Positions 1-64,000 of a stretch of DNA of 64,000 bases are shown one piece after another (the first letter of the stretch is position 1; every line of letters starts with the position of its first letter). The notes beneath the pieces were generated by a model that saw only the letters and a program-made list of their open reading frames with translations, had not been told where the DNA came from and searched no databases. This DNA comes from Ichthyobacterium seriolicida. GTDB lineage: Bacteria; Bacteroidota; Bacteroidia; Flavobacteriales; Ichthyobacteriaceae. The stretch spans positions 1,836,612-1,900,611 of the forward strand of contig NZ_AP014564.1 in assembly GCF_002369955.1 (NCBI RefSeq). Direction: 5' to 3'. A program made the position numbers and the translations under genes.

Positions 1-1
1 T

Positions 2-718
2 AATAAATGGTATGTGAGTATTTTAAAGCGAATAATTATCAAAATACGTGAGAGTCACCCAGAGATGGAAATAATTATTAGAAGTGATAGCGGCTTTAGT
101 TGCGCTCCTTTTTACCAATTAGTAGATGATTTTGATTTACTATATGTGACAGGCATAGCGAGCAATGAAGTTTTAAAAAGAAAGGTATCTTGGTCAAAAA
201 ATGCTGTAAAAAAAATGTATTTAGATCAGGGAGAGAAGCACCAACATTTTATGAGTTTTACGTACAAAGCCAAGAGTTGGCACAAGCCTCAACAGTGCTA
301 TTCTAAAGTTGAGAGTACAGGATTAGGGATGAACATAAGGCATTTTTCTAGTAATCTTCCCCAAAAGGATGCTAGAGAAATTTACTTTGACTTTTATGTG
401 AAAAGAGGTGATTCAAGTGAAAATAGAATAAAAGAAGTTAAAAATATGTGTTTTTCTGATCGTTTGTCAAATCATAGTTTTCTTGCTAATTTTTTTCGAC
501 TTATGATGAGTAGTCTTGCCTATGAAATGTTTTTATTACTGAAACAGAAGATAAAGAAAACAAGATTTGAAGTAGCAAAAAAATGGTTAATCAGTTCGAT
601 TAGAACCTATCTTCTCAAGGTAGGAGCAACGATTAAAATTACCAAAAGGCGAATCTATTATCAGCTATCTAAATCTTTTGTTTACAAGGGTTTATTTCGG
701 GAAATTATTACCCAGTAA
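2..718 (+). CDS. IS1380-type transposase, 3' part (5' end outside window)
   Basis: The reading frame is open to the first base of the window, so the visible 239 residues are the C-terminal part of a longer protein. The first recognisable start inside is a GTG at 14, but it is unlikely to be the real start. The motif IRSDSGF near the start carries a catalytic Asp of the DDE fold. ENRIKEVK around residue 140 carries the late Glu, followed by an FLANFFRLMMSSLAYEMFLLL helix typical of IS1380-family transposases. The frame shows no internal stop, so the element may be intact to the left. It ends at TAA just before a strong hairpin. Family assignment rests on motif pattern only. Confidence 0.75.
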   Translation, partial: NKWYVSILKRIIIKIRESHPEMEIIIRSDSGFSCAPFYQLVDDFDLLYVTGIASNEVLKRKVSWSKNAVKKMYLDQGEKHQHFMSFTYKAKSWHKPQQCYSKVESTGLGMNIRHFSSNLPQKDAREIYFDFYVKRGDSSENRIKEVKNMCFSDRLSNHSFLANFFRLMMSSLAYEMFLLLKQKIKKTRFEVAKKWLISSIRTYLLKVGATIKITKRRIYYQLSKSFVYKGLFREIITQ

Positions 719-719
719 C

Positions 720-746
720 GGTTGTTTATTTGTGAAATGAACAACC
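720..746 (+). terminator. Hairpin just after the IS1380-type transposase
   Basis: GGTTGTT at 720-726 pairs with AACAACC at 740-746. The inner TATTT and AAATG also pair around a GTG loop, giving about 12 base pairs. It begins two bases after the transposase stop. There is no long T run, so it could be a stop signal for the transposase or structure belonging to the element's right end. Confidence 0.5.
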
Positions 747-924
747 TTGGGATAGTTACGCCTTGTCGTTAAAAAACCATGTAAAAACACTAAAAAAGAG
801 CATTGTCATCCTAAAAAAAGGTGCAAAAAAACGACAAAGAAGATGAGTTCTCTTCGATTAGTAAAAAAGTTAAGGAAAAAATATCACGTCTAATCTATTT
901 TAGTATGACTATGAATAATGCGGG

Positions 925-976
925 CTAAAACTCTTGTAAACCCTTTTGGAATTACGTGTTTATATTCAAACCAAAA
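925..976 (-). repeat. 52-bp partial copy of lpxH
   Basis: This stretch matches 3435-3486, inside the intact lpxH gene, over 52 bases with two mismatches (C for A at the 17th base, T for G at the 29th). It corresponds to the lpxH coding segment FWFEYKHVIPKGFTRVL, but here the frame is disrupted and nothing else of lpxH is present. It abuts a helicase remnant on one side and a MITE-like end on the other. It is a non-functional duplicated scrap. Confidence 0.8.
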
Positions 977-1240
977 TAGGAACTGGATCAGCTTCTATTA
1001 AGCTTTCATCACCTATAACCTGTTTAGACAGTGCATTAATACAACCATGAGTTTAAAAGCATCATCAGAAGTGATTTCGTTATTTTTCATCAGAAATCAT
1101 ATTTTTTTGTATGGATTTTGGAACATCTTTTTCGTTAATCGTTAAAATAAGCGCCTTGTAATCCGTTAGTAAATCTCTTTATACAGCCTCACTAAAACCA
1201 ATTCTATAAATTTCTTCTCCATAAATACTGTATCATCATA
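977..1240 (-). pseudogene. Remnant of a large superfamily 2 helicase
   Basis: Reading the minus strand and allowing frame changes gives pieces such as YGEEIYRIGFSEAV, RDLLTDYKALILTINEKDVP and CINALSKQVIGDESLIEADP. This order of motifs resembles the segment after the DEAH box of the large COG4889-like helicases found on mobile elements. At least one stop and two frame changes are present, and both ends are cut off, by the lpxH scrap and by an IS1182-type end. The family call is from recollection of the motif and is moderate at best. Confidence 0.45.
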
Positions 1241-1246
1241 GACCAA

Positions 1247-1393
1247 GTGGAAAAAGCCAATTTTGTTGTTGGTTATAGTCCCTGAAATTTGTATTCATAC
1301 TATTTGATTATCAATCAGTCAGCAAGATAAACTAACAGGTAAAAACTACACCTTCAAACAAAAAAAAAGCTGCCTCGGTTTTGAGACAGCTTC
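1247..1393 (-). mobile_element. Remnant right end of an IS1182-type element
   Basis: This is near-identical to the right end of the element at 45039-46983. It includes the first codons of the transposase (start at 1298, MNTNFRDYNQ...) and the terminal TGAGACAGCTTC repeat. The coding part stops after about 17 codons, so it is a broken remnant. It lacks the roughly 220-bp MITE-like insertion seen in the other copy, so it shows what that region looked like before the insertion. Confidence 0.8.
1361..1393 (-). terminator. Rho-independent terminator from an IS end, serving the lipoprotein gene
   Basis: On the minus strand the sequence is a hairpin, AGCTGTCTC with GAGGCAGCT around AAAACC, followed directly by eight T residues. 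It lies 24 bases past the stop of the lipoprotein gene at 1417-2688. The same hairpin forms the right end of the IS1182-type element, so the IS end now appears to work as this gene's terminator. Confidence 0.7.
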
Positions 1394-1416
1394 ATTTGAG
1401 TTAAAACATGTGTTAT

Positions 1417-2688
1417 CTATGGATTGGGTATCCTCTTTTTAAACGCCTCTCTATCCCCCCTAGATTGGATTCGTTTATATTCTTCGGTGAAGGGCCCCCC
1501 GAGTAAACTCGTAACACTAATATAATCTGTCATGTCAATAGAAGATCTATCTATAGCATTTTGATCTTTACTAGACTTTAGCCCATTTATTCTTTGCTCC
1601 CTATAAACACTTACGTTATAAACCTTTCTACCCCCTGCAGGACCTACTGCAGTATATTTTATAGGATTAATTTCAGAATCTATAAACCTAACAGAAGTAA
1701 TAGGAGAATTTCCAGTATCCCCACTATATATTTCTGTTCCAGCAAGATTATCATTGTCAGCTGTAATAGTTGGAAGTAAATCACCACGATCTGCATTATA
1801 TGGAACTGTTACCATTATAGTATTATCATCGTGATTAATTGTACCAACTACATTACTATTTCCAAGGTTTTTATTTAAATTTTCAGAATTGTTGATATCA
1901 AAAATCAAAGTTTTTATCCTAGGTTCGGAGTTTTTAATTACTCCTACATTGTAAGTAGCAATAGTTCCATCTTCACCCGTTATTACATAACTTATAGTTT
2001 TAGCGCTCTCAAAGTTTTGAGGAATACCGCTTTCAGGGTTAACCTTGCCATTTCCATAAATCTCTATAGTTGGAATTAAACTACTAACATTTGCATCATG
2101 AGGAACATTAATAGTTATTGTATTATTATCCGAATCAGTAGTGCTAATAACACCATCTAATTCTTTAACAATTTTACCAGTACTTAGATTGTCCCCTTCT
2201 GCTTTAAACTTAAAAGATATTAACTTAGACGATTTTAAATCTTTAATAATTATAACCTTGTATACTTTTTTTTGTCCATTTTTACCGATTACTGTATACT
2301 CTGCAGAATTTGAACTAAAGGTGACTTCTTTCTTTTCATTATGCTCCATTGAAAAACTTGCACTAAAGGGAACTTTTTTCTTCTCATTAGGAGAAAAACT
2401 GACACCAGAATGAATTATTGTAGGTTTCAAACCGCTTAAAGTTGCAGATTCAGATAGGTGTAGTGTTATGGTAGGAGGAGTAAGGTTTTCATCGATAACA
2501 CCAATTCTATTTGCAAAAATTTTCCCCTCATTCTTAGATTTCTCTAATATAAATTTACTAATAGAGCATTCTCCACTATCATTATTTTTAAACTTATTAT
2601 TCTTTGTACAAGACAAAATAAACAACGACAAAAACGCAAAATAAAAAACACTCTTTAGAGTAGTAAAATAAAATGTCTTAGTAATCAT
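1417..2688 (-). CDS. Surface lipoprotein with three DUF5018-like repeats
   Basis: The 423-residue protein begins with a hydrophobic signal and a lipobox (LFILSC, Cys near residue 27), so it should be a lipoprotein. About three repeats of 80-100 residues follow, each running from a strand like LISFKFKAE or IKTLIFDIN, through VPHDANVSSLIPTI or VPYNADRGDLLPTI, to a Tyr-Val strand at the end (YTVIGKNGQKKVYKVIII). This is the pattern of DUF5018-type beta-sandwich domains in Bacteroidota surface proteins. No enzyme motif is visible. It is one of five intact members of a paralogous group in this window, with others at 8035, 11650, 48152 and 55678. Ligand and function are unknown; a role in adhesion or surface display is inference. 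Confidence 0.8.
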   Translation of the reverse strand: MITKTFYFTTLKSVFYFAFLSLFILSCTKNNKFKNNDSGECSISKFILEKSKNEGKIFANRIGVIDENLTPPTITLHLSESATLSGLKPTIIHSGVSFSPNEKKKVPFSASFSMEHNEKKEVTFSSNSAEYTVIGKNGQKKVYKVIIIKDLKSSKLISFKFKAEGDNLSTGKIVKELDGVISTTDSDNNTITINVPHDANVSSLIPTIEIYGNGKVNPESGIPQNFESAKTISYVITGEDGTIATYNVGVIKNSEPRIKTLIFDINNSENLNKNLGNSNVVGTINHDDNTIMVTVPYNADRGDLLPTITADNDNLAGTEIYSGDTGNSPITSVRFIDSEINPIKYTAVGPAGGRKVYNVSVYREQRINGLKSSKDQNAIDRSSIDMTDYISVTSLLGGPFTEEYKRIQSRGDREAFKKRIPNP

Positions 2689-2717
2689 ATTTATTCAAAT
2701 TTTGAATTATTAAAATA

Positions 2718-2725
2718 CAAAGTTA
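2718..2725 (-). promoter_or_regulatory. -7 box TAACTTTG for the lipoprotein at 1417-2688
   Basis: On the minus strand TAACTTTG fits the Bacteroidota -7 consensus TAnnTTTG, 30 bases before the ATG. No clear TTG lies at the -33 position. Confidence 0.4.
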
Positions 2726-2768
2726 ACACTTTTTCTTTTAAATATGCTAACATAGTAGCGAAATACTT

Positions 2769-2881
2769 TTTAACCTGGATTATCCCCGATTATTCATAAC
2801 TGAGTTGGATTAATAAAAAAAAACGCTTGAATCTTTTAAACTTATTGAAATTTAAGAGGTTGCTTAAGAAAATCCAGGTTA
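2769..2881. repeat. MITE-like repeat carrying the dispersed TGAGTTGGATTAATA motif
   Basis: AACCTGGATT near the left edge is repeated inverted as AATCCAGGTT near the right edge. Inside, at 2799-2815, is ACTGAGTTGGATTAATA, a motif that recurs at 11555, 49490, 49687 (inverted), 55341 and 57687. Part of the left end (GATTATTCATA) also matches the inverted repeat of the 220-bp element at 46706-46925. No coding capacity is visible. Confidence 0.6.
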
Positions 2882-2889
2882 TAATAGAT

Positions 2890-3669
2890 CTATACTTCTA
2901 TTTTTTTCAACACTACCTCTTTTCCATCAAATACTAAATAGGTATAATCCTTTACCCAGTCGCCAGTGTTAAAATATGTGCTTTTTTCAGAAAGTTTGAA
3001 CTCTAATGCCATATGCCTGTGACCGAACACAAAATAATCAAAGTGTTTTTCCTTTAGTTTTTCTCTGGAGAAAAGAATCAACTCTTCTCTATCTTCTCCA
3101 GTAAATACATTTTCACTTTTGCAGTATTTATTTTTGTTTCTATTGGAGAAATAATTAGCTATTCTGAATGATAAATCAGGATGAATTAAGTAAAACAAAG
3201 ATTGACATATGCGAGAGTGAAGTAATTTTCTTATGATTTTATATTTTTTACTCTTTGTTCCCAAACCATCACCATGGGCTATGAAAAAAGAATTATTATT
3301 TATATGTATTTCTTTTTCAGAATTAAAAATCGATATGTTTAATTCTTTTTCAAAGAAACTACACATCCAAAAATCATGATTCCCAGCAAAAAAATAAATC
3401 CTTATTCCCGAGTCAGACAACTCTGCTAATTTTCCTAAAACTCTTGTAAAACCTTTTGGAATGACGTGTTTATATTCAAACCAAAAATCGAACATATCAC
3501 CTAATAGGAATAGGACTTGTGCATCTTTTTTTATTGAATCTAACCAACCTACAAATATCTTCTCCCTCTTTAAACTCTCTTTACGATTAGGGATCCCAAA
3601 ATGCTGATCAGAGGCGAAATAAACTTTGTTATTACACAACAAGTTTATTTTTTCTACAGACAAACACAT
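2890..3669 (-). CDS. lpxH: UDP-2,3-diacylglucosamine diphosphatase
   Basis: The protein has 259 residues and the signature of calcineurin-like phosphoesterases: SDQHFG near the N-terminus (metal-binding Asp and His), LLGDMFDFWFEYKH, AGNHDFW, IAHGDG and FGHRHM. The spacing and the GDMFDFW block are those of LpxH. It hydrolyses UDP-2,3-diacylglucosamine to lipid X in lipid A synthesis, as a peripheral inner-membrane enzyme. The ATG at 3669 places the SDQHFG motif at about residue 20, as expected. A 52-bp piece of this gene is copied at 925-976. Lipid A functions also appear at 44121 (acyltransferase) and 59035 (KdsC). Confidence 0.9.
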   Translation of the reverse strand: MCLSVEKINLLCNNKVYFASDQHFGIPNRKESLKREKIFVGWLDSIKKDAQVLFLLGDMFDFWFEYKHVIPKGFTRVLGKLAELSDSGIRIYFFAGNHDFWMCSFFEKELNISIFNSEKEIHINNNSFFIAHGDGLGTKSKKYKIIRKLLHSRICQSLFYLIHPDLSFRIANYFSNRNKNKYCKSENVFTGEDREELILFSREKLKEKHFDYFVFGHRHMALEFKLSEKSTYFNTGDWVKDYTYLVFDGKEVVLKKIEV

Positions 3670-3747
3670 GCTCAGTTAAAATTGTTATAAACTTATAAGA
3701 ATATAATTTCTCATCATAGAATGATGAATCTTCTAAAAAAATGACAA

Positions 3748-4407
3748 CTAAACTATGAAACCGTCTTTCATCTCAAAAGTTTTATCAGCCATATCAGCAA
3801 ACTCTTGGTTGTGTGTTACTATTACAAAAGTTTGATTGTATTTTTCTCTCAGCTCAAAGAATAAGTTGTGAAGTTCCCTTGCTGTTTTAGAGTCTAAATT
3901 TCCTGAGGGCTCATCAGCAAAAACCACTAAGGGATTATTTATGAGAGCCCTACCCACGGCTACTCTTTGTTGTTCTCCCCCTGAAAGTTGAGAAGGCTTT
4001 TTGTTCTTTTTATTTTCTATTCCTAGAAAACTCATCAGCTCACTAGCTTTTTCAGCAGCCTTTTTCTTAGATTCTCCCTTTATAAAAGCAGGCATGCAAA
4101 TATTTTCTAAAGCTGTAAATTCTGGTAACAATTGATGAAATTGAAATATAAATCCTATATGTTCATTTCTAAACTTAGATAATTCTCTATCTCCGAGTTT
4201 ATATATCTCTATATCATTTATAAATAGAAAAGTATCCTTTTTTAAATCTGCTTTGTCTAAGGTTCCTAGTATCTGTAATAGAGTAGTTTTACCCGCTCCA
4301 GAGGCCCCTACTATAGATACTATTTCAGATTTCTCAACACTAAAATCTATTCCTTTTAAGATATGAGAATCGTTATAGCACTTATGTATATTATTTGCTC
4401 TTATCAT
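3748..4407 (-). CDS. lolD: Lipoprotein-releasing ABC transporter ATPase (LolD-type)
   Basis: It has all ABC ATPase motifs: Walker A GASGAGKTT, Q-loop IFQFHQ, signature LSGGEQQRVAVGRAL, Walker B VVFADEPSGNLDS and switch His in VTHNQE. FQFHQLLPEFTALENICMPA is characteristic of LolD among MacB/LolD-type ATPases. It should power release of lipoproteins from the inner membrane with LolC/E-type permeases, which are not in this window. I start it at the ATG at 4407 (MIRANNIHKCY), giving 219 residues, because the longer frame needs a TTG at 4416. Its likely substrates include the many lipoproteins encoded nearby. Confidence 0.88.
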   Translation of the reverse strand: MIRANNIHKCYNDSHILKGIDFSVEKSEIVSIVGASGAGKTTLLQILGTLDKADLKKDTFLFINDIEIYKLGDRELSKFRNEHIGFIFQFHQLLPEFTALENICMPAFIKGESKKKAAEKASELMSFLGIENKKNKKPSQLSGGEQQRVAVGRALINNPLVVFADEPSGNLDSKTARELHNLFFELREKYNQTFVIVTHNQEFADMADKTFEMKDGFIV

Positions 4408-4459
4408 TTTTCTCAAGAAAAAAAATAGCCTGATTAAAAAAAGGAAAAAAAATAAACGT

Positions 4460-5791
4460 CTAAATATCTCTGGTTATATCAAAATTTTCTAAGTATTCAG
4501 CTACTTTTTTTACGAATAGCCCTCCCATATACCCATCTATAACTCTATGATCGTATGAATGAGAGAGAAACACTTTGTGTCTGATGCCTATACTATCTCC
4601 CTGTGGGCTTTCTATCACTGATACTTTTTTAGATATTACCCCTGCAGCTAATATTGCCGCTTGAGGCTGATTTATTATAGGAGTCCCCATAATGTTACCG
4701 AAAGTTCCAATATTAGTGAACGTAAAAGTTCCGTTTTGAGTTTCAGCAGGGTTTAGATTACCACTTCTAGCTCTAGAAGCCAAGTCATTTACTTGTTCTA
4801 TTAATCCAAGAAGATTGTATTTATTAGCATCTTTAATAACAGGGACAATTAAGTCGCCATTGTCTAAAGCAGTAGCTATCCCTATATTTATGTATTTTTT
4901 TTTGATAATAAAATCCCCCTCTATAGAGATATTGATCATAGGAAAATCTTCTATAGTTTTAGCTATAGCTTCTATGAAAATAGGTGTAAAAGTTATTTTT
5001 TCTTTCTTCTTTTTTTGAAAATCTTCTTTAACTCTATCTCTCCACATGACTATATTAGTCACATCTGCTTCTACAAAAGAGGTCACATGAGCTGATGTAT
5101 TTATACTCCTGATCATATGTTCTGAAATGATCTTACGCGTATTGCTCATTTCTACAATCTCCTCATTTTCTCTAGCCAAACTAGTATTAAAACTTATTTC
5201 TTGAGCAGATATTACTTTGGGCTGATCATTTGTAGAATAAGATGTCTCTTTCTCCTCTACTATTTTTTGCCCTCTTTTTTTTATGTAATCTAAGACATCG
5301 TCTTTGGTAATTCTACCATTCTTACCTGATCCAATTATTCCTTGTATCTCATCTGTAGAGATATTTTCAGCCGCACACATACTTCTGACCAATGGAGATA
5401 TGGATCTATATTCTGTTAAATCTGGAGCTATTGGATCCTTTATGGCTTGAGCTTCTTTTAGAATAACATCCTCAGATAATTCTAATAATTCCGAAGGGGC
5501 ATGAGATAACTCTGAAGATTTACTGTTTTCTTCCTCTTGACTCTGAGGCTCATCAGTCTCTATAATAGCTATGACATCACCTACTCTTACAGTATCTTTT
5601 TTCTGAAAAAATATTTTACTCAACTTCCCAGATACTGGCGATGGAATCTCTGAATCTATTTTGTCGGTCGCTACTTCCAATACAGACTCTTCTGCATTTA
5701 CATTTTCACCTACTTTTTTGAGCCAAACGCTAACGGTAGCTTCATCTATGCTCTCGCCCATTTTGGGCATTTTTAGCTGAAATTCAGACAT
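4460..5791 (-). CDS. 2-oxoacid dehydrogenase E2 (dihydrolipoamide acyltransferase)
   Basis: The domain order is textbook. A lipoyl domain (residues 1-80) carries the lipoylated Lys in EVATDKIDSEI. An acidic linker follows, then an E3-binding domain around 130-170 (ISPLVRSMCAAENI...GKNGRITKDDVLDYI), then the catalytic acyltransferase domain ending in SYDHRVIDG with the active His and Asp. At 443 residues it matches single-lipoyl E2 proteins. Flavobacterial homologues usually serve the branched-chain 2-oxoacid dehydrogenase or pyruvate-type complexes, and sequence alone does not settle the substrate. E1 and E3 genes are not adjacent. A -7 box lies just upstream. Confidence 0.88.
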   Translation of the reverse strand: MSEFQLKMPKMGESIDEATVSVWLKKVGENVNAEESVLEVATDKIDSEIPSPVSGKLSKIFFQKKDTVRVGDVIAIIETDEPQSQEEENSKSSELSHAPSELLELSEDVILKEAQAIKDPIAPDLTEYRSISPLVRSMCAAENISTDEIQGIIGSGKNGRITKDDVLDYIKKRGQKIVEEKETSYSTNDQPKVISAQEISFNTSLARENEEIVEMSNTRKIISEHMIRSINTSAHVTSFVEADVTNIVMWRDRVKEDFQKKKKEKITFTPIFIEAIAKTIEDFPMINISIEGDFIIKKKYINIGIATALDNGDLIVPVIKDANKYNLLGLIEQVNDLASRARSGNLNPAETQNGTFTFTNIGTFGNIMGTPIINQPQAAILAAGVISKKVSVIESPQGDSIGIRHKVFLSHSYDHRVIDGYMGGLFVKKVAEYLENFDITRDI

Positions 5792-5808
5792 AAGTAACTT
5801 TTAAACTA

Positions 5809-5816
5809 CAAAGTTA
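5809..5816 (-). promoter_or_regulatory. -7 box TAACTTTG for the E2 gene
   Basis: TAACTTTG on the minus strand matches TAnnTTTG, 18 bases before the ATG. This implies a very short leader. No -33 TTG is seen at the expected spacing. Confidence 0.4.
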
Positions 5817-5889
5817 GTAGTTTTTATTTTTCTGCATAAAAAAAACAACTTAGATTCGTTCAGTAATAAACGCTTGAGACCTCACTATA

Positions 5890-6390
5890 TTAATGTACAC
5901 TACTAGATATGTTTTTTAAATCTCTATCGAACAAATACAATCCCCCCTTATCATTTCCAATTAATCCTATCTTATCAAGGATCGTTTTTGCTAATGTCTC
6001 TTCCTCTACCTGCTCAGATACAAACCATTGTAAAAAGTTGTGGGTAGCGTAGTCTTTCTCTTGCAGACTTTTAAACACTAGTTCATTTATGTTTTCAGAC
6101 ACCTTAACTTCATGATCGTAAAGCATTTGGAATAAGTTATTTAGAGATTCAAAATCTTCTTGAGGAGCCTCTAAACTAGGAACAACTACTCCTCCGCCCC
6201 TTTCATTGATGTACTTTATGATTTTAAGCATATGCCCTCTTTCTTCTTCGGCATGTCCATACAAGAATGTAGAGACTCCTTCATACCCCTGTTCTTCAGC
6301 CCAACAAGCCATAGAAAGGTATATTTGAGATGCCATTGCTTCCATTTTTATTTGCTGATTCAAATCTTTTATGATGTTTTTAGATAACAT
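5890..6390 (-). CDS. ftnA: Ferritin (non-haem iron storage)
   Basis: The 166-residue four-helix protein shows the ferroxidase-centre residues in order: Glu in QQIKMEAMASQIYLSM, E-E-x-x-H in HAEEERGHMLKI and the Gln/Glu pair in FVSEQVEEETLAKTI. Length and the LYLFDRDL tail match bacterial FtnA. It oxidises Fe(II) and stores the ferric mineral in a 24-mer in the cytoplasm. It is transcribed alone, divergent from recO. The other iron-linked gene in the window is the broken haem-degradation gene at 57908. Confidence 0.92.
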   Translation of the reverse strand: MLSKNIIKDLNQQIKMEAMASQIYLSMACWAEEQGYEGVSTFLYGHAEEERGHMLKIIKYINERGGGVVVPSLEAPQEDFESLNNLFQMLYDHEVKVSENINELVFKSLQEKDYATHNFLQWFVSEQVEEETLAKTILDKIGLIGNDKGGLYLFDRDLKNISSSVH

Positions 6391-6430
6391 AAACTACTCT
6401 TTTTTAAATATTAAAAAAAACCTGGGCGGA

Positions 6431-6438
6431 CAAAAGTA
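6431..6438 (-). promoter_or_regulatory. -7 box TACTTTTG for ferritin
   Basis: TACTTTTG on the minus strand fits TAnnTTTG, 41 bases before the ferritin start. It sits back-to-back with the recO box at 6489-6496 in the divergent intergenic region. Confidence 0.45.
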
Positions 6439-6488
6439 CAATTTTTAATGAAACATTAATATTCATTAAACAATTTGCTTTATAATCA

Positions 6489-6496
6489 TAAATTTG
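6489..6496 (+). promoter_or_regulatory. -7 box TAAATTTG for recO
   Basis: TAAATTTG fits the TAnnTTTG consensus and ends 28 bases before the recO ATG. No TTG is present 17-23 bases upstream. Confidence 0.4.
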
Positions 6497-6524
6497 AGCC
6501 CTTTACTTTTGAAGGCCTTTACCT

Positions 6525-7223
6525 ATGTTTACTCAAACCCAAAGCGTGGTTTTAAACTCCTTGAAGTATACAGACAATAGAATTATTCTCAATTGTTATA
6601 CGGAAAAATTAGGATTTAAGTCTTATTTGGTTAATCTGAATAATTACTTTAAAAAATCTTATTCCCAACCTCTGTCTCAGTTAAATCTAATAGTTTACAA
6701 CAGGGGAAATAAATTAGAACACATAAGAGAAATAGTATCTCATCACATTTACGATAGCATCTATACCGATCCTAATAAGATTTCTGTAACCCTATTTTTA
6801 TCTGAGATATTGACCATGACCATAACAGATGAATTTACAAATGAACCATTGTTCAAGTTTATTTCGAATTCTATTATGTGGTTCGATCAACTGACAGAAC
6901 ACCAAAATTTTTATTTATTTTTCATGAAAGAACTATTGAAATATATAGGAATATACCCTCTCATGTACGAAAATAATGATGAAGTATTTTTTGATATGAA
7001 AGAAGGCCGGTGTAGTTTAACGTGTCCAGATCACAATTTCTATTTGGAAAATGATGAATTATTCTTGTTTAATAAAATGTTAAAAATGGATAAATACTGC
7101 CGTACTGTTTTCACAACAAATGAAAAAAAGACACTTAACAAAATGCTCATATCTTACTACAAAGTAAATCTAGATAGATTTAAAACTCCCAATTCTTTGG
7201 AAATGATAGAGATGGGATTTTAA
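6525..7223 (+). CDS. recO: DNA repair protein RecO
   Basis: The 232 residues start with an OB-fold segment (TQSVVLNSLKYTDNRIILNCYTEKLGFKSYLVN) that is diagnostic for RecO of Bacteroidota, and continue into the helical C-terminal half. RecO helps load RecA onto SSB-coated single strands in the RecFOR pathway. The C-terminal zinc site is reduced to a single CSLTCPDH-like cluster. It is divergent from ferritin, and the next gene downstream, the membrane protein at 7312, lies 88 bases away. Confidence 0.88.
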   Translation: MFTQTQSVVLNSLKYTDNRIILNCYTEKLGFKSYLVNLNNYFKKSYSQPLSQLNLIVYNRGNKLEHIREIVSHHIYDSIYTDPNKISVTLFLSEILTMTITDEFTNEPLFKFISNSIMWFDQLTEHQNFYLFFMKELLKYIGIYPLMYENNDEVFFDMKEGRCSLTCPDHNFYLENDELFLFNKMLKMDKYCRTVFTTNEKKTLNKMLISYYKVNLDRFKTPNSLEMIEMGF

Positions 7224-7311
7224 TATTTTAGAAAAAATAGCAATGCTTATTTCTATTTTAATCGTCTTTTATTTTGAATGTTTATTTATAATTTAGCAAA
7301 AAAAATAAGAG

Positions 7312-7857
7312 ATGAAAATAAATAATTCAACCATCAGCCCATTGATTCAAACTCTTGTAATTACTGGATTACTATTGAGTAGATTAGTTCCTCATCCGCC
7401 TAACTTTACCCCTGTATTTGCAGCAGCTCTTTTCTCTGGAACATACTTTTACAGTAAAAAATGGGCTTATTTATTCCCTTTGTTTATCGTGATAAGTTCT
7501 GATTTAATCATAAACTACATAACAAATGAATCCCTTATAATAAGAGCTAATCTAGTAACATACTTTTGTGTACTTCTAACTTCTTTTATGGGATCACTCA
7601 TGAGATCTGGAACAACTCCTATCAAAGTCATTTTCTACTCTACGTTGAGTTCGGTTTGTTTTTTTATAATATCTAATTTTTTTGTTTGGTATTCTGGAAA
7701 CCTATATCCACATAATATTGGAGGAATAACAGCCTGTTATGTAGCCGCCCTACCTTTTTTCAAAAACACATTGTTGAGTGGAGCTGTATATTCTTCTGTC
7801 TTTTACACCAGCTATTTTTATATCACAAATTATTTTCATATACCTAAAAAGCAGTAA
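7312..7857 (+). CDS. DUF6580-like integral membrane protein
   Basis: The 181-residue protein is hydrophobic with about five membrane segments. The block LVPHPPNFTPVFAAALFSGTYF near residue 25, followed by an SD pair in VISSDLIINY and an FFVWYSGNLYPHN loop, matches the DUF6580 family of small membrane proteins, which look like transporter S-components. Function is unknown; a role in uptake is only inference. It follows recO on the same strand but has its own 88-base gap. Confidence 0.7.
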   Translation: MKINNSTISPLIQTLVITGLLLSRLVPHPPNFTPVFAAALFSGTYFYSKKWAYLFPLFIVISSDLIINYITNESLIIRANLVTYFCVLLTSFMGSLMRSGTTPIKVIFYSTLSSVCFFIISNFFVWYSGNLYPHNIGGITACYVAALPFFKNTLLSGAVYSSVFYTSYFYITNYFHIPKKQ

Positions 7858-8034
7858 TTAAACATTCAAAAAATTCTTTTTAAGTCATATTGAACCAAAG
7901 AATTATCATTTTAAAAATCACTACCTTAGTCGGGCCAACACCTTGGGATAAATTGAAGTCGTTTTGCGCAGTTTTAATATTTAAAATCTTATTAAAATTT
8001 ACAATACACTTTTTATTTACACTATTTATTTTAA

Positions 8035-8937
8035 ATGAAAAAAATGCTTTTGAGATTTCTATATAACAATGTGAAAAGTATCGTAAATAATTACTTTAAC
8101 AGAGCCGTTTTAACATTCATTGCCGCATGTTTATTTTCTTGTAACCAAGAGAAGAACATCCTAAATAAAAAATCTTCTTATTCACCAAATAGAGAAAAAG
8201 AGATCCTATCTTTTTATTTCAAAAAGGAAGACAACAAAACTAATTTAGTATCTAGAATAGGAAATTATGATATAGAAGGCAAAAGAGTGACTGACAATCA
8301 ACAGAATTATATATATGCCGTTTTTCCCAGTGGAATGAATATTGGAAGCGCAAGTGACAGAACTCTTGTGCCAACTGTTGTCATTTCAGATAAGTCTAAT
8401 GTAAGTCCTGCTGATAACGAACCTAAAGAATTCTTTAAGGTTAATGATCCTCAAATTTATACTGTAGAAGCAGAGGATAAGAGCACGAAAAGCTATAAAA
8501 TATTAGCTTTGAAGTTCCCTGTAGCTTTTAGTTCAAGTGGAACATCCATACCAACTGAAAAAAATTCTTTTACTACCAAAGATATTGAAGCTACTACTGT
8601 GGATAATTTTAACGAAATAATAACCTTTGGCGATCCTACAAATCCTATTTTACCTCACGATACTCTTGACACTATAACCATAAACGGGATAGTTTTTAGT
8701 AAAACTCCAAATGGTATTAAAGAGACTGATATTACCATATTTCCAAAAGATATTTTGTTTACCAAAAAAGGAGATAAAAAAAATAATGCCAATAAATATG
8801 TCGGCGATATTATTGTTACTTCTATAATTAGGAATACTTCCTTTTCAAGGAAATACACACTTGAACTATACAAAAAAACGTTACCGCCGCCTTTGCCGAC
8901 TTTACCAGAATCATCTGACGCTACAAAAGTCCAGTAG
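8035..8937 (+). CDS. DUF5018-like lipoprotein without stalk
   Basis: The 300-residue protein has a basic N-terminus, a hydrophobic stretch and a lipobox ending in Cys (ACLFSC, near residue 36). Two beta-rich modules follow. The segment TVDNFNEIITFGDPTNPILP has a clear counterpart (TVDNLSQTIIFGSTDNPNLK) in the 1104-residue protein at 11650, so the two are close paralogues. This one stops after a Pro-rich tail (LPPPLPTLPE) where the other continues into a long Ala-rich stalk. The two paralogues flank the restriction-modification gene. Function is unknown, presumably surface exposed. Confidence 0.75.
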   Translation: MKKMLLRFLYNNVKSIVNNYFNRAVLTFIAACLFSCNQEKNILNKKSSYSPNREKEILSFYFKKEDNKTNLVSRIGNYDIEGKRVTDNQQNYIYAVFPSGMNIGSASDRTLVPTVVISDKSNVSPADNEPKEFFKVNDPQIYTVEAEDKSTKSYKILALKFPVAFSSSGTSIPTEKNSFTTKDIEATTVDNFNEIITFGDPTNPILPHDTLDTITINGIVFSKTPNGIKETDITIFPKDILFTKKGDKKNNANKYVGDIIVTSIIRNTSFSRKYTLELYKKTLPPPLPTLPESSDATKVQ

Positions 8938-8970
8938 GAAGTTTTCCGATTATGTTTTGTTGATATAAAA

Positions 8971-9008
8971 AAAATAGGAAGAGTTGAAATATCGCATCTT
9001 CCTATTTT
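8971..9008. terminator. Bidirectional terminator between the lipoprotein and the RM gene
   Basis: AAAATAGGAAGA at 8971-8982 pairs perfectly with TCTTCCTATTTT at 8997-9008. The A and T runs flank the stem on both sides, so it can end transcription of the plus-strand lipoprotein and of the minus-strand RM gene. Confidence 0.8.
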
Positions 9009-9046
9009 GCCCGAGAATATTTTTTTTTTAAAAAATATTTACTCAA

Positions 9047-11431
9047 CTATTTAGTTTCCTCTTCTGACTCCCATATTTTATTAATTTCTTGATTTATACC
9101 TTTTTTATTTTCTCCAATTTTTTGTTCTAATTTTTGTATTTCCTTTTCTCTCTTTTGAATTGACTTTAATATTTTTTTCTGTTCTTCCATAGGAGGTAAA
9201 GGAATTTGAACCTTAGACAACTTAGATGAAGAGATGTACTTAGTAGTTTGAGTAGTAGAAATCTTAATTAAACTATCCTCTAAAGACTTAGCCGCATAGA
9301 ATAAAAATTCTGGCAAAATTTTATCCTTATACTCATCTCTTATTATCAAAGCGTTTATTTGTTGATTCGTAGTTACTGGAACTTTAGCCAAAGCCACTTT
9401 CCCTATGGTAGCAGTACAAGATAGTAAAACCGTATTTACAGGAAGTAATTTTATAGTAGTCTCTTCTAAGGCTTTTTCTGTTATGGTTTGTTTGGTTTTA
9501 TAAACCATTTCACCATTTTCTAAATCATTGAGAGTAAACCAACAAATGCTTCCGTTGTTCCAGTAAAATTCGTTTTTTCTCAAGGGTGTGGTTCCAGTGT
9601 GAATATGACATAAATCACCTAGCTTAATCAAAGGATAAGACGATAGATTTTTAGTTTCTCTGTACAAGCTGCCGACTAGGTTATAGTCATTATCCCTCAC
9701 TTTATCTAGATCTATAATTTCAAAGCCCATTTCAAGAATATTATCCTGTAAAGATGGATTTTCATCTACTTTTTTAATATCTGAACTCTCTATTTTTTTT
9801 AGATCATTACTTCCTTTAATTTTTCTCTTGTGATTATCAAGAGTTACACCTATATTATTCGTATTGAAAAAGGAGAAATTTTCTTGATCATTATTCATAT
9901 GAGCATCAGTAAAATACAAGATGTCTGTTTTAACCTCTGTGTATGGCAAGAAAGTCCCTTTAGGAAGAGAAATAACACTGTGTAATTTTGCCCTTGACAA
10001 TAAAAACTTACGAACTTCAACACTATTCTTTCTAAATAAAAATCCCTCTGGAACCACCAATGCCATCCTTCCACCCTTTTTTAAAGCTCTAAGACAATGT
10101 AAAACACATGCAGCATCACCGCTATTTCTAGCTATCCCACTGTAGTAAAGAGGAGAGATATCATTTTCTATAATAGTTTTTCTGTCTTTGGTTATTTTTC
10201 TGCTTATATTAAGAGAAAAAGGAATACTGCTAACTACTAAATCAAATCTTTTAACCTTATCTATCTCCTTGCCTTTAAACATAGCCTTTTGCGTATAATC
10301 AGGCTTTTTAAGAGAATTAATCTGTTGTATATCGCTGTTTATATGACCATTTAAAATCATATTCATCTTTGCAATCCTAGAAATTTCAGTTATTTCCCTA
10401 CCGTAAAAAGTGTCATTTTTCAGCATTTCTAAATCTAGTTCGTCTTTAATTATATTGTTCTTTTTTATGTAATTGAACGATTCAACTAGGAAACCTCCAG
10501 TACCGCAAAAAGGATCGTAAATTTTCTCTTTAAGTTTAGGAGCGACTAAATTTATCATAGTCTTTACAATATTTCTAGGCGTGAAATACTCTCTTAGATC
10601 ACTTTCTATCAAGGTCGCTTTTTCCAAAAAATATTCAAAAACCTCTCCCTTTACATCCATACTGGAAGTAGAAAGAACTAGGGGATCGATAGCGTTTATT
10701 ATATGTCTGAAATTATGAGTTTTTTTTATAGAAATCGGCTTGAAGATATCTTTACCATATTTATCTTCTACCTGTTTTAATACATAGCTATTTACGTAGT
10801 CTATAATGCGATCGTCTGGTTGGGATTTTATGGCATCCCATAGAGACTTCCTATCATCCTGATATAATAGCTTCAAAAACATAATATTTGAAAATTCTAC
10901 AAATCTTTCAACCTCAGTTGTCAAACCTTCGCTTCTTAAAACTTCATTCAAATTTTTGAACTGATCTACAGATTCTTCTCTAGATTCTTTTACATACTGA
11001 GGAATTGTCCAAGCTTCATTACTATTTACCTTTAAAAATTCTAAAACTTCTTTTTCATTTATCACCCCTCTTACTTCTTTACCATTTAAAACGAGCTCTT
11101 TGTTATTAGGAACAAAACGAGCTTCACAATAAGAGCCATTCATAGCAAAAACCAAAGGCGCATCTAGAGCCTTTGCATACTCCATACCTCTTTTCAGTGC
11201 CAAATCAAGGTTTTTAGCACTTTTCTTAACCTCTATTACAGCTATTGGCTTATTAGTTCCTGTTTGATACAGTATACAATGGGGTTTTTTGTCTCCTAAC
11301 TTCTGCTGTTGATCTAGATATGGTGGCTCAGAGAAATATACATTTTTCTCATACGCCTCACCCTCTATATTCCAACCATTATTTACTAAATTAGTACTTA
11401 GGATAGATTCTCTTTGTTTTTCTTTTAACAT
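9047..11431 (-). CDS. Fused restriction-modification protein: R-type N-domain, adenine methylase, specificity domain
   Basis: One 794-residue chain joins three parts. Residues about 1-150 resemble the N-terminal nuclease domain of type I R subunits, with IAVIEVKKS supplying the Glu-x-Lys pair near residue 66. Residues about 160-580 are an HsdM-type N6-adenine methylase with SAM motif DPFCGTGG near 305 and a motif IV reading SSIPFS near 401. Residues about 600-790 are a single HsdS-like target-recognition domain (IKLGDLCHIHTGTTPLRKNEFYW...) ending in a long Lys/Glu coiled coil. This is the architecture of type IIG-like single-chain enzymes. The Asp expected before the Glu-x-Lys pair is replaced around KKPHCILY, so cleavage activity is doubtful. 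No separate hsdR or hsdS gene is nearby. Confidence 0.82.
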   Translation of the reverse strand: MLKEKQRESILSTNLVNNGWNIEGEAYEKNVYFSEPPYLDQQQKLGDKKPHCILYQTGTNKPIAVIEVKKSAKNLDLALKRGMEYAKALDAPLVFAMNGSYCEARFVPNNKELVLNGKEVRGVINEKEVLEFLKVNSNEAWTIPQYVKESREESVDQFKNLNEVLRSEGLTTEVERFVEFSNIMFLKLLYQDDRKSLWDAIKSQPDDRIIDYVNSYVLKQVEDKYGKDIFKPISIKKTHNFRHIINAIDPLVLSTSSMDVKGEVFEYFLEKATLIESDLREYFTPRNIVKTMINLVAPKLKEKIYDPFCGTGGFLVESFNYIKKNNIIKDELDLEMLKNDTFYGREITEISRIAKMNMILNGHINSDIQQINSLKKPDYTQKAMFKGKEIDKVKRFDLVVSSIPFSLNISRKITKDRKTIIENDISPLYYSGIARNSGDAACVLHCLRALKKGGRMALVVPEGFLFRKNSVEVRKFLLSRAKLHSVISLPKGTFLPYTEVKTDILYFTDAHMNNDQENFSFFNTNNIGVTLDNHKRKIKGSNDLKKIESSDIKKVDENPSLQDNILEMGFEIIDLDKVRDNDYNLVGSLYRETKNLSSYPLIKLGDLCHIHTGTTPLRKNEFYWNNGSICWFTLNDLENGEMVYKTKQTITEKALEETTIKLLPVNTVLLSCTATIGKVALAKVPVTTNQQINALIIRDEYKDKILPEFLFYAAKSLEDSLIKISTTQTTKYISSSKLSKVQIPLPPMEEQKKILKSIQKREKEIQKLEQKIGENKKGINQEINKIWESEEETK

Positions 11432-11476
11432 AATTTTTGATTTTAAAAAAGTTTATTGCTTTTACATTAGTAAGCG

Positions 11477-11484
11477 CAAATGTA
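11477..11484 (-). promoter_or_regulatory. -7 box TACATTTG for the RM gene
   Basis: TACATTTG on the minus strand fits TAnnTTTG and lies 46 bases before the start of the RM gene. No -33 TTG is visible. Confidence 0.4.
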
Positions 11485-11554
11485 ATAATTATTATCTATA
11501 CTTTTCGTCTAAAAAAGTAGCGTAACCTTTCTCCCCTTATATTTTTTTAAATAA

Positions 11555-11572
11555 ACCTGAGTTCAATTAATA
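11555..11572 (+). repeat. Dispersed motif ACCTGAGTTCAATTAATA
   Basis: A single copy of the 17-18 bp motif that also forms the perfect inverted repeats of the element at 49487-49707. It lies in the promoter region of the stalk lipoprotein. No partner inverted copy was found nearby. Confidence 0.55.
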
Positions 11573-11649
11573 TTTTTTCTCCCCGCTTAGCTAAACATAA
11601 ACTACCTTAGTAGACTTAAAGTTAATCCATACTTAATAGTATTGAAATT

Positions 11650-14600
11650 ATGAAAATATCTAATCTAAAAAAAACATCATTGCTCATATTGTCAGTTCTT
11701 TTTACATTTTCATGTGATAAGAAAAATATCATTCCCGATGATGAAAATTCTGGAAGCACAATTCCTAAAGAGATAATAAGTGTAAAGTTAAAGAAATCTC
11801 AAAATCCTCAAATAGGAGGTGTTGATATAAATGCTGAAGTCATTGAATCAAACGAACAAAAAATCTATATTTTATTATTGCCTCATGATGTAAATACTGA
11901 TACTAAAGAATTTAAACCTACTGTTGAGATATCCCAAGGCACTACTATAAGCCCTGAGAGTGGGTCAGCTCAAGAGCTTGGAAAAATCGTTATTACTGAA
12001 AATGTTTTTGATTTATCACAATCAGGTGTAGAGTATACTGTTACAGCTGATCAAGACAGTTCAGTTAAAAAATATAGAGTTATAGCACTCAGAGCTCCTG
12101 ATGCTATTGACCCTACTAAAACTTTAATTAAAGCTGATGAAAAGCTTTTATCTAATTCTGATGTTGCTACTCCAACTGTTGATAATTTAAGTCAAACAAT
12201 AATATTTGGTTCTACAGATAATCCAAATCTAAAGAATAAACTTGCTGATGAGAATATTGAATTAGATATAACTATAGGATTTAATAGAATAATTCCAGAT
12301 GGCGGTCAGGATACTTACAAAAATATCCCTTCCCCAACTACTCCAACTACAGTTTCTTTCAAAAAGAAAGAAGATGATGAAAATACTTATGAAGCCATTA
12401 TTCCAGTCACTTATACAATAGAGGACAAAACCTTTATAAAAAATTATAAAGCTACTATATACAAAAAGTCTAATTCTAAAGTTAAAGAGGAACTTAGTAC
12501 TTCTATAGCTACTGCTAACGATAAAATTGGAGAAGCTAATGCTACTGCTACTGCAGCCTCTGATATTGTTAAACCCTTAACTGATGATGTTAAGGCTATT
12601 GCTACTCAAGCTGTTGCTGATGCTAAGGTTGCTCTTCAGACTGCTACTACTGCTGTTGAGGCTGCTACTAAAGCTGTGACTGATGCTACTACTCCTGAAG
12701 CTTTAACTCAAGCTAAGACTAAAGTTGAAGAAACTAACCAAGCTGCTGAGGATGCTAAAACTAAGGCTGATGCTGCTAAGAGTGCTGCTGATGCCGCTAA
12801 GCTTGCTGCTGACACTAAAGTTCAGACTGATGCTATAGCTTCTGCTGAGAATACTGCTAATAACGCTAGTACAGTTGCTAATGCTGCTGAGACTCAAGCT
12901 AATGCTGCTGAGGCTCAAGCTAATGCTGCTGAGGCTCAAGCTAGTGCCGCTAATACTGTTACAGCTGCTACTCAAGCTTTGAAAAAAGCTAACGAAGCTC
13001 TTACTACTGCTAAGGCCGCTGTTCAAACTGCCACTGAAGCTGAAACAGCTATCCCTGATACAGCTACTGTAGCTAAGGGTAAAGCTACTCAAGCCAAAAC
13101 TAAAGCTAACCAAGCTGTAACTAAAGCTGAAGGAGCTATTGCTACTATTGCTGAAAATGCTGCTAATAATGCTAGTACAGTTGCTGAAGCTGCTGAGACT
13201 CAAGCTAATGCCGCTAATACTGTTTCTCTTGCTTCTACAGCAGTGACTTCTGCTAAAACAGCTCTTGACACTGCTAAGTCTGCTGTTCAAACTGCCACTG
13301 AAGCTGAAACAGTTATCCCTGATACAGCTACTGTAGCTAAGGGTAAAGCTACTCAAGCCAAAACTAAAGCTAACCAAGCTGTAACTAAAGCTGAAGGAGC
13401 TATTGCTACTATTGCTGAAAATGCTGCTAATAATGCTAGTACAGTTGCTGAAGCTGCTGAGACTCAAGCTAATGCCGCTAATACTGTTTCTCTTGCTTCT
13501 ACAGCAGTGACTTCTGCTAAAACAGCTCTTGACACTGCTAAGTCTGCTGTTCAAACTGCTACTACTGCTAAATCGGGTTTAACTGATGCAGCTACTCAGG
13601 ATACTAAAAATAAAGCTACAGCAGCAGTTACTGCTACCACTGCTGCTGTAACCAAAGCTGAAGGAGCTATTGCTACTGCTGCTGAAAAAGCTGCTGAGAA
13701 AGCTGAAACTGATGCTACTGCTGCCACCACAGTTACTAATGCTAAAACTGCTCTTGCTGCTGCTACCCAAGCTGTTACTGTTGCTACTGAGGCTAAAATA
13801 GCTCTTGACGCTACTACCAATACTGATGCTAAAACTAAAGCTACCCAAGCTGTAACTAAAGCTGAAGGAGCTATTGCTACTCTTGCTGAGAATGCTGCTA
13901 CTGATGCTGAGACTCAAGCCAATTCTGCTAAAAACACTACTGATGCTACTCAAGTTGATACAGCCACCACAAATGTAACTACTGCTAAAACTGCTCTTGC
14001 CACTGCTACCCAAGCTGTTACTGTTGCTACTGAGGCTGAAACAGCTATTATTGATGCTACTATTAAGGGCAGAGCTACCGCTGCTAAGAATAAAGCTACC
14101 CAATCTGTTACTACTGCTAAAGAAACTCTTAAAAAAGCTATTTTAGCTTTAGCTACTATAGCTGAAACTGCTGCTACCACAGCTAAGAATAACGCAGAAA
14201 CAGCTGAGACTAATGCTAAGGATGCTAAGACTAAAGCTACTACAGCTGAGAGTGATGCTACTGAAGCTAAGAATAAAGCTACTACAGCTGAGACTAATAC
14301 TACTTCTTTAGCTTCTGCTATTTCATCTATAAGTGGCGATTCTGTTGATGCTACTAACGCCGCTTCTGCTACTACAACAGCTAATAGTGCTGAGGCAGCT
14401 AAATCTGCTGCTGAAACTGCAGCTAATAGTGCTGAAGCAGCTAAATCTGCTGCTGAAACCGCTAAGGGATCTTCTGAAGATGCTGCCACTGAGGTTGGAA
14501 AAGTTAAAACCGCTATAGAAGCTTTAATCTCTGCTATAGCTGGCACTTCTATTGATGCTTCCGAAGCTAAAAGTAAAGCTGATACAGCTCAGGCTAAAGC

Positions 14601-14964
14601 TGAAGAAGCTGCTACCGCTGCTGGAGAGGCTAAAACTAAAGCTGAAGAAGCTGAAACTGCTGCTAATATGGCTAAAGAAAAAGCTGAAGAAATTAAGAAA
14701 AAAGCTGCTGAAGCTAAAGCTGAAGCTGAAAAAATTACAACTGGAAAATCTAAGTCTGATGCTGAAACTGCTGCTCAAAAAGCTAAAGATGCAGCTACTG
14801 CGGCTAAGGAAGCGACTACTCAAGCTGAGGCTAAGGCTACTGAGGCTAAAAGTGCTGCTACTCAAGCTGAGACTAAGGCTGATGCTGCTAAGGATGCTGC
14901 TGATCAGGCTAAAACCGCTATTGACGAAGCTAAAGCGGCTATTGAAGCTATTACTATTCTATAA
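11650..14964 (+). CDS. Giant Ala-rich stalk lipoprotein
   Basis: The 1104-residue protein starts with a signal peptide and lipobox (FTFSC, Cys near residue 22). Residues about 30-280 are DUF5018-like modules closely related to the lipoprotein at 8035. From about 285 to the end it is almost only Ala, Thr, Lys, Glu, Asp, Asn and Val, in a heptad-like pattern (A-x-x-A-x-x-A) predicting a very long helical coiled coil. Within it a 264-bp (88-residue) unit is tandemly repeated at 13021-13284 and 13285-13548 with very few changes. GCT is the dominant Ala codon, which creates long false frames on both strands. It should form an extended surface rod anchored by its lipid. Function, such as adhesion or a spacer, is unknown. 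Confidence 0.8.
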   Translation: MKISNLKKTSLLILSVLFTFSCDKKNIIPDDENSGSTIPKEIISVKLKKSQNPQIGGVDINAEVIESNEQKIYILLLPHDVNTDTKEFKPTVEISQGTTISPESGSAQELGKIVITENVFDLSQSGVEYTVTADQDSSVKKYRVIALRAPDAIDPTKTLIKADEKLLSNSDVATPTVDNLSQTIIFGSTDNPNLKNKLADENIELDITIGFNRIIPDGGQDTYKNIPSPTTPTTVSFKKKEDDENTYEAIIPVTYTIEDKTFIKNYKATIYKKSNSKVKEELSTSIATANDKIGEANATATAASDIVKPLTDDVKAIATQAVADAKVALQTATTAVEAATKAVTDATTPEALTQAKTKVEETNQAAEDAKTKADAAKSAADAAKLAADTKVQTDAIASAENTANNASTVANAAETQANAAEAQANAAEAQASAANTVTAATQALKKANEALTTAKAAVQTATEAETAIPDTATVAKGKATQAKTKANQAVTKAEGAIATIAENAANNASTVAEAAETQANAANTVSLASTAVTSAKTALDTAKSAVQTATEAETVIPDTATVAKGKATQAKTKANQAVTKAEGAIATIAENAANNASTVAEAAETQANAANTVSLASTAVTSAKTALDTAKSAVQTATTAKSGLTDAATQDTKNKATAAVTATTAAVTKAEGAIATAAEKAAEKAETDATAATTVTNAKTALAAATQAVTVATEAKIALDATTNTDAKTKATQAVTKAEGAIATLAENAATDAETQANSAKNTTDATQVDTATTNVTTAKTALATATQAVTVATEAETAIIDATIKGRATAAKNKATQSVTTAKETLKKAILALATIAETAATTAKNNAETAETNAKDAKTKATTAESDATEAKNKATTAETNTTSLASAISSISGDSVDATNAASATTTANSAEAAKSAAETAANSAEAAKSAAETAKGSSEDAATEVGKVKTAIEALISAIAGTSIDASEAKSKADTAQAKAEEAATAAGEAKTKAEEAETAANMAKEKAEEIKKKAAEAKAEAEKITTGKSKSDAETAAQKAKDAATAAKEATTQAEAKATEAKSAATQAETKADAAKDAADQAKTAIDEAKAAIEAITIL
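13021..13548 (+). repeat. 264-bp tandem repeat, two near-identical units
   Basis: Units 13021-13284 and 13285-13548 are in frame (88 codons each). The one difference I saw changes ETAIPD to ETVIPD. A third, partial unit begins at 13549 and then diverges. The near identity points to recent expansion by slippage or recombination. Confidence 0.85.
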
Positions 14965-14996
14965 CATATGGATAGATTCAAAATATTTTAATTTTC

Positions 14997-15027
14997 AAAA
15001 AAGGGGTGTTTTTTATGCCCCTTTTTT
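14997..15027. terminator. Terminator after the stalk lipoprotein
   Basis: AAAAAAGGGG at 14997-15006 pairs with CCCCTTTTTT at 15018-15027. It follows the stalk lipoprotein by 32 bases and, by symmetry, could also end the minus-strand priA transcript. Confidence 0.8.
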
Positions 15028-15047
15028 AATGCCATAAAATCAAGGTT

Positions 15048-17489
15048 TTAGTAGGAGTCTACATCCATAAATAGCTTTATACTTTTGTGTTCTTGCCTCA
15101 AAGAAAAATCATAGAGAGACTCATTTATATACCTCTTGACCTTAGATATAGATTTTCCAATAGGAATCTTTATAATTATGTTTTTTATGTAATCGTTCTT
15201 TATCTTGGGAACTATATTGTATTGAGGTCCTAACATATCTTCCTTGAAAAAACTCCTTAAAATACCAGATATATAATCTGTAGATTTATTCAGTTTATCT
15301 CTATTAGGATGCTTAAAAACTATCTTTATAATCTTACAATAAGGAGGATAATTGTACTGTTTTCTCTCAGATAATTGATCATCCATAATTTCTTTATAAT
15401 TATGAGGTAATAACGTCAGAGCACTGTTAGAAACATTAAACGACTGTATTATAACTTTTCCTCTTTTGTCCTTTCTACCTGCCCTGCCCGCTACTTGAGT
15501 TATGAGTTGATAAGCCCTTTCATAAGCCCTAAAATCTGGAAAATTAAATATAGAATCGATATTTAAAATTCCAACTAAAGAGACACTTTCAAAGTCTAAT
15601 CCCTTGGCAACCATCTGAGTTCCTATTAAAATATCTATCTGCTTATTGCTAAATCTCTCTAATATATCCTCGAAAGATCTCCTTCTTCTAGTGGTATCAT
15701 AATCCATCCTGTCTACAATCGCCTCTGGAAAAATCTGTTTTATCTGATTCTCCACCTGTTGAGTGCCCAATCCCTTAACTCCAACTTCTCTGCTGCCACA
15801 TGAAATACATCTATCTGGTCTACTTATGACATAATCACAATAATGACAGTTTAATGTAGAGGAATATTTGTGATATGTCAAACTAACGTCACAGTTTACA
15901 CATCGCATAGAAGTGCCGCAAATATCACATTCCATAATGGTAGAATATCCCCTTCTATTTTGAAACAAAATAACTTGCTCGCCTAGTTCTAAAACCCTCT
16001 TTATCTCTTTTAACATAAACAGAGAAAAAGCCCCTCTCATCTGTTTTTTTTCTGATTGTTCTCTTATACCTATTAGTTTTATTTCAGGCATCTCTATATT
16101 TCCATACCTAGTAGTCATCTCAACACAAGAATACTTGCCTTTTTTTACATTGAAGATAGTTTCTAAAGATGGTGTAGCAGAACCCAAAAGAATATTAGCT
16201 CCACACTTTTCAGCCAAGACAATAGCCATGTCTCTTGCATGATACCTAAGTATATTCTGCTGCTTGAATGAAGGATCGTGTTCTTCATCTACCACGATTA
16301 GCCCCAAGTCTTTGAAAGGCAAAAACAAAGCTGATCGAGTTCCCAATACAATTGAAGATTTTTTAGATGAAATACGAGTCCATATTTCAGCCTTTTCGTT
16401 ATCTGTATACTTAGAGTGATAGACTATTAACTTTTCACCAAAAAAAACAGATAGCCTTTGAACTATTTGAACTGTCAAGGCTATCTCTGGAAGCAGATAT
16501 AAAACCTGTTTGCCCTTAGATATAAATTCATTTATTAGATGAATATACACCTCTGTCTTTCCAGAAGAGGTAACTCCGTATAAGAAAGTAACTCTCTTAC
16601 GAAAAAATTCAGATCTTATTTTAGATAATGCTATAGATTGCTCTTCACTTAATATAGATAATGGCTTTTCTCCTTTGGTAATTTCAAGTCTATCTGTCTG
16701 TAAATAGTAGGTTTGCAAAACCCTTTTTTTTTCTAGCTCTTTTAAAGATGTCATCTTTAGATGTCTTCCTAAAAGCTTGGCTACAGGCAACGGACTTTCA
16801 GACTTTAATTGAATAAACCTCATAAAGAGCTCTCTTTGCTTGGGGGCTTTCCCTATAATGCCATCTACTTTAGTATTGAGATTATCTATATCATGGCCTA
16901 TATCTGGATGAATCCTAACGTATTTGACCATCTTAGGTTTGTACTTATCCTTTACTACATCTTCTACTTTTATGAGTTTTTTTTCTATTAAATTATTTAT
17001 AATGGGAATTATATCCTTATTATTTAAAACTTTAGATAAATTATCTATGCTTAAAGCTCGGTAGTTCAAGGCTTTATAAACTGAAAGCTCATCATCGCTC
17101 ATAATACTGAGATCTACTTCTAAATCCTTTTCTGTATCTTTTTCCTTAGTCACCAGAGTCTCATTTCCCAATCTGAATACTGAAGGCATAGCAACCCTAA
17201 AAACATCCCCTATGGGACACATATAATAACTGGATAACCAAAACCACAAATCTAATTGAAGAGAATCTATAATTGGATTGATATCTATAAAATGATGTAC
17301 TCTCTTAGTTTTAAACAAAGACGGCTTTTCAACTCCTATCCTATAGATTATAGCTGTGTAGTAATTATTTCTGAATGGGACTATAACTCTTATTCCTATT
17401 TTTAATTTCTTCCTGTCATTGTCATCTACCTCATAAACATATAAATCTCTTAGGGGAAGCGGAACTATAACCTCTATAAATATTGACAT
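15048..17489 (-). CDS. priA: Primosomal protein N' (replication restart helicase)
   Basis: The 813-residue protein shows Walker A in LYGVTSSGKTEVY, a DEEH box in IVVDEEHDPSFKQ and eight Cys in the paired zinc sites of PriA (CDICGTSMRCVNCDVSL...CHYCDY...CISCGS). The helicase C-domain ends in QVAGRAGR. The N-terminal PLPLRDLYVYEVD matches the 3'-DNA-binding domain. PriA reloads the replisome at stalled forks. Only two bases separate it from the upstream methyltransferase gene, so the two are probably co-transcribed. Confidence 0.95.
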   Translation of the reverse strand: MSIFIEVIVPLPLRDLYVYEVDDNDRKKLKIGIRVIVPFRNNYYTAIIYRIGVEKPSLFKTKRVHHFIDINPIIDSLQLDLWFWLSSYYMCPIGDVFRVAMPSVFRLGNETLVTKEKDTEKDLEVDLSIMSDDELSVYKALNYRALSIDNLSKVLNNKDIIPIINNLIEKKLIKVEDVVKDKYKPKMVKYVRIHPDIGHDIDNLNTKVDGIIGKAPKQRELFMRFIQLKSESPLPVAKLLGRHLKMTSLKELEKKRVLQTYYLQTDRLEITKGEKPLSILSEEQSIALSKIRSEFFRKRVTFLYGVTSSGKTEVYIHLINEFISKGKQVLYLLPEIALTVQIVQRLSVFFGEKLIVYHSKYTDNEKAEIWTRISSKKSSIVLGTRSALFLPFKDLGLIVVDEEHDPSFKQQNILRYHARDMAIVLAEKCGANILLGSATPSLETIFNVKKGKYSCVEMTTRYGNIEMPEIKLIGIREQSEKKQMRGAFSLFMLKEIKRVLELGEQVILFQNRRGYSTIMECDICGTSMRCVNCDVSLTYHKYSSTLNCHYCDYVISRPDRCISCGSREVGVKGLGTQQVENQIKQIFPEAIVDRMDYDTTRRRRSFEDILERFSNKQIDILIGTQMVAKGLDFESVSLVGILNIDSIFNFPDFRAYERAYQLITQVAGRAGRKDKRGKVIIQSFNVSNSALTLLPHNYKEIMDDQLSERKQYNYPPYCKIIKIVFKHPNRDKLNKSTDYISGILRSFFKEDMLGPQYNIVPKIKNDYIKNIIIKIPIGKSISKVKRYINESLYDFSLRQEHKSIKLFMDVDSY

Positions 17490-17491
17490 AC

Positions 17492-18673
17492 CTATGCCTT
17501 ATGCATCTTTTTACTCCCCTTGTATATCTCGTATTTTGCCAATCTGCACTCTAGTTTTCCATTAAATAACTTTATCCTTTTAGAAGTCCTTAGGCCGAGA
17601 TGCTTTAAACCTTTCAACTCTAACATGATCAACCAGGCGTGGACGTTTTCATATCCCTTTTTTAGAGTATCTCCTATCATCTTATAAAAACTCTCCACCT
17701 CTACGCTCAATCTCTCTCCATATGGAGGATTGAAAATCAATGTATAAAAAGAATCATCTTTTTTTTCTGACATGAAAAAGTCTTTTTTATAAACCTCTAT
17801 ATATCCGTCTAATAGAGCATTTCTAATATTAGAATTTGCTTTTTCTACTACATATTTACTTTTGTCATAACCTATTATCTTATGCTTTAGCTCCACCTCT
17901 TTGTTCAAGGCATGATCTTTTATTTTATCAAATAAATCTAAATCAAAATCATTCCATCTCTCAAAAGAAAATTCCTTTCTGTGAATATTTGCAGGAATAT
18001 TCATAGCTATCATAGCTGCTTCTATCAAGAAGGTTCCAGAACCACACATTGGGTCCAAAAGAGGAGTATCCCCTTTCCAACGGGTTAGCAAGATAATCCC
18101 AGCTGCCAAAACCTCATTTATAGGAGCTGTTGTCGACTCTGTCTTATAGCCCCTCTTATGCAGAGATTCTCCAGAGCTATCCAATGATATAGTACAAGTT
18201 TCTTTGTGGAGATGAATATGTATTCTCAAATCAGGAGAATCTTTATCTACACTAGGTCGTCGACCTGTATTTTCTAAAAACCTATCTACTATAGCGTCTT
18301 TTGTCCTTTGAGAGAGATACTGAGTGTGACTAAAGGAAAAAGCTTCTGACAATACAGAATCGACCAGTATAGTATTATCTTCATTTATGTAATCTTCCCA
18401 CACTATAGCTTTTACCTTCTTGTAAAAATCCCCCTCACTTCTAATCTTAAAAACACATATGGGCTTTAAAATCTTCAGAGCTGTTCTCAAGCATAAATTA
18501 GCTTTATACATGAAGCCTATATCTCCGTAAAAACTGACATTCCTAATGCCTACCTCTATATTAAAAGCTCCTAAGTTGCTCAATTCATCAGCTAATACAT
18601 CCTCTAATCCATAGAGTGTCTTAGCTATCATTTTATAATTTTTCATAATTATATTGCCATTACTATTACTCAT
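17492..18673 (-). CDS. THUMP-domain 23S rRNA guanine methyltransferase (RlmL N-domain type)
   Basis: The 393-residue protein has an N-terminal ferredoxin-like/THUMP region (about 10-165) and a SAM methyltransferase domain with DPMCGSGTFLIEAAMIA near residue 205 and a catalytic NPPYGERL near 315. This matches the single-domain RlmL/YpsC family, which makes N2-methylguanosine in 23S rRNA. A start at the internal Met (MKNYKMIAKTL) is equally plausible, because the first nine residues are atypical. It lies two bases upstream of priA. Confidence 0.85.
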   Translation of the reverse strand: MSNSNGNIIMKNYKMIAKTLYGLEDVLADELSNLGAFNIEVGIRNVSFYGDIGFMYKANLCLRTALKILKPICVFKIRSEGDFYKKVKAIVWEDYINEDNTILVDSVLSEAFSFSHTQYLSQRTKDAIVDRFLENTGRRPSVDKDSPDLRIHIHLHKETCTISLDSSGESLHKRGYKTESTTAPINEVLAAGIILLTRWKGDTPLLDPMCGSGTFLIEAAMIAMNIPANIHRKEFSFERWNDFDLDLFDKIKDHALNKEVELKHKIIGYDKSKYVVEKANSNIRNALLDGYIEVYKKDFFMSEKKDDSFYTLIFNPPYGERLSVEVESFYKMIGDTLKKGYENVHAWLIMLELKGLKHLGLRTSKRIKLFNGKLECRLAKYEIYKGSKKMHKA

Positions 18674-18789
18674 CCTTTAAAATGAGTAAATTTTTAAAAT
18701 TCAAAGTATATGTTTTAAGTTCAGATTTTGGAGATTAAGGAACCTAGCTCTAATTTCAGTATAACTTTAACCAATAAAAAAATCAACTG

Positions 18790-18797
18790 CAAAGCTA
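18790..18797 (-). promoter_or_regulatory. Candidate -7 box TAGCTTTG for the methyltransferase-priA pair
   Basis: TAGCTTTG on the minus strand fits TAnnTTTG, 117 bases before the start at 18673. The leader would be long and no -33 TTG sits at a good spacing, so this is weak. The rest of the 300-base gap 18674-18973 holds only the ald promoter. Confidence 0.3.
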
Positions 18798-18819
18798 TAT
18801 AAAGGCTTATCAAATACCT

Positions 18820-18847
18820 TTGACAGAACAAAATTAGGGTAATTTTG
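18820..18847 (+). promoter_or_regulatory. Promoter for ald-tatD-trmD: TTG-N17-TAATTTTG
   Basis: TTG at 18820-18822 and TAATTTTG at 18840-18847 are separated by 17 bases, within the spacing reported for Flavobacterium promoters (TTG, 17-23 bases, TAnnTTTG). A second -7-like TACCTTTG overlaps at 18815-18822. The leader would be about 120 bases. Confidence 0.5.
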
Positions 18848-18973
18848 ATTAACTATTGTAAATTGCGGCGTTTCAAATTTAAACCATCTCAATAGCACAA
18901 TTTACCTGTGCTAAAATATTGAGTTGTTATAATTGATAGTCTTTTTGAAAAACACTTTAACTCTAAATATATT

Positions 18974-20086
18974 ATGAAAATAGGTATTCCAAAAGAACTT
19001 AAAAACAATGAAAATAGAGTAGCTATGACTCCCTCTGGAATTATAGAATTACTAAAATACCAACATCAGGTATATGTACAGTCCTCAGCCGGGATTAACA
19101 GCGGAATTACAGATGAAGAATACATAAATGCAGGAGCTACAATATTGCCTACCATAGAAGATGTATATTCTAAATCAGATATGATAATAAAGGTAAAAGA
19201 ACCTATTGAATACGAATATCCCTTGGTAAAAGAGAATCAATTGTTGTTTACTTACTTTCATTTTGCATCTTCCAAATCTCTTTTAGATGCCATGATAAAA
19301 AGTAATTCTGTCTGTTTGGCCTATGAAACTGTAGAAAAGTCCGACAGAAGTTTACCTCTACTCGCTCCCATGTCTGAAATAGCAGGGAGAATGGCAGCTC
19401 AACAAGGAGCTAAGTATTTGGAAAAACCTCTCAAAGGAAAAGGGATGTTATTAGGTGGAGTGCCTGGAGTAAAGCCAGCAAAAGTACTGGTATTAGGCGG
19501 TGGAATAGTAGGAACTCAAGCGGCAAAAATAGCAGCTGGCTTTGGAGCTAACGTAACTATCATGGATATTTCTTTAGAGAGACTGAGAAGATTAGAAGAA
19601 ATTTTACCAGCAAATGTGTTTACTGAAATGTCTAATAAGTACAATATTGAAAAAAATATAAAAACATCTGATCTTATCATAGGAGCTGTTTTAACCCCAG
19701 GAGCTAAAGCACCTCACTTAATAACTAGAGATATGCTAAAACAAATGAGACCTAAAACGGTAATAGTCGACGTATCGGTAGATCAAGGGGGATGTATAGA
19801 AACTGGTTCTCCTACAACACACGAAGATCCAATATTTATAATAGATGATATAATCCACTATTGTGTGACTAATATGCCAGGAGCCGTTCCATATACCTCA
19901 ACAATAGCACTGACTAATGCTACTTTACCTTATATTATACAATTGGCAAATAAAAATTGGAAAGATGCCTGCAAGGAAAATAAAGAATTAAAAAAAGGAT
20001 TAAATGTAATAAAAGGGGAAATAGTATATGAAGCAGTATCCCAAGCATTTAATATGCCTTATAGCAATGTAGAAAACTTTTTGTAG
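18974..20086 (+). CDS. ald: Alanine dehydrogenase
   Basis: The 370-residue protein starts MKIGIPKELKNNENRVAMTP, the family signature with the substrate-binding Arg. It has catalytic residues in YFHFASS and the Rossmann motif VLVLGGGIVGTQAAKIAAGFGA near 170-190. The segment VDVSVDQGGCIETGSPTTHEDP is also diagnostic. The enzyme interconverts L-alanine and pyruvate with NAD and ammonia. The next gene starts on the base after its stop, so the operon ald-tatD-trmD is tight. Confidence 0.95.
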   Translation: MKIGIPKELKNNENRVAMTPSGIIELLKYQHQVYVQSSAGINSGITDEEYINAGATILPTIEDVYSKSDMIIKVKEPIEYEYPLVKENQLLFTYFHFASSKSLLDAMIKSNSVCLAYETVEKSDRSLPLLAPMSEIAGRMAAQQGAKYLEKPLKGKGMLLGGVPGVKPAKVLVLGGGIVGTQAAKIAAGFGANVTIMDISLERLRRLEEILPANVFTEMSNKYNIEKNIKTSDLIIGAVLTPGAKAPHLITRDMLKQMRPKTVIVDVSVDQGGCIETGSPTTHEDPIFIIDDIIHYCVTNMPGAVPYTSTIALTNATLPYIIQLANKNWKDACKENKELKKGLNVIKGEIVYEAVSQAFNMPYSNVENFL

Positions 20087-20869
20087 ATGTACTTCATAGA
20101 TACTCATTCGCATTTATATCTTGAACAATTTGATCTAGATAGGGATGAAATAATTGATAGAAGTATAAAAGCTGGTATTCATAAAATATATTTACCGTCT
20201 ATATCTGGTGATTATATAGATAAAATGCTTTCACTAGAAAATAGATATCCAAATAACTGCTTTGCCATGATAGGACTGCATCCCTGTTATGTAAAAGATG
20301 ATGTAGATAAAGAATTAGATATAGTAAGAAAATGGCTATTAGATAGGGATTTCATAGCCATAGGAGAGATAGGGATGGATAAACATTGGGATACCACTTA
20401 TATAAAAGAGCAGGAAAGGGCTTTTATCGAACAGATAAGATTGGCTAAAGAGATAAATAAACCCATTGTCATACACTGTAGAGAGGCTTTTGATGAAATC
20501 TTCAAAGTCTTAGATAAAGAAAGTGATAATAGATTAAAAGGCGTTTTTCATTGTTTTTCTGGAAACTTAGAACAAGCTCAAAGAGTTTTATCATACGGAT
20601 TAAAAATAGGCATAGGAGGTATAGTGACATTTAAAAACGGTGGACTAGATAAATTTTTAGATAAAATACCAATAGAAAACATAGTATTAGAAACAGACTC
20701 TCCCTATTTAGCACCAAACCCATATAGGGGAAAGAGAAATGAAACCTGTTATCTAATAGAAATAGCTAATAAAGTAGCTTCATTGTATAGTCTACCTATA
20801 GAGGAAGTTATGAATATAACTAGAGAAAACAGTGAACAGTTATTTCAACCAAACGACAATATAAAATGA
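20087..20869 (+). CDS. tatD: TatD-family metal-dependent hydrolase
   Basis: The 260-residue TIM-barrel protein shows the TatD metal ligands: DTHSHL at the N-terminus, GEIGMD (Glu), PIVIHCREA (His), GVFHCFSG (His) and [10 protein letters not shown] (Asp). Members are 3'-5' exonucleases or D-aminoacyl-tRNA deacylase-like enzymes. Its ATG directly follows the ald stop and its end overlaps trmD by 4 bases, so translation is probably coupled. Confidence 0.9.
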
Positions 20870-21546
20870 GGATAGATATAATTACAGCTATACCTCAATT
20901 ATTAGATAGTTTTTTTGGAAACTCTATAATTAAGAGGGCCATAGATAAGAAAATAGTTGAGATAAAGATCCACAATTTAAGGGATTATTCTAATAATAAA
21001 TACAAGCAAATAGACGACTATCAATTTGGAGGAGGATCTGGAATGGTTCTAATGATAGAGCCCATAGACAAGTGCATAGATATGTTAAAAAGCCAGAGAG
21101 AATACGATGAAATAATATATATGACTCCTGATGCAAAAATTCTAGAACAGTCTATGTGTAATAAATTATCTATTAAAAAAAATATAATAATACTGTGTGG
21201 TCATTATAAAGGAATAGATCAAAGAATAAGAGATAATATTATCACCTTGGAGATTTCTATAGGAAATTTTGTGTTGTCTGGAGGAGAATTAGCGGCTGCT
21301 ATTTTAACAGACAGCATAGTTAGGTTAATTCCTAATGTGTTGGGAGATGGCACCTCTGCTCTTAGCGATTCATTTCAAGACGGTTTGTTATCAGCACCAA
21401 TATATACTCGTCCATCTGAATACAAAGGACAAAAAGTTCCCGAAATATTACTATCGGGAGATCAAAAAAAAATAGATGAATGGAGAACCTCCAAATCTAT
21501 AGAAAGAACTAAAATCCTAAGACCCGAATTACTAAAAGACGATTAA
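20866..21546 (+). CDS. trmD: tRNA (guanine37-N1)-methyltransferase
   Basis: The 226 residues contain the SPOUT knot signatures of Trm[38 protein letters not shown] and [17 protein letters not shown], then the flexible linker and [20 protein letters not shown]. It methylates G37 next to the anticodon and prevents frameshifting. The start overlaps tatD by ATGA. The operon ends at the hairpin at 21551-21589. Confidence 0.95.
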
Positions 21547-21550
21547 TATA

Positions 21551-21596
21551 ATTTATACAGACACTATCGTGAAAAGCATCTGTATAAATAAAAAAT
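21551..21596. terminator. Convergent terminator between trmD and map
   Basis: ATTTATACAGA at 21551-21561 pairs with TCTGTATAAAT at 21579-21589, followed by an A-rich stretch. It lies between the convergent trmD and map genes and overlaps the end of map. Confidence 0.7.
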
Positions 21597-22393
21597 CACC
21601 TAAACTCAGACTCTTCATCAGAGATGATTCCCAAGGCCTCATATATATAGTCGAAAGTAGATAACAACCTAGGCTCTCCATCTATTATGGCTACATTGTG
21701 CTCAAAATGAGCAGACATGCTCCCATCTAATGTTTTTATAGTCCAGTCATCTATGGATTTTATCTTATGAGTTCCCATATTTATCATAGGCTCTATGGCT
21801 ATGACCATTCCCTCTTTTATCTTTTTGCCCTTTCCCCTTCTCCCGTAGTTGGGAACTTGAGGATCTTCGTGCATCTCCCTGCCTAGGCCATGCCCTACTA
21901 ATTCTCTAACTACTCCATAACCATTTTTTTCACAATGACCTTGAATCGCAAAACCTAAATCTCCTATTCTATTTCCAACTCTGAATTCCCTGATCCCTAA
22001 ATACAGAGATTCTTTGGTTACCTCAATCAGATGTTTTACATCTGATGATACCTCCCCTACTTGAAAAGTATAAGCGTGATCTCCATAAAAACCATTCTTT
22101 AAAACACCACAATCTACAGATAAGATATCACCTTCTTTTAAAAAATTATTATTTGGAACACCGTGAACAACCTGATCGTTAGGAGAAACACATAGAGTAT
22201 TTGGAAAGTCATACAAGCCTAAAAAACCCGGAATAGCCCCGTGATCCCTAATAAACTCTTGTGCTAATTTATCTAAGTGTAAAGTAGTCTGCCCTGGCCT
22301 TATCTCTTTGGCTAACATCCCTAAAGTTTTTGAAACTATTAGAGCACTCTCCCTCATCAACTCTATTTCAGAAGGAGTCTTTATACTAATCAT
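21596..22393 (-). CDS. map: Methionine aminopeptidase, type I
   Basis: The 265-residue pita-bread enzyme has all five metal ligands: Asp in SVDCG, Asp in YGDHAYTF, His in GHGLGREMHEDP, Glu in IAIEPM and Glu in HFEHNVAI. It removes the initiator Met from nascent proteins. It sits 36 bases downstream of guaB on the same strand and may be co-transcribed with it. The start at MISIKTPSEIELM is the usual one for the family. Confidence 0.95.
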   Translation of the reverse strand: MISIKTPSEIELMRESALIVSKTLGMLAKEIRPGQTTLHLDKLAQEFIRDHGAIPGFLGLYDFPNTLCVSPNDQVVHGVPNNNFLKEGDILSVDCGVLKNGFYGDHAYTFQVGEVSSDVKHLIEVTKESLYLGIREFRVGNRIGDLGFAIQGHCEKNGYGVVRELVGHGLGREMHEDPQVPNYGRRGKGKKIKEGMVIAIEPMINMGTHKIKSIDDWTIKTLDGSMSAHFEHNVAIIDGEPRLLSTFDYIYEALGIISDEESEFR

Positions 22394-22429
22394 AATTAAA
22401 TCAAAATATAATTTGAAATCAAAAAAATA

Positions 22430-23908
22430 CTACCTAAAATAATTAGGAGACTCTGCAGTGATTGTAACATTATGGGGATGACTCTCATGAAGACCTGATG
22501 GAGTTATTTTTACAAATTTCGCATTTTTGAGATCTGATATACATCTAGCTCCACAATAACCCATACCCGCTCTAAGACCTCCTATAAATTGATGTATTGT
22601 CTCTCTTAGAGCTCCCTTATAAGGCACCCTTCCAACTATTCCCTCTGGAACTAATTTTTTATTATCGTATTCAAAGGCTTGAAAATATCTGTCTTTGGAT
22701 CCATCTCTCATAGCCTCTAAAGACCCCATTCCTCTGTATATTTTATATTTTCTACCTTCGTATATTGTAGTCTGCCCTGGAGACTCGTTAGTCCCCGCCA
22801 ATAATGATCCTAACATAACTGTATCAGCACCTGCAGCGATTGCCTTGGTTATATCTCCAGTATGACGAATACCTCCATCTCCAATAACTGGAACCCCAGT
22901 GCCTTTTAAAGCATTAGCCACTTCCATTATAGCAGATAATTGAGGATATCCAACCCCACTAACCACACGCGTAGTACATATAGAGCCCGGACCGATTCCC
23001 ACCTTTATAGCATCAGCTCCTAGTTCGAGCAAATACCTGGCTCCCTCTGCAGTAGCTACATTACCCACTATCACATCCATATCTGGGAACTTAGTCTTTA
23101 CCTGATCTAAAACTGAAGCTACGCCCTTTGTATGCCCATGAGCAGTATCTATAACGCATACATCTACACCTGCATTCCTAAGAGCAGTAACTCGATCTAA
23201 AACATCCTCTGTAACCCCTACCGCTGCCGCAACTAACAACCTTCCATACTTATCCTTACTAGCAAGAGGATTTACCTCTAACTTATCTATGTCCCTAAAA
23301 GTAATTAGACCTTTTAGTTTTCCAGACTCCGATACTACAGGCAATTTTTCTATCTTGTATTTCTCTAGTATTGATCCAGCTTTTTTTAGGGAAGTATTCT
23401 CTTGAGTAGTAATTATGTTTTCAGAGGTCATAACCTTTGTAATAGGGCAGTTCATATCACTTTCAAACCTCAAATCCCTATTAGTAACTATACCTATAAG
23501 AGTCATATCTTTCTCTACTATGGGGATGCCTCCAATATTATATTCTTTCATTAATTTTTTAGCATCTCCAACAATAGCATTCTTCTCTAAGGTTATAGGG
23601 TCTAGTATCATTCCCGATTCCGACCTCTTTACCTTCCTAACTTTCTCCGCCTGATCCTCTATGGACATATTTTTATGAAGCACTCCTATACCCCCTTCCC
23701 TCGCTATTGATATGGCCATACTAGACTCAGTAACAGTATCCATAGCAGCAGAGACTATGGGTATGTTTAATTTTACATTTTTGGTAAAATACGTCTCAGT
23801 ATTTACCTCACTGGGTAAAATATCCGAATATGCTGGAATCATAAGAACATCGTCATAAGCTAAGCCTTCTCTTAGTATTTTTTTATCATTTTCTGAAATT
23901 GCTGACAT
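22430..23908 (-). CDS. guaB: IMP dehydrogenase
   Basis: The 492-residue protein has the N-terminal barrel start ([14 protein letters not shown]), a pair of CBS domains at about 95-210, the catalytic loop [17 protein letters not shown] with the active Cys near 305, and a flap with the Arg-Tyr pair (ERYF region, here KDRYFQAFE and GRVPYKG). It converts IMP to XMP in guanine nucleotide synthesis. It is divergent from the HIT gene, with a candidate promoter in the 125-base gap. Confidence 0.96.
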
Positions 23909-23934
23909 ATTTCTTTTTTTTAATTTTGTTACTT

Positions 23935-23957
23935 AGCGTGGGTGACACGCAAAAATA
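23935..23957 (-). promoter_or_regulatory. guaB -7 box TATTTTTG with an adjoining hairpin
   Basis: TATTTTTG on the minus strand (23950-23957) fits TAnnTTTG, 42 bases before guaB. Directly after it lies a small hairpin, GCGTG with CACGC (23936-23950), which would sit at the very start of the transcript. Whether the hairpin regulates anything is unknown. Confidence 0.4.
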
Positions 23958-24033
23958 ATTTTTAATTTTGTTAAAATAAAATTCTAGCTTTACCACTATC
24001 TACTAGATCTATAATTGTATATCACTCAATAAT

Positions 24034-24546
24034 ATGGCTTCAATATTTACTCGTATAATAAAAGGAGAATTAAACTCGTTTAAGATATTTGAAGATGATG
24101 ACTATTTTGCTTTTTTAGATGCCTTCCCCGTAACTAAAGGACATACTTTAGTGGTTCCTAAAAAGGAAGTCGATTATTTATTCGACTTGGATGACAAGAC
24201 ATATATAGGTTTAATGCTCATCTCTAAGAAAATAGCCGTAGCCATGAAAAAAGTTATCCCCTGTAAAAAAATATCCATAATAGTTCAAGGACTTGAAGTG
24301 CCCCATGCACATGTACATCTAATACCTTTTAATAAACAGTCTGATCTAAATTTCTCCAATAAAATACCTGTCACAGATATTGATTTCAAAAAAATTTCTG
24401 AAGAAATTTCATCAAACATGCCCCATGCACATGTACATCTAATACCTTTTAATAAACAGTCTGATCTAAATTTCTCCAATAAAATACCTGTCACAGATAT
24501 TGATTTCAAAAAAATTTCTGAAGAAATTTCATCAAACATAAAATAA
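24034..24546 (+). CDS. HIT-family protein with duplicated histidine-triad tail
   Basis: The first 129 residues are an ordinary HIT protein (MASIFTRIIKGELNSFKIFEDDDYFAFLDAFPVTKGH...). The histidine triad PHAHVHLIPF starts near residue 90. The last 40 residues, triad included, then occur again because 120 bp are exactly repeated in tandem. Normal HIT proteins of this type have about 130 residues, so this one (170) carries an extra copy. HIT proteins are nucleotide hydrolases or transferases acting on AMP-linked substrates. The first triad alone could make an active site, and the second tail is probably dispensable. Confidence 0.85.
   Translation: MASIFTRIIKGELNSFKIFEDDDYFAFLDAFPVTKGHTLVVPKKEVDYLFDLDDKTYIGLMLISKKIAVAMKKVIPCKKISIIVQGLEVPHAHVHLIPFNKQSDLNFSNKIPVTDIDFKKISEEISSNMPHAHVHLIPFNKQSDLNFSNKIPVTDIDFKKISEEISSNIK
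24299..24539 (+). repeat. Exact 120-bp tandem duplication inside the HIT gene
   Basis: Bases 24301-24419 and 24421-24539 are identical without a single mismatch. The only difference in the unit is its last base, G at 24420 against A at 24540. The unit length is a multiple of three, so the frame is kept. Confidence 0.97.
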
Positions 24547-24605
24547 ATAACTTATAACCTTGATTTTAATAAAAAAATCTCTTTAAAGAACTTATGGGAG
24601 ATATA

Positions 24606-25466
24606 TTATATATCCTTAAAAATTATATAATTCTCTGGATTTACAGGATAATTATTGAGCCACAATTCAAAGTTGAGATATACCTCATCTGACAAAGCAT
24701 TTACAATTCCAGAACTAGCTATTATTTCACCCGTTTCTACAAAATCGCCTCGCTCTTTCTTTAAAACAACATTGTTCCTGTATATAGAAATAAAATTTTG
24801 TTTGTGTTTTATAACAATAATAAAGCCATTTTCTAAAGTCCAATCAGTTAATAAAACAACTCCATCAGCTACTGATTTTACAGGAGAATTAGCCTCACAG
24901 GATATACTTACGTAAGGACTATTTTTAATATCATATTTTTTTATGACATTTCCCTTTATAGGAGAAAAAAATACTATATCGCTATATTTTCCCTCATCTT
25001 TAAAAAGATTATACTGATCGCTAATTTCTACTTCTTTTCTAAATTCTAATTCTCCTTCTTTTATAGACAAATCTATATTATTGGACATTTGTTTTTTTAA
25101 TTCTTGTTCATCTATCTCACTATCTATTTCTATAGAATCTTTTAAGATTTTCTTTATACTGTTAATGTAATTAGTATTTAGTGAGACCTCTTTATCCAAA
25201 AAATCTATTTTTTCTATTGTAGAAAAAGCTTTTCGTCTAATTCCTCCTGAATCATAACCTGGTATATATTCCTTAAGATTAGTAAAAGCTATAAATATAG
25301 AAGTTATAGATACTATAAGTATTACAGAAATAAAACAAAGTAACAAAACATATAAAGGCTTTATTTTTATAGAAATCCTCTCCTTTAGAGTATCCCCATT
25401 TACAACTGAAAATATGTAGGGATGTAGGATTTTTTTTAAAAATATCTTTAATTTATTACTTATCAC
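24606..25466 (-). CDS. Membrane-anchored degenerate M23 (LytM-like) protein
   Basis: The 286-residue protein has one N-terminal membrane segment (PLYVLLLCFISVILIVSITSIFIA, about residues 37-60), a helical region and a C-terminal LytM fold (FFSPIKGNVIKKYDI...VKSVADGVVLLTDW...IVIKHK...VYLNFELWLNNYPVNPENYI). The zinc ligands of active M23 enzymes (H-x-x-x-D and H-x-H) are not visible: the last motif reads YLNFELW where active enzymes usually have a His-x-His. It is therefore probably a non-catalytic activator or scaffold of murein hydrolases, in the manner of EnvC or NlpD. That role is inference. Confidence 0.75.
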   Translation of the reverse strand: MISNKLKIFLKKILHPYIFSVVNGDTLKERISIKIKPLYVLLLCFISVILIVSITSIFIAFTNLKEYIPGYDSGGIRRKAFSTIEKIDFLDKEVSLNTNYINSIKKILKDSIEIDSEIDEQELKKQMSNNIDLSIKEGELEFRKEVEISDQYNLFKDEGKYSDIVFFSPIKGNVIKKYDIKNSPYVSISCEANSPVKSVADGVVLLTDWTLENGFIIVIKHKQNFISIYRNNVVLKKERGDFVETGEIIASSGIVNALSDEVYLNFELWLNNYPVNPENYIIFKDI

Positions 25467-25575
25467 TAGTAACTATATAAATACCTCTCTCTATAAAAAG
25501 AGATATATTTAATTTGGAAAGATTTAAAAAAAAAATACTCTTCAAAAAAAAACAATGAAGAGTACAATTTATAAG

Positions 25576-25649
25576 CTCCCCCTCTTGGGCTCGAACCAAG
25601 GACCCTCTGATTAACAGTCAGATGCTCTAACCAACTGAGCTAAGGAGGA
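25576..25649 (-). tRNA. tRNA-Asn (anticodon GTT)
   Basis: The minus strand folds as a cloverleaf: acceptor TCCTCCT with AGGGGGA (one G-U pair), D-arm AGCTCAGTTGGTTAGAGC, anticodon stem TCTGA/TCAGA around CTGTTAA giving anticodon GTT, and T-arm CTTGGTTCGAGCCCAAG. CCA is not encoded. It lies alone between the LytM-like gene and the SPFH gene. Confidence 0.95.
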
Positions 25650-25669
25650 ATAATATTTTTAAATTAAAA

Positions 25670-26518
25670 TCACTGATTCCCTAAAATTATCGGCATACCA
25701 GACTTTCCAGCCCCTATTACAATCACCTTTGAATTATTAGACTCAGATAATTTTAAAGTCGCCTCAATTCCTTTCTCAGTAAGAATCTTATCAGTCAAAG
25801 ACTCATTCAATATACGATTTGCCTTAGCTTTACCCTCAGCATATATCCTCTGACGCTCTGCTTCTTGTCTCGCTTTGGATAATTTAAACTCATACTCTAA
25901 AGACTCTTGCTCTTGCCTTAACTTATTTTCTATAGCAGACTTTATCGCTGGAGGAAGAGTAACATCCCTAATCAATATCTTATTTAACTGAACATACTGA
26001 CCGTCTAGAATAACTTTAGTATCGTCATATATTTCATCTTGGATATCATCTCTCTTAACAGAATAAATCTGTTCAGGAGTATAACGACCTATAACGCTAC
26101 GAGTAGCAGATCTTATAGACGGCTTTATCACTCTATCGAGATAATTCATCCCCTTCTCCTTATGCAAAAGAGGAAGATTTTTAAAATGCGGCTGATACCA
26201 ACAAGAAATATCTAAAGTTATTTGTAACCCATTAGAAGATAAAACAACCATCTTATCCAACACCTCCTGTTGCCTAACTTCATAGATAAACATCTCATTC
26301 CAAGGAGCTATAAAATGAAACCCCTCACTATAAGTTGTACTAACATCTACCCCATCAGAAAACTTACGAAACAAGACCCCAGCTTCACCAGACTTTATAG
26401 TAACTGTCATCTTAGACCAAAAGATTGTTACAAAAATTACAACTGCACCGAGTAAAAATAAAACCTTTTTTATTCCAGAAGGAATATTCACAATCTGATC
26501 CCTGTTATAGTTATTCAT
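25670..26518 (-). CDS. Prohibitin-like SPFH/band 7 membrane protein
   Basis: The 282-residue protein has one N-terminal membrane helix (VLFLLGAVVIFVTIFW), then the band 7 domain (IKSGEAGVLFRKFSDGV...EGFHFIAPWNEMFIYEVRQQE...RDVTLPPAIKSAIENKLRQEQESLEYEF) and a charged coiled-coil tail with EAERQRIYAEGKAKANRI. This is the prohibitin subgroup. Such proteins form large membrane ring assemblies linked to membrane quality control and protease regulation. The exact partner here is not evident. A -7 box lies at 26571-26578. Confidence 0.88.
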   Translation of the reverse strand: MNNYNRDQIVNIPSGIKKVLFLLGAVVIFVTIFWSKMTVTIKSGEAGVLFRKFSDGVDVSTTYSEGFHFIAPWNEMFIYEVRQQEVLDKMVVLSSNGLQITLDISCWYQPHFKNLPLLHKEKGMNYLDRVIKPSIRSATRSVIGRYTPEQIYSVKRDDIQDEIYDDTKVILDGQYVQLNKILIRDVTLPPAIKSAIENKLRQEQESLEYEFKLSKARQEAERQRIYAEGKAKANRILNESLTDKILTEKGIEATLKLSESNNSKVIVIGAGKSGMPIILGNQ

Positions 26519-26570
26519 ACTAACGTATTAATCATGCTTAGAGCATTACCACTCATAAACTTAACGGCTG

Positions 26571-26578
26571 CAAAGATA
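26571..26578 (-). promoter_or_regulatory. -7 box TATCTTTG for the SPFH gene
   Basis: TATCTTTG on the minus strand fits TAnnTTTG, 53 bases before the start. It lies in the 100-base gap after gldN, consistent with a new transcription unit there. Confidence 0.4.
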
Positions 26579-26618
26579 TAAATAAAAATCATTTGAAACA
26601 GTATTAATTTTATAATAT

Positions 26619-27524
26619 TTAATATTGCCAAACATCTAGCTCAAAATTTCGCACTCTTTCCTTTATCCTTTCTGATTCTATCAGCTGCAAAGTAGCATTT
26701 TCCTTTATATAATCATTTATACCTCTATCCTCATACGTATTCTCTTCCTTATATATTACAGAAGAAAATCTTCTAGAATTAAGTATATCGTCAAAGTTAT
26801 AATGACTAGACTTATTATTAGGATTAAATACTACAGTATTGTATAAATCCTTTCTAGCATCCGAATACCAAACCCAAAATAACTCTACAAGATCAGGATT
26901 CTCTGATTTCTTTTCAGAAACATCAGGTCCAACAGGACATATAGCTAATATTCGATATTTAAGCTCACCCATTTTTTTATTGAAATACCACATGCCTTTT
27001 ATCTTATAGCTAACTATATCTGCGGCCACTATAGATAATTTATCTATAAATTCTTTAGATATAGGTTCTCCCGCATTTAACTGCTCGAAGCCTTTTGGAA
27101 GAGTATCTAACTTATTTAAATTATCCTTAACTTCTTCCAATGTTAATTTATGCTCAGGCAAAAAATACTCACTACTATAAACCTCTTTAATCGATTTATT
27201 GTAAACACCCCTCAATAAAGCATCAAACAAAGATATTCTTCGTTTGTCTATCTTAGTAGTGTCTGTAGGAAAATACAACTGAAAATTCTTTTTTTCAGAT
27301 AGTTCTATACGCTCCCAAACAACCGTAGACCAATATATATCCCTGTCATCTACATAAGGATACTTATATGGCTCTAAAAGCTTACCCTCTACAGATGTAC
27401 TCGCCCCCTCATTTTTCTTATTGGTCTCCTCCTCCACGTTAGGAGAAACCCTATTTAATATATTTTGAGAAAAACTATTACAAGTACAAAGAAATAATAT
27501 GGCTACGACAGTATTTTTTTTCAT
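26619..27524 (-). CDS. gldN: Type IX secretion/gliding protein GldN
   Basis: The 301-residue protein has a signal peptide (KNTVVAILFLCTCNSFSQ) and the GldN family body: PYVDDRDIYWSTVVWERIELSEKKNFQLYFP, IKGMWYFNKKMGELKYRILAICPV and ELFWVWYSDARKDLYNTVVFNPNN. GldN (PorN) forms a periplasmic ring with GldK under the outer membrane in the T9SS. It is the last gene of the topA-porP-gldKLMN cluster and begins 5 bases after gldM. Confidence 0.95.
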   Translation of the reverse strand: MKKNTVVAILFLCTCNSFSQNILNRVSPNVEEETNKKNEGASTSVEGKLLEPYKYPYVDDRDIYWSTVVWERIELSEKKNFQLYFPTDTTKIDKRRISLFDALLRGVYNKSIKEVYSSEYFLPEHKLTLEEVKDNLNKLDTLPKGFEQLNAGEPISKEFIDKLSIVAADIVSYKIKGMWYFNKKMGELKYRILAICPVGPDVSEKKSENPDLVELFWVWYSDARKDLYNTVVFNPNNKSSHYNFDDILNSRRFSSVIYKEENTYEDRGINDYIKENATLQLIESERIKERVRNFELDVWQY

Positions 27525-27529
27525 TTTGA

Positions 27530-29125
27530 TTATTTTCCAGTAACAGTAACTAGTATAGGAGAAACATTACCAACTTTATAAGAAGAATTACCTTGTATTT
27601 GAACCTTTATATCTCTAATTACAATCTCATCTCCAATACTAGCCATAGCAACTATTTTTTCTGCTCTTCCAGATATTCTATCTCCAGAAACCGAGACACT
27701 TGGTTTACCTGGAACCTTTATACTGAAAGAAACTACGTTCATCTTTAAATCAAACTCAAAATTAGGAATTTCAACCCTAATTGTAGATACAAATAAATTA
27801 CTCAAAGACATCTTAGCTTCCATTTCTCCTCTTATCGTTCCGTTGGGAGATGGAATGTCTTTCACTCTATATTTCTGAGAAGGAAATTTTTTAACTGTTC
27901 CATCAGATAACTTAGCACTTACATACATATCTAAATCCCTACCCTTAAACTTTGTAACATCTACTGAGTATTCACCTGAAGAAGTTTTCACAATATCTGC
28001 TCCAGGACCAGCACCCAGAGTAATTTGATTGGCCGGAACACCAGGAACCGATATAGAAATAGGATTTTTAACCCCTCTATACACAATATTCATCTTCTTT
28101 GCAGAAACTACAGCCGCAACCTCTGATACTGTATACAAGTTTTTCTCAAAAGGATAATACTGGACGTCCCCCATATCATTCTTAATTTTTATCCTACCTC
28201 CCCAATAATAATCCCCCACTCTATCAGTTGGAATAGCTACTTCTCCTATACCATCTTTAACTTTAATGCTTTCTTCGGAGTCACCTAATCTATTCCCCTT
28301 AGAATCATACTTGTATAAGAATATCTCTGGTGACAATGTAGTATCATAAGCAGCTAAAAATACATCCGCTTTAAATTTATCCCCTCTCATAACCGCATTA
28401 GAAAACGGAACTACAAATGCTTTTATACTGTTTACATTCATCTGAGTAGCTAATTCTCCCTTTATGAGATTATTCACAATGTCAGACTCTAAAAACCTAA
28501 TATCCGCCTGTATCTGTGATAACAGGGTTATTTGAGCTATCAAAGGGAACCCTTCCAATTTGGTCTTCAACCAAGACCTGGGAATTCCGTCAGGGTTTGG
28601 AATATCTTCTGTACTTAATATTTGTTTTATATCCGTTTGTATTCGCTCATTATCAACCTGAGTCAATAAGAATTCCCTATACTTACTTAACTCAGAGACA
28701 AACTCCTGACCTTTCCCATTTGCAGGATCACCTCCTGGGTAAAAGTACTCATCCCCCTGAGATCCATCCATAGAAGAATAATCTAATTTTTGGGTCACTT
28801 CATCATAAACCCCAGACAACTGGATTAAATCGCTTTTATAAGAATTTAAAAGATCTACAAGAGCATTAGACCTTTTACTTATTTCAGTAGCAGATTCATA
28901 TACTTGCTTGTATCTCAAAGGATTATTATCATTCTTGAGCTTTAATTCACCATAGGAAGCATTATTCTTATCAGTAGTGTTATTTATTATTCTAACGGTA
29001 GTATTATCCAAAGCACCAAAAGCAACCAAAACATCCCTAGAAACATTTAATGCCAACATAGCCATTAAAACTAGGTACATCATACTAATCATCTTTTGCC
29101 TTGGAGACAAATTCCCTCCTGCCAT
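27530..29125 (-). CDS. gldM: Type IX secretion/gliding motor protein GldM
   Basis: The 531 residues start MAGGNLSPRQKMISMMYLVLMAMLALNVSRDVL, the diagnostic single membrane helix, followed by a long helical domain and several Ig-like periplasmic domains (the last starting near FDLKMNVVSFSIKVPGKPSVSVSGD). GldM and GldL form the proton-driven rotary motor of the T9SS. The spacing to gldL (47 bases) and gldN (4 bases) fits an operon. Confidence 0.96.
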   Translation of the reverse strand: MAGGNLSPRQKMISMMYLVLMAMLALNVSRDVLVAFGALDNTTVRIINNTTDKNNASYGELKLKNDNNPLRYKQVYESATEISKRSNALVDLLNSYKSDLIQLSGVYDEVTQKLDYSSMDGSQGDEYFYPGGDPANGKGQEFVSELSKYREFLLTQVDNERIQTDIKQILSTEDIPNPDGIPRSWLKTKLEGFPLIAQITLLSQIQADIRFLESDIVNNLIKGELATQMNVNSIKAFVVPFSNAVMRGDKFKADVFLAAYDTTLSPEIFLYKYDSKGNRLGDSEESIKVKDGIGEVAIPTDRVGDYYWGGRIKIKNDMGDVQYYPFEKNLYTVSEVAAVVSAKKMNIVYRGVKNPISISVPGVPANQITLGAGPGADIVKTSSGEYSVDVTKFKGRDLDMYVSAKLSDGTVKKFPSQKYRVKDIPSPNGTIRGEMEAKMSLSNLFVSTIRVEIPNFEFDLKMNVVSFSIKVPGKPSVSVSGDRISGRAEKIVAMASIGDEIVIRDIKVQIQGNSSYKVGNVSPILVTVTGK

Positions 29126-29172
29126 GACTTATTCTATTTTTCTTATTTATATTATTATAACAATACTAAGTT

Positions 29173-29853
29173 TTACTTTTTCATAGCCGTTAACATACCC
29201 TCATACACTTTGTTCAATTCAGTTATATTCCCTACAAGAGTACTCATTTCAGTTTGAAGCTTTTCAGTATTCTGGAATGTCAGAGTTAAATTATTCTGTA
29301 TTTCTTTGTTAACCAAACTTTCCTCTATCTGATCAGCATAAATATTATTTATATCCTTTATATTATCAACAGCATAAGCTAACTGATCTCCATATTCTGA
29401 TGTTAATTTAGAAATATCAGCGCCTGCACCAATAGCAGAGGTGCTGACTTGCAACTTATCTATACTTTCTTTTAATCCCTTTATGACATTAACATCTAAT
29501 TGAGCCTCTCTTAGAATTTCATCTAACTTACTAGAAAGCCCTTCTGACACTGGATCGCCTCCAGCATAACCACCCCCCATTCCTCTTCCAGCTAACTCAA
29601 CGGATGGAGCTCCTTCTTTTAACTCAGGATATGCTTTTGTCCAATCTAACTTCTCTTCAATAGGGTCAAAAGCTGATATCCCAAATATAACTACCTCAAC
29701 CATCAAACCAAGACCTATCACAAAGCTACCCCCTGGAAGATGTAAGATTTTAAACATAGCACCTAGAATAACGACAGAAGCCCCCAATCCATTAATCATA
29801 TTTACAACCTTCTTCCCCTTCTTAGTATTAAATATATTTACCTTTTCAGCCAT
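29173..29853 (-). CDS. gldL: Type IX secretion/gliding motor protein GldL
   Basis: The 226-residue protein has two N-terminal membrane segments (MINGLGASVVILGAMFKILHL and GSFVIGLGLMVEVVIFGISAF) with the Glu in the second one, which is the conserved charged residue of the motor. A cytoplasmic coiled-coil tail (DEILREAQLDVNVIKGLKESIDKLQVS) follows. GldL drives GldM rotation. It sits between gldK and gldM in the usual order. Confidence 0.95.
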   Translation of the reverse strand: MAEKVNIFNTKKGKKVVNMINGLGASVVILGAMFKILHLPGGSFVIGLGLMVEVVIFGISAFDPIEEKLDWTKAYPELKEGAPSVELAGRGMGGGYAGGDPVSEGLSSKLDEILREAQLDVNVIKGLKESIDKLQVSTSAIGAGADISKLTSEYGDQLAYAVDNIKDINNIYADQIEESLVNKEIQNNLTLTFQNTEKLQTEMSTLVGNITELNKVYEGMLTAMKK

Positions 29854-29892
29854 AACAAAATAATATTACCATAAAAAATTTTTAACCAAAAC

Positions 29893-31302
29893 CTATCTGC
29901 CCAGTTTCAACTGCACAGTTCTAAACCCTATATAGCTCCTTGCAGAATCTCTATATTCAAAATCCCTAATACCTACATTTAAAAAGTACGCAATATCCTT
30001 CCAAGACCCTCCTCTAACCACTTTTCTAAATTCATTATTATCGTTATAATATGGGTTTAGAGTAGATGTAAACTTATAAGACATCTCCTTATAAGATGAA
30101 CTAGTCCACTCAGACACATTACCTGCCATATTATATAAGTTATAAGCATTTGGCAGATATTCATCTGCCCTAACAGTGTAAATAGACCCATCTGAGATAT
30201 AGTCACCTCTCATAGGCTTAAAATTAGCCAAAAAACACCCCTCTTCATCTTTTGTCTCAGAACCTCCCCACGGATAAACACCATCGTGAATACCTCCTCT
30301 AGCTGCATACTCCCACTCAGCTTCGGTAGGGAGCCTAAAAATGCTCACCTTAGGCAAGCCATTAGCCCTCTGACTATTATTCTTGAACGTTGTTCTCCAA
30401 TTACAAAAAGCATTAGCTTGACCCCAAGAAACCCCCACAACAGGATAATCATCATAAGCTACATGACTAAAATAATCATCATGCATGGGCTCGTTATACG
30501 AATACGTAAAATCTGTCAACCAAACCAACGTATCAGGGTATACATTTATATCTATTCTCTTCTTGTATTCAGACCGTTCTAGCCCTCTACTTGACGAGAG
30601 CTGCTGCAAATCATACTTGTAGTACCCATAATTGAGCTTTGATACGTCTATTTTTCTTTCATCTCCCAATGCCTCCTCAACGGGAAGAAGCATAGAATCC
30701 AAAACCATAGCATAATTTTCATCTGGACTCTCAGTTATATCTAACAAAGGAACATCCCAGTTTATTCTATCAAAATCTATCTTATCTGCATAATTGTCAA
30801 TCATATACTTATCAAAAACACTAGCCTCAGGATTTAAGGGAATAAACTTGTAAGCTGATATGTCATTATCACCACTTGAATCGGTAACATCCATTCCCAA
30901 CTCCTTAACTTTTTCACCTAATTTCTGCCTGGTTATAGAATCTGCTACCCACATAACAAACTGCCTGTATTCACTGTTAGTTATTTCAGTCTCATCCATA
31001 TAAAAATCGGACACGGTAACCTGCCTGGTAGGAGACACCAAATCGTTAGAAAAAATATTTGCAGATCCCATAGAAAAAGATCCTGCAGGAATATGAACCA
31101 TACCATAAGGAACCACAGACTGCCAGCCTTCAGACCTAGGATGGCCTACCAAATCACCATTCCCTTTATAATCTAGACAAGAAGTGAACAAAAACGCACA
31201 AACAAAATAAAACAAATGACCTTTGCCAAACATAAACTGCAAATTTGTGATAAGCTGAAGCCAAAGATAATATTTTTGTTTTTGTTTTATTTTTTTTTTC
31301 AT
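29893..31302 (-). CDS. gldK: Type IX secretion/gliding lipoprotein GldK
   Basis: The 469-residue protein has a lipobox (CAFLFTSC) and a formylglycine-generating-enzyme-like fold: VHIPAGSFSMGSAN, GVSWGQANAFCNWR, FRLPTEAEWEYAARGG, MAGNVSEWTSS, VVRGGSW and IGFRTV. GldK forms the T9SS outer-membrane ring with GldN. The ATG at 31302 overlaps porP by 4 bases, but a start at the internal Met (MFGKGHLFYF, 31233) gives a more ordinary signal peptide. The real start is unsettled. Confidence 0.94.
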   Translation of the reverse strand: MKKKIKQKQKYYLWLQLITNLQFMFGKGHLFYFVCAFLFTSCLDYKGNGDLVGHPRSEGWQSVVPYGMVHIPAGSFSMGSANIFSNDLVSPTRQVTVSDFYMDETEITNSEYRQFVMWVADSITRQKLGEKVKELGMDVTDSSGDNDISAYKFIPLNPEASVFDKYMIDNYADKIDFDRINWDVPLLDITESPDENYAMVLDSMLLPVEEALGDERKIDVSKLNYGYYKYDLQQLSSSRGLERSEYKKRIDINVYPDTLVWLTDFTYSYNEPMHDDYFSHVAYDDYPVVGVSWGQANAFCNWRTTFKNNSQRANGLPKVSIFRLPTEAEWEYAARGGIHDGVYPWGGSETKDEEGCFLANFKPMRGDYISDGSIYTVRADEYLPNAYNLYNMAGNVSEWTSSSYKEMSYKFTSTLNPYYNDNNEFRKVVRGGSWKDIAYFLNVGIRDFEYRDSARSYIGFRTVQLKLGR

Positions 31303-32246
31303 AAAAACCTTATTCCTCTAACTCTATTGTTTTTATTGAGTTTAATCCTATTATTACTGTCAAATAAATCTGTTAATTCTAAAGAATACCTTAAAAAAAC
31401 TTCATGACTCCCCTTCAACTCATTAAAAAATGGATAATTATACGAATATGATATCAGCAATTTATCAATCGCCTTTATCCCAAAAATTAATCCCATAGAA
31501 TCTTGAAACAGATAATTAACACCTAAATGAAACTTATTATATAAAACTGCCATTGTAGTTAAATTAGCTGTATAATCTGACATATCTGAGGATAATATTA
31601 ACTGAGGCTTAAGCTCTAGATTATCTGAGAAACTTATATCATAACCCCCATGCAAATAAATGATCCTTTTCATAGGCACTGTAATATTAGCCATAGACGA
31701 AGGCATCTCCAATAAGTTTATAGCCGAAATGCCCAGGTGATATTCTTTACTGGAATACAGTATTCCAAGATGGAAATTCGGTGAAATACCACCAGAAAAA
31801 CTATTGGGGATTACAATATCATCCTCACCTAACAAATCTGGAGTAATCCATTCTTTATTTACTAAACTCTTATAAAGAGCTCCTACTCCTATGCCTAAAT
31901 TTAATTTATCCTCTTTCAACGTTAACTGATAACAATAAGATCCCCTAATATTAATATTATTTTCAAAGCCTATTTTATCATTTAATAAACTCAAGGCTAA
32001 ACCCATATTTTTTTCCTTAAAAAAATGCTGAAAATTAAAGCCTAAAATAAATGGAGAATCACTTATTCCCACCCACCTGCCTTGGTAATAAAGGGATACA
32101 AAACTAGGATCCTCGTGTGAAATATTGGCTGGACTAAAGTAAATCTTATTATTTACAAATTGTGAAAAGTCAGGTTGTTGTTGGGCTTTTATAACAAAAG
32201 GACTTAGAGATATTACTATTATATGTAAATATCTTTTTAAAATCAT
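31299..32246 (-). CDS. PorP/SprF-family type IX secretion outer-membrane protein
   Basis: The 315-residue protein has a signal peptide ending at IKAQQQ, then a PorP/SprF beta-barrel pattern: QFVNNKIYFSPANISHEDPSFVSLYYQGRWVGISDSPFILGFNFQH and repeated strands to the C-terminal FLRYSLEL. Family members assist T9SS export of particular adhesins or anchor the GldK/N complex. It overlaps topA by 4 bases and gldK by 4 bases, so it is the linker between them. Confidence 0.9.
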   Translation of the reverse strand: MILKRYLHIIVISLSPFVIKAQQQPDFSQFVNNKIYFSPANISHEDPSFVSLYYQGRWVGISDSPFILGFNFQHFFKEKNMGLALSLLNDKIGFENNINIRGSYCYQLTLKEDKLNLGIGVGALYKSLVNKEWITPDLLGEDDIVIPNSFSGGISPNFHLGILYSSKEYHLGISAINLLEMPSSMANITVPMKRIIYLHGGYDISFSDNLELKPQLILSSDMSDYTANLTTMAVLYNKFHLGVNYLFQDSMGLIFGIKAIDKLLISYSYNYPFFNELKGSHEVFLRYSLELTDLFDSNNRIKLNKNNRVRGIRFL

Positions 32247-34576
32247 TTTGATTTTTTATTCGTAGATTTTTTTTGTTGAGGTTGAGACTTGCCTTTCTTT
32301 TCTTCTACTTCATCTTTTATCTTCAAACAATCTTCTAAAGTCAACAATTTGGCATCAATTTCCTTGGGTATTTTGTAATTTTTTTTATCTATTCTTATAT
32401 AAGGACCAAATCTGCCATTTAACACCTCTAAAGTTATATCTCCATTTTTAAAAACATTTATATACTTATCTATATCGGCTTTTCTCTTCTCCTCAATCAA
32501 TTCTATAGCTCTACTTTTCTGTATAGTCATAGGATCATCACCACTTGCCTTTTTTATAGAGATAAACTTTCCATCAAACTTTATATAAGGACCAAACCTG
32601 CCGATAGCAACAGTTATTACCTTCCCTTCAAACTCACCTAGTTCTCTGGGTAATTTAAATAAATCCAAGGCCTCCTCTAGGGTAATAGTCTCTATATGTT
32701 TACTAACTAACAAACTAGCGTATTTGGGTTTTTCTTCATCACTACTATCACCTATCTGCGCAATAGGACCGAATTTACCTATTCTGACCAAGATAGTTTT
32801 TCCAGTTTTCTCTTCCTTTCCAAGTATTCTCTCTCCAACTGTTCTCTCTGCTTTGTCTTTGACATTATCCACTGTAGATTTAAAATCAGTATAAAAAAGC
32901 TTTATCATCTCTACCCAGCATTCCTTGCCTTTAGCAATATTATCAAAGTCTCCTTCTACCTTTGCAGTAAACTCATAATCTAGAATTTTTTCGAAATTTT
33001 TAACTAAAAAATCATTTACTACAACACCTATATCCTCGGGAATCAATTTGTTTTTATCTGCTCCAAAAGTCTCTTCTTTTACATTCAAACTGATAGCTTT
33101 CTCTTTCAATACCAACTCGTGAGAAGTTCTTTTATCACCTTCTAATTCTGACTTTTTTACATATTGCCTACTTTGGATAGTAGAAATAGTAGGAGCGTAT
33201 GTAGAAGGTCTTCCTATGCCTAACTCCTCTAATTTTTTAACCAAAGAAGCCTCAGTAAATCTAGATGGAGGCCTAGTGAATTTTTGAGTGGCTGTTATAG
33301 TCTCATATTTCAAAGCTTCCCCCTTCTTTACCAAAGGGAGCATATTGTCTTTATTATCCTCTTTATCTTCTAGAGATAATCTCAAAAAACCGTCGAATAA
33401 TAATACTTCACCCTTGGATATAAATTTCGTTTCACTAGAGGAATATCCAATTTTCACTTTGGTCCTCTCTAATTTTGCATCAGACATCTGAGAAGATAGA
33501 GCTCTCTTCCATATTAAAGAGTACAACCTCTTTTGATTATTATCAGATCCAGCACTCTCTTGTTTGACAGAAGTAGGTCTAATAGCCTCATGAGCTTCTT
33601 GGGCTGTCTTTGACTTTGTAGTATATGATCTAGGTTGACTGTATTTATCACCATATTTAGCAACAATTACTTCCCTCATCTCATCTACTGCATCGACAGA
33701 TAAATTTACACTATCAGTTCTCATATAAGTTATATGTCCAGATTCATATAGTTGTTGAGCTACTCTCATAGTTTGGGAAACTGAAAATCCTAATTTCACA
33801 GAAGCCTCCTGCTGAAGAGTAGAAGTCGTGAAAGGAGCAGATGGCGTCCTCTTTGCTTCCTTACTTTGAATATCGTCTACTTTAAATGAATAGTCTATAC
33901 ACTCTTTCAAAAAACTCTCTGCTTGTTTTTCAGTTTCAAAATCTTCGGACAGCTCTGCTTTTAATTCCTCTCCTTTTGAATTGATAAAAAATGCTACTAC
34001 CTTAAAATACGACTTGGAAGAAAATAATGATATTTCTCTTTCTCTCTCTACTATAAGTCTCACCGCAACAGACTGAACCCTACCGGCAGAAAGTCCCCAC
34101 TTTACTTTTTGCCATAAAACTGGTGATAATTGAAATCCAACTAATCTATCTAGTACACGTCTAGCCTTTTGAGAATTGACTAAGTCATCGTTTATTTCCC
34201 TAGGATTTTCTATAGCCTTAGAAATAGCCTTCTTGGTTATTTCGTGAAATACAATCCTCTTTACCTTCTCCTTAGGCAAGGATAACTCTCTGGCTAAATG
34301 CCAAGATATCGCTTCTCCTTCCCTATCTTCATCAGAGGCTAACCAAATTACTTCTGCCGACTTAGATTTTTTCTTTAACCCACTTACAACTTTTACTTTA
34401 TCGGGAGATATCTCATATATAGGATTAAAATTATTTTCAATATCTATTCCCATATTTTTATTTACCAAATCACATATATGTCCATAACAAGACTCTACCT
34501 GATAATTAGACCCCAAAATCTTTTCTATAGTTTTAGCTTTTGCAGGAGATTCTACTATTACTAAATTTTTAGCCAT
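32243..34576 (-). CDS. topA: DNA topoisomerase I
   Basis: The 777-residue protein starts MAKNLVIVESPAKAKTIEKILG, the Toprim domain, with DEDREGEAISWHLA for Mg binding. The active-site Tyr is in ESGHITYMRTDS near residue 285. The C-terminal part has three Toprim-C-like repeats built around RFGPYI, with no zinc fingers. It relaxes negative supercoils. It is the first gene of the topA-porP-gldKLMN cluster and has a good promoter 49 bases upstream. Confidence 0.96.
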   Translation of the reverse strand: MAKNLVIVESPAKAKTIEKILGSNYQVESCYGHICDLVNKNMGIDIENNFNPIYEISPDKVKVVSGLKKKSKSAEVIWLASDEDREGEAISWHLARELSLPKEKVKRIVFHEITKKAISKAIENPREINDDLVNSQKARRVLDRLVGFQLSPVLWQKVKWGLSAGRVQSVAVRLIVEREREISLFSSKSYFKVVAFFINSKGEELKAELSEDFETEKQAESFLKECIDYSFKVDDIQSKEAKRTPSAPFTTSTLQQEASVKLGFSVSQTMRVAQQLYESGHITYMRTDSVNLSVDAVDEMREVIVAKYGDKYSQPRSYTTKSKTAQEAHEAIRPTSVKQESAGSDNNQKRLYSLIWKRALSSQMSDAKLERTKVKIGYSSSETKFISKGEVLLFDGFLRLSLEDKEDNKDNMLPLVKKGEALKYETITATQKFTRPPSRFTEASLVKKLEELGIGRPSTYAPTISTIQSRQYVKKSELEGDKRTSHELVLKEKAISLNVKEETFGADKNKLIPEDIGVVVNDFLVKNFEKILDYEFTAKVEGDFDNIAKGKECWVEMIKLFYTDFKSTVDNVKDKAERTVGERILGKEEKTGKTILVRIGKFGPIAQIGDSSDEEKPKYASLLVSKHIETITLEEALDLFKLPRELGEFEGKVITVAIGRFGPYIKFDGKFISIKKASGDDPMTIQKSRAIELIEEKRKADIDKYINVFKNGDITLEVLNGRFGPYIRIDKKNYKIPKEIDAKLLTLEDCLKIKDEVEEKKGKSQPQQKKSTNKKSK

Positions 34577-34624
34577 AATGTGTTATATATATATACGGTT
34601 AGTTGATCCAAACAGCAATAGGGA

Positions 34625-34653
34625 CAAAAGTAAACTTATTAATTAAAAAACAA
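34625..34653 (-). promoter_or_regulatory. Promoter for topA-porP-gldKLMN: TTG-N18-TACTTTTG
   Basis: On the minus strand TTG at 34653-34651 and TACTTTTG at 34632-34625 are separated by 18 bases. This is the best match in the window to the Flavobacterium consensus. Transcription would start near 34618, about 42 bases before topA. Confidence 0.6.
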
Positions 34654-34743
34654 ATTATCATCCTTTTTAGATGACAAAAAAAAAGGATAGAAACCTAAAA
34701 AAAATCTGTGCTGTTCGCTGAGAAAAAGCTTTTTAAAAATGGA

Positions 34744-35946
34744 CTAATCTACCTGAATTTGTATCCTATCGAAATACTCTTGGTAATTGGCTTTAAGTTT
34801 TTCCTCATGCTCTTTTTTTATGGGATTAGCATCTGGGAATTTTTCTCTCATTGGATTTATTTGCACCCCATTCTTCCAAAATCTATAACACACATGAGGA
34901 CCTGTTGCATATCCTGTGCTACCTACATATCCTATCACATCACCTTGTTTGACACGAGTATTTTTATTAATACCTTTTTTAAATTTATTCATATGTAAAT
35001 ACTGTGTAGAGTAAATTGAATTATGCCTTATAGTCACATAGTTTCCATTCCCCTTAGAATAACCGACTTTAGTTATAGTTCCATTGGCAGTAGCCAGTAT
35101 AGGAGTGTTTCTAGGAGCGGCGTAATCAGTGCCCTTATGTGACTTCCACATTTTAAGAACGGGGTGGAACCTTCTCCTAGAATACATCGAAGTAATTCTA
35201 GCATATTTCAAAGGAGCTCTTAAAAAAGATTTTCTAAGATTTTTACCATTTTCATCAAAATATTCTATGAGATTATCTGTTTCCACTCTAAAAGCGTAAT
35301 GATTTTTTTTGCCATGAAAAAAATTTATAGCCTTCACCTTGTCTATTCGAACATAAGATGTGTCATTTACATATACTTCATCATAAATAATTTTAAAGGA
35401 ATCTCCCTTTTGCAAAGAGAAAAAATCTATGGTCCAGGCATAGATCTCAGAGAGTTTATTTACCAATTCATAATCTAATTTATTTTCGACTACACTCTTC
35501 GAAATAGAATTGTTTATTTCTACAAAAGAGGTTCTCTCCCTTATAGATATTGGATTCTCTCTTTTATAAATACTTATGCTGTCTCTTAAATCGAATACCA
35601 CATAATCTGTTGGACTGTCTTCATAAATCAACATTTGTAATTTGGGAATACTACCTTTTGAAGATAGTACTAAATATTTCTCTCCAGGTTTTATATTCTT
35701 GAAATTTAAAATTCCCTTTGATTTTTCAATAATTCTAGCTATAACACTATATTTTACATTGTGACTTAATAATACACTGATAAAAGTATCTTTGGTATTT
35801 AGAGTTTTTTTTGACACCTCATACTTATCTGAAGGGAACTCGTATTGTATTACAGGTTGTGTTGTCTTATCTTCCGAGATATCTTTATTCTCACAAGATT
35901 GGATCGACAATACAAATACTATGAGCGACAGTATATTTTTCATCAT
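34744..35946 (-). CDS. M23-family peptidase lipoprotein
   Basis: The 400-residue protein has a lipobox (VLSIQSC, Cys 18) and a C-terminal M23 domain: WKSHKGTDYAAPRNTPILATANGTITK with the His and Asp ligands, TQYLHMNKF, and GPHVCYRFWKNG with the catalytic His. The usual second His of the last motif reads Cys, as I recall for Bacteroidota relatives. It probably cuts peptidoglycan crosslinks in the periplasm. Its start overlaps gldG by 4 bases, so it is the end of the gldF-gldG unit. Confidence 0.85.
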   Translation of the reverse strand: MMKNILSLIVFVLSIQSCENKDISEDKTTQPVIQYEFPSDKYEVSKKTLNTKDTFISVLLSHNVKYSVIARIIEKSKGILNFKNIKPGEKYLVLSSKGSIPKLQMLIYEDSPTDYVVFDLRDSISIYKRENPISIRERTSFVEINNSISKSVVENKLDYELVNKLSEIYAWTIDFFSLQKGDSFKIIYDEVYVNDTSYVRIDKVKAINFFHGKKNHYAFRVETDNLIEYFDENGKNLRKSFLRAPLKYARITSMYSRRRFHPVLKMWKSHKGTDYAAPRNTPILATANGTITKVGYSKGNGNYVTIRHNSIYSTQYLHMNKFKKGINKNTRVKQGDVIGYVGSTGYATGPHVCYRFWKNGVQINPMREKFPDANPIKKEHEEKLKANYQEYFDRIQIQVD

Positions 35947-37619
35947 ATAGCATATATTCTTCTTCTCATATATAAGAATAATGCAGCTACTACAGATATG
36001 CTAAACAAAGGATAGAAAATACTTTTTATTTTCCAAAAGTAGTCTTCGTTTAATAACTTTTGTTTACTGAGTGTTCTTAGAATGAACTTTTTATTTCTCA
36101 AACCAATTAAACTCTTATCTAATAGAAAATCTACTGAATTCAAGATTAATTCCTTATTCCCATATCTATGTCCAGTCCATTTATCAATACCTAAAGGAAT
36201 AGTAGTGTCTTTCACTCTTTGATTAGCTAGAATATTTCCATCTGAAAAAACTATCATTTCATTGTGATCACTACTATCTCTATGATGAAGGGTTTTTATA
36301 GGTTTTACCCTGTTTTTAAACCCAGAAGAAAAGTTGCCTGACAACAAAAGTCCAAATGTCTTTTTTTCGTCATTATATTTACTTTCGTCTCTTTTAGAAT
36401 CGTGTAATGAAATATTCACAGGCATGGAACTAACCTTGGTATAATTCGAAGATTGTAATAATATCTCTTTTTTTACACCTTCGGCTAATATGGTATCTAC
36501 ACTGCTAGCAAATTGTAATTTAACTCCCTCTATATTGTATACAATATCGTGATCTGATGACATGGACAATGGAAAATATTCCCAAGGTATATTTTGATAT
36601 TTTGTGTTACTTCCTAAATATTTGTCAGTAGACACCTTTATATAAGCGCACTGTAGATCTCTTACTAAATCCTTATTTATTCTAAAGCCGTATTTGAAAA
36701 ATATTTCATCTAATCCTAAATCAAGAGGGATGGCAGTAAATTTCTTATCCCCGTGAATATCGCTCATATCTGCTTTTGTAGAATTTAAAGCCCAAATGAC
36801 TTTCCCACCATTCATTGTATATAAATCTATGAGATAGATATCTGATCGGGAAATAAAAACTGTCGGCTTTGCAATTATTAGAAGATCATTTTTTAGTAGC
36901 AATTCTAAATTTTTATCAAAAGATAAATCCTTATCCACTCTAAAACTATCTACTTCATATCTTTTTTTTAATTCATGGGTTATATCCTCAATTTGCCAAT
37001 CCTCTAATTGCCCATATCCTTTTAAAAAAGCTATTTTTTTATCTGATTTTTTAGTTATCTTCTTTACCCCATTGATAAAACTGTACTCTAAATTTTCTAT
37101 GGAACTATTTATTTGAGACTCCAGACTATTCCCTACAGATGTCTTCAATAAAGAAATAGTAGCATACTTATCTTTTAATTTTAAGAGAGCATATGGAAAA
37201 ATTAGTTTTGTCTTATACTCATTTTTTTTTTTCTCTCTTATTTGTAAAGGGGTTATTTTCTTTTCAGAAATATTGTGAATATGATTGATATAATAATCTT
37301 TGTTACTCAAGTTGTCTACATCTACAAAACTGTACTTTATCCTGTGATTTAGCATATTCAATTCCTGTAGCAGATACAAAACCTCTTTTTCTAGTTTTTT
37401 AAAACCTGAGGGAAAATCTCCAGTCAAATAGACTTCACAGTATATATCCTCTGTTATATTATCAATTATTTCTTTGGATTCATTTCTTATAGTATAAAAC
37501 TTATCTTTAGTGAAATCTATACGAATTTTACTCACACTCATAAATGTGATATTTATCAATACTAATGTTGTTATAAAAACAAATAGTCTTATAATATCTC
37601 TCCTTTTATTTTTCACCAT
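35943..37619 (-). CDS. gldG: Gliding-associated ABC transporter auxiliary protein GldG
   Basis: The 558-residue protein has membrane helices at both ends (IIRLFVFITTLVLINITFMSV and IFYPLFSISVVAALFLYMRRRI) around a large extracytoplasmic domain of the GldG family (YTIRNESKEIIDNITEDIYCEVYLTGDFPSGFKKLEKEVLYLLQELN). In flavobacteria GldA, GldF and GldG form an ABC transporter needed for gliding in some species. The ATPase gldA is not in this window. It overlaps gldF by 7 bases. Confidence 0.92.
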   Translation of the reverse strand: MVKNKRRDIIRLFVFITTLVLINITFMSVSKIRIDFTKDKFYTIRNESKEIIDNITEDIYCEVYLTGDFPSGFKKLEKEVLYLLQELNMLNHRIKYSFVDVDNLSNKDYYINHIHNISEKKITPLQIREKKKNEYKTKLIFPYALLKLKDKYATISLLKTSVGNSLESQINSSIENLEYSFINGVKKITKKSDKKIAFLKGYGQLEDWQIEDITHELKKRYEVDSFRVDKDLSFDKNLELLLKNDLLIIAKPTVFISRSDIYLIDLYTMNGGKVIWALNSTKADMSDIHGDKKFTAIPLDLGLDEIFFKYGFRINKDLVRDLQCAYIKVSTDKYLGSNTKYQNIPWEYFPLSMSSDHDIVYNIEGVKLQFASSVDTILAEGVKKEILLQSSNYTKVSSMPVNISLHDSKRDESKYNDEKKTFGLLLSGNFSSGFKNRVKPIKTLHHRDSSDHNEMIVFSDGNILANQRVKDTTIPLGIDKWTGHRYGNKELILNSVDFLLDKSLIGLRNKKFILRTLSKQKLLNEDYFWKIKSIFYPLFSISVVAALFLYMRRRIYAI

Positions 37620-38341
37620 TTTGTGGCTTTTAACTTAAATTCTGTGAGCAGTATAAATAATGATGTTATACTAAAGAAATATATCAGAGATTGAATATCT
37701 AAAACCCCTTTAACCATACTCAGATAATGCTCTTGTAATCCTATTCTTTTTAAAAGAAAATCTAAAGATCCTATAACATTGTAGTCAGCTATTTTTTCAA
37801 ACCCCAAGTATATGAAAAAACATAAAAAAGAACTAAATACAAAAGAAATCACATTATTATTAGTAAGTGAAGAAATAAATATACCTACAGAACAAAATAT
37901 CATAGATAAAAAAAATAGAGCTATATAAGCTCCAAAGATGCTCTTTATATCTATGTCTCCTAAATCAGATAGCTGATAAACAATGTATACGTAAAATATA
38001 GTTGGCAATATAGATAATAGCAGTATTGTAAGGATAGATGTAAATTTAGCTAGAACTATTTTTAATTCAGATATGGGATATATCATAAGCAACTCTATAC
38101 TTCCAGTTTTTATTTCATCGGAGAAACTGCGCATGGTTATAGCTGGTATGAATACTACCAATAACTTGGGAACTAGAAAAAAAAAGGAATCTAAAGATGC
38201 ATAACCCGCTTCTAGTATATTGTAGTCTCCATTGAAAAAGAATAAAAATAGAGAAAGACTAACTAAAAATATCCCTACTATTAAATAGGTGAATACAGAA
38301 CCTAAAAATTGAGAAATCTCTTTTCTCCACAGTGCATACAT
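37613..38341 (-). CDS. gldF: Gliding-associated ABC transporter permease GldF
   Basis: The 242-residue protein has six membrane segments of the ABC-2 permease fold, beginning LWRKEISQFLGSVFTYLIVGIF and including AITMRSFSDEIKTGSIELLMIYPISELKIVLAKF, which is typical of GldF. It should pair with GldG and the unlinked GldA. It is 12 bases from the 4-TM protein gene upstream. Confidence 0.93.
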   Translation of the reverse strand: MYALWRKEISQFLGSVFTYLIVGIFLVSLSLFLFFFNGDYNILEAGYASLDSFFFLVPKLLVVFIPAITMRSFSDEIKTGSIELLMIYPISELKIVLAKFTSILTILLLSILPTIFYVYIVYQLSDLGDIDIKSIFGAYIALFFLSMIFCSVGIFISSLTNNNVISFVFSSFLCFFIYLGFEKIADYNVIGSLDFLLKRIGLQEHYLSMVKGVLDIQSLIYFFSITSLFILLTEFKLKATKW

Positions 38342-38353
38342 TCTAAATTTCGA

Positions 38354-38791
38354 TTATGTAAGTAACCAAATTCTCCAAGGTATTCTGATTAAAATAAAGA
38401 CTAAAGCTATACCATAAAAAACAAATATAGTTTTAAACTTATTTCTATCTACAGTCATTCTCTTCATCTTAGAGAAAGATATGGTAATTAAAGTTATGGC
38501 TATTAACATCATAAAAGGATGCTCCACAGTAAAAAACCTCCAATCGCTTATTTTAAGGGAATTTTTTATGTTAGAGATATTTTTTGTCTTATCTGAAAGT
38601 AGATAATTAGCTATTCCAAGCAATAATTGTATATGTGAAAGTATAAAAGCTAAAAGAAAAATAATTCTATCTCTTTTTTGAAATTTATCATTTTTGAAAT
38701 AACCCCTTGCAGCATTAACTACTGCAAAGGTTAAGGCAATTAGTACTAAATAGGCAATTACAGAATGTGTTTCTTTAATTAATTGATACAT
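38354..38791 (-). CDS. Four-TM membrane protein (cytochrome b-like family of flavobacteria)
   Basis: The 145-residue protein has four membrane helices (IAYLVLIALTFAVVNAARGYF, RIIFLLAFILSHIQLLLGIANYLL, FMMLIAITLITISF, TIFVFYGIALVFILIRIPWRIW). A His in LSHIQLLLG and another in VEHPFMML could bind haem, as in proteins annotated as cytochrome b-like. That function is unproven. It lies between the sigma factor and gldF on the same strand. Confidence 0.65.
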   Translation of the reverse strand: MYQLIKETHSVIAYLVLIALTFAVVNAARGYFKNDKFQKRDRIIFLLAFILSHIQLLLGIANYLLSDKTKNISNIKNSLKISDWRFFTVEHPFMMLIAITLITISFSKMKRMTVDRNKFKTIFVFYGIALVFILIRIPWRIWLLT

Positions 38792-38818
38792 ATTTCTTGT
38801 TTTTAGTCGAATGAAGCA

Positions 38819-39382
38819 TTATACTTGTATGGATCTATAATAATCTGATAATATCTTTTTACCTCTCATTAATCTTATCTTGACATTGCTCAATGTAAGG
38901 CCTAATTCTGCCGATATTTCTTTTTGACTACAGTCTTTAAAATACTTAAGTACAATCACATCTCTGTACATCGGCTTTAATCTATCTACATATTTTCGTA
39001 TTTCTATAATCTTTTGCTTTTCTAGAACTATTTCTTCTGGAGAAGGAGATGTATTATCCTTTACATTATCGAATAATTCATCAATATTATATATGAGAAG
39101 ATACTTGTTTTTCTTTCGGACAAAGTCTATTACATTGTTATGAGCTATAGATATTAACCAAGTTTTAAAATCGTATCTACTCTCGTATAAGTATAACTTA
39201 CTAAAAGCTTTGGTAAAGGTACTAATGGTGAGATCTTCTACATAAGTTTTATCTCTCAGTTTAACATTTATATAAGAGTAAATATCATTCCAATAAAATT
39301 TTAGAAGGCTTAAATAAGCCTTTTGTCTACCAGAATGAGCTTGCTCTATAAGAGAATATATTTTTCTTTCAGAATAATTCAA
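38819..39382 (-). CDS. ECF-type RNA polymerase sigma factor
   Basis: The 187-residue protein has sigma region 2 (QKAYLSLLKFYWNDIYSYINVKL...VEDLTISTFTKAFSKLYLYESRYDFKTWLISIAHNNVIDFVRK) and region 4 (YRDVIVLKYFKDCSQKEISAELGLTLSNVKIRLMRGKKIL). It should direct a regulon not identifiable here. No anti-sigma gene is adjacent. Its ATG follows directly after the stop of the 64-residue protein gene, implying translational coupling. Confidence 0.9.
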   Translation of the reverse strand: MNYSERKIYSLIEQAHSGRQKAYLSLLKFYWNDIYSYINVKLRDKTYVEDLTISTFTKAFSKLYLYESRYDFKTWLISIAHNNVIDFVRKKNKYLLIYNIDELFDNVKDNTSPSPEEIVLEKQKIIEIRKYVDRLKPMYRDVIVLKYFKDCSQKEISAELGLTLSNVKIRLMRGKKILSDYYRSIQV

Positions 39383-39577
39383 CTATTTATTATTACAATC
39401 AGTTAGGGTTTGTTTTTCTCTACCACACATTTTACAGGTTTTGCCATCTTCGCTAAAGGTAATATTCTGACTAGCACAAGTGCCAGAGAATTCTCCATTT
39501 TTTTTACCCCAAATTTTTATTGTCAGCCCCAACAGACAAATAGAAATCAGAATAACAGAAATAACAAACATCTCCAC
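39383..39577 (-). CDS. Small membrane protein with two Cys pairs
   Basis: This 64-residue protein has one N-terminal membrane helix (FVISVILISICLLGLTIKIWG) and a short domain with Cys in GTCASQ, TCKMCGREK and TDC. It resembles the short membrane or secreted proteins that sit next to sigma factors in flavobacteria. The Cys residues could bind a metal or sense redox state, which is speculation. It abuts the sigma factor gene, so a regulatory link is plausible. Confidence 0.7.
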   Translation of the reverse strand: MEMFVISVILISICLLGLTIKIWGKKNGEFSGTCASQNITFSEDGKTCKMCGREKQTLTDCNNK

Positions 39578-39603
39578 GGAAAAGTATAGTATAAAAAATT
39601 AAA

Positions 39604-39711
39604 AAAAGCGACAAGCAACCTACATCACACTGCTACAACCACTCAACCCTTGCTACATTCCTGTCCTGGGGGATTAAATAGGAGCTAGTTGCGTAGAACT
39701 CGCCGCTTTAT
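39604..39711 (-). ncRNA. ffs: Signal recognition particle RNA (small bacterial 4.5S type)
   Basis: The minus strand carries the universal SRP core, CCCCCAGG then ACAGGAAT and AGCAAGGG (a GGAA tetraloop with the asymmetric loop). The two ends pair as AAGCGGCGAG with CTTGTCGCTT, using G-U pairs. A run of seven T follows the last stem. The RNA with Ffh targets signal peptides to the membrane. It lies between glnA and the sigma factor cluster. Confidence 0.9.
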
Positions 39712-39745
39712 TATATCACTTAAGTACTTATTCTTGTTCTTAACC

Positions 39746-40753
39746 TTAAATTTTTACAGATTTAACCGTTTTAACAATTCTCCCAGCTACAGAGTAAGGA
39801 TCAGCATTAGATGCTGGCCTTCTATCCTCTAACCATCCTTTCCAGCCTTGAGTTACAGTTATCAATGGGATTCTTATGGAAGCCCCTCTATCGGAGATAC
39901 CATAACTAAAATCATGTATAGATGCCGTTTCGTGTAATCCAGTCAATCTTTGATCGTTATACGCTCCATAACTATCTATATGTTCCTTTGTAACAGATCT
40001 AAAAGACTCACATATTTTCATATAAATATCTTCAGATCCACACGTTCTCAAAGTGTGATTAGAAAAATTAGCATGCATCCCAGATCCGTTCCAGTCACCT
40101 TTTATTGGTTTGGGATGATAATCTATATACAAGCCTTTTTTCTCTGTTAACCTCTCTAGCAAAAACCTAGCCACCCACATCTCATCTCCTGCTTTTTTAG
40201 CTCCCTTTGCAAACAATTGAAACTCCCATTGACCTATGGCCACCTCTTGGTTAATCCCTTGTATATTTATCCCAGATTCTATACATAAATTAGAGTGTTC
40301 CTCTACTATACTCCTCCCGTAAGATCTGTTACCTCCAATAGAACAATAATACATCCCCTGAGGCTCTGGCGAACCATTGAAAGGGAATCCTATAGGTAAT
40401 TTTGTATTGCAATCCATAATGAAATACTCCTGTTCAAATCCAAACCAGAAATCATTATCGTCATCGTCAATTTTATGTCTAGAATTAGACTTATGAGGAG
40501 TCCCATCGGCATTTAGAACTTCTGTCATAATTAGATAACCATTTTCCCTAGAGGGATCAGGATAAATAGCCACAGGCTTCAATAAACAATCTGAAGAACC
40601 ACCATCAGCCTGCCTTGTAGAGCTACCGTCAAAAGACCATAACTTACAATCCTCTAGCTTACCACTAAAATTATCTTCTATTTTCGTCTTACTCCTTAGG
40701 TTAGACACTGGGGAATACCCATCTAACCATATGTATTCTAATTTTGCTTTCAA
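39746..40753 (-). CDS. glnA: Glutamine synthetase, type II-like (short)
   Basis: The 335-residue enzyme starts KAKLEYIWLDGYSPVSNLRSKTK, with the WSFDGSSTRQADGGSSDCLLKPVAI block, the ATP/Glu site FGFEQEYFI, then NGSGMHANFS and DRGASIRIP. This is the short GSII form that many Bacteroidota carry, rather than the 470-residue GSI. It makes glutamine from glutamate and ammonia. It is a single gene followed by the SRP RNA. Confidence 0.93.
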   Translation of the reverse strand: MKAKLEYIWLDGYSPVSNLRSKTKIEDNFSGKLEDCKLWSFDGSSTRQADGGSSDCLLKPVAIYPDPSRENGYLIMTEVLNADGTPHKSNSRHKIDDDDNDFWFGFEQEYFIMDCNTKLPIGFPFNGSPEPQGMYYCSIGGNRSYGRSIVEEHSNLCIESGINIQGINQEVAIGQWEFQLFAKGAKKAGDEMWVARFLLERLTEKKGLYIDYHPKPIKGDWNGSGMHANFSNHTLRTCGSEDIYMKICESFRSVTKEHIDSYGAYNDQRLTGLHETASIHDFSYGISDRGASIRIPLITVTQGWKGWLEDRRPASNADPYSVAGRIVKTVKSVKI

Positions 40754-40815
40754 TTTTTTTCTAATTACCTAGGGTAGGGATCTTTGCTCATGTCCCAAGT
40801 TTAAAAATTAGACGA

Positions 40816-40823
40816 CAAAGTTA
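40816..40823 (-). promoter_or_regulatory. -7 box TAACTTTG for glnA
   Basis: TAACTTTG on the minus strand fits TAnnTTTG, 63 bases upstream of glnA. No -33 TTG at the expected distance. Confidence 0.4.
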
Positions 40824-40888
40824 GAGATTTTTTTAAATATAAATCCACATACAAATGGTTTAATTTACACATTTAATGATCAGATTAA

Positions 40889-42286
40889 TCATAAATTACC
40901 TATCATTTCTTCTGGTCTAACCCATTTGTCAAATTCCAATTCAGTTAGATACCCCAATCTCACAGCCTCCTGTTTGAGAGAAGTACCATTCTTGTGAGCT
41001 GCTTTAGCTATTTCTGCAGATTTTTCGTAACCTATTTTTGTATTCAAAGCAGTTACTAACATAAGTGAATTGTCTAAATGACGTTTTATATTAACGTAGT
41101 TGGGCTGTATGCCATACACACATTTTTCTGTAAAAGATACACAAGCATCTCCTATCAATCTAGAAGACTGCAATAGATTGGCTATTATAACAGGCTTAAA
41201 AACATTCAATTGATAATGACCGTTAGAACCAGCTATAGAAATTGTGACATCATTTCCCATCACTTGAGATGCCACCATAGTAATAGCCTCACATTGTGTA
41301 GGATTTACTTTTCCAGGCATGATAGATGAACCAGGTTCATTAGAAGGAATAATTATTTCTCCTATCCCCGAACGAGGGCCTGATGACAGCAACCTAATAT
41401 CATTAGCTATTTTCATTAAAGATACAGCTATTTGTTTTAAAGCGCCGTGAGACTCTACAATTGCATCATTAGAAGCCAATGCTTCAAATTTATTTTCTGC
41501 TGTTTTGAATGGCAACTCAGTAAATTTGGAAATATACTCAGCGACTTTTACACTGTAATTTGGAGGAGTGTTTATGCCCGTACCTACAGCCGTCCCTCCT
41601 AGAGCTATCTCCGAAAGGTGATTTAAAGTATTTCTCAACGCTTTTAAACCGTGATCTAATTGAGATACATATCCAGAAAACTCTTGACCTAAAGTGAGAG
41701 GTGTAGCATCCATAAGGTGAGTCCTACCTATCTTGACTACACGTTTAAATTCTTCTGATTTTTCTCTTAAAACATCTCTTAATTTCTCCACCCCCGGCAC
41801 AGTTATCTCTATTATAGATTTATACGCTGCAATGTGCATAGCAGTTGGAAATGTGTCATTAGATGACTGAGATTTATTAGCATCGTCATTTGGATGAACG
41901 AATCTAGTTTTATCTCCTAAGCTGTTTCCTAATAACACTTCTGCCCTATTGGAGATGACCTCATTTACATTCATATTAGACTGTGTCCCAGATCCCGTTT
42001 GCCATATTACCAATGGAAATTCTTCTTCGTGTTTTCCCTCCAAAATTTCATCACATACAGCAGATATAACATCCCTTTTTTCTTTTGTCAAAATACCTAA
42101 TTCACAATTTGTATAAGCCGCAGCCTTTTTTAAATATGCAAATCCCTCTATAACTTCTTTTGGCATAGATCCTGGATTACCAATTTTGAAGTTGTCTATA
42201 GACCTCTGTGTCTGTGCTCCCCAATATTTTTCTGCAGGCACTTTTACTTCACCCAAAGTATCTATTTCTATACGATATTCTTCCAT
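40889..42286 (-). CDS. fumC: Fumarate hydratase, class II
   Basis: The 465-residue protein has the class II fumarase signature [16 protein letters not shown] near residue 318 and substrate-binding segments [28 protein letters not shown] and [16 protein letters not shown]. It interconverts fumarate and malate in the citric acid cycle as a tetramer. It is a single gene on the minus strand, with the ABC exporter gene upstream by 89 bases. Confidence 0.96.
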
Positions 42287-42375
42287 TGTTTATTAGTATT
42301 TTCAAGATTAAGATTATGACACGAGGTCACAGTCGCGAAATAAGTAAAAAAATATACTCTTCTACAAGGTTTATT

Positions 42376-44097
42376 TCATAAAAACTTACGGTATAAATCA
42401 TTTTCTAATAACTCTGTATGAGTTCCTCGTGCTAACACTTCTCCATTGGCTAAAACCAATATCTGATCCGCCTTTTTTATTGAAGAAACTCTATTGGTAA
42501 TCATTATAGATGTCCTGCTTTTGAAAAAGAAACTCAGATAAGACAATATATCTTCTTCAGTTTTAGTATCTATGGCAGAGAAACAATCATCTAATATTAA
42601 TATTTTGGGATTTTTAATTATAGCCCTCGCTATGGATATTCTCTGTTTCTGTCCACCAGAGAGAGTTATTCCCCTCTCACCTATCATAGTATTGTATTTA
42701 TCTGGGAAACTCATTACATCATTGTGTAATGACACTTTTTTTGATATATCCTCTATCTCTTCTTGGCTCACATCCTTATTGCCAAATCTTATATTCTCAC
42801 TTATGGTATCCGAAAATAAAAATGATTCCTGGGGCACATAACCTATACTCTGTCTTAAATCATCTAAATTTATTTTTGAGATATCTGTATCATCTATGTA
42901 TACCCTTCCACTTGTAGTTTCATATAATCTAGTTATAAGCTCCACTATAGTAGATCTTCCACTTCCTGTTTTGCCTATTACACCTAACATTTCTCCTCCT
43001 TTAATATTAAAGGAAATATCTTTTAATGCATGGATACCTGTATTTTCATATACCAAATTGACTTTGTCGAATGTTATATTTCCCGATATTTTAGTTCTCT
43101 CTTTGGTGTTATTTACAATCTCAGGCTTTTGAAACAAAAATTCATTAATACGATCTTGAGAAGCTTCCGCCTTTTGAATAATAGAAGCAACCCATCCCAC
43201 ACTAGCAATCGGCCATGTCAATATATTTATATATATGATAAATTCAGCTATAACACCAGTTGTAATATATCCTTGCATAACCCTCTGTCCGCCCACGTAC
43301 ACAACTAACAAATTACTAATACCTACAAGTAATACCATAGATGGAAAGAATAAAGCTTGAATTTTTACCAAACTTAGATTTTTAACCTTACCCTCTTTGG
43401 TTATTTTTTGGAATTGCCTTTGAGTATTTTCCTCTACAGCATATGATTTTATCTCTCTTATACCAGAAAAGATCTCTTGTGAAAAAGTGAAAACACTCGA
43501 TAACTGCTTCTGTATATCTTCGCTCTTGGAGTTAATCTTATCACTGACCTTGTATATTATGAAAGATAAAAAAGGAAGGGGAATAATCGACCACAAAGTT
43601 AAAATCACATCTATTCTAAACATATTAGAAATGGTGATCAAAATAAGTGTCAGTAAGTTTATACTATACATACACGCTGGACCTAAATACATCCTGACAT
43701 GAGACAAATCTTCTGTGATCCTATTCATCAAATCTCCCGTTCTATTCTGTTTATAAAAATTCAGCGATAACTTTTGATAATGAGAATAAATATCATTCTT
43801 AATATCATATTCTATCATCCTGGACATTACTATTATAGTCTGCCTCATCATAAACAAAAAAAAACTACGCAAAAACGTAGCTGCTATAACCATCAATCCC
43901 AGATAGATAAGAGAATCTATAATCTCTGACTTAGATAAATTTCCACTTATTACATCTGATATATCATCGAATAACCTACCTACTAAATTTGGCATTACCA
44001 AGGCGAAAATATTTCCCCCTACCACAAAAAAAACACCTAATAAAAAACGGTATTTATATCTGAAATAATATTTGTTTAAGGAATATAGTGAACTCAT
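42376..44097 (-). CDS. ABC exporter, fused permease and ATPase
   Basis: The 573-residue half-transporter has six membrane helices (about 15-305) and an ATPase domain with Walker A GKTGSGRSTI, Q-loop PQESFLFSDT, signature LSGGQKQRISIARAI, Walker B ILILDDCFSAID and a switch position reading TNRVSS. The last has Asn where the usual His sits (THR). The loss of the switch His suggests one asymmetric half or a slower pump. The family exports lipids, drugs or peptides, and the substrate is not evident. The lipid A acyltransferase gene lies 23 bases upstream on the same strand. Confidence 0.88.
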   Translation of the reverse strand: MSSLYSLNKYYFRYKYRFLLGVFFVVGGNIFALVMPNLVGRLFDDISDVISGNLSKSEIIDSLIYLGLMVIAATFLRSFFLFMMRQTIIVMSRMIEYDIKNDIYSHYQKLSLNFYKQNRTGDLMNRITEDLSHVRMYLGPACMYSINLLTLILITISNMFRIDVILTLWSIIPLPFLSFIIYKVSDKINSKSEDIQKQLSSVFTFSQEIFSGIREIKSYAVEENTQRQFQKITKEGKVKNLSLVKIQALFFPSMVLLVGISNLLVVYVGGQRVMQGYITTGVIAEFIIYINILTWPIASVGWVASIIQKAEASQDRINEFLFQKPEIVNNTKERTKISGNITFDKVNLVYENTGIHALKDISFNIKGGEMLGVIGKTGSGRSTIVELITRLYETTSGRVYIDDTDISKINLDDLRQSIGYVPQESFLFSDTISENIRFGNKDVSQEEIEDISKKVSLHNDVMSFPDKYNTMIGERGITLSGGQKQRISIARAIIKNPKILILDDCFSAIDTKTEEDILSYLSFFFKSRTSIMITNRVSSIKKADQILVLANGEVLARGTHTELLENDLYRKFL

Positions 44098-44120
44098 AAA
44101 ATGACAAACAGAATTTTTAA

Positions 44121-44978
44121 TTAAAAAGCATCTCTACTGTGTTTCCATCTTCTATGAGACCATAGCCAATACTCAGGTTTTTTTCTTATAGAATTCTCAA
44201 GAGTTTTAAAGACCTCTTTTGTTATCTCTAATTTCTCTGTATCTCTAGGATTTTCGAATAATAATCTGAATGTAGTATTGTAATATCCCCTTTTGATTTT
44301 TTGAACGTCCATATATACAACTACAAAATCAAACATTTTAGAGATCCTCTCCACCCCAGTAAAAACTGGAGTATCTTGATTTAAAAAATTAATATAACCG
44401 CTAATATTATCAATATGTGGACTTTGATCAGCTACGAAATAGTATATGGATTTTTTGTTTCTATCTCTTAACATCATCTTTTGAATCTCATCCATAGTGA
44501 ATACTTCCAATCCAAATGCCGTTCTGCTAGACACGACTAATTTATCTATAGATCTATTTCTAATAGGATTATAAACAGCTTTAATTTGAGTCTCTTTATT
44601 TTTTAGTACCAAAGGTAATTCAGAAATCCATTCCCAGTTTGCATAATGTCCTGTTACCATGATAATACTTCTACCCTTATCTATAAACTCATCTAATAAT
44701 TCAATATTATCTTGGCGCATTCTACTGATAAAAACTTCCTTTTTAATCGATATAGGTTTGAAAATTTCTATTGTCATATCTGATAGATGCTTATAAAATT
44801 TCTTGGAAATTTCCTTTATCTCTTTATTTGTCTTTTTGGGAAAAGATTTTTTTAGGTTTTCAAAAACTACCTTTTTTCTATACTTGACTATCCTATACAT
44901 TACGAAATATAATATATCAGATATAAAATACAGAAAAGGAAAAGGTAATTTTGATAGAGTTCTTATAAAGAAAAACAT
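44121..44978 (-). CDS. Lipid A biosynthesis lauroyl/myristoyl-type acyltransferase
   Basis: The 285-residue protein has an N-terminal hydrophobic segment, the catalytic His-Asn-Glu motif in TGHYANWEW near residue 113, a YNPIRNRSIDKL substrate loop and ADQSPH with FLNQDTPVFTG. This is the LpxL/HtrB family. It adds a secondary acyl chain to lipid A at the inner membrane. It probably forms a unit with the ABC exporter 23 bases downstream, which could flip the product. Confidence 0.88.
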   Translation of the reverse strand: MFFFIRTLSKLPFPFLYFISDILYFVMYRIVKYRKKVVFENLKKSFPKKTNKEIKEISKKFYKHLSDMTIEIFKPISIKKEVFISRMRQDNIELLDEFIDKGRSIIMVTGHYANWEWISELPLVLKNKETQIKAVYNPIRNRSIDKLVVSSRTAFGLEVFTMDEIQKMMLRDRNKKSIYYFVADQSPHIDNISGYINFLNQDTPVFTGVERISKMFDFVVVYMDVQKIKRGYYNTTFRLLFENPRDTEKLEITKEVFKTLENSIRKKPEYWLWSHRRWKHSRDAF

Positions 44979-44996
44979 GTGTCTTGTAATAGACTA

Positions 44997-45004
44997 CAAA
45001 ATTA
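44997..45004 (-). promoter_or_regulatory. -7 box TAATTTTG for the acyltransferase
   Basis: TAATTTTG on the minus strand fits TAnnTTTG, 19 bases before the start. It lies 35 bases from the left end of the IS1182-type element. Confidence 0.4.
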
Positions 45005-45128
45005 CTACAAGATAAACAACGACATACAGAAATACAAAAAAGAAGCCGTCTCATTAATGAAATGAGGCTTTTTTAATTTTTGGTATTTAGCATTCCATTT
45101 TACTTTCCTTTTAAAAGGAAGGTTCTTT

Positions 45129-46670
45129 TTATGAGACCTTTTTTCGAAGATTGTGTGCCAAAGCATGTAATCCAAATTCTAATTCTGCTTTTTTAATCCC
45201 TTTATGTGTAAATCTCTTGAAGTTTCGGTTTGATTTGATATGTCCGAAGACAGGTTCTACATCTGATGTTCTTTTTTACGTCTATTTTGACCTTCATTAC
45301 TCTTGAGCCTATTACGCATTATATTCTTGTGCCTTTCAAGATGATGATTACGTTCTATCTTTCTATTGTACTTTGATTTATGGCAAAGCCCTCGTAGTGA
45401 ACAACCTTGACAATTTTGTGCTTGATATACGCTGGAAGTCTGATTGTAACCTGATTTTGTAGTATTCTTTCATTCATAGATTTTATCCATTCTTTGGCCC
45501 ATAGGACAACACATAGTTATCTTCTTGTTCATTATAATGAAGATTATCTCTATGAAAGTCAACATTAGAGTTTTTCTTTCGATTAGATTTATAAGTCCGT
45601 TGCTCTTTATCAAAAGTGTTATACTTAACATATCCACTTATTTCAACATCTTCTAGGTATTGGTAATTTTCTTCACTCCCATAACCAGCATCTGCACTAA
45701 GGTATTTGGGAAGTGATTGATATAGTTTCTCGTAAGACTGTAAATGAGGTTTTAGTGTATGGATGTCATTTGTATTCTGATGTAGACTGTAGTGTATGAT
45801 AAACTGTGATTCTGTACTGATTTGAACATTATACCCTGGCTTTAATTGACCATTGAGCATATGATCTTCTTTCATGCGCATAAAGGTAGCGTCAGGATCC
45901 GTTTTACTATAGCTGTTACGACCTGATAGTATTTGTTCTTGTTGCTGATACTTTTCAAGGTTGATTGGGAAATTCTTTTCCATATAGCGTGCCTTGGCTT
46001 TGGCTTTACTGCTTGCTTTGGTATTACCTTTGAGTATCTTATTGATTTTAGTAGCAGTCTTTTCTACTTTCTCTTTATCAATCTTGCTAAAGTCTTGAGC
46101 GGTAGGATCTAGATCTTCTTCATCTGCGATACTCTAAGCATACTGCCACATATTTTCCAGTTGCTCGGACATTTTCTCTTTACGAGTCTTAATCGCATTA
46201 CCCCAAACAAAAGTATAACGTCCAGCCATGGATTCAATTTTAGTCCCATCTGTAAAGACTTCCTTGAGGGTTAACAAACCTTCATCTGCCAATAACAAGA
46301 CCACTTGTTTGAAAATATCTTTAAAAATGGTCTTGAGTTTTTTACTACGGAATCGAGCAATGGTATTGTGATCTACTACCTGTTGAGCTGAAAGCCACAT
46401 ATAAATGATGTTTTCACGCATTGCCTTGTCAATTTTTCTTGAAGAATAGGTATTATCCATGTAGGCATATACCATTACTTTGAGCATCATCTTAGGATGG
46501 TAGCTTGGTTTGCCTTCTTTACTGTACTCAGAAATCAATAAATTGAGGTTTAGTTGTTCAATCACACCATTGACAACTCGCACAGGATGATCTGCAGGAA
46601 TCAATTCTTCGATACTAGGTGGAAAAAGCCAATTTTGTCCTTGGTTATAGTCCCTGAAATTTGTATTCAT
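45129..46670 (-). pseudogene. IS1182-family transposase, broken by stops and frameshifts
   Basis: The N-terminal part from 46670 (MNTNFRDYNQGQNWLFPPSIEEL...PADHPVRVVNGVIEQLN...PKMMLKVMVYAYMDNTYSSRKI) is intact to an amber TAG at 46134-46136. The same frame then continues through [22 protein letters not shown] into the middle part, where the catalytic Asp in SADAGYG is visible. A frameshift near 45500, a TGA and another frameshift follow, before the conserved end DVEPVFGHIKSNRNFKRFTHKGI...ALAHNLRKK. At least four disruptions make it inactive. Confidence 0.9.
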
Positions 46671-46705
46671 ACTATTTGATTATCAATCAGTTAGCAAGAT
46701 ACAAA

Positions 46706-46925
46706 TTAACCTAGATTATTCATGGTTATATTTCAATATTTGATATGAGGTATTAATTTTAAAGGGTTTTAACCAAATCTAGACCACTTTAGATGGTCCC
46801 CAAAAATGGGGAACAAAAATACATTGTTTATAAACTTGAGTTAGATGGATATTTCCTTAGAAATACTGAATAAAACAATACTTTTAACCTGAAAAATTCA
46901 TGTGACTATGAATAATCTGGGTTAA
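46706..46925. repeat. 220-bp MITE-like element inside the IS
   Basis: TTAACCTAGATTATTCAT at the left end is matched, inverted, by TTAACCCAGATTATTCAT at the right end (19 of 21 bases over the full repeat). The IS remnant at 1247-1393 lacks this segment and joins directly, so it is an insertion. No ORF is inside. Related ends occur at 905-924, 2769-2881 and perhaps 63137-63300. Confidence 0.75.
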
Positions 46926-46950
46926 CGGGTAAAAACTACACTTTTAAACA

Positions 46951-46983
46951 AAAAAACTACCTCGGTTTTGAGACGGCTTCTTT
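46951..46983 (-). terminator. IS-end hairpin acting as secG terminator
   Basis: On the minus strand GCCGTCTC pairs imperfectly with GAGGTAGT around AAAACC, then seven T residues. It lies 73 bases past the secG stop and is the IS right end, as at 1361-1393. Confidence 0.5.
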
Positions 46984-47055
46984 CACATTCAAATTAATCT
47001 GAGAAAAATCTTTTCCCAAGATGAGGAAAAATACTATAATCTATGTTAAAAATGT

Positions 47056-47451
47056 CTATTCCTTAACTGAAGGATCTTTATCACTCTTCTCCGAAGAAGA
47101 ATCAGCATCAACATCAGTATCAGTTTGTAATGAATCATCACTTAAAGGAGCTGCAATAGGATCTACATCTGGCAAATACAAATTTTCAATATGTTCTTCC
47201 ACATCAGAAACTGGAATTTCATTTTGTATAACAAAATTAGATGATACAACTAACACGACTAACAGAGAGAACAAAATCCATGTACTTTTTTCTAAAAAAT
47301 CATTAGCTTTTTGCACTCCTACCACATTAGTAGCGCTTGCTCCAAAAGTTGAAGATAAGCCTCCTCCACTTGGATTTTGAACTAGAACAACCAACACCAA
47401 TAACATACAAATGACTACTATCAGTATCACCAATAATGCATAAACTCCCAT
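47056..47451 (-). CDS. secG: Preprotein translocase subunit SecG
   Basis: The 131-residue protein starts MGVYALLVILIVVICMLLVLVVLVQNPSGGGLSSTFG, the SecG signature with the NP-x-GGG loop, and has the second membrane helix ILFSLLVVLVVSSNFVI. The C-terminal 50 residues are an acidic tail rich in Asp and Ser. SecG assists SecYEG protein export. It is transcribed alone, and the IS1182-type element lies 73 bases beyond its stop. Confidence 0.93.
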   Translation of the reverse strand: MGVYALLVILIVVICMLLVLVVLVQNPSGGGLSSTFGASATNVVGVQKANDFLEKSTWILFSLLVVLVVSSNFVIQNEIPVSDVEEHIENLYLPDVDPIAAPLSDDSLQTDTDVDADSSSEKSDKDPSVKE

Positions 47452-47476
47452 AGAAATCTTTTTAAATTTTGCAATG

Positions 47477-47484
47477 CAAATCTA
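47477..47484 (-). promoter_or_regulatory. -7 box TAGATTTG for secG
   Basis: TAGATTTG on the minus strand fits TAnnTTTG, 26 bases before the start of secG. Confidence 0.4.
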
Positions 47485-47675
47485 ATTAATTATTTACAAT
47501 ATCCGCTAATTAAATGATAAGCCCCAATCATATCATCCTAAAAAAAAGTATTTCTAAACCTTAGTTCTGTTTATTATTATTTAGAAATAAAAATTATCAT
47601 GTAAAGTAATCACATAAAAAAAATGGAGCAAAAAGCCCCCTTTTCTATTGTAAATAATTGATTTTTTAAATACTA

Positions 47676-48027
47676 CTAACTAGACGCAGTAGCATTGATT
47701 GTTAACTTGTAGTATTTTTTTTGCTTGTTCCATCTTGTGCTACTACTGTGAATTTATAACTAATTGCGCTAGCGCCAGAAGTTCCTTTAAAGACTATTGT
47801 AGCAGCACTAGACTTGGTTGCTGAATATGTAAACTGCGAGTTATAAGGAAGCCTTATAAATATACTATCTCCGACTATATCTCCAGATTTAGTCTCAAAC
47901 TTATCTGGGTAACCTTAGAATCTACAACAATAACTTTTCCTTTGGCCCTAGGAGGAGTTTTAGTAATAAAGAGTTTTTCGTAGAACTCGGAGACATTATT
48001 ATCATCAGTTAGATTCTTACTCTTATC
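47676..48027 (-). pseudogene. Fragment of a DUF5018-like lipoprotein, paralogue of 48152-49330
   Basis: The minus strand gives, with frame changes, VSEFYEKLFITKTPPRA, KFETKSGDIVGDSIFIRLPYN and ISYKFTVVAQDGTS. These match LFIIKTPERA, GDNIYVKMPYN and IIFKVVAQNGI in the intact neighbour. At least two frameshifts are present, one in a run of A near the end, so the tail YYKLTINATASS is out of frame. The first codons, signal and lipobox are missing; the fragment begins at the terminator hairpin. Confidence 0.75.
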
Positions 48028-48068
48028 GAAAAAGCCCTAGAACTAAAGATTAGTTCTAGGGCTTTTTC
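48028..48068. terminator. Perfect 18-bp terminator stem
   Basis: GAAAAAGCCCTAGAACTA at 48028-48045 pairs with its exact complement at 48051-48068 around a five-base loop, with A/T runs on both sides. It follows the lipoprotein gene at 48152 and marks the edge of the pseudogene fragment. Confidence 0.9.
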
Positions 48069-48151
48069 GGCTGTATCATTTGGTTTTCTACATGAGAAAA
48101 CTACTAGACCAAATGTCTAGTAGCGATAAGATTTTAAATAAATATTTCATT

Positions 48152-49330
48152 TTAAAAACGAGGACGAGTATTCTTATTCTTAAATATCAATTTGTAGAAC
48201 TTTTTGTTTATTCCATTTTGAGCTACTACTTTAAAAATTATACCGTTATCTACAAGAGGCATTGGATTATACATCTTAAATCCTGTATTAGGAATTATTG
48301 GACAGATTTTTTGTTTATACTTAACATCGCAATCTGTTCCGTTAACACCTTCAACACTAAAAAACGCCCCATCAGGAAGCACAGCTCCATCAGCTATAAA
48401 CTCAAAATTCGGCATTGTAAACTTTGGGTTGTCACCATCATAATCATGAGCGAGAATCCCAATATCAAATGATTTCTCTGGGTTACTGATAGTAGTCGAA
48501 ACAAAATGGTGACTCAAGGTCCCTCCCTCAAAATGCATTTCTATAGCGTTTGCTTCTGAATCTCCATTTTTACTAGTTAATGCAGTAGTAAGCACAGGTG
48601 TAACAGCTTTAGAAGTTTTACTTAAACCATTACACTTTCCATGATTTTTACCGTTTACTTCGGCATTTTCACACACATAACTATTATTAGCAGTAATAGT
48701 TTCCTCTAGCTTTTTATATTGGTGATTTCTAGTAAAAGAAAGGTTGTTAATAGGAGAGTCTACAGTTGTATCAGTAGGAAAAAGATCACATTTATCTGAT
48801 GCTGATTTAGCCGCATCTTTATCGTACTTAAAATGAATAGAATACTCCTTTTCAATATCCTTATCTCCTATTTTCTTAGGAAGTTTTTTAACTACACCTG
48901 TAATCATTTTTTGATGAGTAAACTCATTTGCTCCTATACTGATAGGTATATCGAAAGTAGCAGGACTAGTGCCTGGAGCACTTGAAGAAGTAATTGTAGC
49001 AGTAAGGATGCCAGCTTCATCTAATTTTAACGCTGGGTTATATGGCATTTTTACATAAATATTATCTCCTTCAATAGTAATTTTTGAGTTAAGCGCTTTT
49101 TGCTCTTCAGTATATGCTGATATTGCTCTCTCAGGAGTCTTTATAATAAATAAGCTCTTAAACAAGTCACTAACGTCTTGTTTGTCTTCAACAGTAACCT
49201 TGTTCTTCTCCGCTAAGAAATCTATACTTTTAACCTCCGTTATTTGATTTTTATCAATCTCTTTTCCACAAGAGAAAACAATAACACCTGATGTTAGCAT
49301 TGCTAACAAATTTCTAAACATTTTTTTCAT
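48152..49330 (-). CDS. DUF5018-like lipoprotein with Cys clusters
   Basis: The 392-residue protein has a signal with lipobox (VIVFSC, Cys 21), an N-terminal module ending in KMPYNPALKL, and a middle region with Cys in SDKCDLFP, YVCENAEVNGKNHGKCNGL and GTDCDVKYKQKICP, which could form two or three disulfides. The end (IIFKVVAQNGINKKFYKLIF) is the typical final strand of the lipoprotein group. It is the intact paralogue of the fragment at 47676-48027. Function unknown; a surface role is inferred from the lipoprotein signal. Confidence 0.75.
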   Translation of the reverse strand: MKKMFRNLLAMLTSGVIVFSCGKEIDKNQITEVKSIDFLAEKNKVTVEDKQDVSDLFKSLFIIKTPERAISAYTEEQKALNSKITIEGDNIYVKMPYNPALKLDEAGILTATITSSSAPGTSPATFDIPISIGANEFTHQKMITGVVKKLPKKIGDKDIEKEYSIHFKYDKDAAKSASDKCDLFPTDTTVDSPINNLSFTRNHQYKKLEETITANNSYVCENAEVNGKNHGKCNGLSKTSKAVTPVLTTALTSKNGDSEANAIEMHFEGGTLSHHFVSTTISNPEKSFDIGILAHDYDGDNPKFTMPNFEFIADGAVLPDGAFFSVEGVNGTDCDVKYKQKICPIIPNTGFKMYNPMPLVDNGIIFKVVAQNGINKKFYKLIFKNKNTRPRF

Positions 49331-49486
49331 TTTTTTTTAGATTTAAAATTTAATAAATAACAAACCGCTCATTTACTACATGAGTAGTTTACTAAATTAA
49401 TGTTATTTTTTTAATTTTTTAAAACTTTTCTTTGATGTTTAAAATATTTGCCGACAGAACGCACATCGCAGAAAAGGAAGAACTTA

Positions 49487-49707
49487 AAAACCTGAGTTTG
49501 ATTAATAAAAACTCTATAACCTTTGAATTTATTGAGGTCAATAGATTATTAGTGTAATTATTTGAATACTTATGAAGCGACTTAGTGGAAACCTGATATT
49601 TTTTGCATAAAAATATTCAAATGATTATAAATACAGCCCTCTCTAACCTTAGTAAAAAGACTTTCAAATGGTTTAATCAACCAATTTATTAATCAAACTC
49701 AGGTTTT
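49487..49707. repeat. 221-bp MITE-like element with perfect 23-bp inverted repeats
   Basis: The ends at 49487-49509 and 49685-49707 are exact inverted copies of each other over 23 bases, with the core CCTGAGTTTGATTAATAAA. The minus strand between them has a short readable stretch (LIKPFESLFTKVREGCIYNHLNIFM), but there is no start and a stop follows soon after. It may be a remnant of the element that once supplied the transposase. The rest of the gap 49331-49749 shows nothing else. Confidence 0.9.
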
Positions 49708-49749
49708 AAACGATAGTGTCTTTTTATGCCAGAATAATATAAATATATA

Positions 49750-52674
49750 TCATAAGCCTAATACACATGCCTTGTGATACCTTTTACTTACACCCTCATG
49801 ATTTGTAAACTCCATGAATATTATATAAATCCCTTGTCTAGCTCTATCTCCTCTTTCGGTATCTCCATTCCAAGTGACATATCCCCTAGATGGTAAATTC
49901 TCATTTTCCACTATCTTTTTCACTATAAAACTATTGTCATCTAATACATATATTCTAGCCTGAGACTGCTCTTTGATATCGTATTCTATTTTTAGTAAAT
50001 CATCTATTCCATCCCCATTGGGAGAAAACACATTATTCTCAAAATATATAAAATCCCTTTTCACAAAAGTCTCGTTATTTATTTGTTGAGAATTTCGCAT
50101 GGCTGGAGTAGCACCTATTTTTACTGCTGCACTAGTCCAATTATTCTCATTAGATTTTCTGTTTACATCTATTCGCTCTAAGGATATTCCCGTCCTATCC
50201 TTTAGCCATTTGAAATGCATCTTTGATGTATATGACACACTGTCCATAATTGATTTTTCAGGTGTTAAAAGACATACTTTGCCATTATCTTTAGGAATAG
50301 AAGGAAGAGGCATTTCTATATAAGATCCCTCCACAGAGTAAAATTTGTTAAGGGCATCTACGGTTTTGGTAATAGCTATGTATTGATCAGGCTTCATTAA
50401 AAAAGGAGCTATCTTCTTAAGATTCTTATCAATAGAGTTAGAAATATAAAAATTTTCTATTTGTATGTGTTTGTCAGTAGAGTTATAAATTTCCAAAAAC
50501 TTAGACCCTTTTTTATTTGGATTAGAAAGAATTTCTGTAAAAATAATATCTCCATTTAGTGGTTTGTAATTTGAAAATACTACTTTTTGCACAGGTGTTT
50601 TATCTATTTCAAAACCGTCTATGAGAGCTGGAGATAATTCTTTTATAGTGAGTTGAAAATCATCATTGGGAAAATTATCGTCAAAAACTAAGGATAGGAT
50701 ATTGCCTTTTTTAATAACTTCTTTTGGCATGCCTATGTTTTTATTAACTGTATAATTAGAAATATCAAGTGATGAATCTGACAATACACAATTGAAAAAT
50801 AATTTAACAATTCTTTGATCTTTCAGTTCTATTTTCTGTAAATATGGAGGAGCTATCTCCTTGATGACTGAAATGACCGTATCTAATTTTGGGATTTTAA
50901 ATCCGCTTATATCATTTGCCTCTATTCCTTTCAGTTTTATTTTATAATTGGTATTGAGCTCAAAATTTCCATCTAGCGCATCAATTGTAATGCTACGTTT
51001 ATTGACATGAATAGAAGCTACTTTCATTTTATCGATTAGGACGTTTTGCTCTTTAACACTGTTTTTATTTATATCCATATTGAAAACTATCGATAGTTGT
51101 GATGGAGACAAAAAAGAAGCTTTAAGTATTTTTAGGTCTAAGACTCTAAACGACAAACTAGTTTTTATACTCCTAGTTTTAAGTCCTGTAAATCCTTTGA
51201 ATTTCTCTGCTAAAATTGGTTTTACGATTATATCATAAGAGATATTTGAAGAGAGCTTTTTGTTGAGTAATATTTCTACTGTACGATTTTCTCTATTATA
51301 TATGGCCTTGTTCACAACAGTATTGTTTGTAAGAATATAATTATTCCTATTTGTAGCGGATATAGGATCCATAGGTGTAGAAAACTTTATCACAAAAGTT
51401 GAGTCTGTCATTATTTTCAAGCTGTTTATATGAGGTTTTGGCATTTTTATCAGAAATTGTCTTTTATGCGGCTCAGCTTTTTTTACAGGAAAATTAGATT
51501 TTCTCTTAGAAAATAATTTTGTCACATCTAACAAATACATATTATTTGGGATAATGGAAGAATCACTTAAGTGTAATTCTAGAACTCTATTTTCATCGCT
51601 CCAAGATCGAAGGCCAAAAGTCAAAAGATCTGATTTAAACTCTACTTGATCCTCTTGTATGGGGATATTAAAATTCAACTTTAACAACTTAGGATTTAAG
51701 ACTTCTATACTATTTAGTTTGGGAACAGGCAATTCGTAAAAGAGATTATTTTTTATAAAATCAGGGTTTTTGTTTCCATTTTCACCTTCTAAATTTCTTA
51801 TGTGGAGAGTATATCTCTTTCCCTCTGTCATGATTTTTGAAAAATAAAGTTTAATATTTTTCTCTTTTTCATTGTAAATAACACTCGCTGGAGGACCTAT
51901 TTCGCTCAATTGATAATTGCTATTTGATAAAGCGGACGTTCTCTTAACCTTATCAGATAGAGATATTTGTATGCTGTCTACCCCTATAATTTTTACTTGC
52001 TCAATCTCTGTGGACGAATTACCCTCTTGTCTTATAGAAATATCATCGAAGAAAAAATGCATATTCTTAGTCTTAGAGAATTGAACTAAAATGCCAAAAT
52101 ACATTGGATTTACATCTATAATCCCTCTATAAGTGCCAATGGATACAAAATTTTCTCCACCTTCCTTATCTGCAAAAAAGGACCAGGCCCCATCTGTATA
52201 AGTTATTCTAAGTCTGAGAGATAATTTATTTTTAGAGTTTAAAATCTTTTGTCCATTATCAGATTGAAATAATTTCGATTTAATCTTACCCTTTTGTTTA
52301 TACAGACTTATTTTGTCTTTTACTCCACTTTCTCCTCCTATTTTTATGCAAAATCCATTGAGAGACTCTGTTAAATTTTGATTGTCGGAGATCAGATATA
52401 TAAGGGTGTTATTGCTAGAAGAGGGATTTCCGCTATAAGCGCAATAGAATTCCCAAATAATATGATTTGATAAAGTAGATTCAGTACACAGATAAGCTTT
52501 TTTAGATTTAGATAAATCATTTAGTTGTAGCTGACCGTGTTCATTTACTTTGAATTTATCCCTTTCGCCTTCCCACCTAGGATTTGTAGATATATCTTTA
52601 TTAGAAAAATCATCTATAACCTGAGAATACAGCTGCCATGGAAATACTAACAAAAAACATAATATTCTAATCAT
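49750..52674 (-). CDS. Large secreted protein with Ig-like, lamin-tail and FlgD-like C-terminal domains
   Basis: The 974-residue protein has a signal peptide ([16 protein letters not shown]), an N-terminal beta-rich domain, several Ig/SbsA-like repeats (about 225-710), a lamin-tail domain near 715-860 (GDIIFTEILSNPNKKGSKFLEIYNST) and a C-terminal segment NNVFSPNGDGIDDLLKIEYDI...GIYIIFMEFTNHEG, of the gliding-associated/FlgD-like type. This is the make-up of T9SS-exported surface proteins. It is a probable client of the GldKLMN machine encoded upstream. It is followed by manC in opposite gene order on the same strand. Confidence 0.82.
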   Translation of the reverse strand: MIRILCFLLVFPWQLYSQVIDDFSNKDISTNPRWEGERDKFKVNEHGQLQLNDLSKSKKAYLCTESTLSNHIIWEFYCAYSGNPSSSNNTLIYLISDNQNLTESLNGFCIKIGGESGVKDKISLYKQKGKIKSKLFQSDNGQKILNSKNKLSLRLRITYTDGAWSFFADKEGGENFVSIGTYRGIIDVNPMYFGILVQFSKTKNMHFFFDDISIRQEGNSSTEIEQVKIIGVDSIQISLSDKVKRTSALSNSNYQLSEIGPPASVIYNEKEKNIKLYFSKIMTEGKRYTLHIRNLEGENGNKNPDFIKNNLFYELPVPKLNSIEVLNPKLLKLNFNIPIQEDQVEFKSDLLTFGLRSWSDENRVLELHLSDSSIIPNNMYLLDVTKLFSKRKSNFPVKKAEPHKRQFLIKMPKPHINSLKIMTDSTFVIKFSTPMDPISATNRNNYILTNNTVVNKAIYNRENRTVEILLNKKLSSNISYDIIVKPILAEKFKGFTGLKTRSIKTSLSFRVLDLKILKASFLSPSQLSIVFNMDINKNSVKEQNVLIDKMKVASIHVNKRSITIDALDGNFELNTNYKIKLKGIEANDISGFKIPKLDTVISVIKEIAPPYLQKIELKDQRIVKLFFNCVLSDSSLDISNYTVNKNIGMPKEVIKKGNILSLVFDDNFPNDDFQLTIKELSPALIDGFEIDKTPVQKVVFSNYKPLNGDIIFTEILSNPNKKGSKFLEIYNSTDKHIQIENFYISNSIDKNLKKIAPFLMKPDQYIAITKTVDALNKFYSVEGSYIEMPLPSIPKDNGKVCLLTPEKSIMDSVSYTSKMHFKWLKDRTGISLERIDVNRKSNENNWTSAAVKIGATPAMRNSQQINNETFVKRDFIYFENNVFSPNGDGIDDLLKIEYDIKEQSQARIYVLDDNSFIVKKIVENENLPSRGYVTWNGDTERGDRARQGIYIIFMEFTNHEGVSKRYHKACVLGL

Positions 52675-52729
52675 TTCAATTAAAAAGTTAAATGTTAATG
52701 ATTGAATTTCAAAATATTTGAAATATTAT

Positions 52730-53827
52730 TTATACCATATTTTTCTCCGAAGAGTTCCTCTTTTTAAGCTCTTCTATTACTTGTTTTACTTTATCTTCAC
52801 TTTCTATTTTTCGAATTGAAATATTTTTTTCTGTTTCGCAGATTACATAATTTTTGAGTCCCTCCACTACTATTGTTTTTTCTTTACCCACGTGAACTAT
52901 ACAATTTTCAGATTCGTAAAATACAGCATTGTCATGGGCCGTGGCATTTCCTTTTTCATCAATTATAAAATATTCTGATACACTTTTCCAAGTTCCCAAA
53001 TCTGACCAGATAAAATCTCCAATCAGCATAGATATGTTCTCAGCATTTTCCATAATGCCGTAGTCTACAGATATATTTTCTAATTGTGGATATATCTCCT
53101 TTATGTATTCCTCCTCTCTTTGGGTGCCGAAATAATCTAATCCCTCTAAAAACTTGTTATTGATAGAAGGTAAATATTCTTCTAAAGCAGATACAATAGT
53201 ATCTGCAGACCATAAAAAAATACCCGAATTCCAAAAGTAATTTCCATTTTCAACAAATTCTTTAGCGGTTTTTAAATCTGGTTTTTCTATAAATGATTCT
53301 ACGTGTTTTAAATCACTTTGGGCATAGTCGTCATTGTCATGATTTATTTTTATGTATCCGTAATTTACACTTGGAACATTAGGTTTTACACCTATGGTAA
53401 GTATTCTCTTATTTCTATCTACATAATCCAACCCTCTTAGTATTAACTCTTTGAATTTGGGAATATCCAAAACTAAATGATCGGCAGGCGATACCACAAT
53501 ATTAGCATTTTTGTCATTTAACTTTATCTTATGACTTGCATAGGCGATACAGGAAGCTGTGTTTTTGCCTTCTGGCTCTAAAAGTATTTGCTTTTTTTCT
53601 AATGCTGGAAGTTGTTCTAAACACAAACTCTCATACTTCACCGAAGTAACTACATAGAAATTACCATCTGGTATGATCCCACTAAATCTATCGAATGTGT
53701 GTTGTAAAAGAGTACGTCCTGTGGCTAAGATATCTGTGAATTGCTTTGGCTCTTGTTCAGTGCTAAATGGCCATAGACGAGTTCCTAAGCCTCCTGCCAT
53801 TATTACACAATATCTATTGTTTTTCAT
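52730..53827 (-). CDS. manC: Mannose-1-phosphate guanylyltransferase
   Basis: The 365-residue protein has the nucleotidyltransferase signature GGLGTRLWPFSTEQEPKQF, VVSPADHLV for the metal, and FIEKPDLKTAKEFVENGNYFWNSGIF, then a short beta-helix end. It makes GDP-mannose from mannose-1-phosphate and GTP for polysaccharide or glycan synthesis. The isomerase domain of bifunctional ManC is absent. The lamin-tail protein gene lies 55 bases downstream on the same strand. Confidence 0.92.
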   Translation of the reverse strand: MKNNRYCVIMAGGLGTRLWPFSTEQEPKQFTDILATGRTLLQHTFDRFSGIIPDGNFYVVTSVKYESLCLEQLPALEKKQILLEPEGKNTASCIAYASHKIKLNDKNANIVVSPADHLVLDIPKFKELILRGLDYVDRNKRILTIGVKPNVPSVNYGYIKINHDNDDYAQSDLKHVESFIEKPDLKTAKEFVENGNYFWNSGIFLWSADTIVSALEEYLPSINNKFLEGLDYFGTQREEEYIKEIYPQLENISVDYGIMENAENISMLIGDFIWSDLGTWKSVSEYFIIDEKGNATAHDNAVFYESENCIVHVGKEKTIVVEGLKNYVICETEKNISIRKIESEDKVKQVIEELKKRNSSEKNMV

Positions 53828-53848
53828 ATCTCAGTTTAGAAAGGCATC

Positions 53849-53856
53849 CAAATATA
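53849..53856 (-). promoter_or_regulatory. -7 box TATATTTG for manC
   Basis: TATATTTG on the minus strand fits TAnnTTTG, 22 bases before the manC start. Confidence 0.4.
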
Positions 53857-53923
53857 TTAAAAACTAAAACATAGAATCAGAGATGTCTTTTTAAATTCCT
53901 TAAAATCTCAATTTCATTAATAT

Positions 53924-55189
53924 TTATATTACAAATTGCATTTGCAAAAGCAAGCTTTTACTCAAAGAAGTACTTTCAACTGATTTATTAATTTGAAATT
54001 CTAAAGATGTCTTTAAGAATATATCTAGTTTCAAGAGGTTGATTCCTAATTTCATCTCCCATCCAGAATTATATCCATCAACTCTGGGATGTAAAAAACT
54101 ATAAGAAGCATAAGGTTGAAGATCTAGATTATCTAAAAAATAACCCAACGTCAATGTAGTATTAGATCCTGTAAATCTATAACCTCCTGCATTTTTGCCA
54201 TAATTGGTGTCTTGAAAAAGCGCATAGGCTGTTAGTCCTTTCATATCTAAATAGGCATCTACTGAAAAATGTAAAGCATCTTGATATTCTATCTGGTTTA
54301 CGTTTGTTATCTCAGAGATCTTTTTTATAGGAGATGAATAGTCTTTTAGAGTAATAGATGCGTTTGGATGATACCAAATGCCTATCCCAATATTAAAAAT
54401 ATTCCCTTTTTCACTGAAAGTGCTACTCGACTTAAAAGGTAGTTTATCTCCTTCTTCATCTAAAAATTGATATTCCAATCTAGAAGTGTAATTCAATTTA
54501 GATCTCTGAGAATTAAAAATATTAGGCGATATATATGCTCCAGCATAAACCGATACATCTTTTGATATAGGAGTCTCATCATTTACAGCATATGAATTTT
54601 CAGCATCGTTTATAGTAAACGAATATTGTAACTTATCGGAGATTGTTCCTTTGATATAAAATCCAAATTCCCTTACAAACTGCCCTGTTCTACCGTAATT
54701 TAACCACGCTCTAGAGTTAGGGCTATCTATTGTCATAAACTTAAAACTCGATGATCTCTGTAATCTAGATATGCCGCTCCAGTAATGTAACCCCACTCCC
54801 AAATACACACTTTTATCTATCAACATATACTCTCCCCAAGCATCATTTACAAATATATCAGAACCTGATTTTCCATGCAGAGTAGCATTTTGAGCGTTAA
54901 ACGAATGTGTCCCTATGTGTGTCAATACTAAAAACCTAGGAGAAAACTGTCCAACAGCTAAAATCCTAGATCTTCTAAAATTAAAAAAAGCTTTTTGGTT
55001 TTTATTTCCCAAGTTTTCGACTCCAACCCAAATTTGATTCCAAAGGATTAGTCTTAGATATTTAGAACCTGATTCATTCAATTCCAATTTTATAGGAGAG
55101 TATTTATGTAATTCCTCATCTTGATTTTCTTGAGAAAATCCCAAATTAAATAAAAGCACAAATGCAAACAAAAAAATATATCTATTCAT
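53924..55189 (-). CDS. Porin-like outer-membrane beta-barrel protein
   Basis: The 421-residue protein has a signal peptide (LFAFVLLFNLGFSQ) and a body of repeated amphipathic strands: YLRLILWNQIWVGVENL, FFNFRRSRILAVGQFSPRFLVLTHIGTH, VREFGFYIKGTISDKLQYSFTINDAEN, through to the C-terminal LLLQMQFVI. The layout is that of the phosphate-selective-porin-like proteins of Bacteroidota. Substrate is not evident. Beyond its start lies a 488-base intergenic region shared with the BspA-repeat lipoprotein. Confidence 0.75.
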   Translation of the reverse strand: MNRYIFLFAFVLLFNLGFSQENQDEELHKYSPIKLELNESGSKYLRLILWNQIWVGVENLGNKNQKAFFNFRRSRILAVGQFSPRFLVLTHIGTHSFNAQNATLHGKSGSDIFVNDAWGEYMLIDKSVYLGVGLHYWSGISRLQRSSSFKFMTIDSPNSRAWLNYGRTGQFVREFGFYIKGTISDKLQYSFTINDAENSYAVNDETPISKDVSVYAGAYISPNIFNSQRSKLNYTSRLEYQFLDEEGDKLPFKSSSTFSEKGNIFNIGIGIWYHPNASITLKDYSSPIKKISEITNVNQIEYQDALHFSVDAYLDMKGLTAYALFQDTNYGKNAGGYRFTGSNTTLTLGYFLDNLDLQPYASYSFLHPRVDGYNSGWEMKLGINLLKLDIFLKTSLEFQINKSVESTSLSKSLLLQMQFVI

Positions 55190-55677
55190 AACTATAATAT
55201 TTTTGAAGTTAATCTATTTTGGAATAAAGGCTGTTCCACTTTGATTCGCAGCCATTAATATCGCTGCGAAATATACTTATATTTATAAACTTATACTCTG
55301 ATTTGAGTTAATATTTATTAAAAAGAACAGTCAATAAAAACATGAGTTCAATTAATAATTTGTTTGGTAAAAATGCTTGAACCTCTTTAATTAACTAGGA
55401 TTAAAGAGACTCATATTTGTGATAAATCGAGTGTTTTTTGCGCGAAAATTGTTAAATTTCTATTAAATCGCCTCATAAGCATAAAAGAGGCTAAAACTAA
55501 AGGTGTATTTCCTTAAATCCGATTTAATTTACAAGGAGTAATATTTTCTTTTAATATTACAAAATAAACTACTAACTTCGCAGACTTTTTAACTAAAACT
55601 ACAAAGCTTGAATATTGTGTGTTTACCTTTAAACTAAGCTTTTAGTTTATTGTTTTATTATTTTAATTTAAATATTT
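55190..55677. other. Long divergent intergenic region
   Basis: This 488-base region separates the porin-like and BspA-type genes. I see a palindrome TTCGCAG/CTGCGAA at 55245-55270, one copy of the dispersed motif at 55341-55357 followed by a GCTTGAACCTCTTTAATT stretch that resembles the text after the copy at 2799, and a small hairpin GTAATATT/AATATTAC near 55540-55565. No ORF or clear TAnnTTTG box was found. Confidence 0.6.
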
Positions 55678-57600
55678 ATGAAGTCAAAAATTTTACTGTT
55701 TTATTTATTTGTTTTTCAAATTATGTCCTTTACTTCTTGTACAAAAGAAAAAAAAGTAGAAAATACTTCAGATGAAGTAAAAAATAGTTCAGATACTGTT
55801 TCTTTAACTTCTTTCAGTTTGAAATTTGATTCTGATAAGAATAAAGATCTGAGTAAAGATATAAAAGGAGTTATCGATTCTAAAGATTCTACTAAGATAT
55901 CTGTTGTTTTACCTTACAAAAAAAGAGAATTAAGAAAAAATTTAGTTCCTACAATAAAGTTTATAGGTAAAAAAATAGAACCTGACCCTAGTAAAATTAC
56001 AGATTTTTCGAAATCTGTAGCTTTTACAATTACTTCTGAAAAAGGAGAATCTAAAACTTATACAGTAACTGTTTCTTTGTCGGAACCAAGCTCTGAGAAT
56101 AAAATATTGTCTTTCAAATTTAAAGCTGATAAGAATAACGGTCTGAGTAAAGATATAGAGGGAGTTATTGATTCTGAAGATTCTACTAAGATATCTGTTG
56201 CTTTACCTCACAGCAAAGGAAAATTAAAAACAAATTTAGTTCCTATAATAGGTTTTGCAGGAGAAACAATAAAACCTGACCCTAGTAAAATTACAGATTT
56301 TACAAACCCTGTAGCTTTTACAATTACTTCAGAAAAAGGAGAATCTAAAACCTATACAGTAACTGTTTCTGTATTACCTGAGAATGCTGAAAATGAAATA
56401 TTATCATTTAGTATTACAAAACCTAATGGCGTGAAAGCGAAAATATCGACAAGTATAGATAAAATAAATTCAGTCATATCTATATCAGTAACAGATTTAT
56501 CTTACTATGAATTAGCAAAAATAACAAAGATAGTGCCGTCGATAGAGATTTCAAACCTTGCTTCTATATCTCCTAATTCTAATAATATAGACCTTTCAAA
56601 GACAGAAGCTGTCAAATACACAGTAACAGCAGGAAACGGAGAAACTAAAGATTACACTGTGACTATTACCCATGAGTTAAAGAAATTTATTTCTAAGTGG
56701 AAAACTACTTCAAACAACGAACAAATAAAATTGCCTATTTACGATGGTGGAGAATATGACTTTACAGTAGATTGGGGCGATGGTTCAGAAAAGCAAAAAG
56801 TTACTTCTCATACTGGAGCTTCACATACTTATACAACAGCAGGTGAGTACACCGTTACTATTACAGAAAAAATAGAAGGTTTTAACTTTGGTAAAGTCTT
56901 CAATTGTATAAGAACTAATCCTTATAGTTTTGATAAGTCTTCTGGTGATTATCCGAGTCCTGATTGCTATAATACAGACGAGATAATAAATATTTCATCT
57001 TGGGGTGATCTGAAATTACTCAACAGTATTGAATATACAGAAGATCGTAAATCTAAATATTATGGAAGTTTTGAGGAATGTTCCAAGTTAGTAACTTTAC
57101 CTATGGAAGCGCCTAATTTAGAGGGGGTTACTAATATAGCGCGGATGTTTTCAGGAGCTAAAGCTTTCAATGGAAATATAGGCAGTTGGAATGTTTCTAA
57201 GGTTACTAATATGGAAAGTATGTTTTTAGGAGCTGAAGCTTTTAATCAAAATATAAGCAGTTGGAATGTTTCTAAGGTTACTAATATGGAAAGTATGTTT
57301 GAAAATGCTACATCTTTCGATCAAAATATAGGCATTTGGAATGTTTCTAATGTTACTAATATGGTAAGTATGTTTAAGGTCGCTACATCTTTCAATGGAA
57401 ATATAGGCAGTTGGAATGTTTCTAATGTTATTCATAGGCTAGAGATGTTTTATTTTGCTAAAAATTTTAATCAAGATTTAAGTTCTTGGGATTTGCCATA
57501 TAATGGAATTCAAAATTTTAGTTTAATGTTTCGACGTTCAGGAATGCCTTATATTGAAGGCGCTGCTAATAGCAAGCATCCTGAAAACAAATCTGAATAG
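55678..57600 (+). CDS. Lipoprotein with DUF5018-like, PKD and BspA-type repeats
   Basis: The 640-residue protein has a lipobox (FTSC, Cys near 21). Three DUF5018-like modules follow (about 45-330); the first two are near-copies with a 294-bp period (98 residues). Next is a PKD-like domain with VDWGDGSEKQ and HTYTTAGEYTVTI (about 345-400), and then at least four DUF285/BspA-type repeats (FNGNIGSWNVSKVTNMESMF) near 485-615. Such repeats are typical of adhesins of host-associated bacteria and mycoplasmas. It is probably a surface adhesin. The gene stands alone with a strong terminator after it. Confidence 0.85.
   Translation: MKSKILLFYLFVFQIMSFTSCTKEKKVENTSDEVKNSSDTVSLTSFSLKFDSDKNKDLSKDIKGVIDSKDSTKISVVLPYKKRELRKNLVPTIKFIGKKIEPDPSKITDFSKSVAFTITSEKGESKTYTVTVSLSEPSSENKILSFKFKADKNNGLSKDIEGVIDSEDSTKISVALPHSKGKLKTNLVPIIGFAGETIKPDPSKITDFTNPVAFTITSEKGESKTYTVTVSVLPENAENEILSFSITKPNGVKAKISTSIDKINSVISISVTDLSYYELAKITKIVPSIEISNLASISPNSNNIDLSKTEAVKYTVTAGNGETKDYTVTITHELKKFISKWKTTSNNEQIKLPIYDGGEYDFTVDWGDGSEKQKVTSHTGASHTYTTAGEYTVTITEKIEGFNFGKVFNCIRTNPYSFDKSSGDYPSPDCYNTDEIINISSWGDLKLLNSIEYTEDRKSKYYGSFEECSKLVTLPMEAPNLEGVTNIARMFSGAKAFNGNIGSWNVSKVTNMESMFLGAEAFNQNISSWNVSKVTNMESMFENATSFDQNIGIWNVSNVTNMVSMFKVATSFNGNIGSWNVSNVIHRLEMFYFAKNFNQDLSSWDLPYNGIQNFSLMFRRSGMPYIEGAANSKHPENKSE
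57150..57435 (+). repeat. BspA-type coding repeats, about 75-bp period
   Basis: Four copies of a unit encoding FNxNIxxWNVSxVTNMxxMF occur in a row, with long shared DNA (GTTTCTAAGGTTACTAATAT). They are in frame and could change copy number by recombination. Confidence 0.8.
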
Positions 57601-57624
57601 TATAATTATTGATATTATTTAACG

Positions 57625-57658
57625 AAGCCGTTTAGGATTGATCCTAAGCGGCTTTTTT
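57625..57658 (+). terminator. Terminator after the BspA-type lipoprotein
   Basis: AAGCCG-T-TTAGGA at 57625-57637 pairs with TCCTAA-G-CGGCTT at 57641-57653, then a T run. It lies 24 bases past the stop codon. Confidence 0.85.
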
Positions 57659-57686
57659 GTTTTACTTCCGTATAAACTAATTATTT

Positions 57687-57704
57687 ACCTGAGTTGGATT
57701 AATA
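57687..57704 (+). repeat. Dispersed motif ACCTGAGTTGGATTAATA
   Basis: One copy of the motif forming the ends of the element at 49487-49707. It lies in the region upstream of the haem-degradation gene. The rest of 57705-57907 holds two -7-like boxes (TAAATTTG at 57729 and TACCTTTG at 57749) without -33 partners and a weak GAGGC/GCCTC hairpin. Confidence 0.55.
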
Positions 57705-57907
57705 ATTTAGTTTCCAAAATATAGCATCTAAATTTGCCCGTACTGTATTACCTTTGGGAGGCGAAAAAGCTAGGCCTCATTGGCATTATACAAGTTTTTT
57801 TTAAGGAGTATCTAGCGCAAAGCCTTTGATTAAAAGACCTTTTGTCTAGCAGACGTCTATATTTTTCATGGTAAATGACATTAGATTTTACATAAAAAAA
57901 AATTAAA

Positions 57908-58967
57908 ATGAACGATACTACTATAAATATAAATTCTGGTTTAAAAGAGAGGTGGGAGACATTTAAAAACCTAAATCCCAATAAGAGGATTAAAGATGCT
58001 GCCGAAGAATTAGAGGTTAGTGAATTAGAGTTATTGAGCACCATGTGTGGAGACTCTGTAATTAGGTTACAGCCTAGATTTAAAGAAATATTAACAGAAA
58101 TCAAATCCCTGGGCAAGGTCATGGCGTTGACTCGTAATGAGTATTGTGTACATGAAGTAAAAGGAGTTTATAAAAACCCTATATTTAAAGACGATAACTT
58201 AGGATTATTTTTAGGAGAAATAGATCTTAGATTTTTTTTTAAGTCACTGGCATAGAGCTTTTTCTGTTCATGACAATACAAAAGGCAGGGATTTGCACAG
58301 TTTGCAATTTTTTTCTAGTACTGGGCAAGCTCTTCACAAAATATACTTGACACCAGAGAGCAGTATCGATAACTATCTCAGTTTGGTGGATAAATTTAGA
58401 AATGAAAATCAAGAGGCTTATGAGAGTGTTGATAAGGCTGAAAAAAATCCTAAAAATAATATAGAGACTCCTAAGATAGATGTAGAGCAATTCCATAAAG
58501 AGTGGAAAGGCATGCAAGACACACACGAATTTATGTCTATCTGTAGAAAGTATAAATTAGATAAAATTCAAGCTTTTAAGCTGGCTCCAAGTGAGCATTA
58601 TGCTAATAAAATTCCTAATTCTGCAGCCGTCGAGGTAATACAACAAGTCGCTTCTAAAAATATTCCTGTTATGATTTTTGTAACTAATCCAGGAAACATA
58701 CAGATATATACTGGAGAAATACAAAAAACTTCTTTTTACAAAGAATGGTTTAACGTATTAGATCCAGATTTTAATTTACATCTAAATGCTGATAAAATAT
58801 CTCAGGCATGGGTAGTTAGAAGACCATCGGGTAAAGATGGGGAAGTATCGGCTTTGGAAGTTTTCGATGAAGATGAAAATTTAATAGTTCAAATATTTGG
58901 CAAACGAAAAGAAGGCAGTCTCGAATTAGAGTCTTGGAAGGAATTATTGATGAAATACAGCAAATAG
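57908..58967 (+). pseudogene. hmuS: Haem-degrading factor HmuS/HemS with a frameshift in a T9 run
   Basis: The first frame (57908-58255) encodes the N-terminal HemS domain (LKERWETFKNLNPNKRIKDAAEELEVSELELLSTMCGDSVIRL) and stops right after DLRFFF at a nine-T tract (58232-58240). The second frame carries on: SHWHRAFSVHDNTKGRDLHSLQFF to the end at 58967 with ADKISQAWVVRRPSGKDGEVSALEVFDE. Removing one T joins both frames into one protein of about 352 residues, the normal HmuS length. It handles or degrades haem taken from hosts. Either the gene is dead, or the T tract is read through by slippage, or the extra T is an assembly error. Confidence 0.85.
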
Positions 58968-59034
58968 TCATATTATTTTTTTCTGTATGATTTTTACAGA
59001 CCTTTATTTCAAATTCATATAACAATTTAAACCA

Positions 59035-59547
59035 ATGAGTAATAATTATAAAGAGCTCTTTTCAAGAGTGGAGACTTTTATTTTTGATGTTGATGGGGTC
59101 ATGACCGATGGAAAAGTCAATGTCATATCAGAGAATAATTGGGCTCGGCAGATGAATATTAAGGATGGATACGCTATAAATCTAGCCATTAAGCAAGGTT
59201 ATAACTTCTGTATAATTTCAAGTGGTTCTAATTTACTCGTTAAGAGTAGATTACAAAAGTTAGGAATAACAGATTTCTTTTTTTCTTGTTTTGATAAGCT
59301 AGAAGCGTATGAAGATTATATAAGTACTTACGATATAAGGGAGGAAAACACTCTTTACATGGGCGATGATATGCCTGATTATCCAGTTATGAAAAGAGTA
59401 GGGGTGCCTGCTTGTCCTAATGATGCCGCTATAGATATAAAAAATATATCTAAATATATATCGCCTTATAATGGAGGGAATGGATGTGTTAGAGATGTTT
59501 TAGAACAAATTATGAGGGTTCAAGGTAAATGGATTATCCCTGAGTGA
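59035..59547 (+). CDS. kdsC: 3-deoxy-D-manno-octulosonate 8-phosphate phosphatase
   Basis: The 170-residue HAD-superfamily protein has catalytic DVDGVMTDG (motif I), SSGSN, the Lys in FDKLEAYE, and MGDDMPDYPVM (motif IV). It lacks a cap domain, as in KdsC. It makes Kdo for lipopolysaccharide core synthesis. The maf gene follows after an 18-base gap on the same strand. Confidence 0.9.
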   Translation: MSNNYKELFSRVETFIFDVDGVMTDGKVNVISENNWARQMNIKDGYAINLAIKQGYNFCIISSGSNLLVKSRLQKLGITDFFFSCFDKLEAYEDYISTYDIREENTLYMGDDMPDYPVMKRVGVPACPNDAAIDIKNISKYISPYNGGNGCVRDVLEQIMRVQGKWIIPE

Positions 59548-59565
59548 TAAAATAATAAGACTGTT

Positions 59566-60159
59566 ATGGTAGCGCAAGATATTTTAAATGGATATAGTAT
59601 TGTTTTAGCTTCAAATTCTATCAGAAGACATAAGCTTTTAAAAGATATGGGATTATCTTTTTCCATTGTAAAAAAGGATTTGGAAGAGATATATCCTTCT
59701 GATTTGGATATTAGAAAAGTTCCCGAATATCTAGCTGAATTAAAGGCTTCTCATTTTGAGAGAGATATAAAGGAATCGGAGATTATTATCACGGCTGATA
59801 CGGTTGTGATATTAGAGGATGAAATTTTAGGCAAGCCTAAAGATGACAGACAAGCTAAAGTTATGTTAGAGAAACTTTCGGCTAAGACTCATGATGTTAT
59901 CACTGGAGTATGTCTTGTTTCTAAGAAGAAGAATAAGCTAACTTTTTCTGAAAATACAAGAGTCACTTTTAGATCTCTTTCTTGCAGAGAAATAGATTTT
60001 TATATAGAGCAATGGAAGCCTTTTGATAAATCTGGAGCATATGGAATACAAGAGTGGCTGGGCTTGATAGGAATAGAAAGAATAGAGGGAACACAATCTA
60101 ATGTTTTGGGATTGCCAGTTAATACTCTTTATAAGAGGTTAAAAGAATTTTCAATGTGA
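59566..60159 (+). CDS. maf: Maf-family nucleoside triphosphate pyrophosphatase
   Basis: The 197-residue protein starts with VLASNSIRRHKLLKDMGL, the Maf signature with Ser and Arg, and has ITADTVV, ILGKPKDDRQAKVML, SAKTHDVITGV and SGAYGIQ. Maf proteins hydrolyse non-canonical or specific NTPs and may restrain septation. It sits just after kdsC and looks co-transcribed. Confidence 0.92.
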   Translation: MVAQDILNGYSIVLASNSIRRHKLLKDMGLSFSIVKKDLEEIYPSDLDIRKVPEYLAELKASHFERDIKESEIIITADTVVILEDEILGKPKDDRQAKVMLEKLSAKTHDVITGVCLVSKKKNKLTFSENTRVTFRSLSCREIDFYIEQWKPFDKSGAYGIQEWLGLIGIERIEGTQSNVLGLPVNTLYKRLKEFSM

Positions 60160-60352
60160 AAAATCTAGACTGTAAATCAAATTCCTCCCAATATATTTAA
60201 AAAAAAGAACTAAGATTAGATAGATTACAAGAGATCTTCAAAAAGATTTACAGAAAAAAAATCTTAGCGGTTTATATCAGAAAAAGAGCCTACAAAAATA
60301 TATTTTAGCTAGCCTTAGTTTTTGCCTGTAAAATCCTGTAAAACTATGCTTA

Positions 60353-60925
60353 CTATATATCTTTTTTAACAGAGCAATGCATTACAAATGCAGGAGGTAT
60401 ATTCATAAGAACTAAATCTTTTCTCAGGATATCGAAATATTTTTTAAGCATTTTAAATGTTCTTGGAGAATATTGAAACTGGACATATCTACCAGTGTCT
60501 CCTAGAACTTCTGTGCATTTTTGCAAAATATTATTAACCAAATTTTTAGGTAAAATAGTTATGGGTAAACAAGATATTATGGCATCAGCCTTTGTTTTTC
60601 CAGCTTTGGTTATATGTGTTGTTATATTTTCAGCAGAATCATTTACTACTATAAGTCTATGGTCTTCTATCCCCTTTAGTATCTCGATCATTTTTGGATC
60701 TACCTCAAAAACTATAAGAATACTGTCCTTAGACATTTTTTGCAATATGTACTTAGTTATACATCCATTACCCGCTCCTAGTTCAACTATTAATTTAGTT
60801 TTATTAAAATCTATTTGTGATATCATTTTTAGTGCTAACCTTTTGGAACTAGGTGTCACACTTCCACTTTTTGATATGGTATAAGACATCCTTAAGGAAT
60901 CTTTGATCTTATTTGCTTTATACAT
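60353..60925 (-). CDS. SAM-dependent methyltransferase, phospholipid N-methyltransferase-like
   Basis: The 190-residue protein has a SAM motif VELGAGNGCITKYIL near residue 45, an acidic second strand (VFEVDPKMIEIL), and later ISCLPITILPKN and YVQFQYSP, a pattern shared with PmtA-like phospholipid methyltransferases. RNA-modifying KsgA-like enzymes share part of it, so the substrate is uncertain. It is preceded by a 193-base gap in which I see nothing clear. A palindrome lies upstream near 60984-61010. Confidence 0.65.
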   Translation of the reverse strand: MYKANKIKDSLRMSYTISKSGSVTPSSKRLALKMISQIDFNKTKLIVELGAGNGCITKYILQKMSKDSILIVFEVDPKMIEILKGIEDHRLIVVNDSAENITTHITKAGKTKADAIISCLPITILPKNLVNNILQKCTEVLGDTGRYVQFQYSPRTFKMLKKYFDILRKDLVLMNIPPAFVMHCSVKKDI

Positions 60926-60983
60926 TTAAATTTAGGTTGACTACAGATGCCTCCACCTCGGTAATACTGATAATTACTAAGAC

Positions 60984-61010
60984 AAAGATAACTATAGTTA
61001 TCTTTTTTTT
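60984..61010 (+). terminator. Hairpin with T run between the methyltransferase and parC
   Basis: AAAGATAACT and AGTTATCTTT form a 10-bp stem with a tiny loop, followed on the plus strand by eight T. It sits just after parC (minus), where the T run on the minus side is only three, so its direction of use is unclear. Confidence 0.4.
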
Positions 61011-61023
61011 TAGAGAAAACTTA

Positions 61024-62997
61024 TTATTTGAGCTTTATTTTATTTATTGAGTATTTGGTCACTATATTTCCTTTTACATTTTTTCCCTTTATACTCAGTT
61101 GTGAAAAATCAACTTCAAATTTTGATTTCATCAAAGTGTATTTTTTTTTCAAATGTACAGTTACAACTTCTGTTTCACTCTTAGGATTTGCTGAAAAGTA
61201 AATTACCTTAGATCCTTTAGTTCCTTGTGTTATATCGTATTCCTTATCTCGTGTTACAGACAATACATTAAATCGTTTTTTATATGAAATACCTGTCTCG
61301 CCATCTTCATATATGACATTGTATACATTTTGGCTATTTCCTTTCTTAAATACTTGTATATGTATTATATCCTTGCCCACAAAGGTTTTACTATCTACTT
61401 TGGTAACTAAAAAAGTTCCATCCTTTTTAAACACGATAATATCATCTATATCTGAGCATTCCAAAGCAAAAGATTCATCTTTTAAAGAAGTTCCTATAAA
61501 TCCTTCTGTTTTATTGAAATATAATTTGGTATTAGAAATAGCTACATCGAATATATCTATATTGTCAAATGTTTTTATCTCAGTTTTGCGCCCTTTATAT
61601 ACATTTTTGTATTTGGTTTTAATCCTAGTGAAGTACTGTATTGTAAAGTCTACAATATTTTTTAAGTTATATTCAGTTTCTTTTATCTGTTTTTCTATAT
61701 TCTTTATGTAGGTCTCAGATTTATCAATATCAAATTTAGAGATTCGTTTAATTCTTATTTCAGTTAATTTTACTATATCCTCTTTGGTTATATCTCTAAT
61801 TAATTGTTTTACATAGGGTTTTAATCCCTTATCTATGGCAGAGATAACATCTTCCCAAGTGTCTTTTTCTTCTATATTTCTATATATTTTCCTGACTATA
61901 AATATCCTCTCCAAGGTCGAAAAATGCCATTGTTCTCTCAAATCTTCCAACTTAATTTCCAATTCTCTATATAGCAGCTGTTTGGTGTTTTCCGTGGATT
62001 TATAAAGTATTTCAGAAACACCCAAAAAAACGGGCTTTTCATTTTCTATGACACAAGAAATAGGAGATAAGGATAGTTCACAATCTGTAAAAGCATATAG
62101 AGCATCTATAATTTTCTCTTCTACAGCACTGTTATGTAAGTATATTAATATCTCTACATCCTCAGCTGTATTGTCCTCTATTTTTTTTATTCTGACTTTC
62201 CCCTTATCATTTGCCTTTATTATAGACTCTATCAATGAGGAAGTTGTCATCCCATAAGGGATTTCAGTTATTTTTAAAATCCCCTTGCCTACTTGAGATA
62301 TTCTGGCTCTCATCTTTATTTTCCCACCTCTTAATCCATCTTTATAATCTGTGAAATCTGCCAGTCCTTTTGTGGGGAAATCAGGATATATATTTGTCTT
62401 TATCCCCTTGAGATTTTGTATTGAAGCATCTATTAACTCTATAAAATTATGAGGCATGATTTTAGTGGACAAGCCAACGGCAATACCTTCGACTCCTTGA
62501 GCTAAAAGTAATGGGAATTTGATAGGCAAAGTAATCGGCTCATTATTTCTGCCGTCATAAGATTTTTGCCATACTGTTACCTTAGGATTAAAAACCACGT
62601 CTAAGGCAAATTCAGATAATCTGGCTTCTATATACCTAGCTGCTGCTGCCTTATCTCCTGTGAGTATGTTCCCCCAGTTTCCCTGGGTATCTATTAGAAA
62701 GTTTTTTTGACCCAGCTGCACTGTAGCTTCAAATATAGAAGCATCTCCATGAGGATGATATTTCATAGTGTTGCCCACTATATTTGCAACCTTATTATAG
62801 CGCCCATCGTTTAGCTCGTACAACGAATGCAATATACGTCGCTGTACAGGCTTTAAGCCATCTTCTATGGTGGGAATAGCTCTTTCTAAAATAACATATG
62901 AGGCGTAATCTAAAAACCAATTTCTATACATGCCCGATACTTCGGTTACTTCCGAAGTATCATTTTTAATGCTTAGGTCTATTGTGTTATCTGGCAT
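61024..62997 (-). CDS. parC: DNA topoisomerase IV subunit A, shortened
   Basis: The 657-residue protein starts like flavobacterial ParC (VSGMYRNWFLDYASYVILERAIPTIEDGLKPVQRRILHSL) and has HPHGDASI, QGNWGNILTGDKAAAARYIEARLS with the active Tyr, and GIAVGLSTKIMPHNF. Flavobacterial ParC proteins usually have 850-900 residues; here the C-terminal DNA-wrapping region is reduced to about 200 residues (from QYFTRIKTKYKNVYKGRK on). It separates daughter chromosomes with ParE, not present here. The frame is open and the end looks natural (IKGKNVKGNIVTKYSINKIKLK). Confidence 0.88.
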   Translation of the reverse strand: MPDNTIDLSIKNDTSEVTEVSGMYRNWFLDYASYVILERAIPTIEDGLKPVQRRILHSLYELNDGRYNKVANIVGNTMKYHPHGDASIFEATVQLGQKNFLIDTQGNWGNILTGDKAAAARYIEARLSEFALDVVFNPKVTVWQKSYDGRNNEPITLPIKFPLLLAQGVEGIAVGLSTKIMPHNFIELIDASIQNLKGIKTNIYPDFPTKGLADFTDYKDGLRGGKIKMRARISQVGKGILKITEIPYGMTTSSLIESIIKANDKGKVRIKKIEDNTAEDVEILIYLHNSAVEEKIIDALYAFTDCELSLSPISCVIENEKPVFLGVSEILYKSTENTKQLLYRELEIKLEDLREQWHFSTLERIFIVRKIYRNIEEKDTWEDVISAIDKGLKPYVKQLIRDITKEDIVKLTEIRIKRISKFDIDKSETYIKNIEKQIKETEYNLKNIVDFTIQYFTRIKTKYKNVYKGRKTEIKTFDNIDIFDVAISNTKLYFNKTEGFIGTSLKDESFALECSDIDDIIVFKKDGTFLVTKVDSKTFVGKDIIHIQVFKKGNSQNVYNVIYEDGETGISYKKRFNVLSVTRDKEYDITQGTKGSKVIYFSANPKSETEVVTVHLKKKYTLMKSKFEVDFSQLSIKGKNVKGNIVTKYSINKIKLK

Positions 62998-63020
62998 TGA
63001 AATATATCTCTACGTCCGTT

Positions 63021-63028
63021 CAAATGTA
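63021..63028 (-). promoter_or_regulatory. -7 box TACATTTG for parC
   Basis: TACATTTG on the minus strand fits TAnnTTTG, 24 bases before the parC start. Confidence 0.4.
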
Positions 63029-63136
63029 ATGACTTTTTTTTAAAAGTAGAGTATAAGGCTTATAAACTAAGGTTGGGCTTCTCAAATAGATTAGAGAACT
63101 AGCAATGTTAGCTACAATTACCTAAAAGAGATAATG

Positions 63137-63300
63137 ACTAACCCTAGATTATTTTTTTAATTTTTTTAAAAAGTTATGAAATCGACTTTTTTGACTCTTA
63201 GAGAGACTCCAAAAAAATGGTCCAAACCCATACCAAATTGGGGAATAATTTTGAATCAATTTATTTACTATTCTTGACAAAAGAGTTCGACTATGAATAA
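63137..63300. repeat. Diverged MITE-like element
   Basis: CTAACCCTAGATTATT at the left and GACTATGAATAA at the right recall the ends of the element at 46706-46925. The interior shares an ATGGTCC...TGGGGAA stretch with it. The match is weak and the ends do not align closely. The rest of 62998-63374 shows nothing else. Confidence 0.35.
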
Positions 63301-63374
63301 AAACAAAAAAAATATGTCATTTTTTATTTACACACTTTAAGCGATAGTGTCCAATAACAATAAAATACCCAGAA

Positions 63375-64000: not shown

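Follow-up and report, generated by a model that had tools for sequence, protein, structure and literature searches.

The window analyzed here (the whole 64,000-nucleotide stretch of Ichthyobacterium seriolicida contig NZ_AP014564.1) carries a gene for a single-chain R-M-S restriction-modification homologue that is probably a disarmed enzyme, with a dead nuclease and a crippled methylase, surviving either as a relic or as a noncatalytic DNA-binding protein. We infer the loss of both activities, together with dimerization and DNA binding, from comparison of the 794-aa protein with its homologues. The gene was probably acquired by horizontal transfer and belongs to a widespread, motorless R-M-S family borne by phages and plasmids. 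The features on which this reading is based are listed in Table 1.

Table 1. Features of the R-M-S gene and its surroundings (positions in the window)
Feature	Position	Strand	Basis or remark
R-M-S single-chain restriction-modification homologue, 794 aa	9047..11431	-	Uninterrupted from ATG to stop
HsdR-type PD-(D/E)xK nuclease domain, residues 1-110	11102..11431	-	NF046051 and 3h1t matches; predicted strand-strand-helix core
Linker and HsdM-N-like helical region, residues 111-256	10664..11101	-	Aligns with HsdM structures from residue 150
Gamma-class N6-adenine methyltransferase domain, residues 257-595	9647..10663	-	PF02384 N6_Mtase, 166 bits, E 1.7e-48
Single type I TRD (Methylase_S), residues 602-770, canonical	9122..9628	-	PF01420, 95.5 bits, E 5.4e-27
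Long C-terminal helix, residues 748-787	9071..9190	-	Predicted structure; putative dimerization role
His51 at catalytic Asp position	11279..11281	-	Asp in 98/98 homologues, His 1/99
Cys52	11276..11278	-	Tyr in 97/98 homologues, Phe in one
E67-V-K69, ExK pair intact	11225..11233	-	E and K in 99/99
Arg81 at Gln of QxxxY (RecB-type) motif	11189..11191	-	Gln in ~98% of homologues
Arg280 in DLGEYFTPR segment	10592..10594	-	Gly in all homologues
SAM-binding motif I DPFCGTGGF, residues 306-314, intact	10490..10516	-	Same as family
GHINS, residues 362-366, in place of near-invariant GDGHS loop	10334..10348	-	Family alignment
Motif IV S402-I-P-F405	10217..10228	-	Family N(M/I)P(Y/F); Asn402 in 98/98 homologues, Ser 1/99
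Flanking lipoprotein, 300 aa, multicopy family	8035..8937	+	Neighbor only
Flanking lipoprotein, 1104 aa, alanine-rich repeat tail	11650..14964	+	Neighbor only
Candidate Bacteroidota -7 box TACATTTG, 53 nt upstream of ATG	11477..11484	-	Weak; 0.17 expected by chance

The N terminus of the protein matches the EcoAI-type HsdR model NF046051 (residues 8 to 101; E value, 1.1e-8), and the family profile matches the solved HsdR N-domain fragment 3h1t over residues 5 to 111 (E value, 1.8e-9) and, over the methylase, the methylase chains of BsaXI, EcoKI, and EcoR124I. The Pfam HSDR_N models give scores of 19 to 33 bits with relatives and do not match the 794-aa protein itself. Taken together, the nuclease, methylase, and TRD matches indicate that the R-M-S architecture is right. 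A sequence-only reading of this DNA had described one polypeptide joining an HsdR-type N-domain, an adenine methylase, and one TRD, and the Pfam, NF046051, and 3h1t matches and the predicted structure all agree with it. Scans of the protein with Pfam and HsdR-type models gave no helicase match, i.e., it is without a translocase motor. The PF01420 score of its TRD compares with 41.5 bits for the TRD of L131, the nearest homologue; on the basis of this Pfam score the TRD looks sound, being too variable for the constraint test described below. The long C-terminal helix would correspond to the usual dimerization helix of half-S proteins. A check of the open reading frame for breaks found no stop codon and no frameshift, and a pseudogene with a broken reading frame is rejected.

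An AlphaFold2 model computed with 55 family sequences (mean pLDDT, 89.1; pTM, 0.83) predicts that the fold of the protein is intact. In this model, residue 51 opens the strand formed by residues 52 to 55 and E67-K69 is at the end of the strand formed by residues 62 to 68, which is a PD-(D/E)xK-like arrangement, while residue 402 lies at the end of a methylase strand. In the PDB, the model is most similar to type I methylases, to the type IIG enzyme BpuSI, and to the type IIB enzyme BsaXI.

Single-sequence scans of genome contigs and viral contigs returned no relatives, but alignment-based scans did find them: 213 related stretches in bacterial and archaeal genomes, 80 of which were kept, and 112 in viral contigs, of which 80 were likewise kept. 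From these loci, 98 distinct homologues were extracted, giving a family alignment of 99 sequences with the query. The sources are phages, plasmids, and many bacterial and archaeal phyla; many relatives are in Acinetobacter temperate phages, and two full-length or near full-length relatives are on plasmids (Acinetobacter and Geobacillus). Complete homologues are mostly ~750 to 800 aa (one TRD) or 930 to 1000 aa (two TRDs). Identities of 30 to 56% indicate common descent over the whole R-M part, and the query falls within a 12-row clade with an SH-aLRT value of 100. Phyla are intermingled in the family tree, which points to horizontal spread. Judged by these comparisons, R-M-S fusions make up a mobile family of type IIG-like proteins that is already established. 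In Acinetobacter temperate phages (as at L045, positions 19989 to 22256; NC_019541.1, positions 587 to 2854), the R-M-S gene adjoins the repressor, as expected for a defense gene expressed from a prophage. Homologues from Rickettsia endosymbionts (L094, L108, and L120) are shortened to 493 to 621 aa yet keep the nuclease Asp and the motif IV Asn, the reverse of the I. seriolicida pattern.

The nearest of the 98 assembled homologues, L131, is 54% identical overall and 67% identical over 554 compared R-M columns, and it shares with the I. seriolicida protein an insert after motif IV. Its gene lies directly downstream of terminase- and portal-like genes on viral contig IMGVR_UViG_3300035698_015452 (names read by eye from translations). 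Compared with the I. seriolicida protein, L131 has all catalytic residues standard and a different TRD. At each altered near-invariant position compared, both L131 and L100 (the two closest of the 98 homologues) have the standard residue, so the substitutions can be placed on the branch leading to the query itself. A finding of normal residues in close relatives had been named in advance as counting against an unusual enzyme class, and when we looked for such residues we found them in these two proteins.

Replacement of the Asp expected before the Glu-x-Lys pair, which the sequence-only reading had already noticed, is confirmed by the alignment. That reading had missed the Tyr52-to-Cys and Gln81-to-Arg changes in the nuclease and, in the methylase, the GDGHS-to-GHINS and Gly280-to-Arg changes. 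In EcoR124I, the equivalent Asp-to-Ala mutant, D151A, gives no cleavage (PMC2602864), and the catalytic cluster of BsaXI consists of E73, D90, E105, and K107 (PMC11997821). Because of the EcoR124I phenotype, the BsaXI catalytic residues, and the broken QxxxY motif, we regard the nuclease as dead with high confidence, as far as sequence can tell. A weak nuclease, one of the possibilities raised earlier, is thus unlikely, since the Asp change abolishes cleavage in EcoR124I and QxxxY is broken as well.

The earlier contrast between SIPF and NPPF in methylase motif IV was half right. The Asn-to-Ser change is abnormal (1 of 99 sequences), but NPPF is not the norm in this family: the second position of the motif holds Met (65 sequences) or Ile (22 sequences), together 87 of the 99, so only the Ser is out of place in SIPF. 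SIPF as a new motif IV in itself is rejected, N(M/I)P(F/Y) being the family norm. Across the whole R-M-S family, Met or Ile stands for the first Pro of NPPY/F; a keyword search of the open literature for the N(M/I)P(Y/F) motif strings found no paper, and literature searches found no study of the R-M-S family by name. Beside motif IV, the near-invariant Gln407 is Leu in the I. seriolicida protein. With moderate confidence, we regard the methylase as crippled, i.e., methyl transfer would be abolished or strongly reduced.

I. seriolicida JBKA-6T is a fish pathogen and was, at publication, the sole recognized species of its family (PMC5331501). The window has a G+C content of 32.4%, and the published value for the chromosome is 32.8% (PMC5331501). 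The same 1.92-Mb genome contains three complete type I systems (L206, positions 2571 to 8791; L207, positions 3432 to 9603; and L208, positions 1333 to 8011), whose HsdR and HsdM proteins keep D...ExK and NPPF (read by eye from translations). This indicates that the loss of residues is specific to the R-M-S gene, and a genome-wide loss of restriction systems is rejected. As had been proposed, the gene sits between two paralogous lipoprotein genes (28% identity; E value, 3e-23). A meaningful link to this neighborhood is rejected, since the lipoprotein family has 43 matches genome-wide; its members have a common N-terminal domain and widely differing lengths and are partly clustered at ~1.727 to 1.750 Mb. 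The tail of the 1104-aa lipoprotein has tandem repeats of 21 and 42 nt (7 and 14 residues) and of 264 nt and is probably a coiled-coil stalk. Upstream of the R-M-S gene there is no clear -33 box, and terminator and promoter scans around the gene gave results at chance level. Insertion elements and integration sites next to the gene were considered and rejected: the end repeats are low-complexity AT matches, and those neighboring open reading frames that can be named are not mobile genes. Elsewhere in the window (positions 55678 to 57600, plus strand), a 640-aa protein combines DUF5018, PKD, and DUF285 repeats; DUF285 takes its name from proteins of Mycoplasma.

In a leave-one-out analysis of 92 nonredundant sequences, restricted to positions at least 95% conserved in the first 560 residues (the nuclease-methylase part), the I. 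seriolicida protein has 15 of 83 near-invariant positions altered, compared with a median of 1 and a next-highest value of 9 (rank 1 of 92). Its terminal branch is 0.56, while that of its sister L131 is 0.12. This long end branch and the largest number of altered near-invariant positions in the family would be expected if the gene were a plain relic, recently inactivated, functionless, and drifting towards loss, and the shortened Rickettsia endosymbiont homologues suggest that loss is common in the R-M-S family. A long branch alone is an insufficient explanation, since three relatives with similar change at variable sites have far fewer near-invariant changes (4/89, 4/88, and 5/84, compared with 15/84 here; Fisher P = 0.0008), and when near-invariant change is regressed on general change across the family, the I. 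seriolicida protein is 7.6 residual SD above expectation.

To produce the near-invariant excess, plain neutral decay would need to have replaced ~13% of codons. A mutation simulation (substitutions only, with indels left out) predicts ~5 to 6 nonsense hits at 10% replaced codons, 8 to 9 at 15%, and ~8 to 11 at 15 to 18%, which is the degree of replacement at the near-invariant positions, and none is observed. Furthermore, in the 85 to 95% conservation class, 9 of 83 positions are altered here and 43 of 235 in the three comparable relatives, which is no excess, and with that ~13% neutral fraction far more change would be expected in this class than is seen (P of about 7e-5). The lack of nonsense codons and the normal 85 to 95% class argue against simple drift of the whole protein and suggest that constraint was lifted mainly at sites demanded by catalysis. 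In this test, which treats a single lineage and an ancestor inferred from two relatives, the substitution pattern fits lost catalysis with the fold retained, as judged from sequence, and contradicts plain neutral decay; very recent loss together with adaptive or clustered changes could mimic it. A plain relic would require a very recent loss that struck catalytic residues preferentially, and the absence of a stop or frameshift and the preserved general constraint speak against it; we consider this form of the disarmed enzyme possible without calling it probable.

The same observations can be read as the mark of a maintained pseudoenzyme, in which the fold would be maintained by selection because it binds DNA, has a regulatory role, or serves as a decoy for phage antirestriction DNA mimics that would protect the three type I systems. 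In the boldest version, which we consider less likely than not, both catalytic centers would have been given up while the SAM pocket and the DNA-recognition domain stayed under selection along with the fold, leaving a protein that binds specific DNA sequences or acts as such a decoy. Constraint at moderately conserved positions matches that in relatives whose motifs are intact, the expected nonsense codons are missing, and the TRD is canonical. On the other side, the gene has no partner or conserved neighborhood, and the lineage is represented by one genome. We consider this second form of the disarmed enzyme about as likely as the first.

It is unlikely that only the nuclease has been lost and that Ser402 still supports m6A transfer, which would make the protein a solitary sequence-specific methylase and a possible epigenetic regulator. 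In favor of such a methylase are the intact SAM motif I, YFTPR, and TRD and an open reading frame unbroken over 794 codons. Some methylation could survive because Ser fills the first motif IV position in other groups of amino-methyltransferases; among methylases generally, D, S, and N can all occur there (PMC10050889). However, all 98 homologues have Asn at position 402, and in the type I methylase M.PtoI, changing both the Asn and the Trp of motif IV to Ala severely impairs the enzyme (PMC10050889). A literature search found no test of the motif IV Asn-to-Ser change in this methylase class. The changes at Gln407, the GDGHS loop, and Gly280 would also be unexpected if methylation were still under selection. 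The earlier suggestion of a methylase-only regulator is thus weakened by the lost Asn and the other near-invariant residues, while the occurrence of Ser in other methylase groups speaks for it. A working enzyme of altered design, in which His51/Cys52 and Ser402 form a changed active apparatus, is very improbable: although the protein is full length and keeps ExK and the SAM site, neither change occurs in any of the 98 relatives, L131 and L100 are standard, and three separate nuclease residues are changed. The new type IIG-like variant that had been envisaged earlier gives way to a change in one lineage, all close relatives having the normal Asp and Asn, with no new catalytic design.

From domain homology, intact members of the family would dimerize through their one TRD and C-terminal helix and read a bipartite site, in which the M domain would methylate adenine, while the HsdR-type domain would cut unmethylated DNA nearby without ATP translocation. 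The disarmed I. seriolicida protein, having lost the metal-binding Asp and the QxxxY Gln, should not cut, and without the motif IV Asn and its near-invariant neighbors it would transfer little or no methyl group. With its fold, SAM motif I, and TRD retained, it may do no more than bind DNA, and perhaps SAM as well. Where nuclease and methylase share one chain, as in R-M-S enzymes, losing methylation first should be harmful to the host; a full-length copy in which both centers are altered thus shows a route by which such selfish enzymes can be disarmed. If the fold is truly maintained, a restriction enzyme would have been reused for binding alone. The family is noteworthy in that it is mobile and motorless, occurs in phages, plasmids, bacteria, and archaea, and has an unusual motif IV.

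Of the known systems, the single-chain type IIG enzymes of R-M-S form, each equivalent to half a type IIB enzyme (PMC6158711), likewise have a nuclease, a gamma-class methylase, and one TRD in one polypeptide and no ATP motor, and the 794-aa protein also has the SAM-binding motif I of such enzymes. It differs from them in that its nuclease is HsdR/EcoAI-like and its family motif IV is N(M/I)P(Y/F), and also in that the I. seriolicida member has neither an intact D...ExK site (His51; ExK intact) nor, by sequence, an intact motif IV (Ser402). The homology to type I systems is in the HsdR N-domain, HsdM, and the HsdS TRD; in contrast to these systems, the R-M-S protein is one chain and has no SF2 helicase translocase, nor does it have the helicase motor that lies between nuclease and methylase in single-chain type ISP enzymes. 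Phage counterparts include the N-6 DNA methylase of Acinetobacter phage YMC/09/02/B1251 (YP_007010582.1) and its relatives. This methylase shares the architecture, with 35% identity covering 99% of the protein, and is encoded beside the phage repressor gene but, unlike the I. seriolicida protein, keeps the catalytic Asp and Asn (PDY and NMPF). The type IIB enzymes BcgI and BsaXI (PMC3874165 and PMC11997821) have, like the R-M-S protein, an N-terminal PD-(D/E)xK domain fused to an HsdM-like methylase, as well as type I TRDs, and BsaXI is matched by both sequence and fold. Type IIB enzymes have two TRDs, either fused or on an S subunit, whereas the I. seriolicida protein has its S part fused, a single Methylase_S domain, and no separate S gene adjoining; it is the ~975-aa family members with two TRDs that resemble fused type IIB enzymes.
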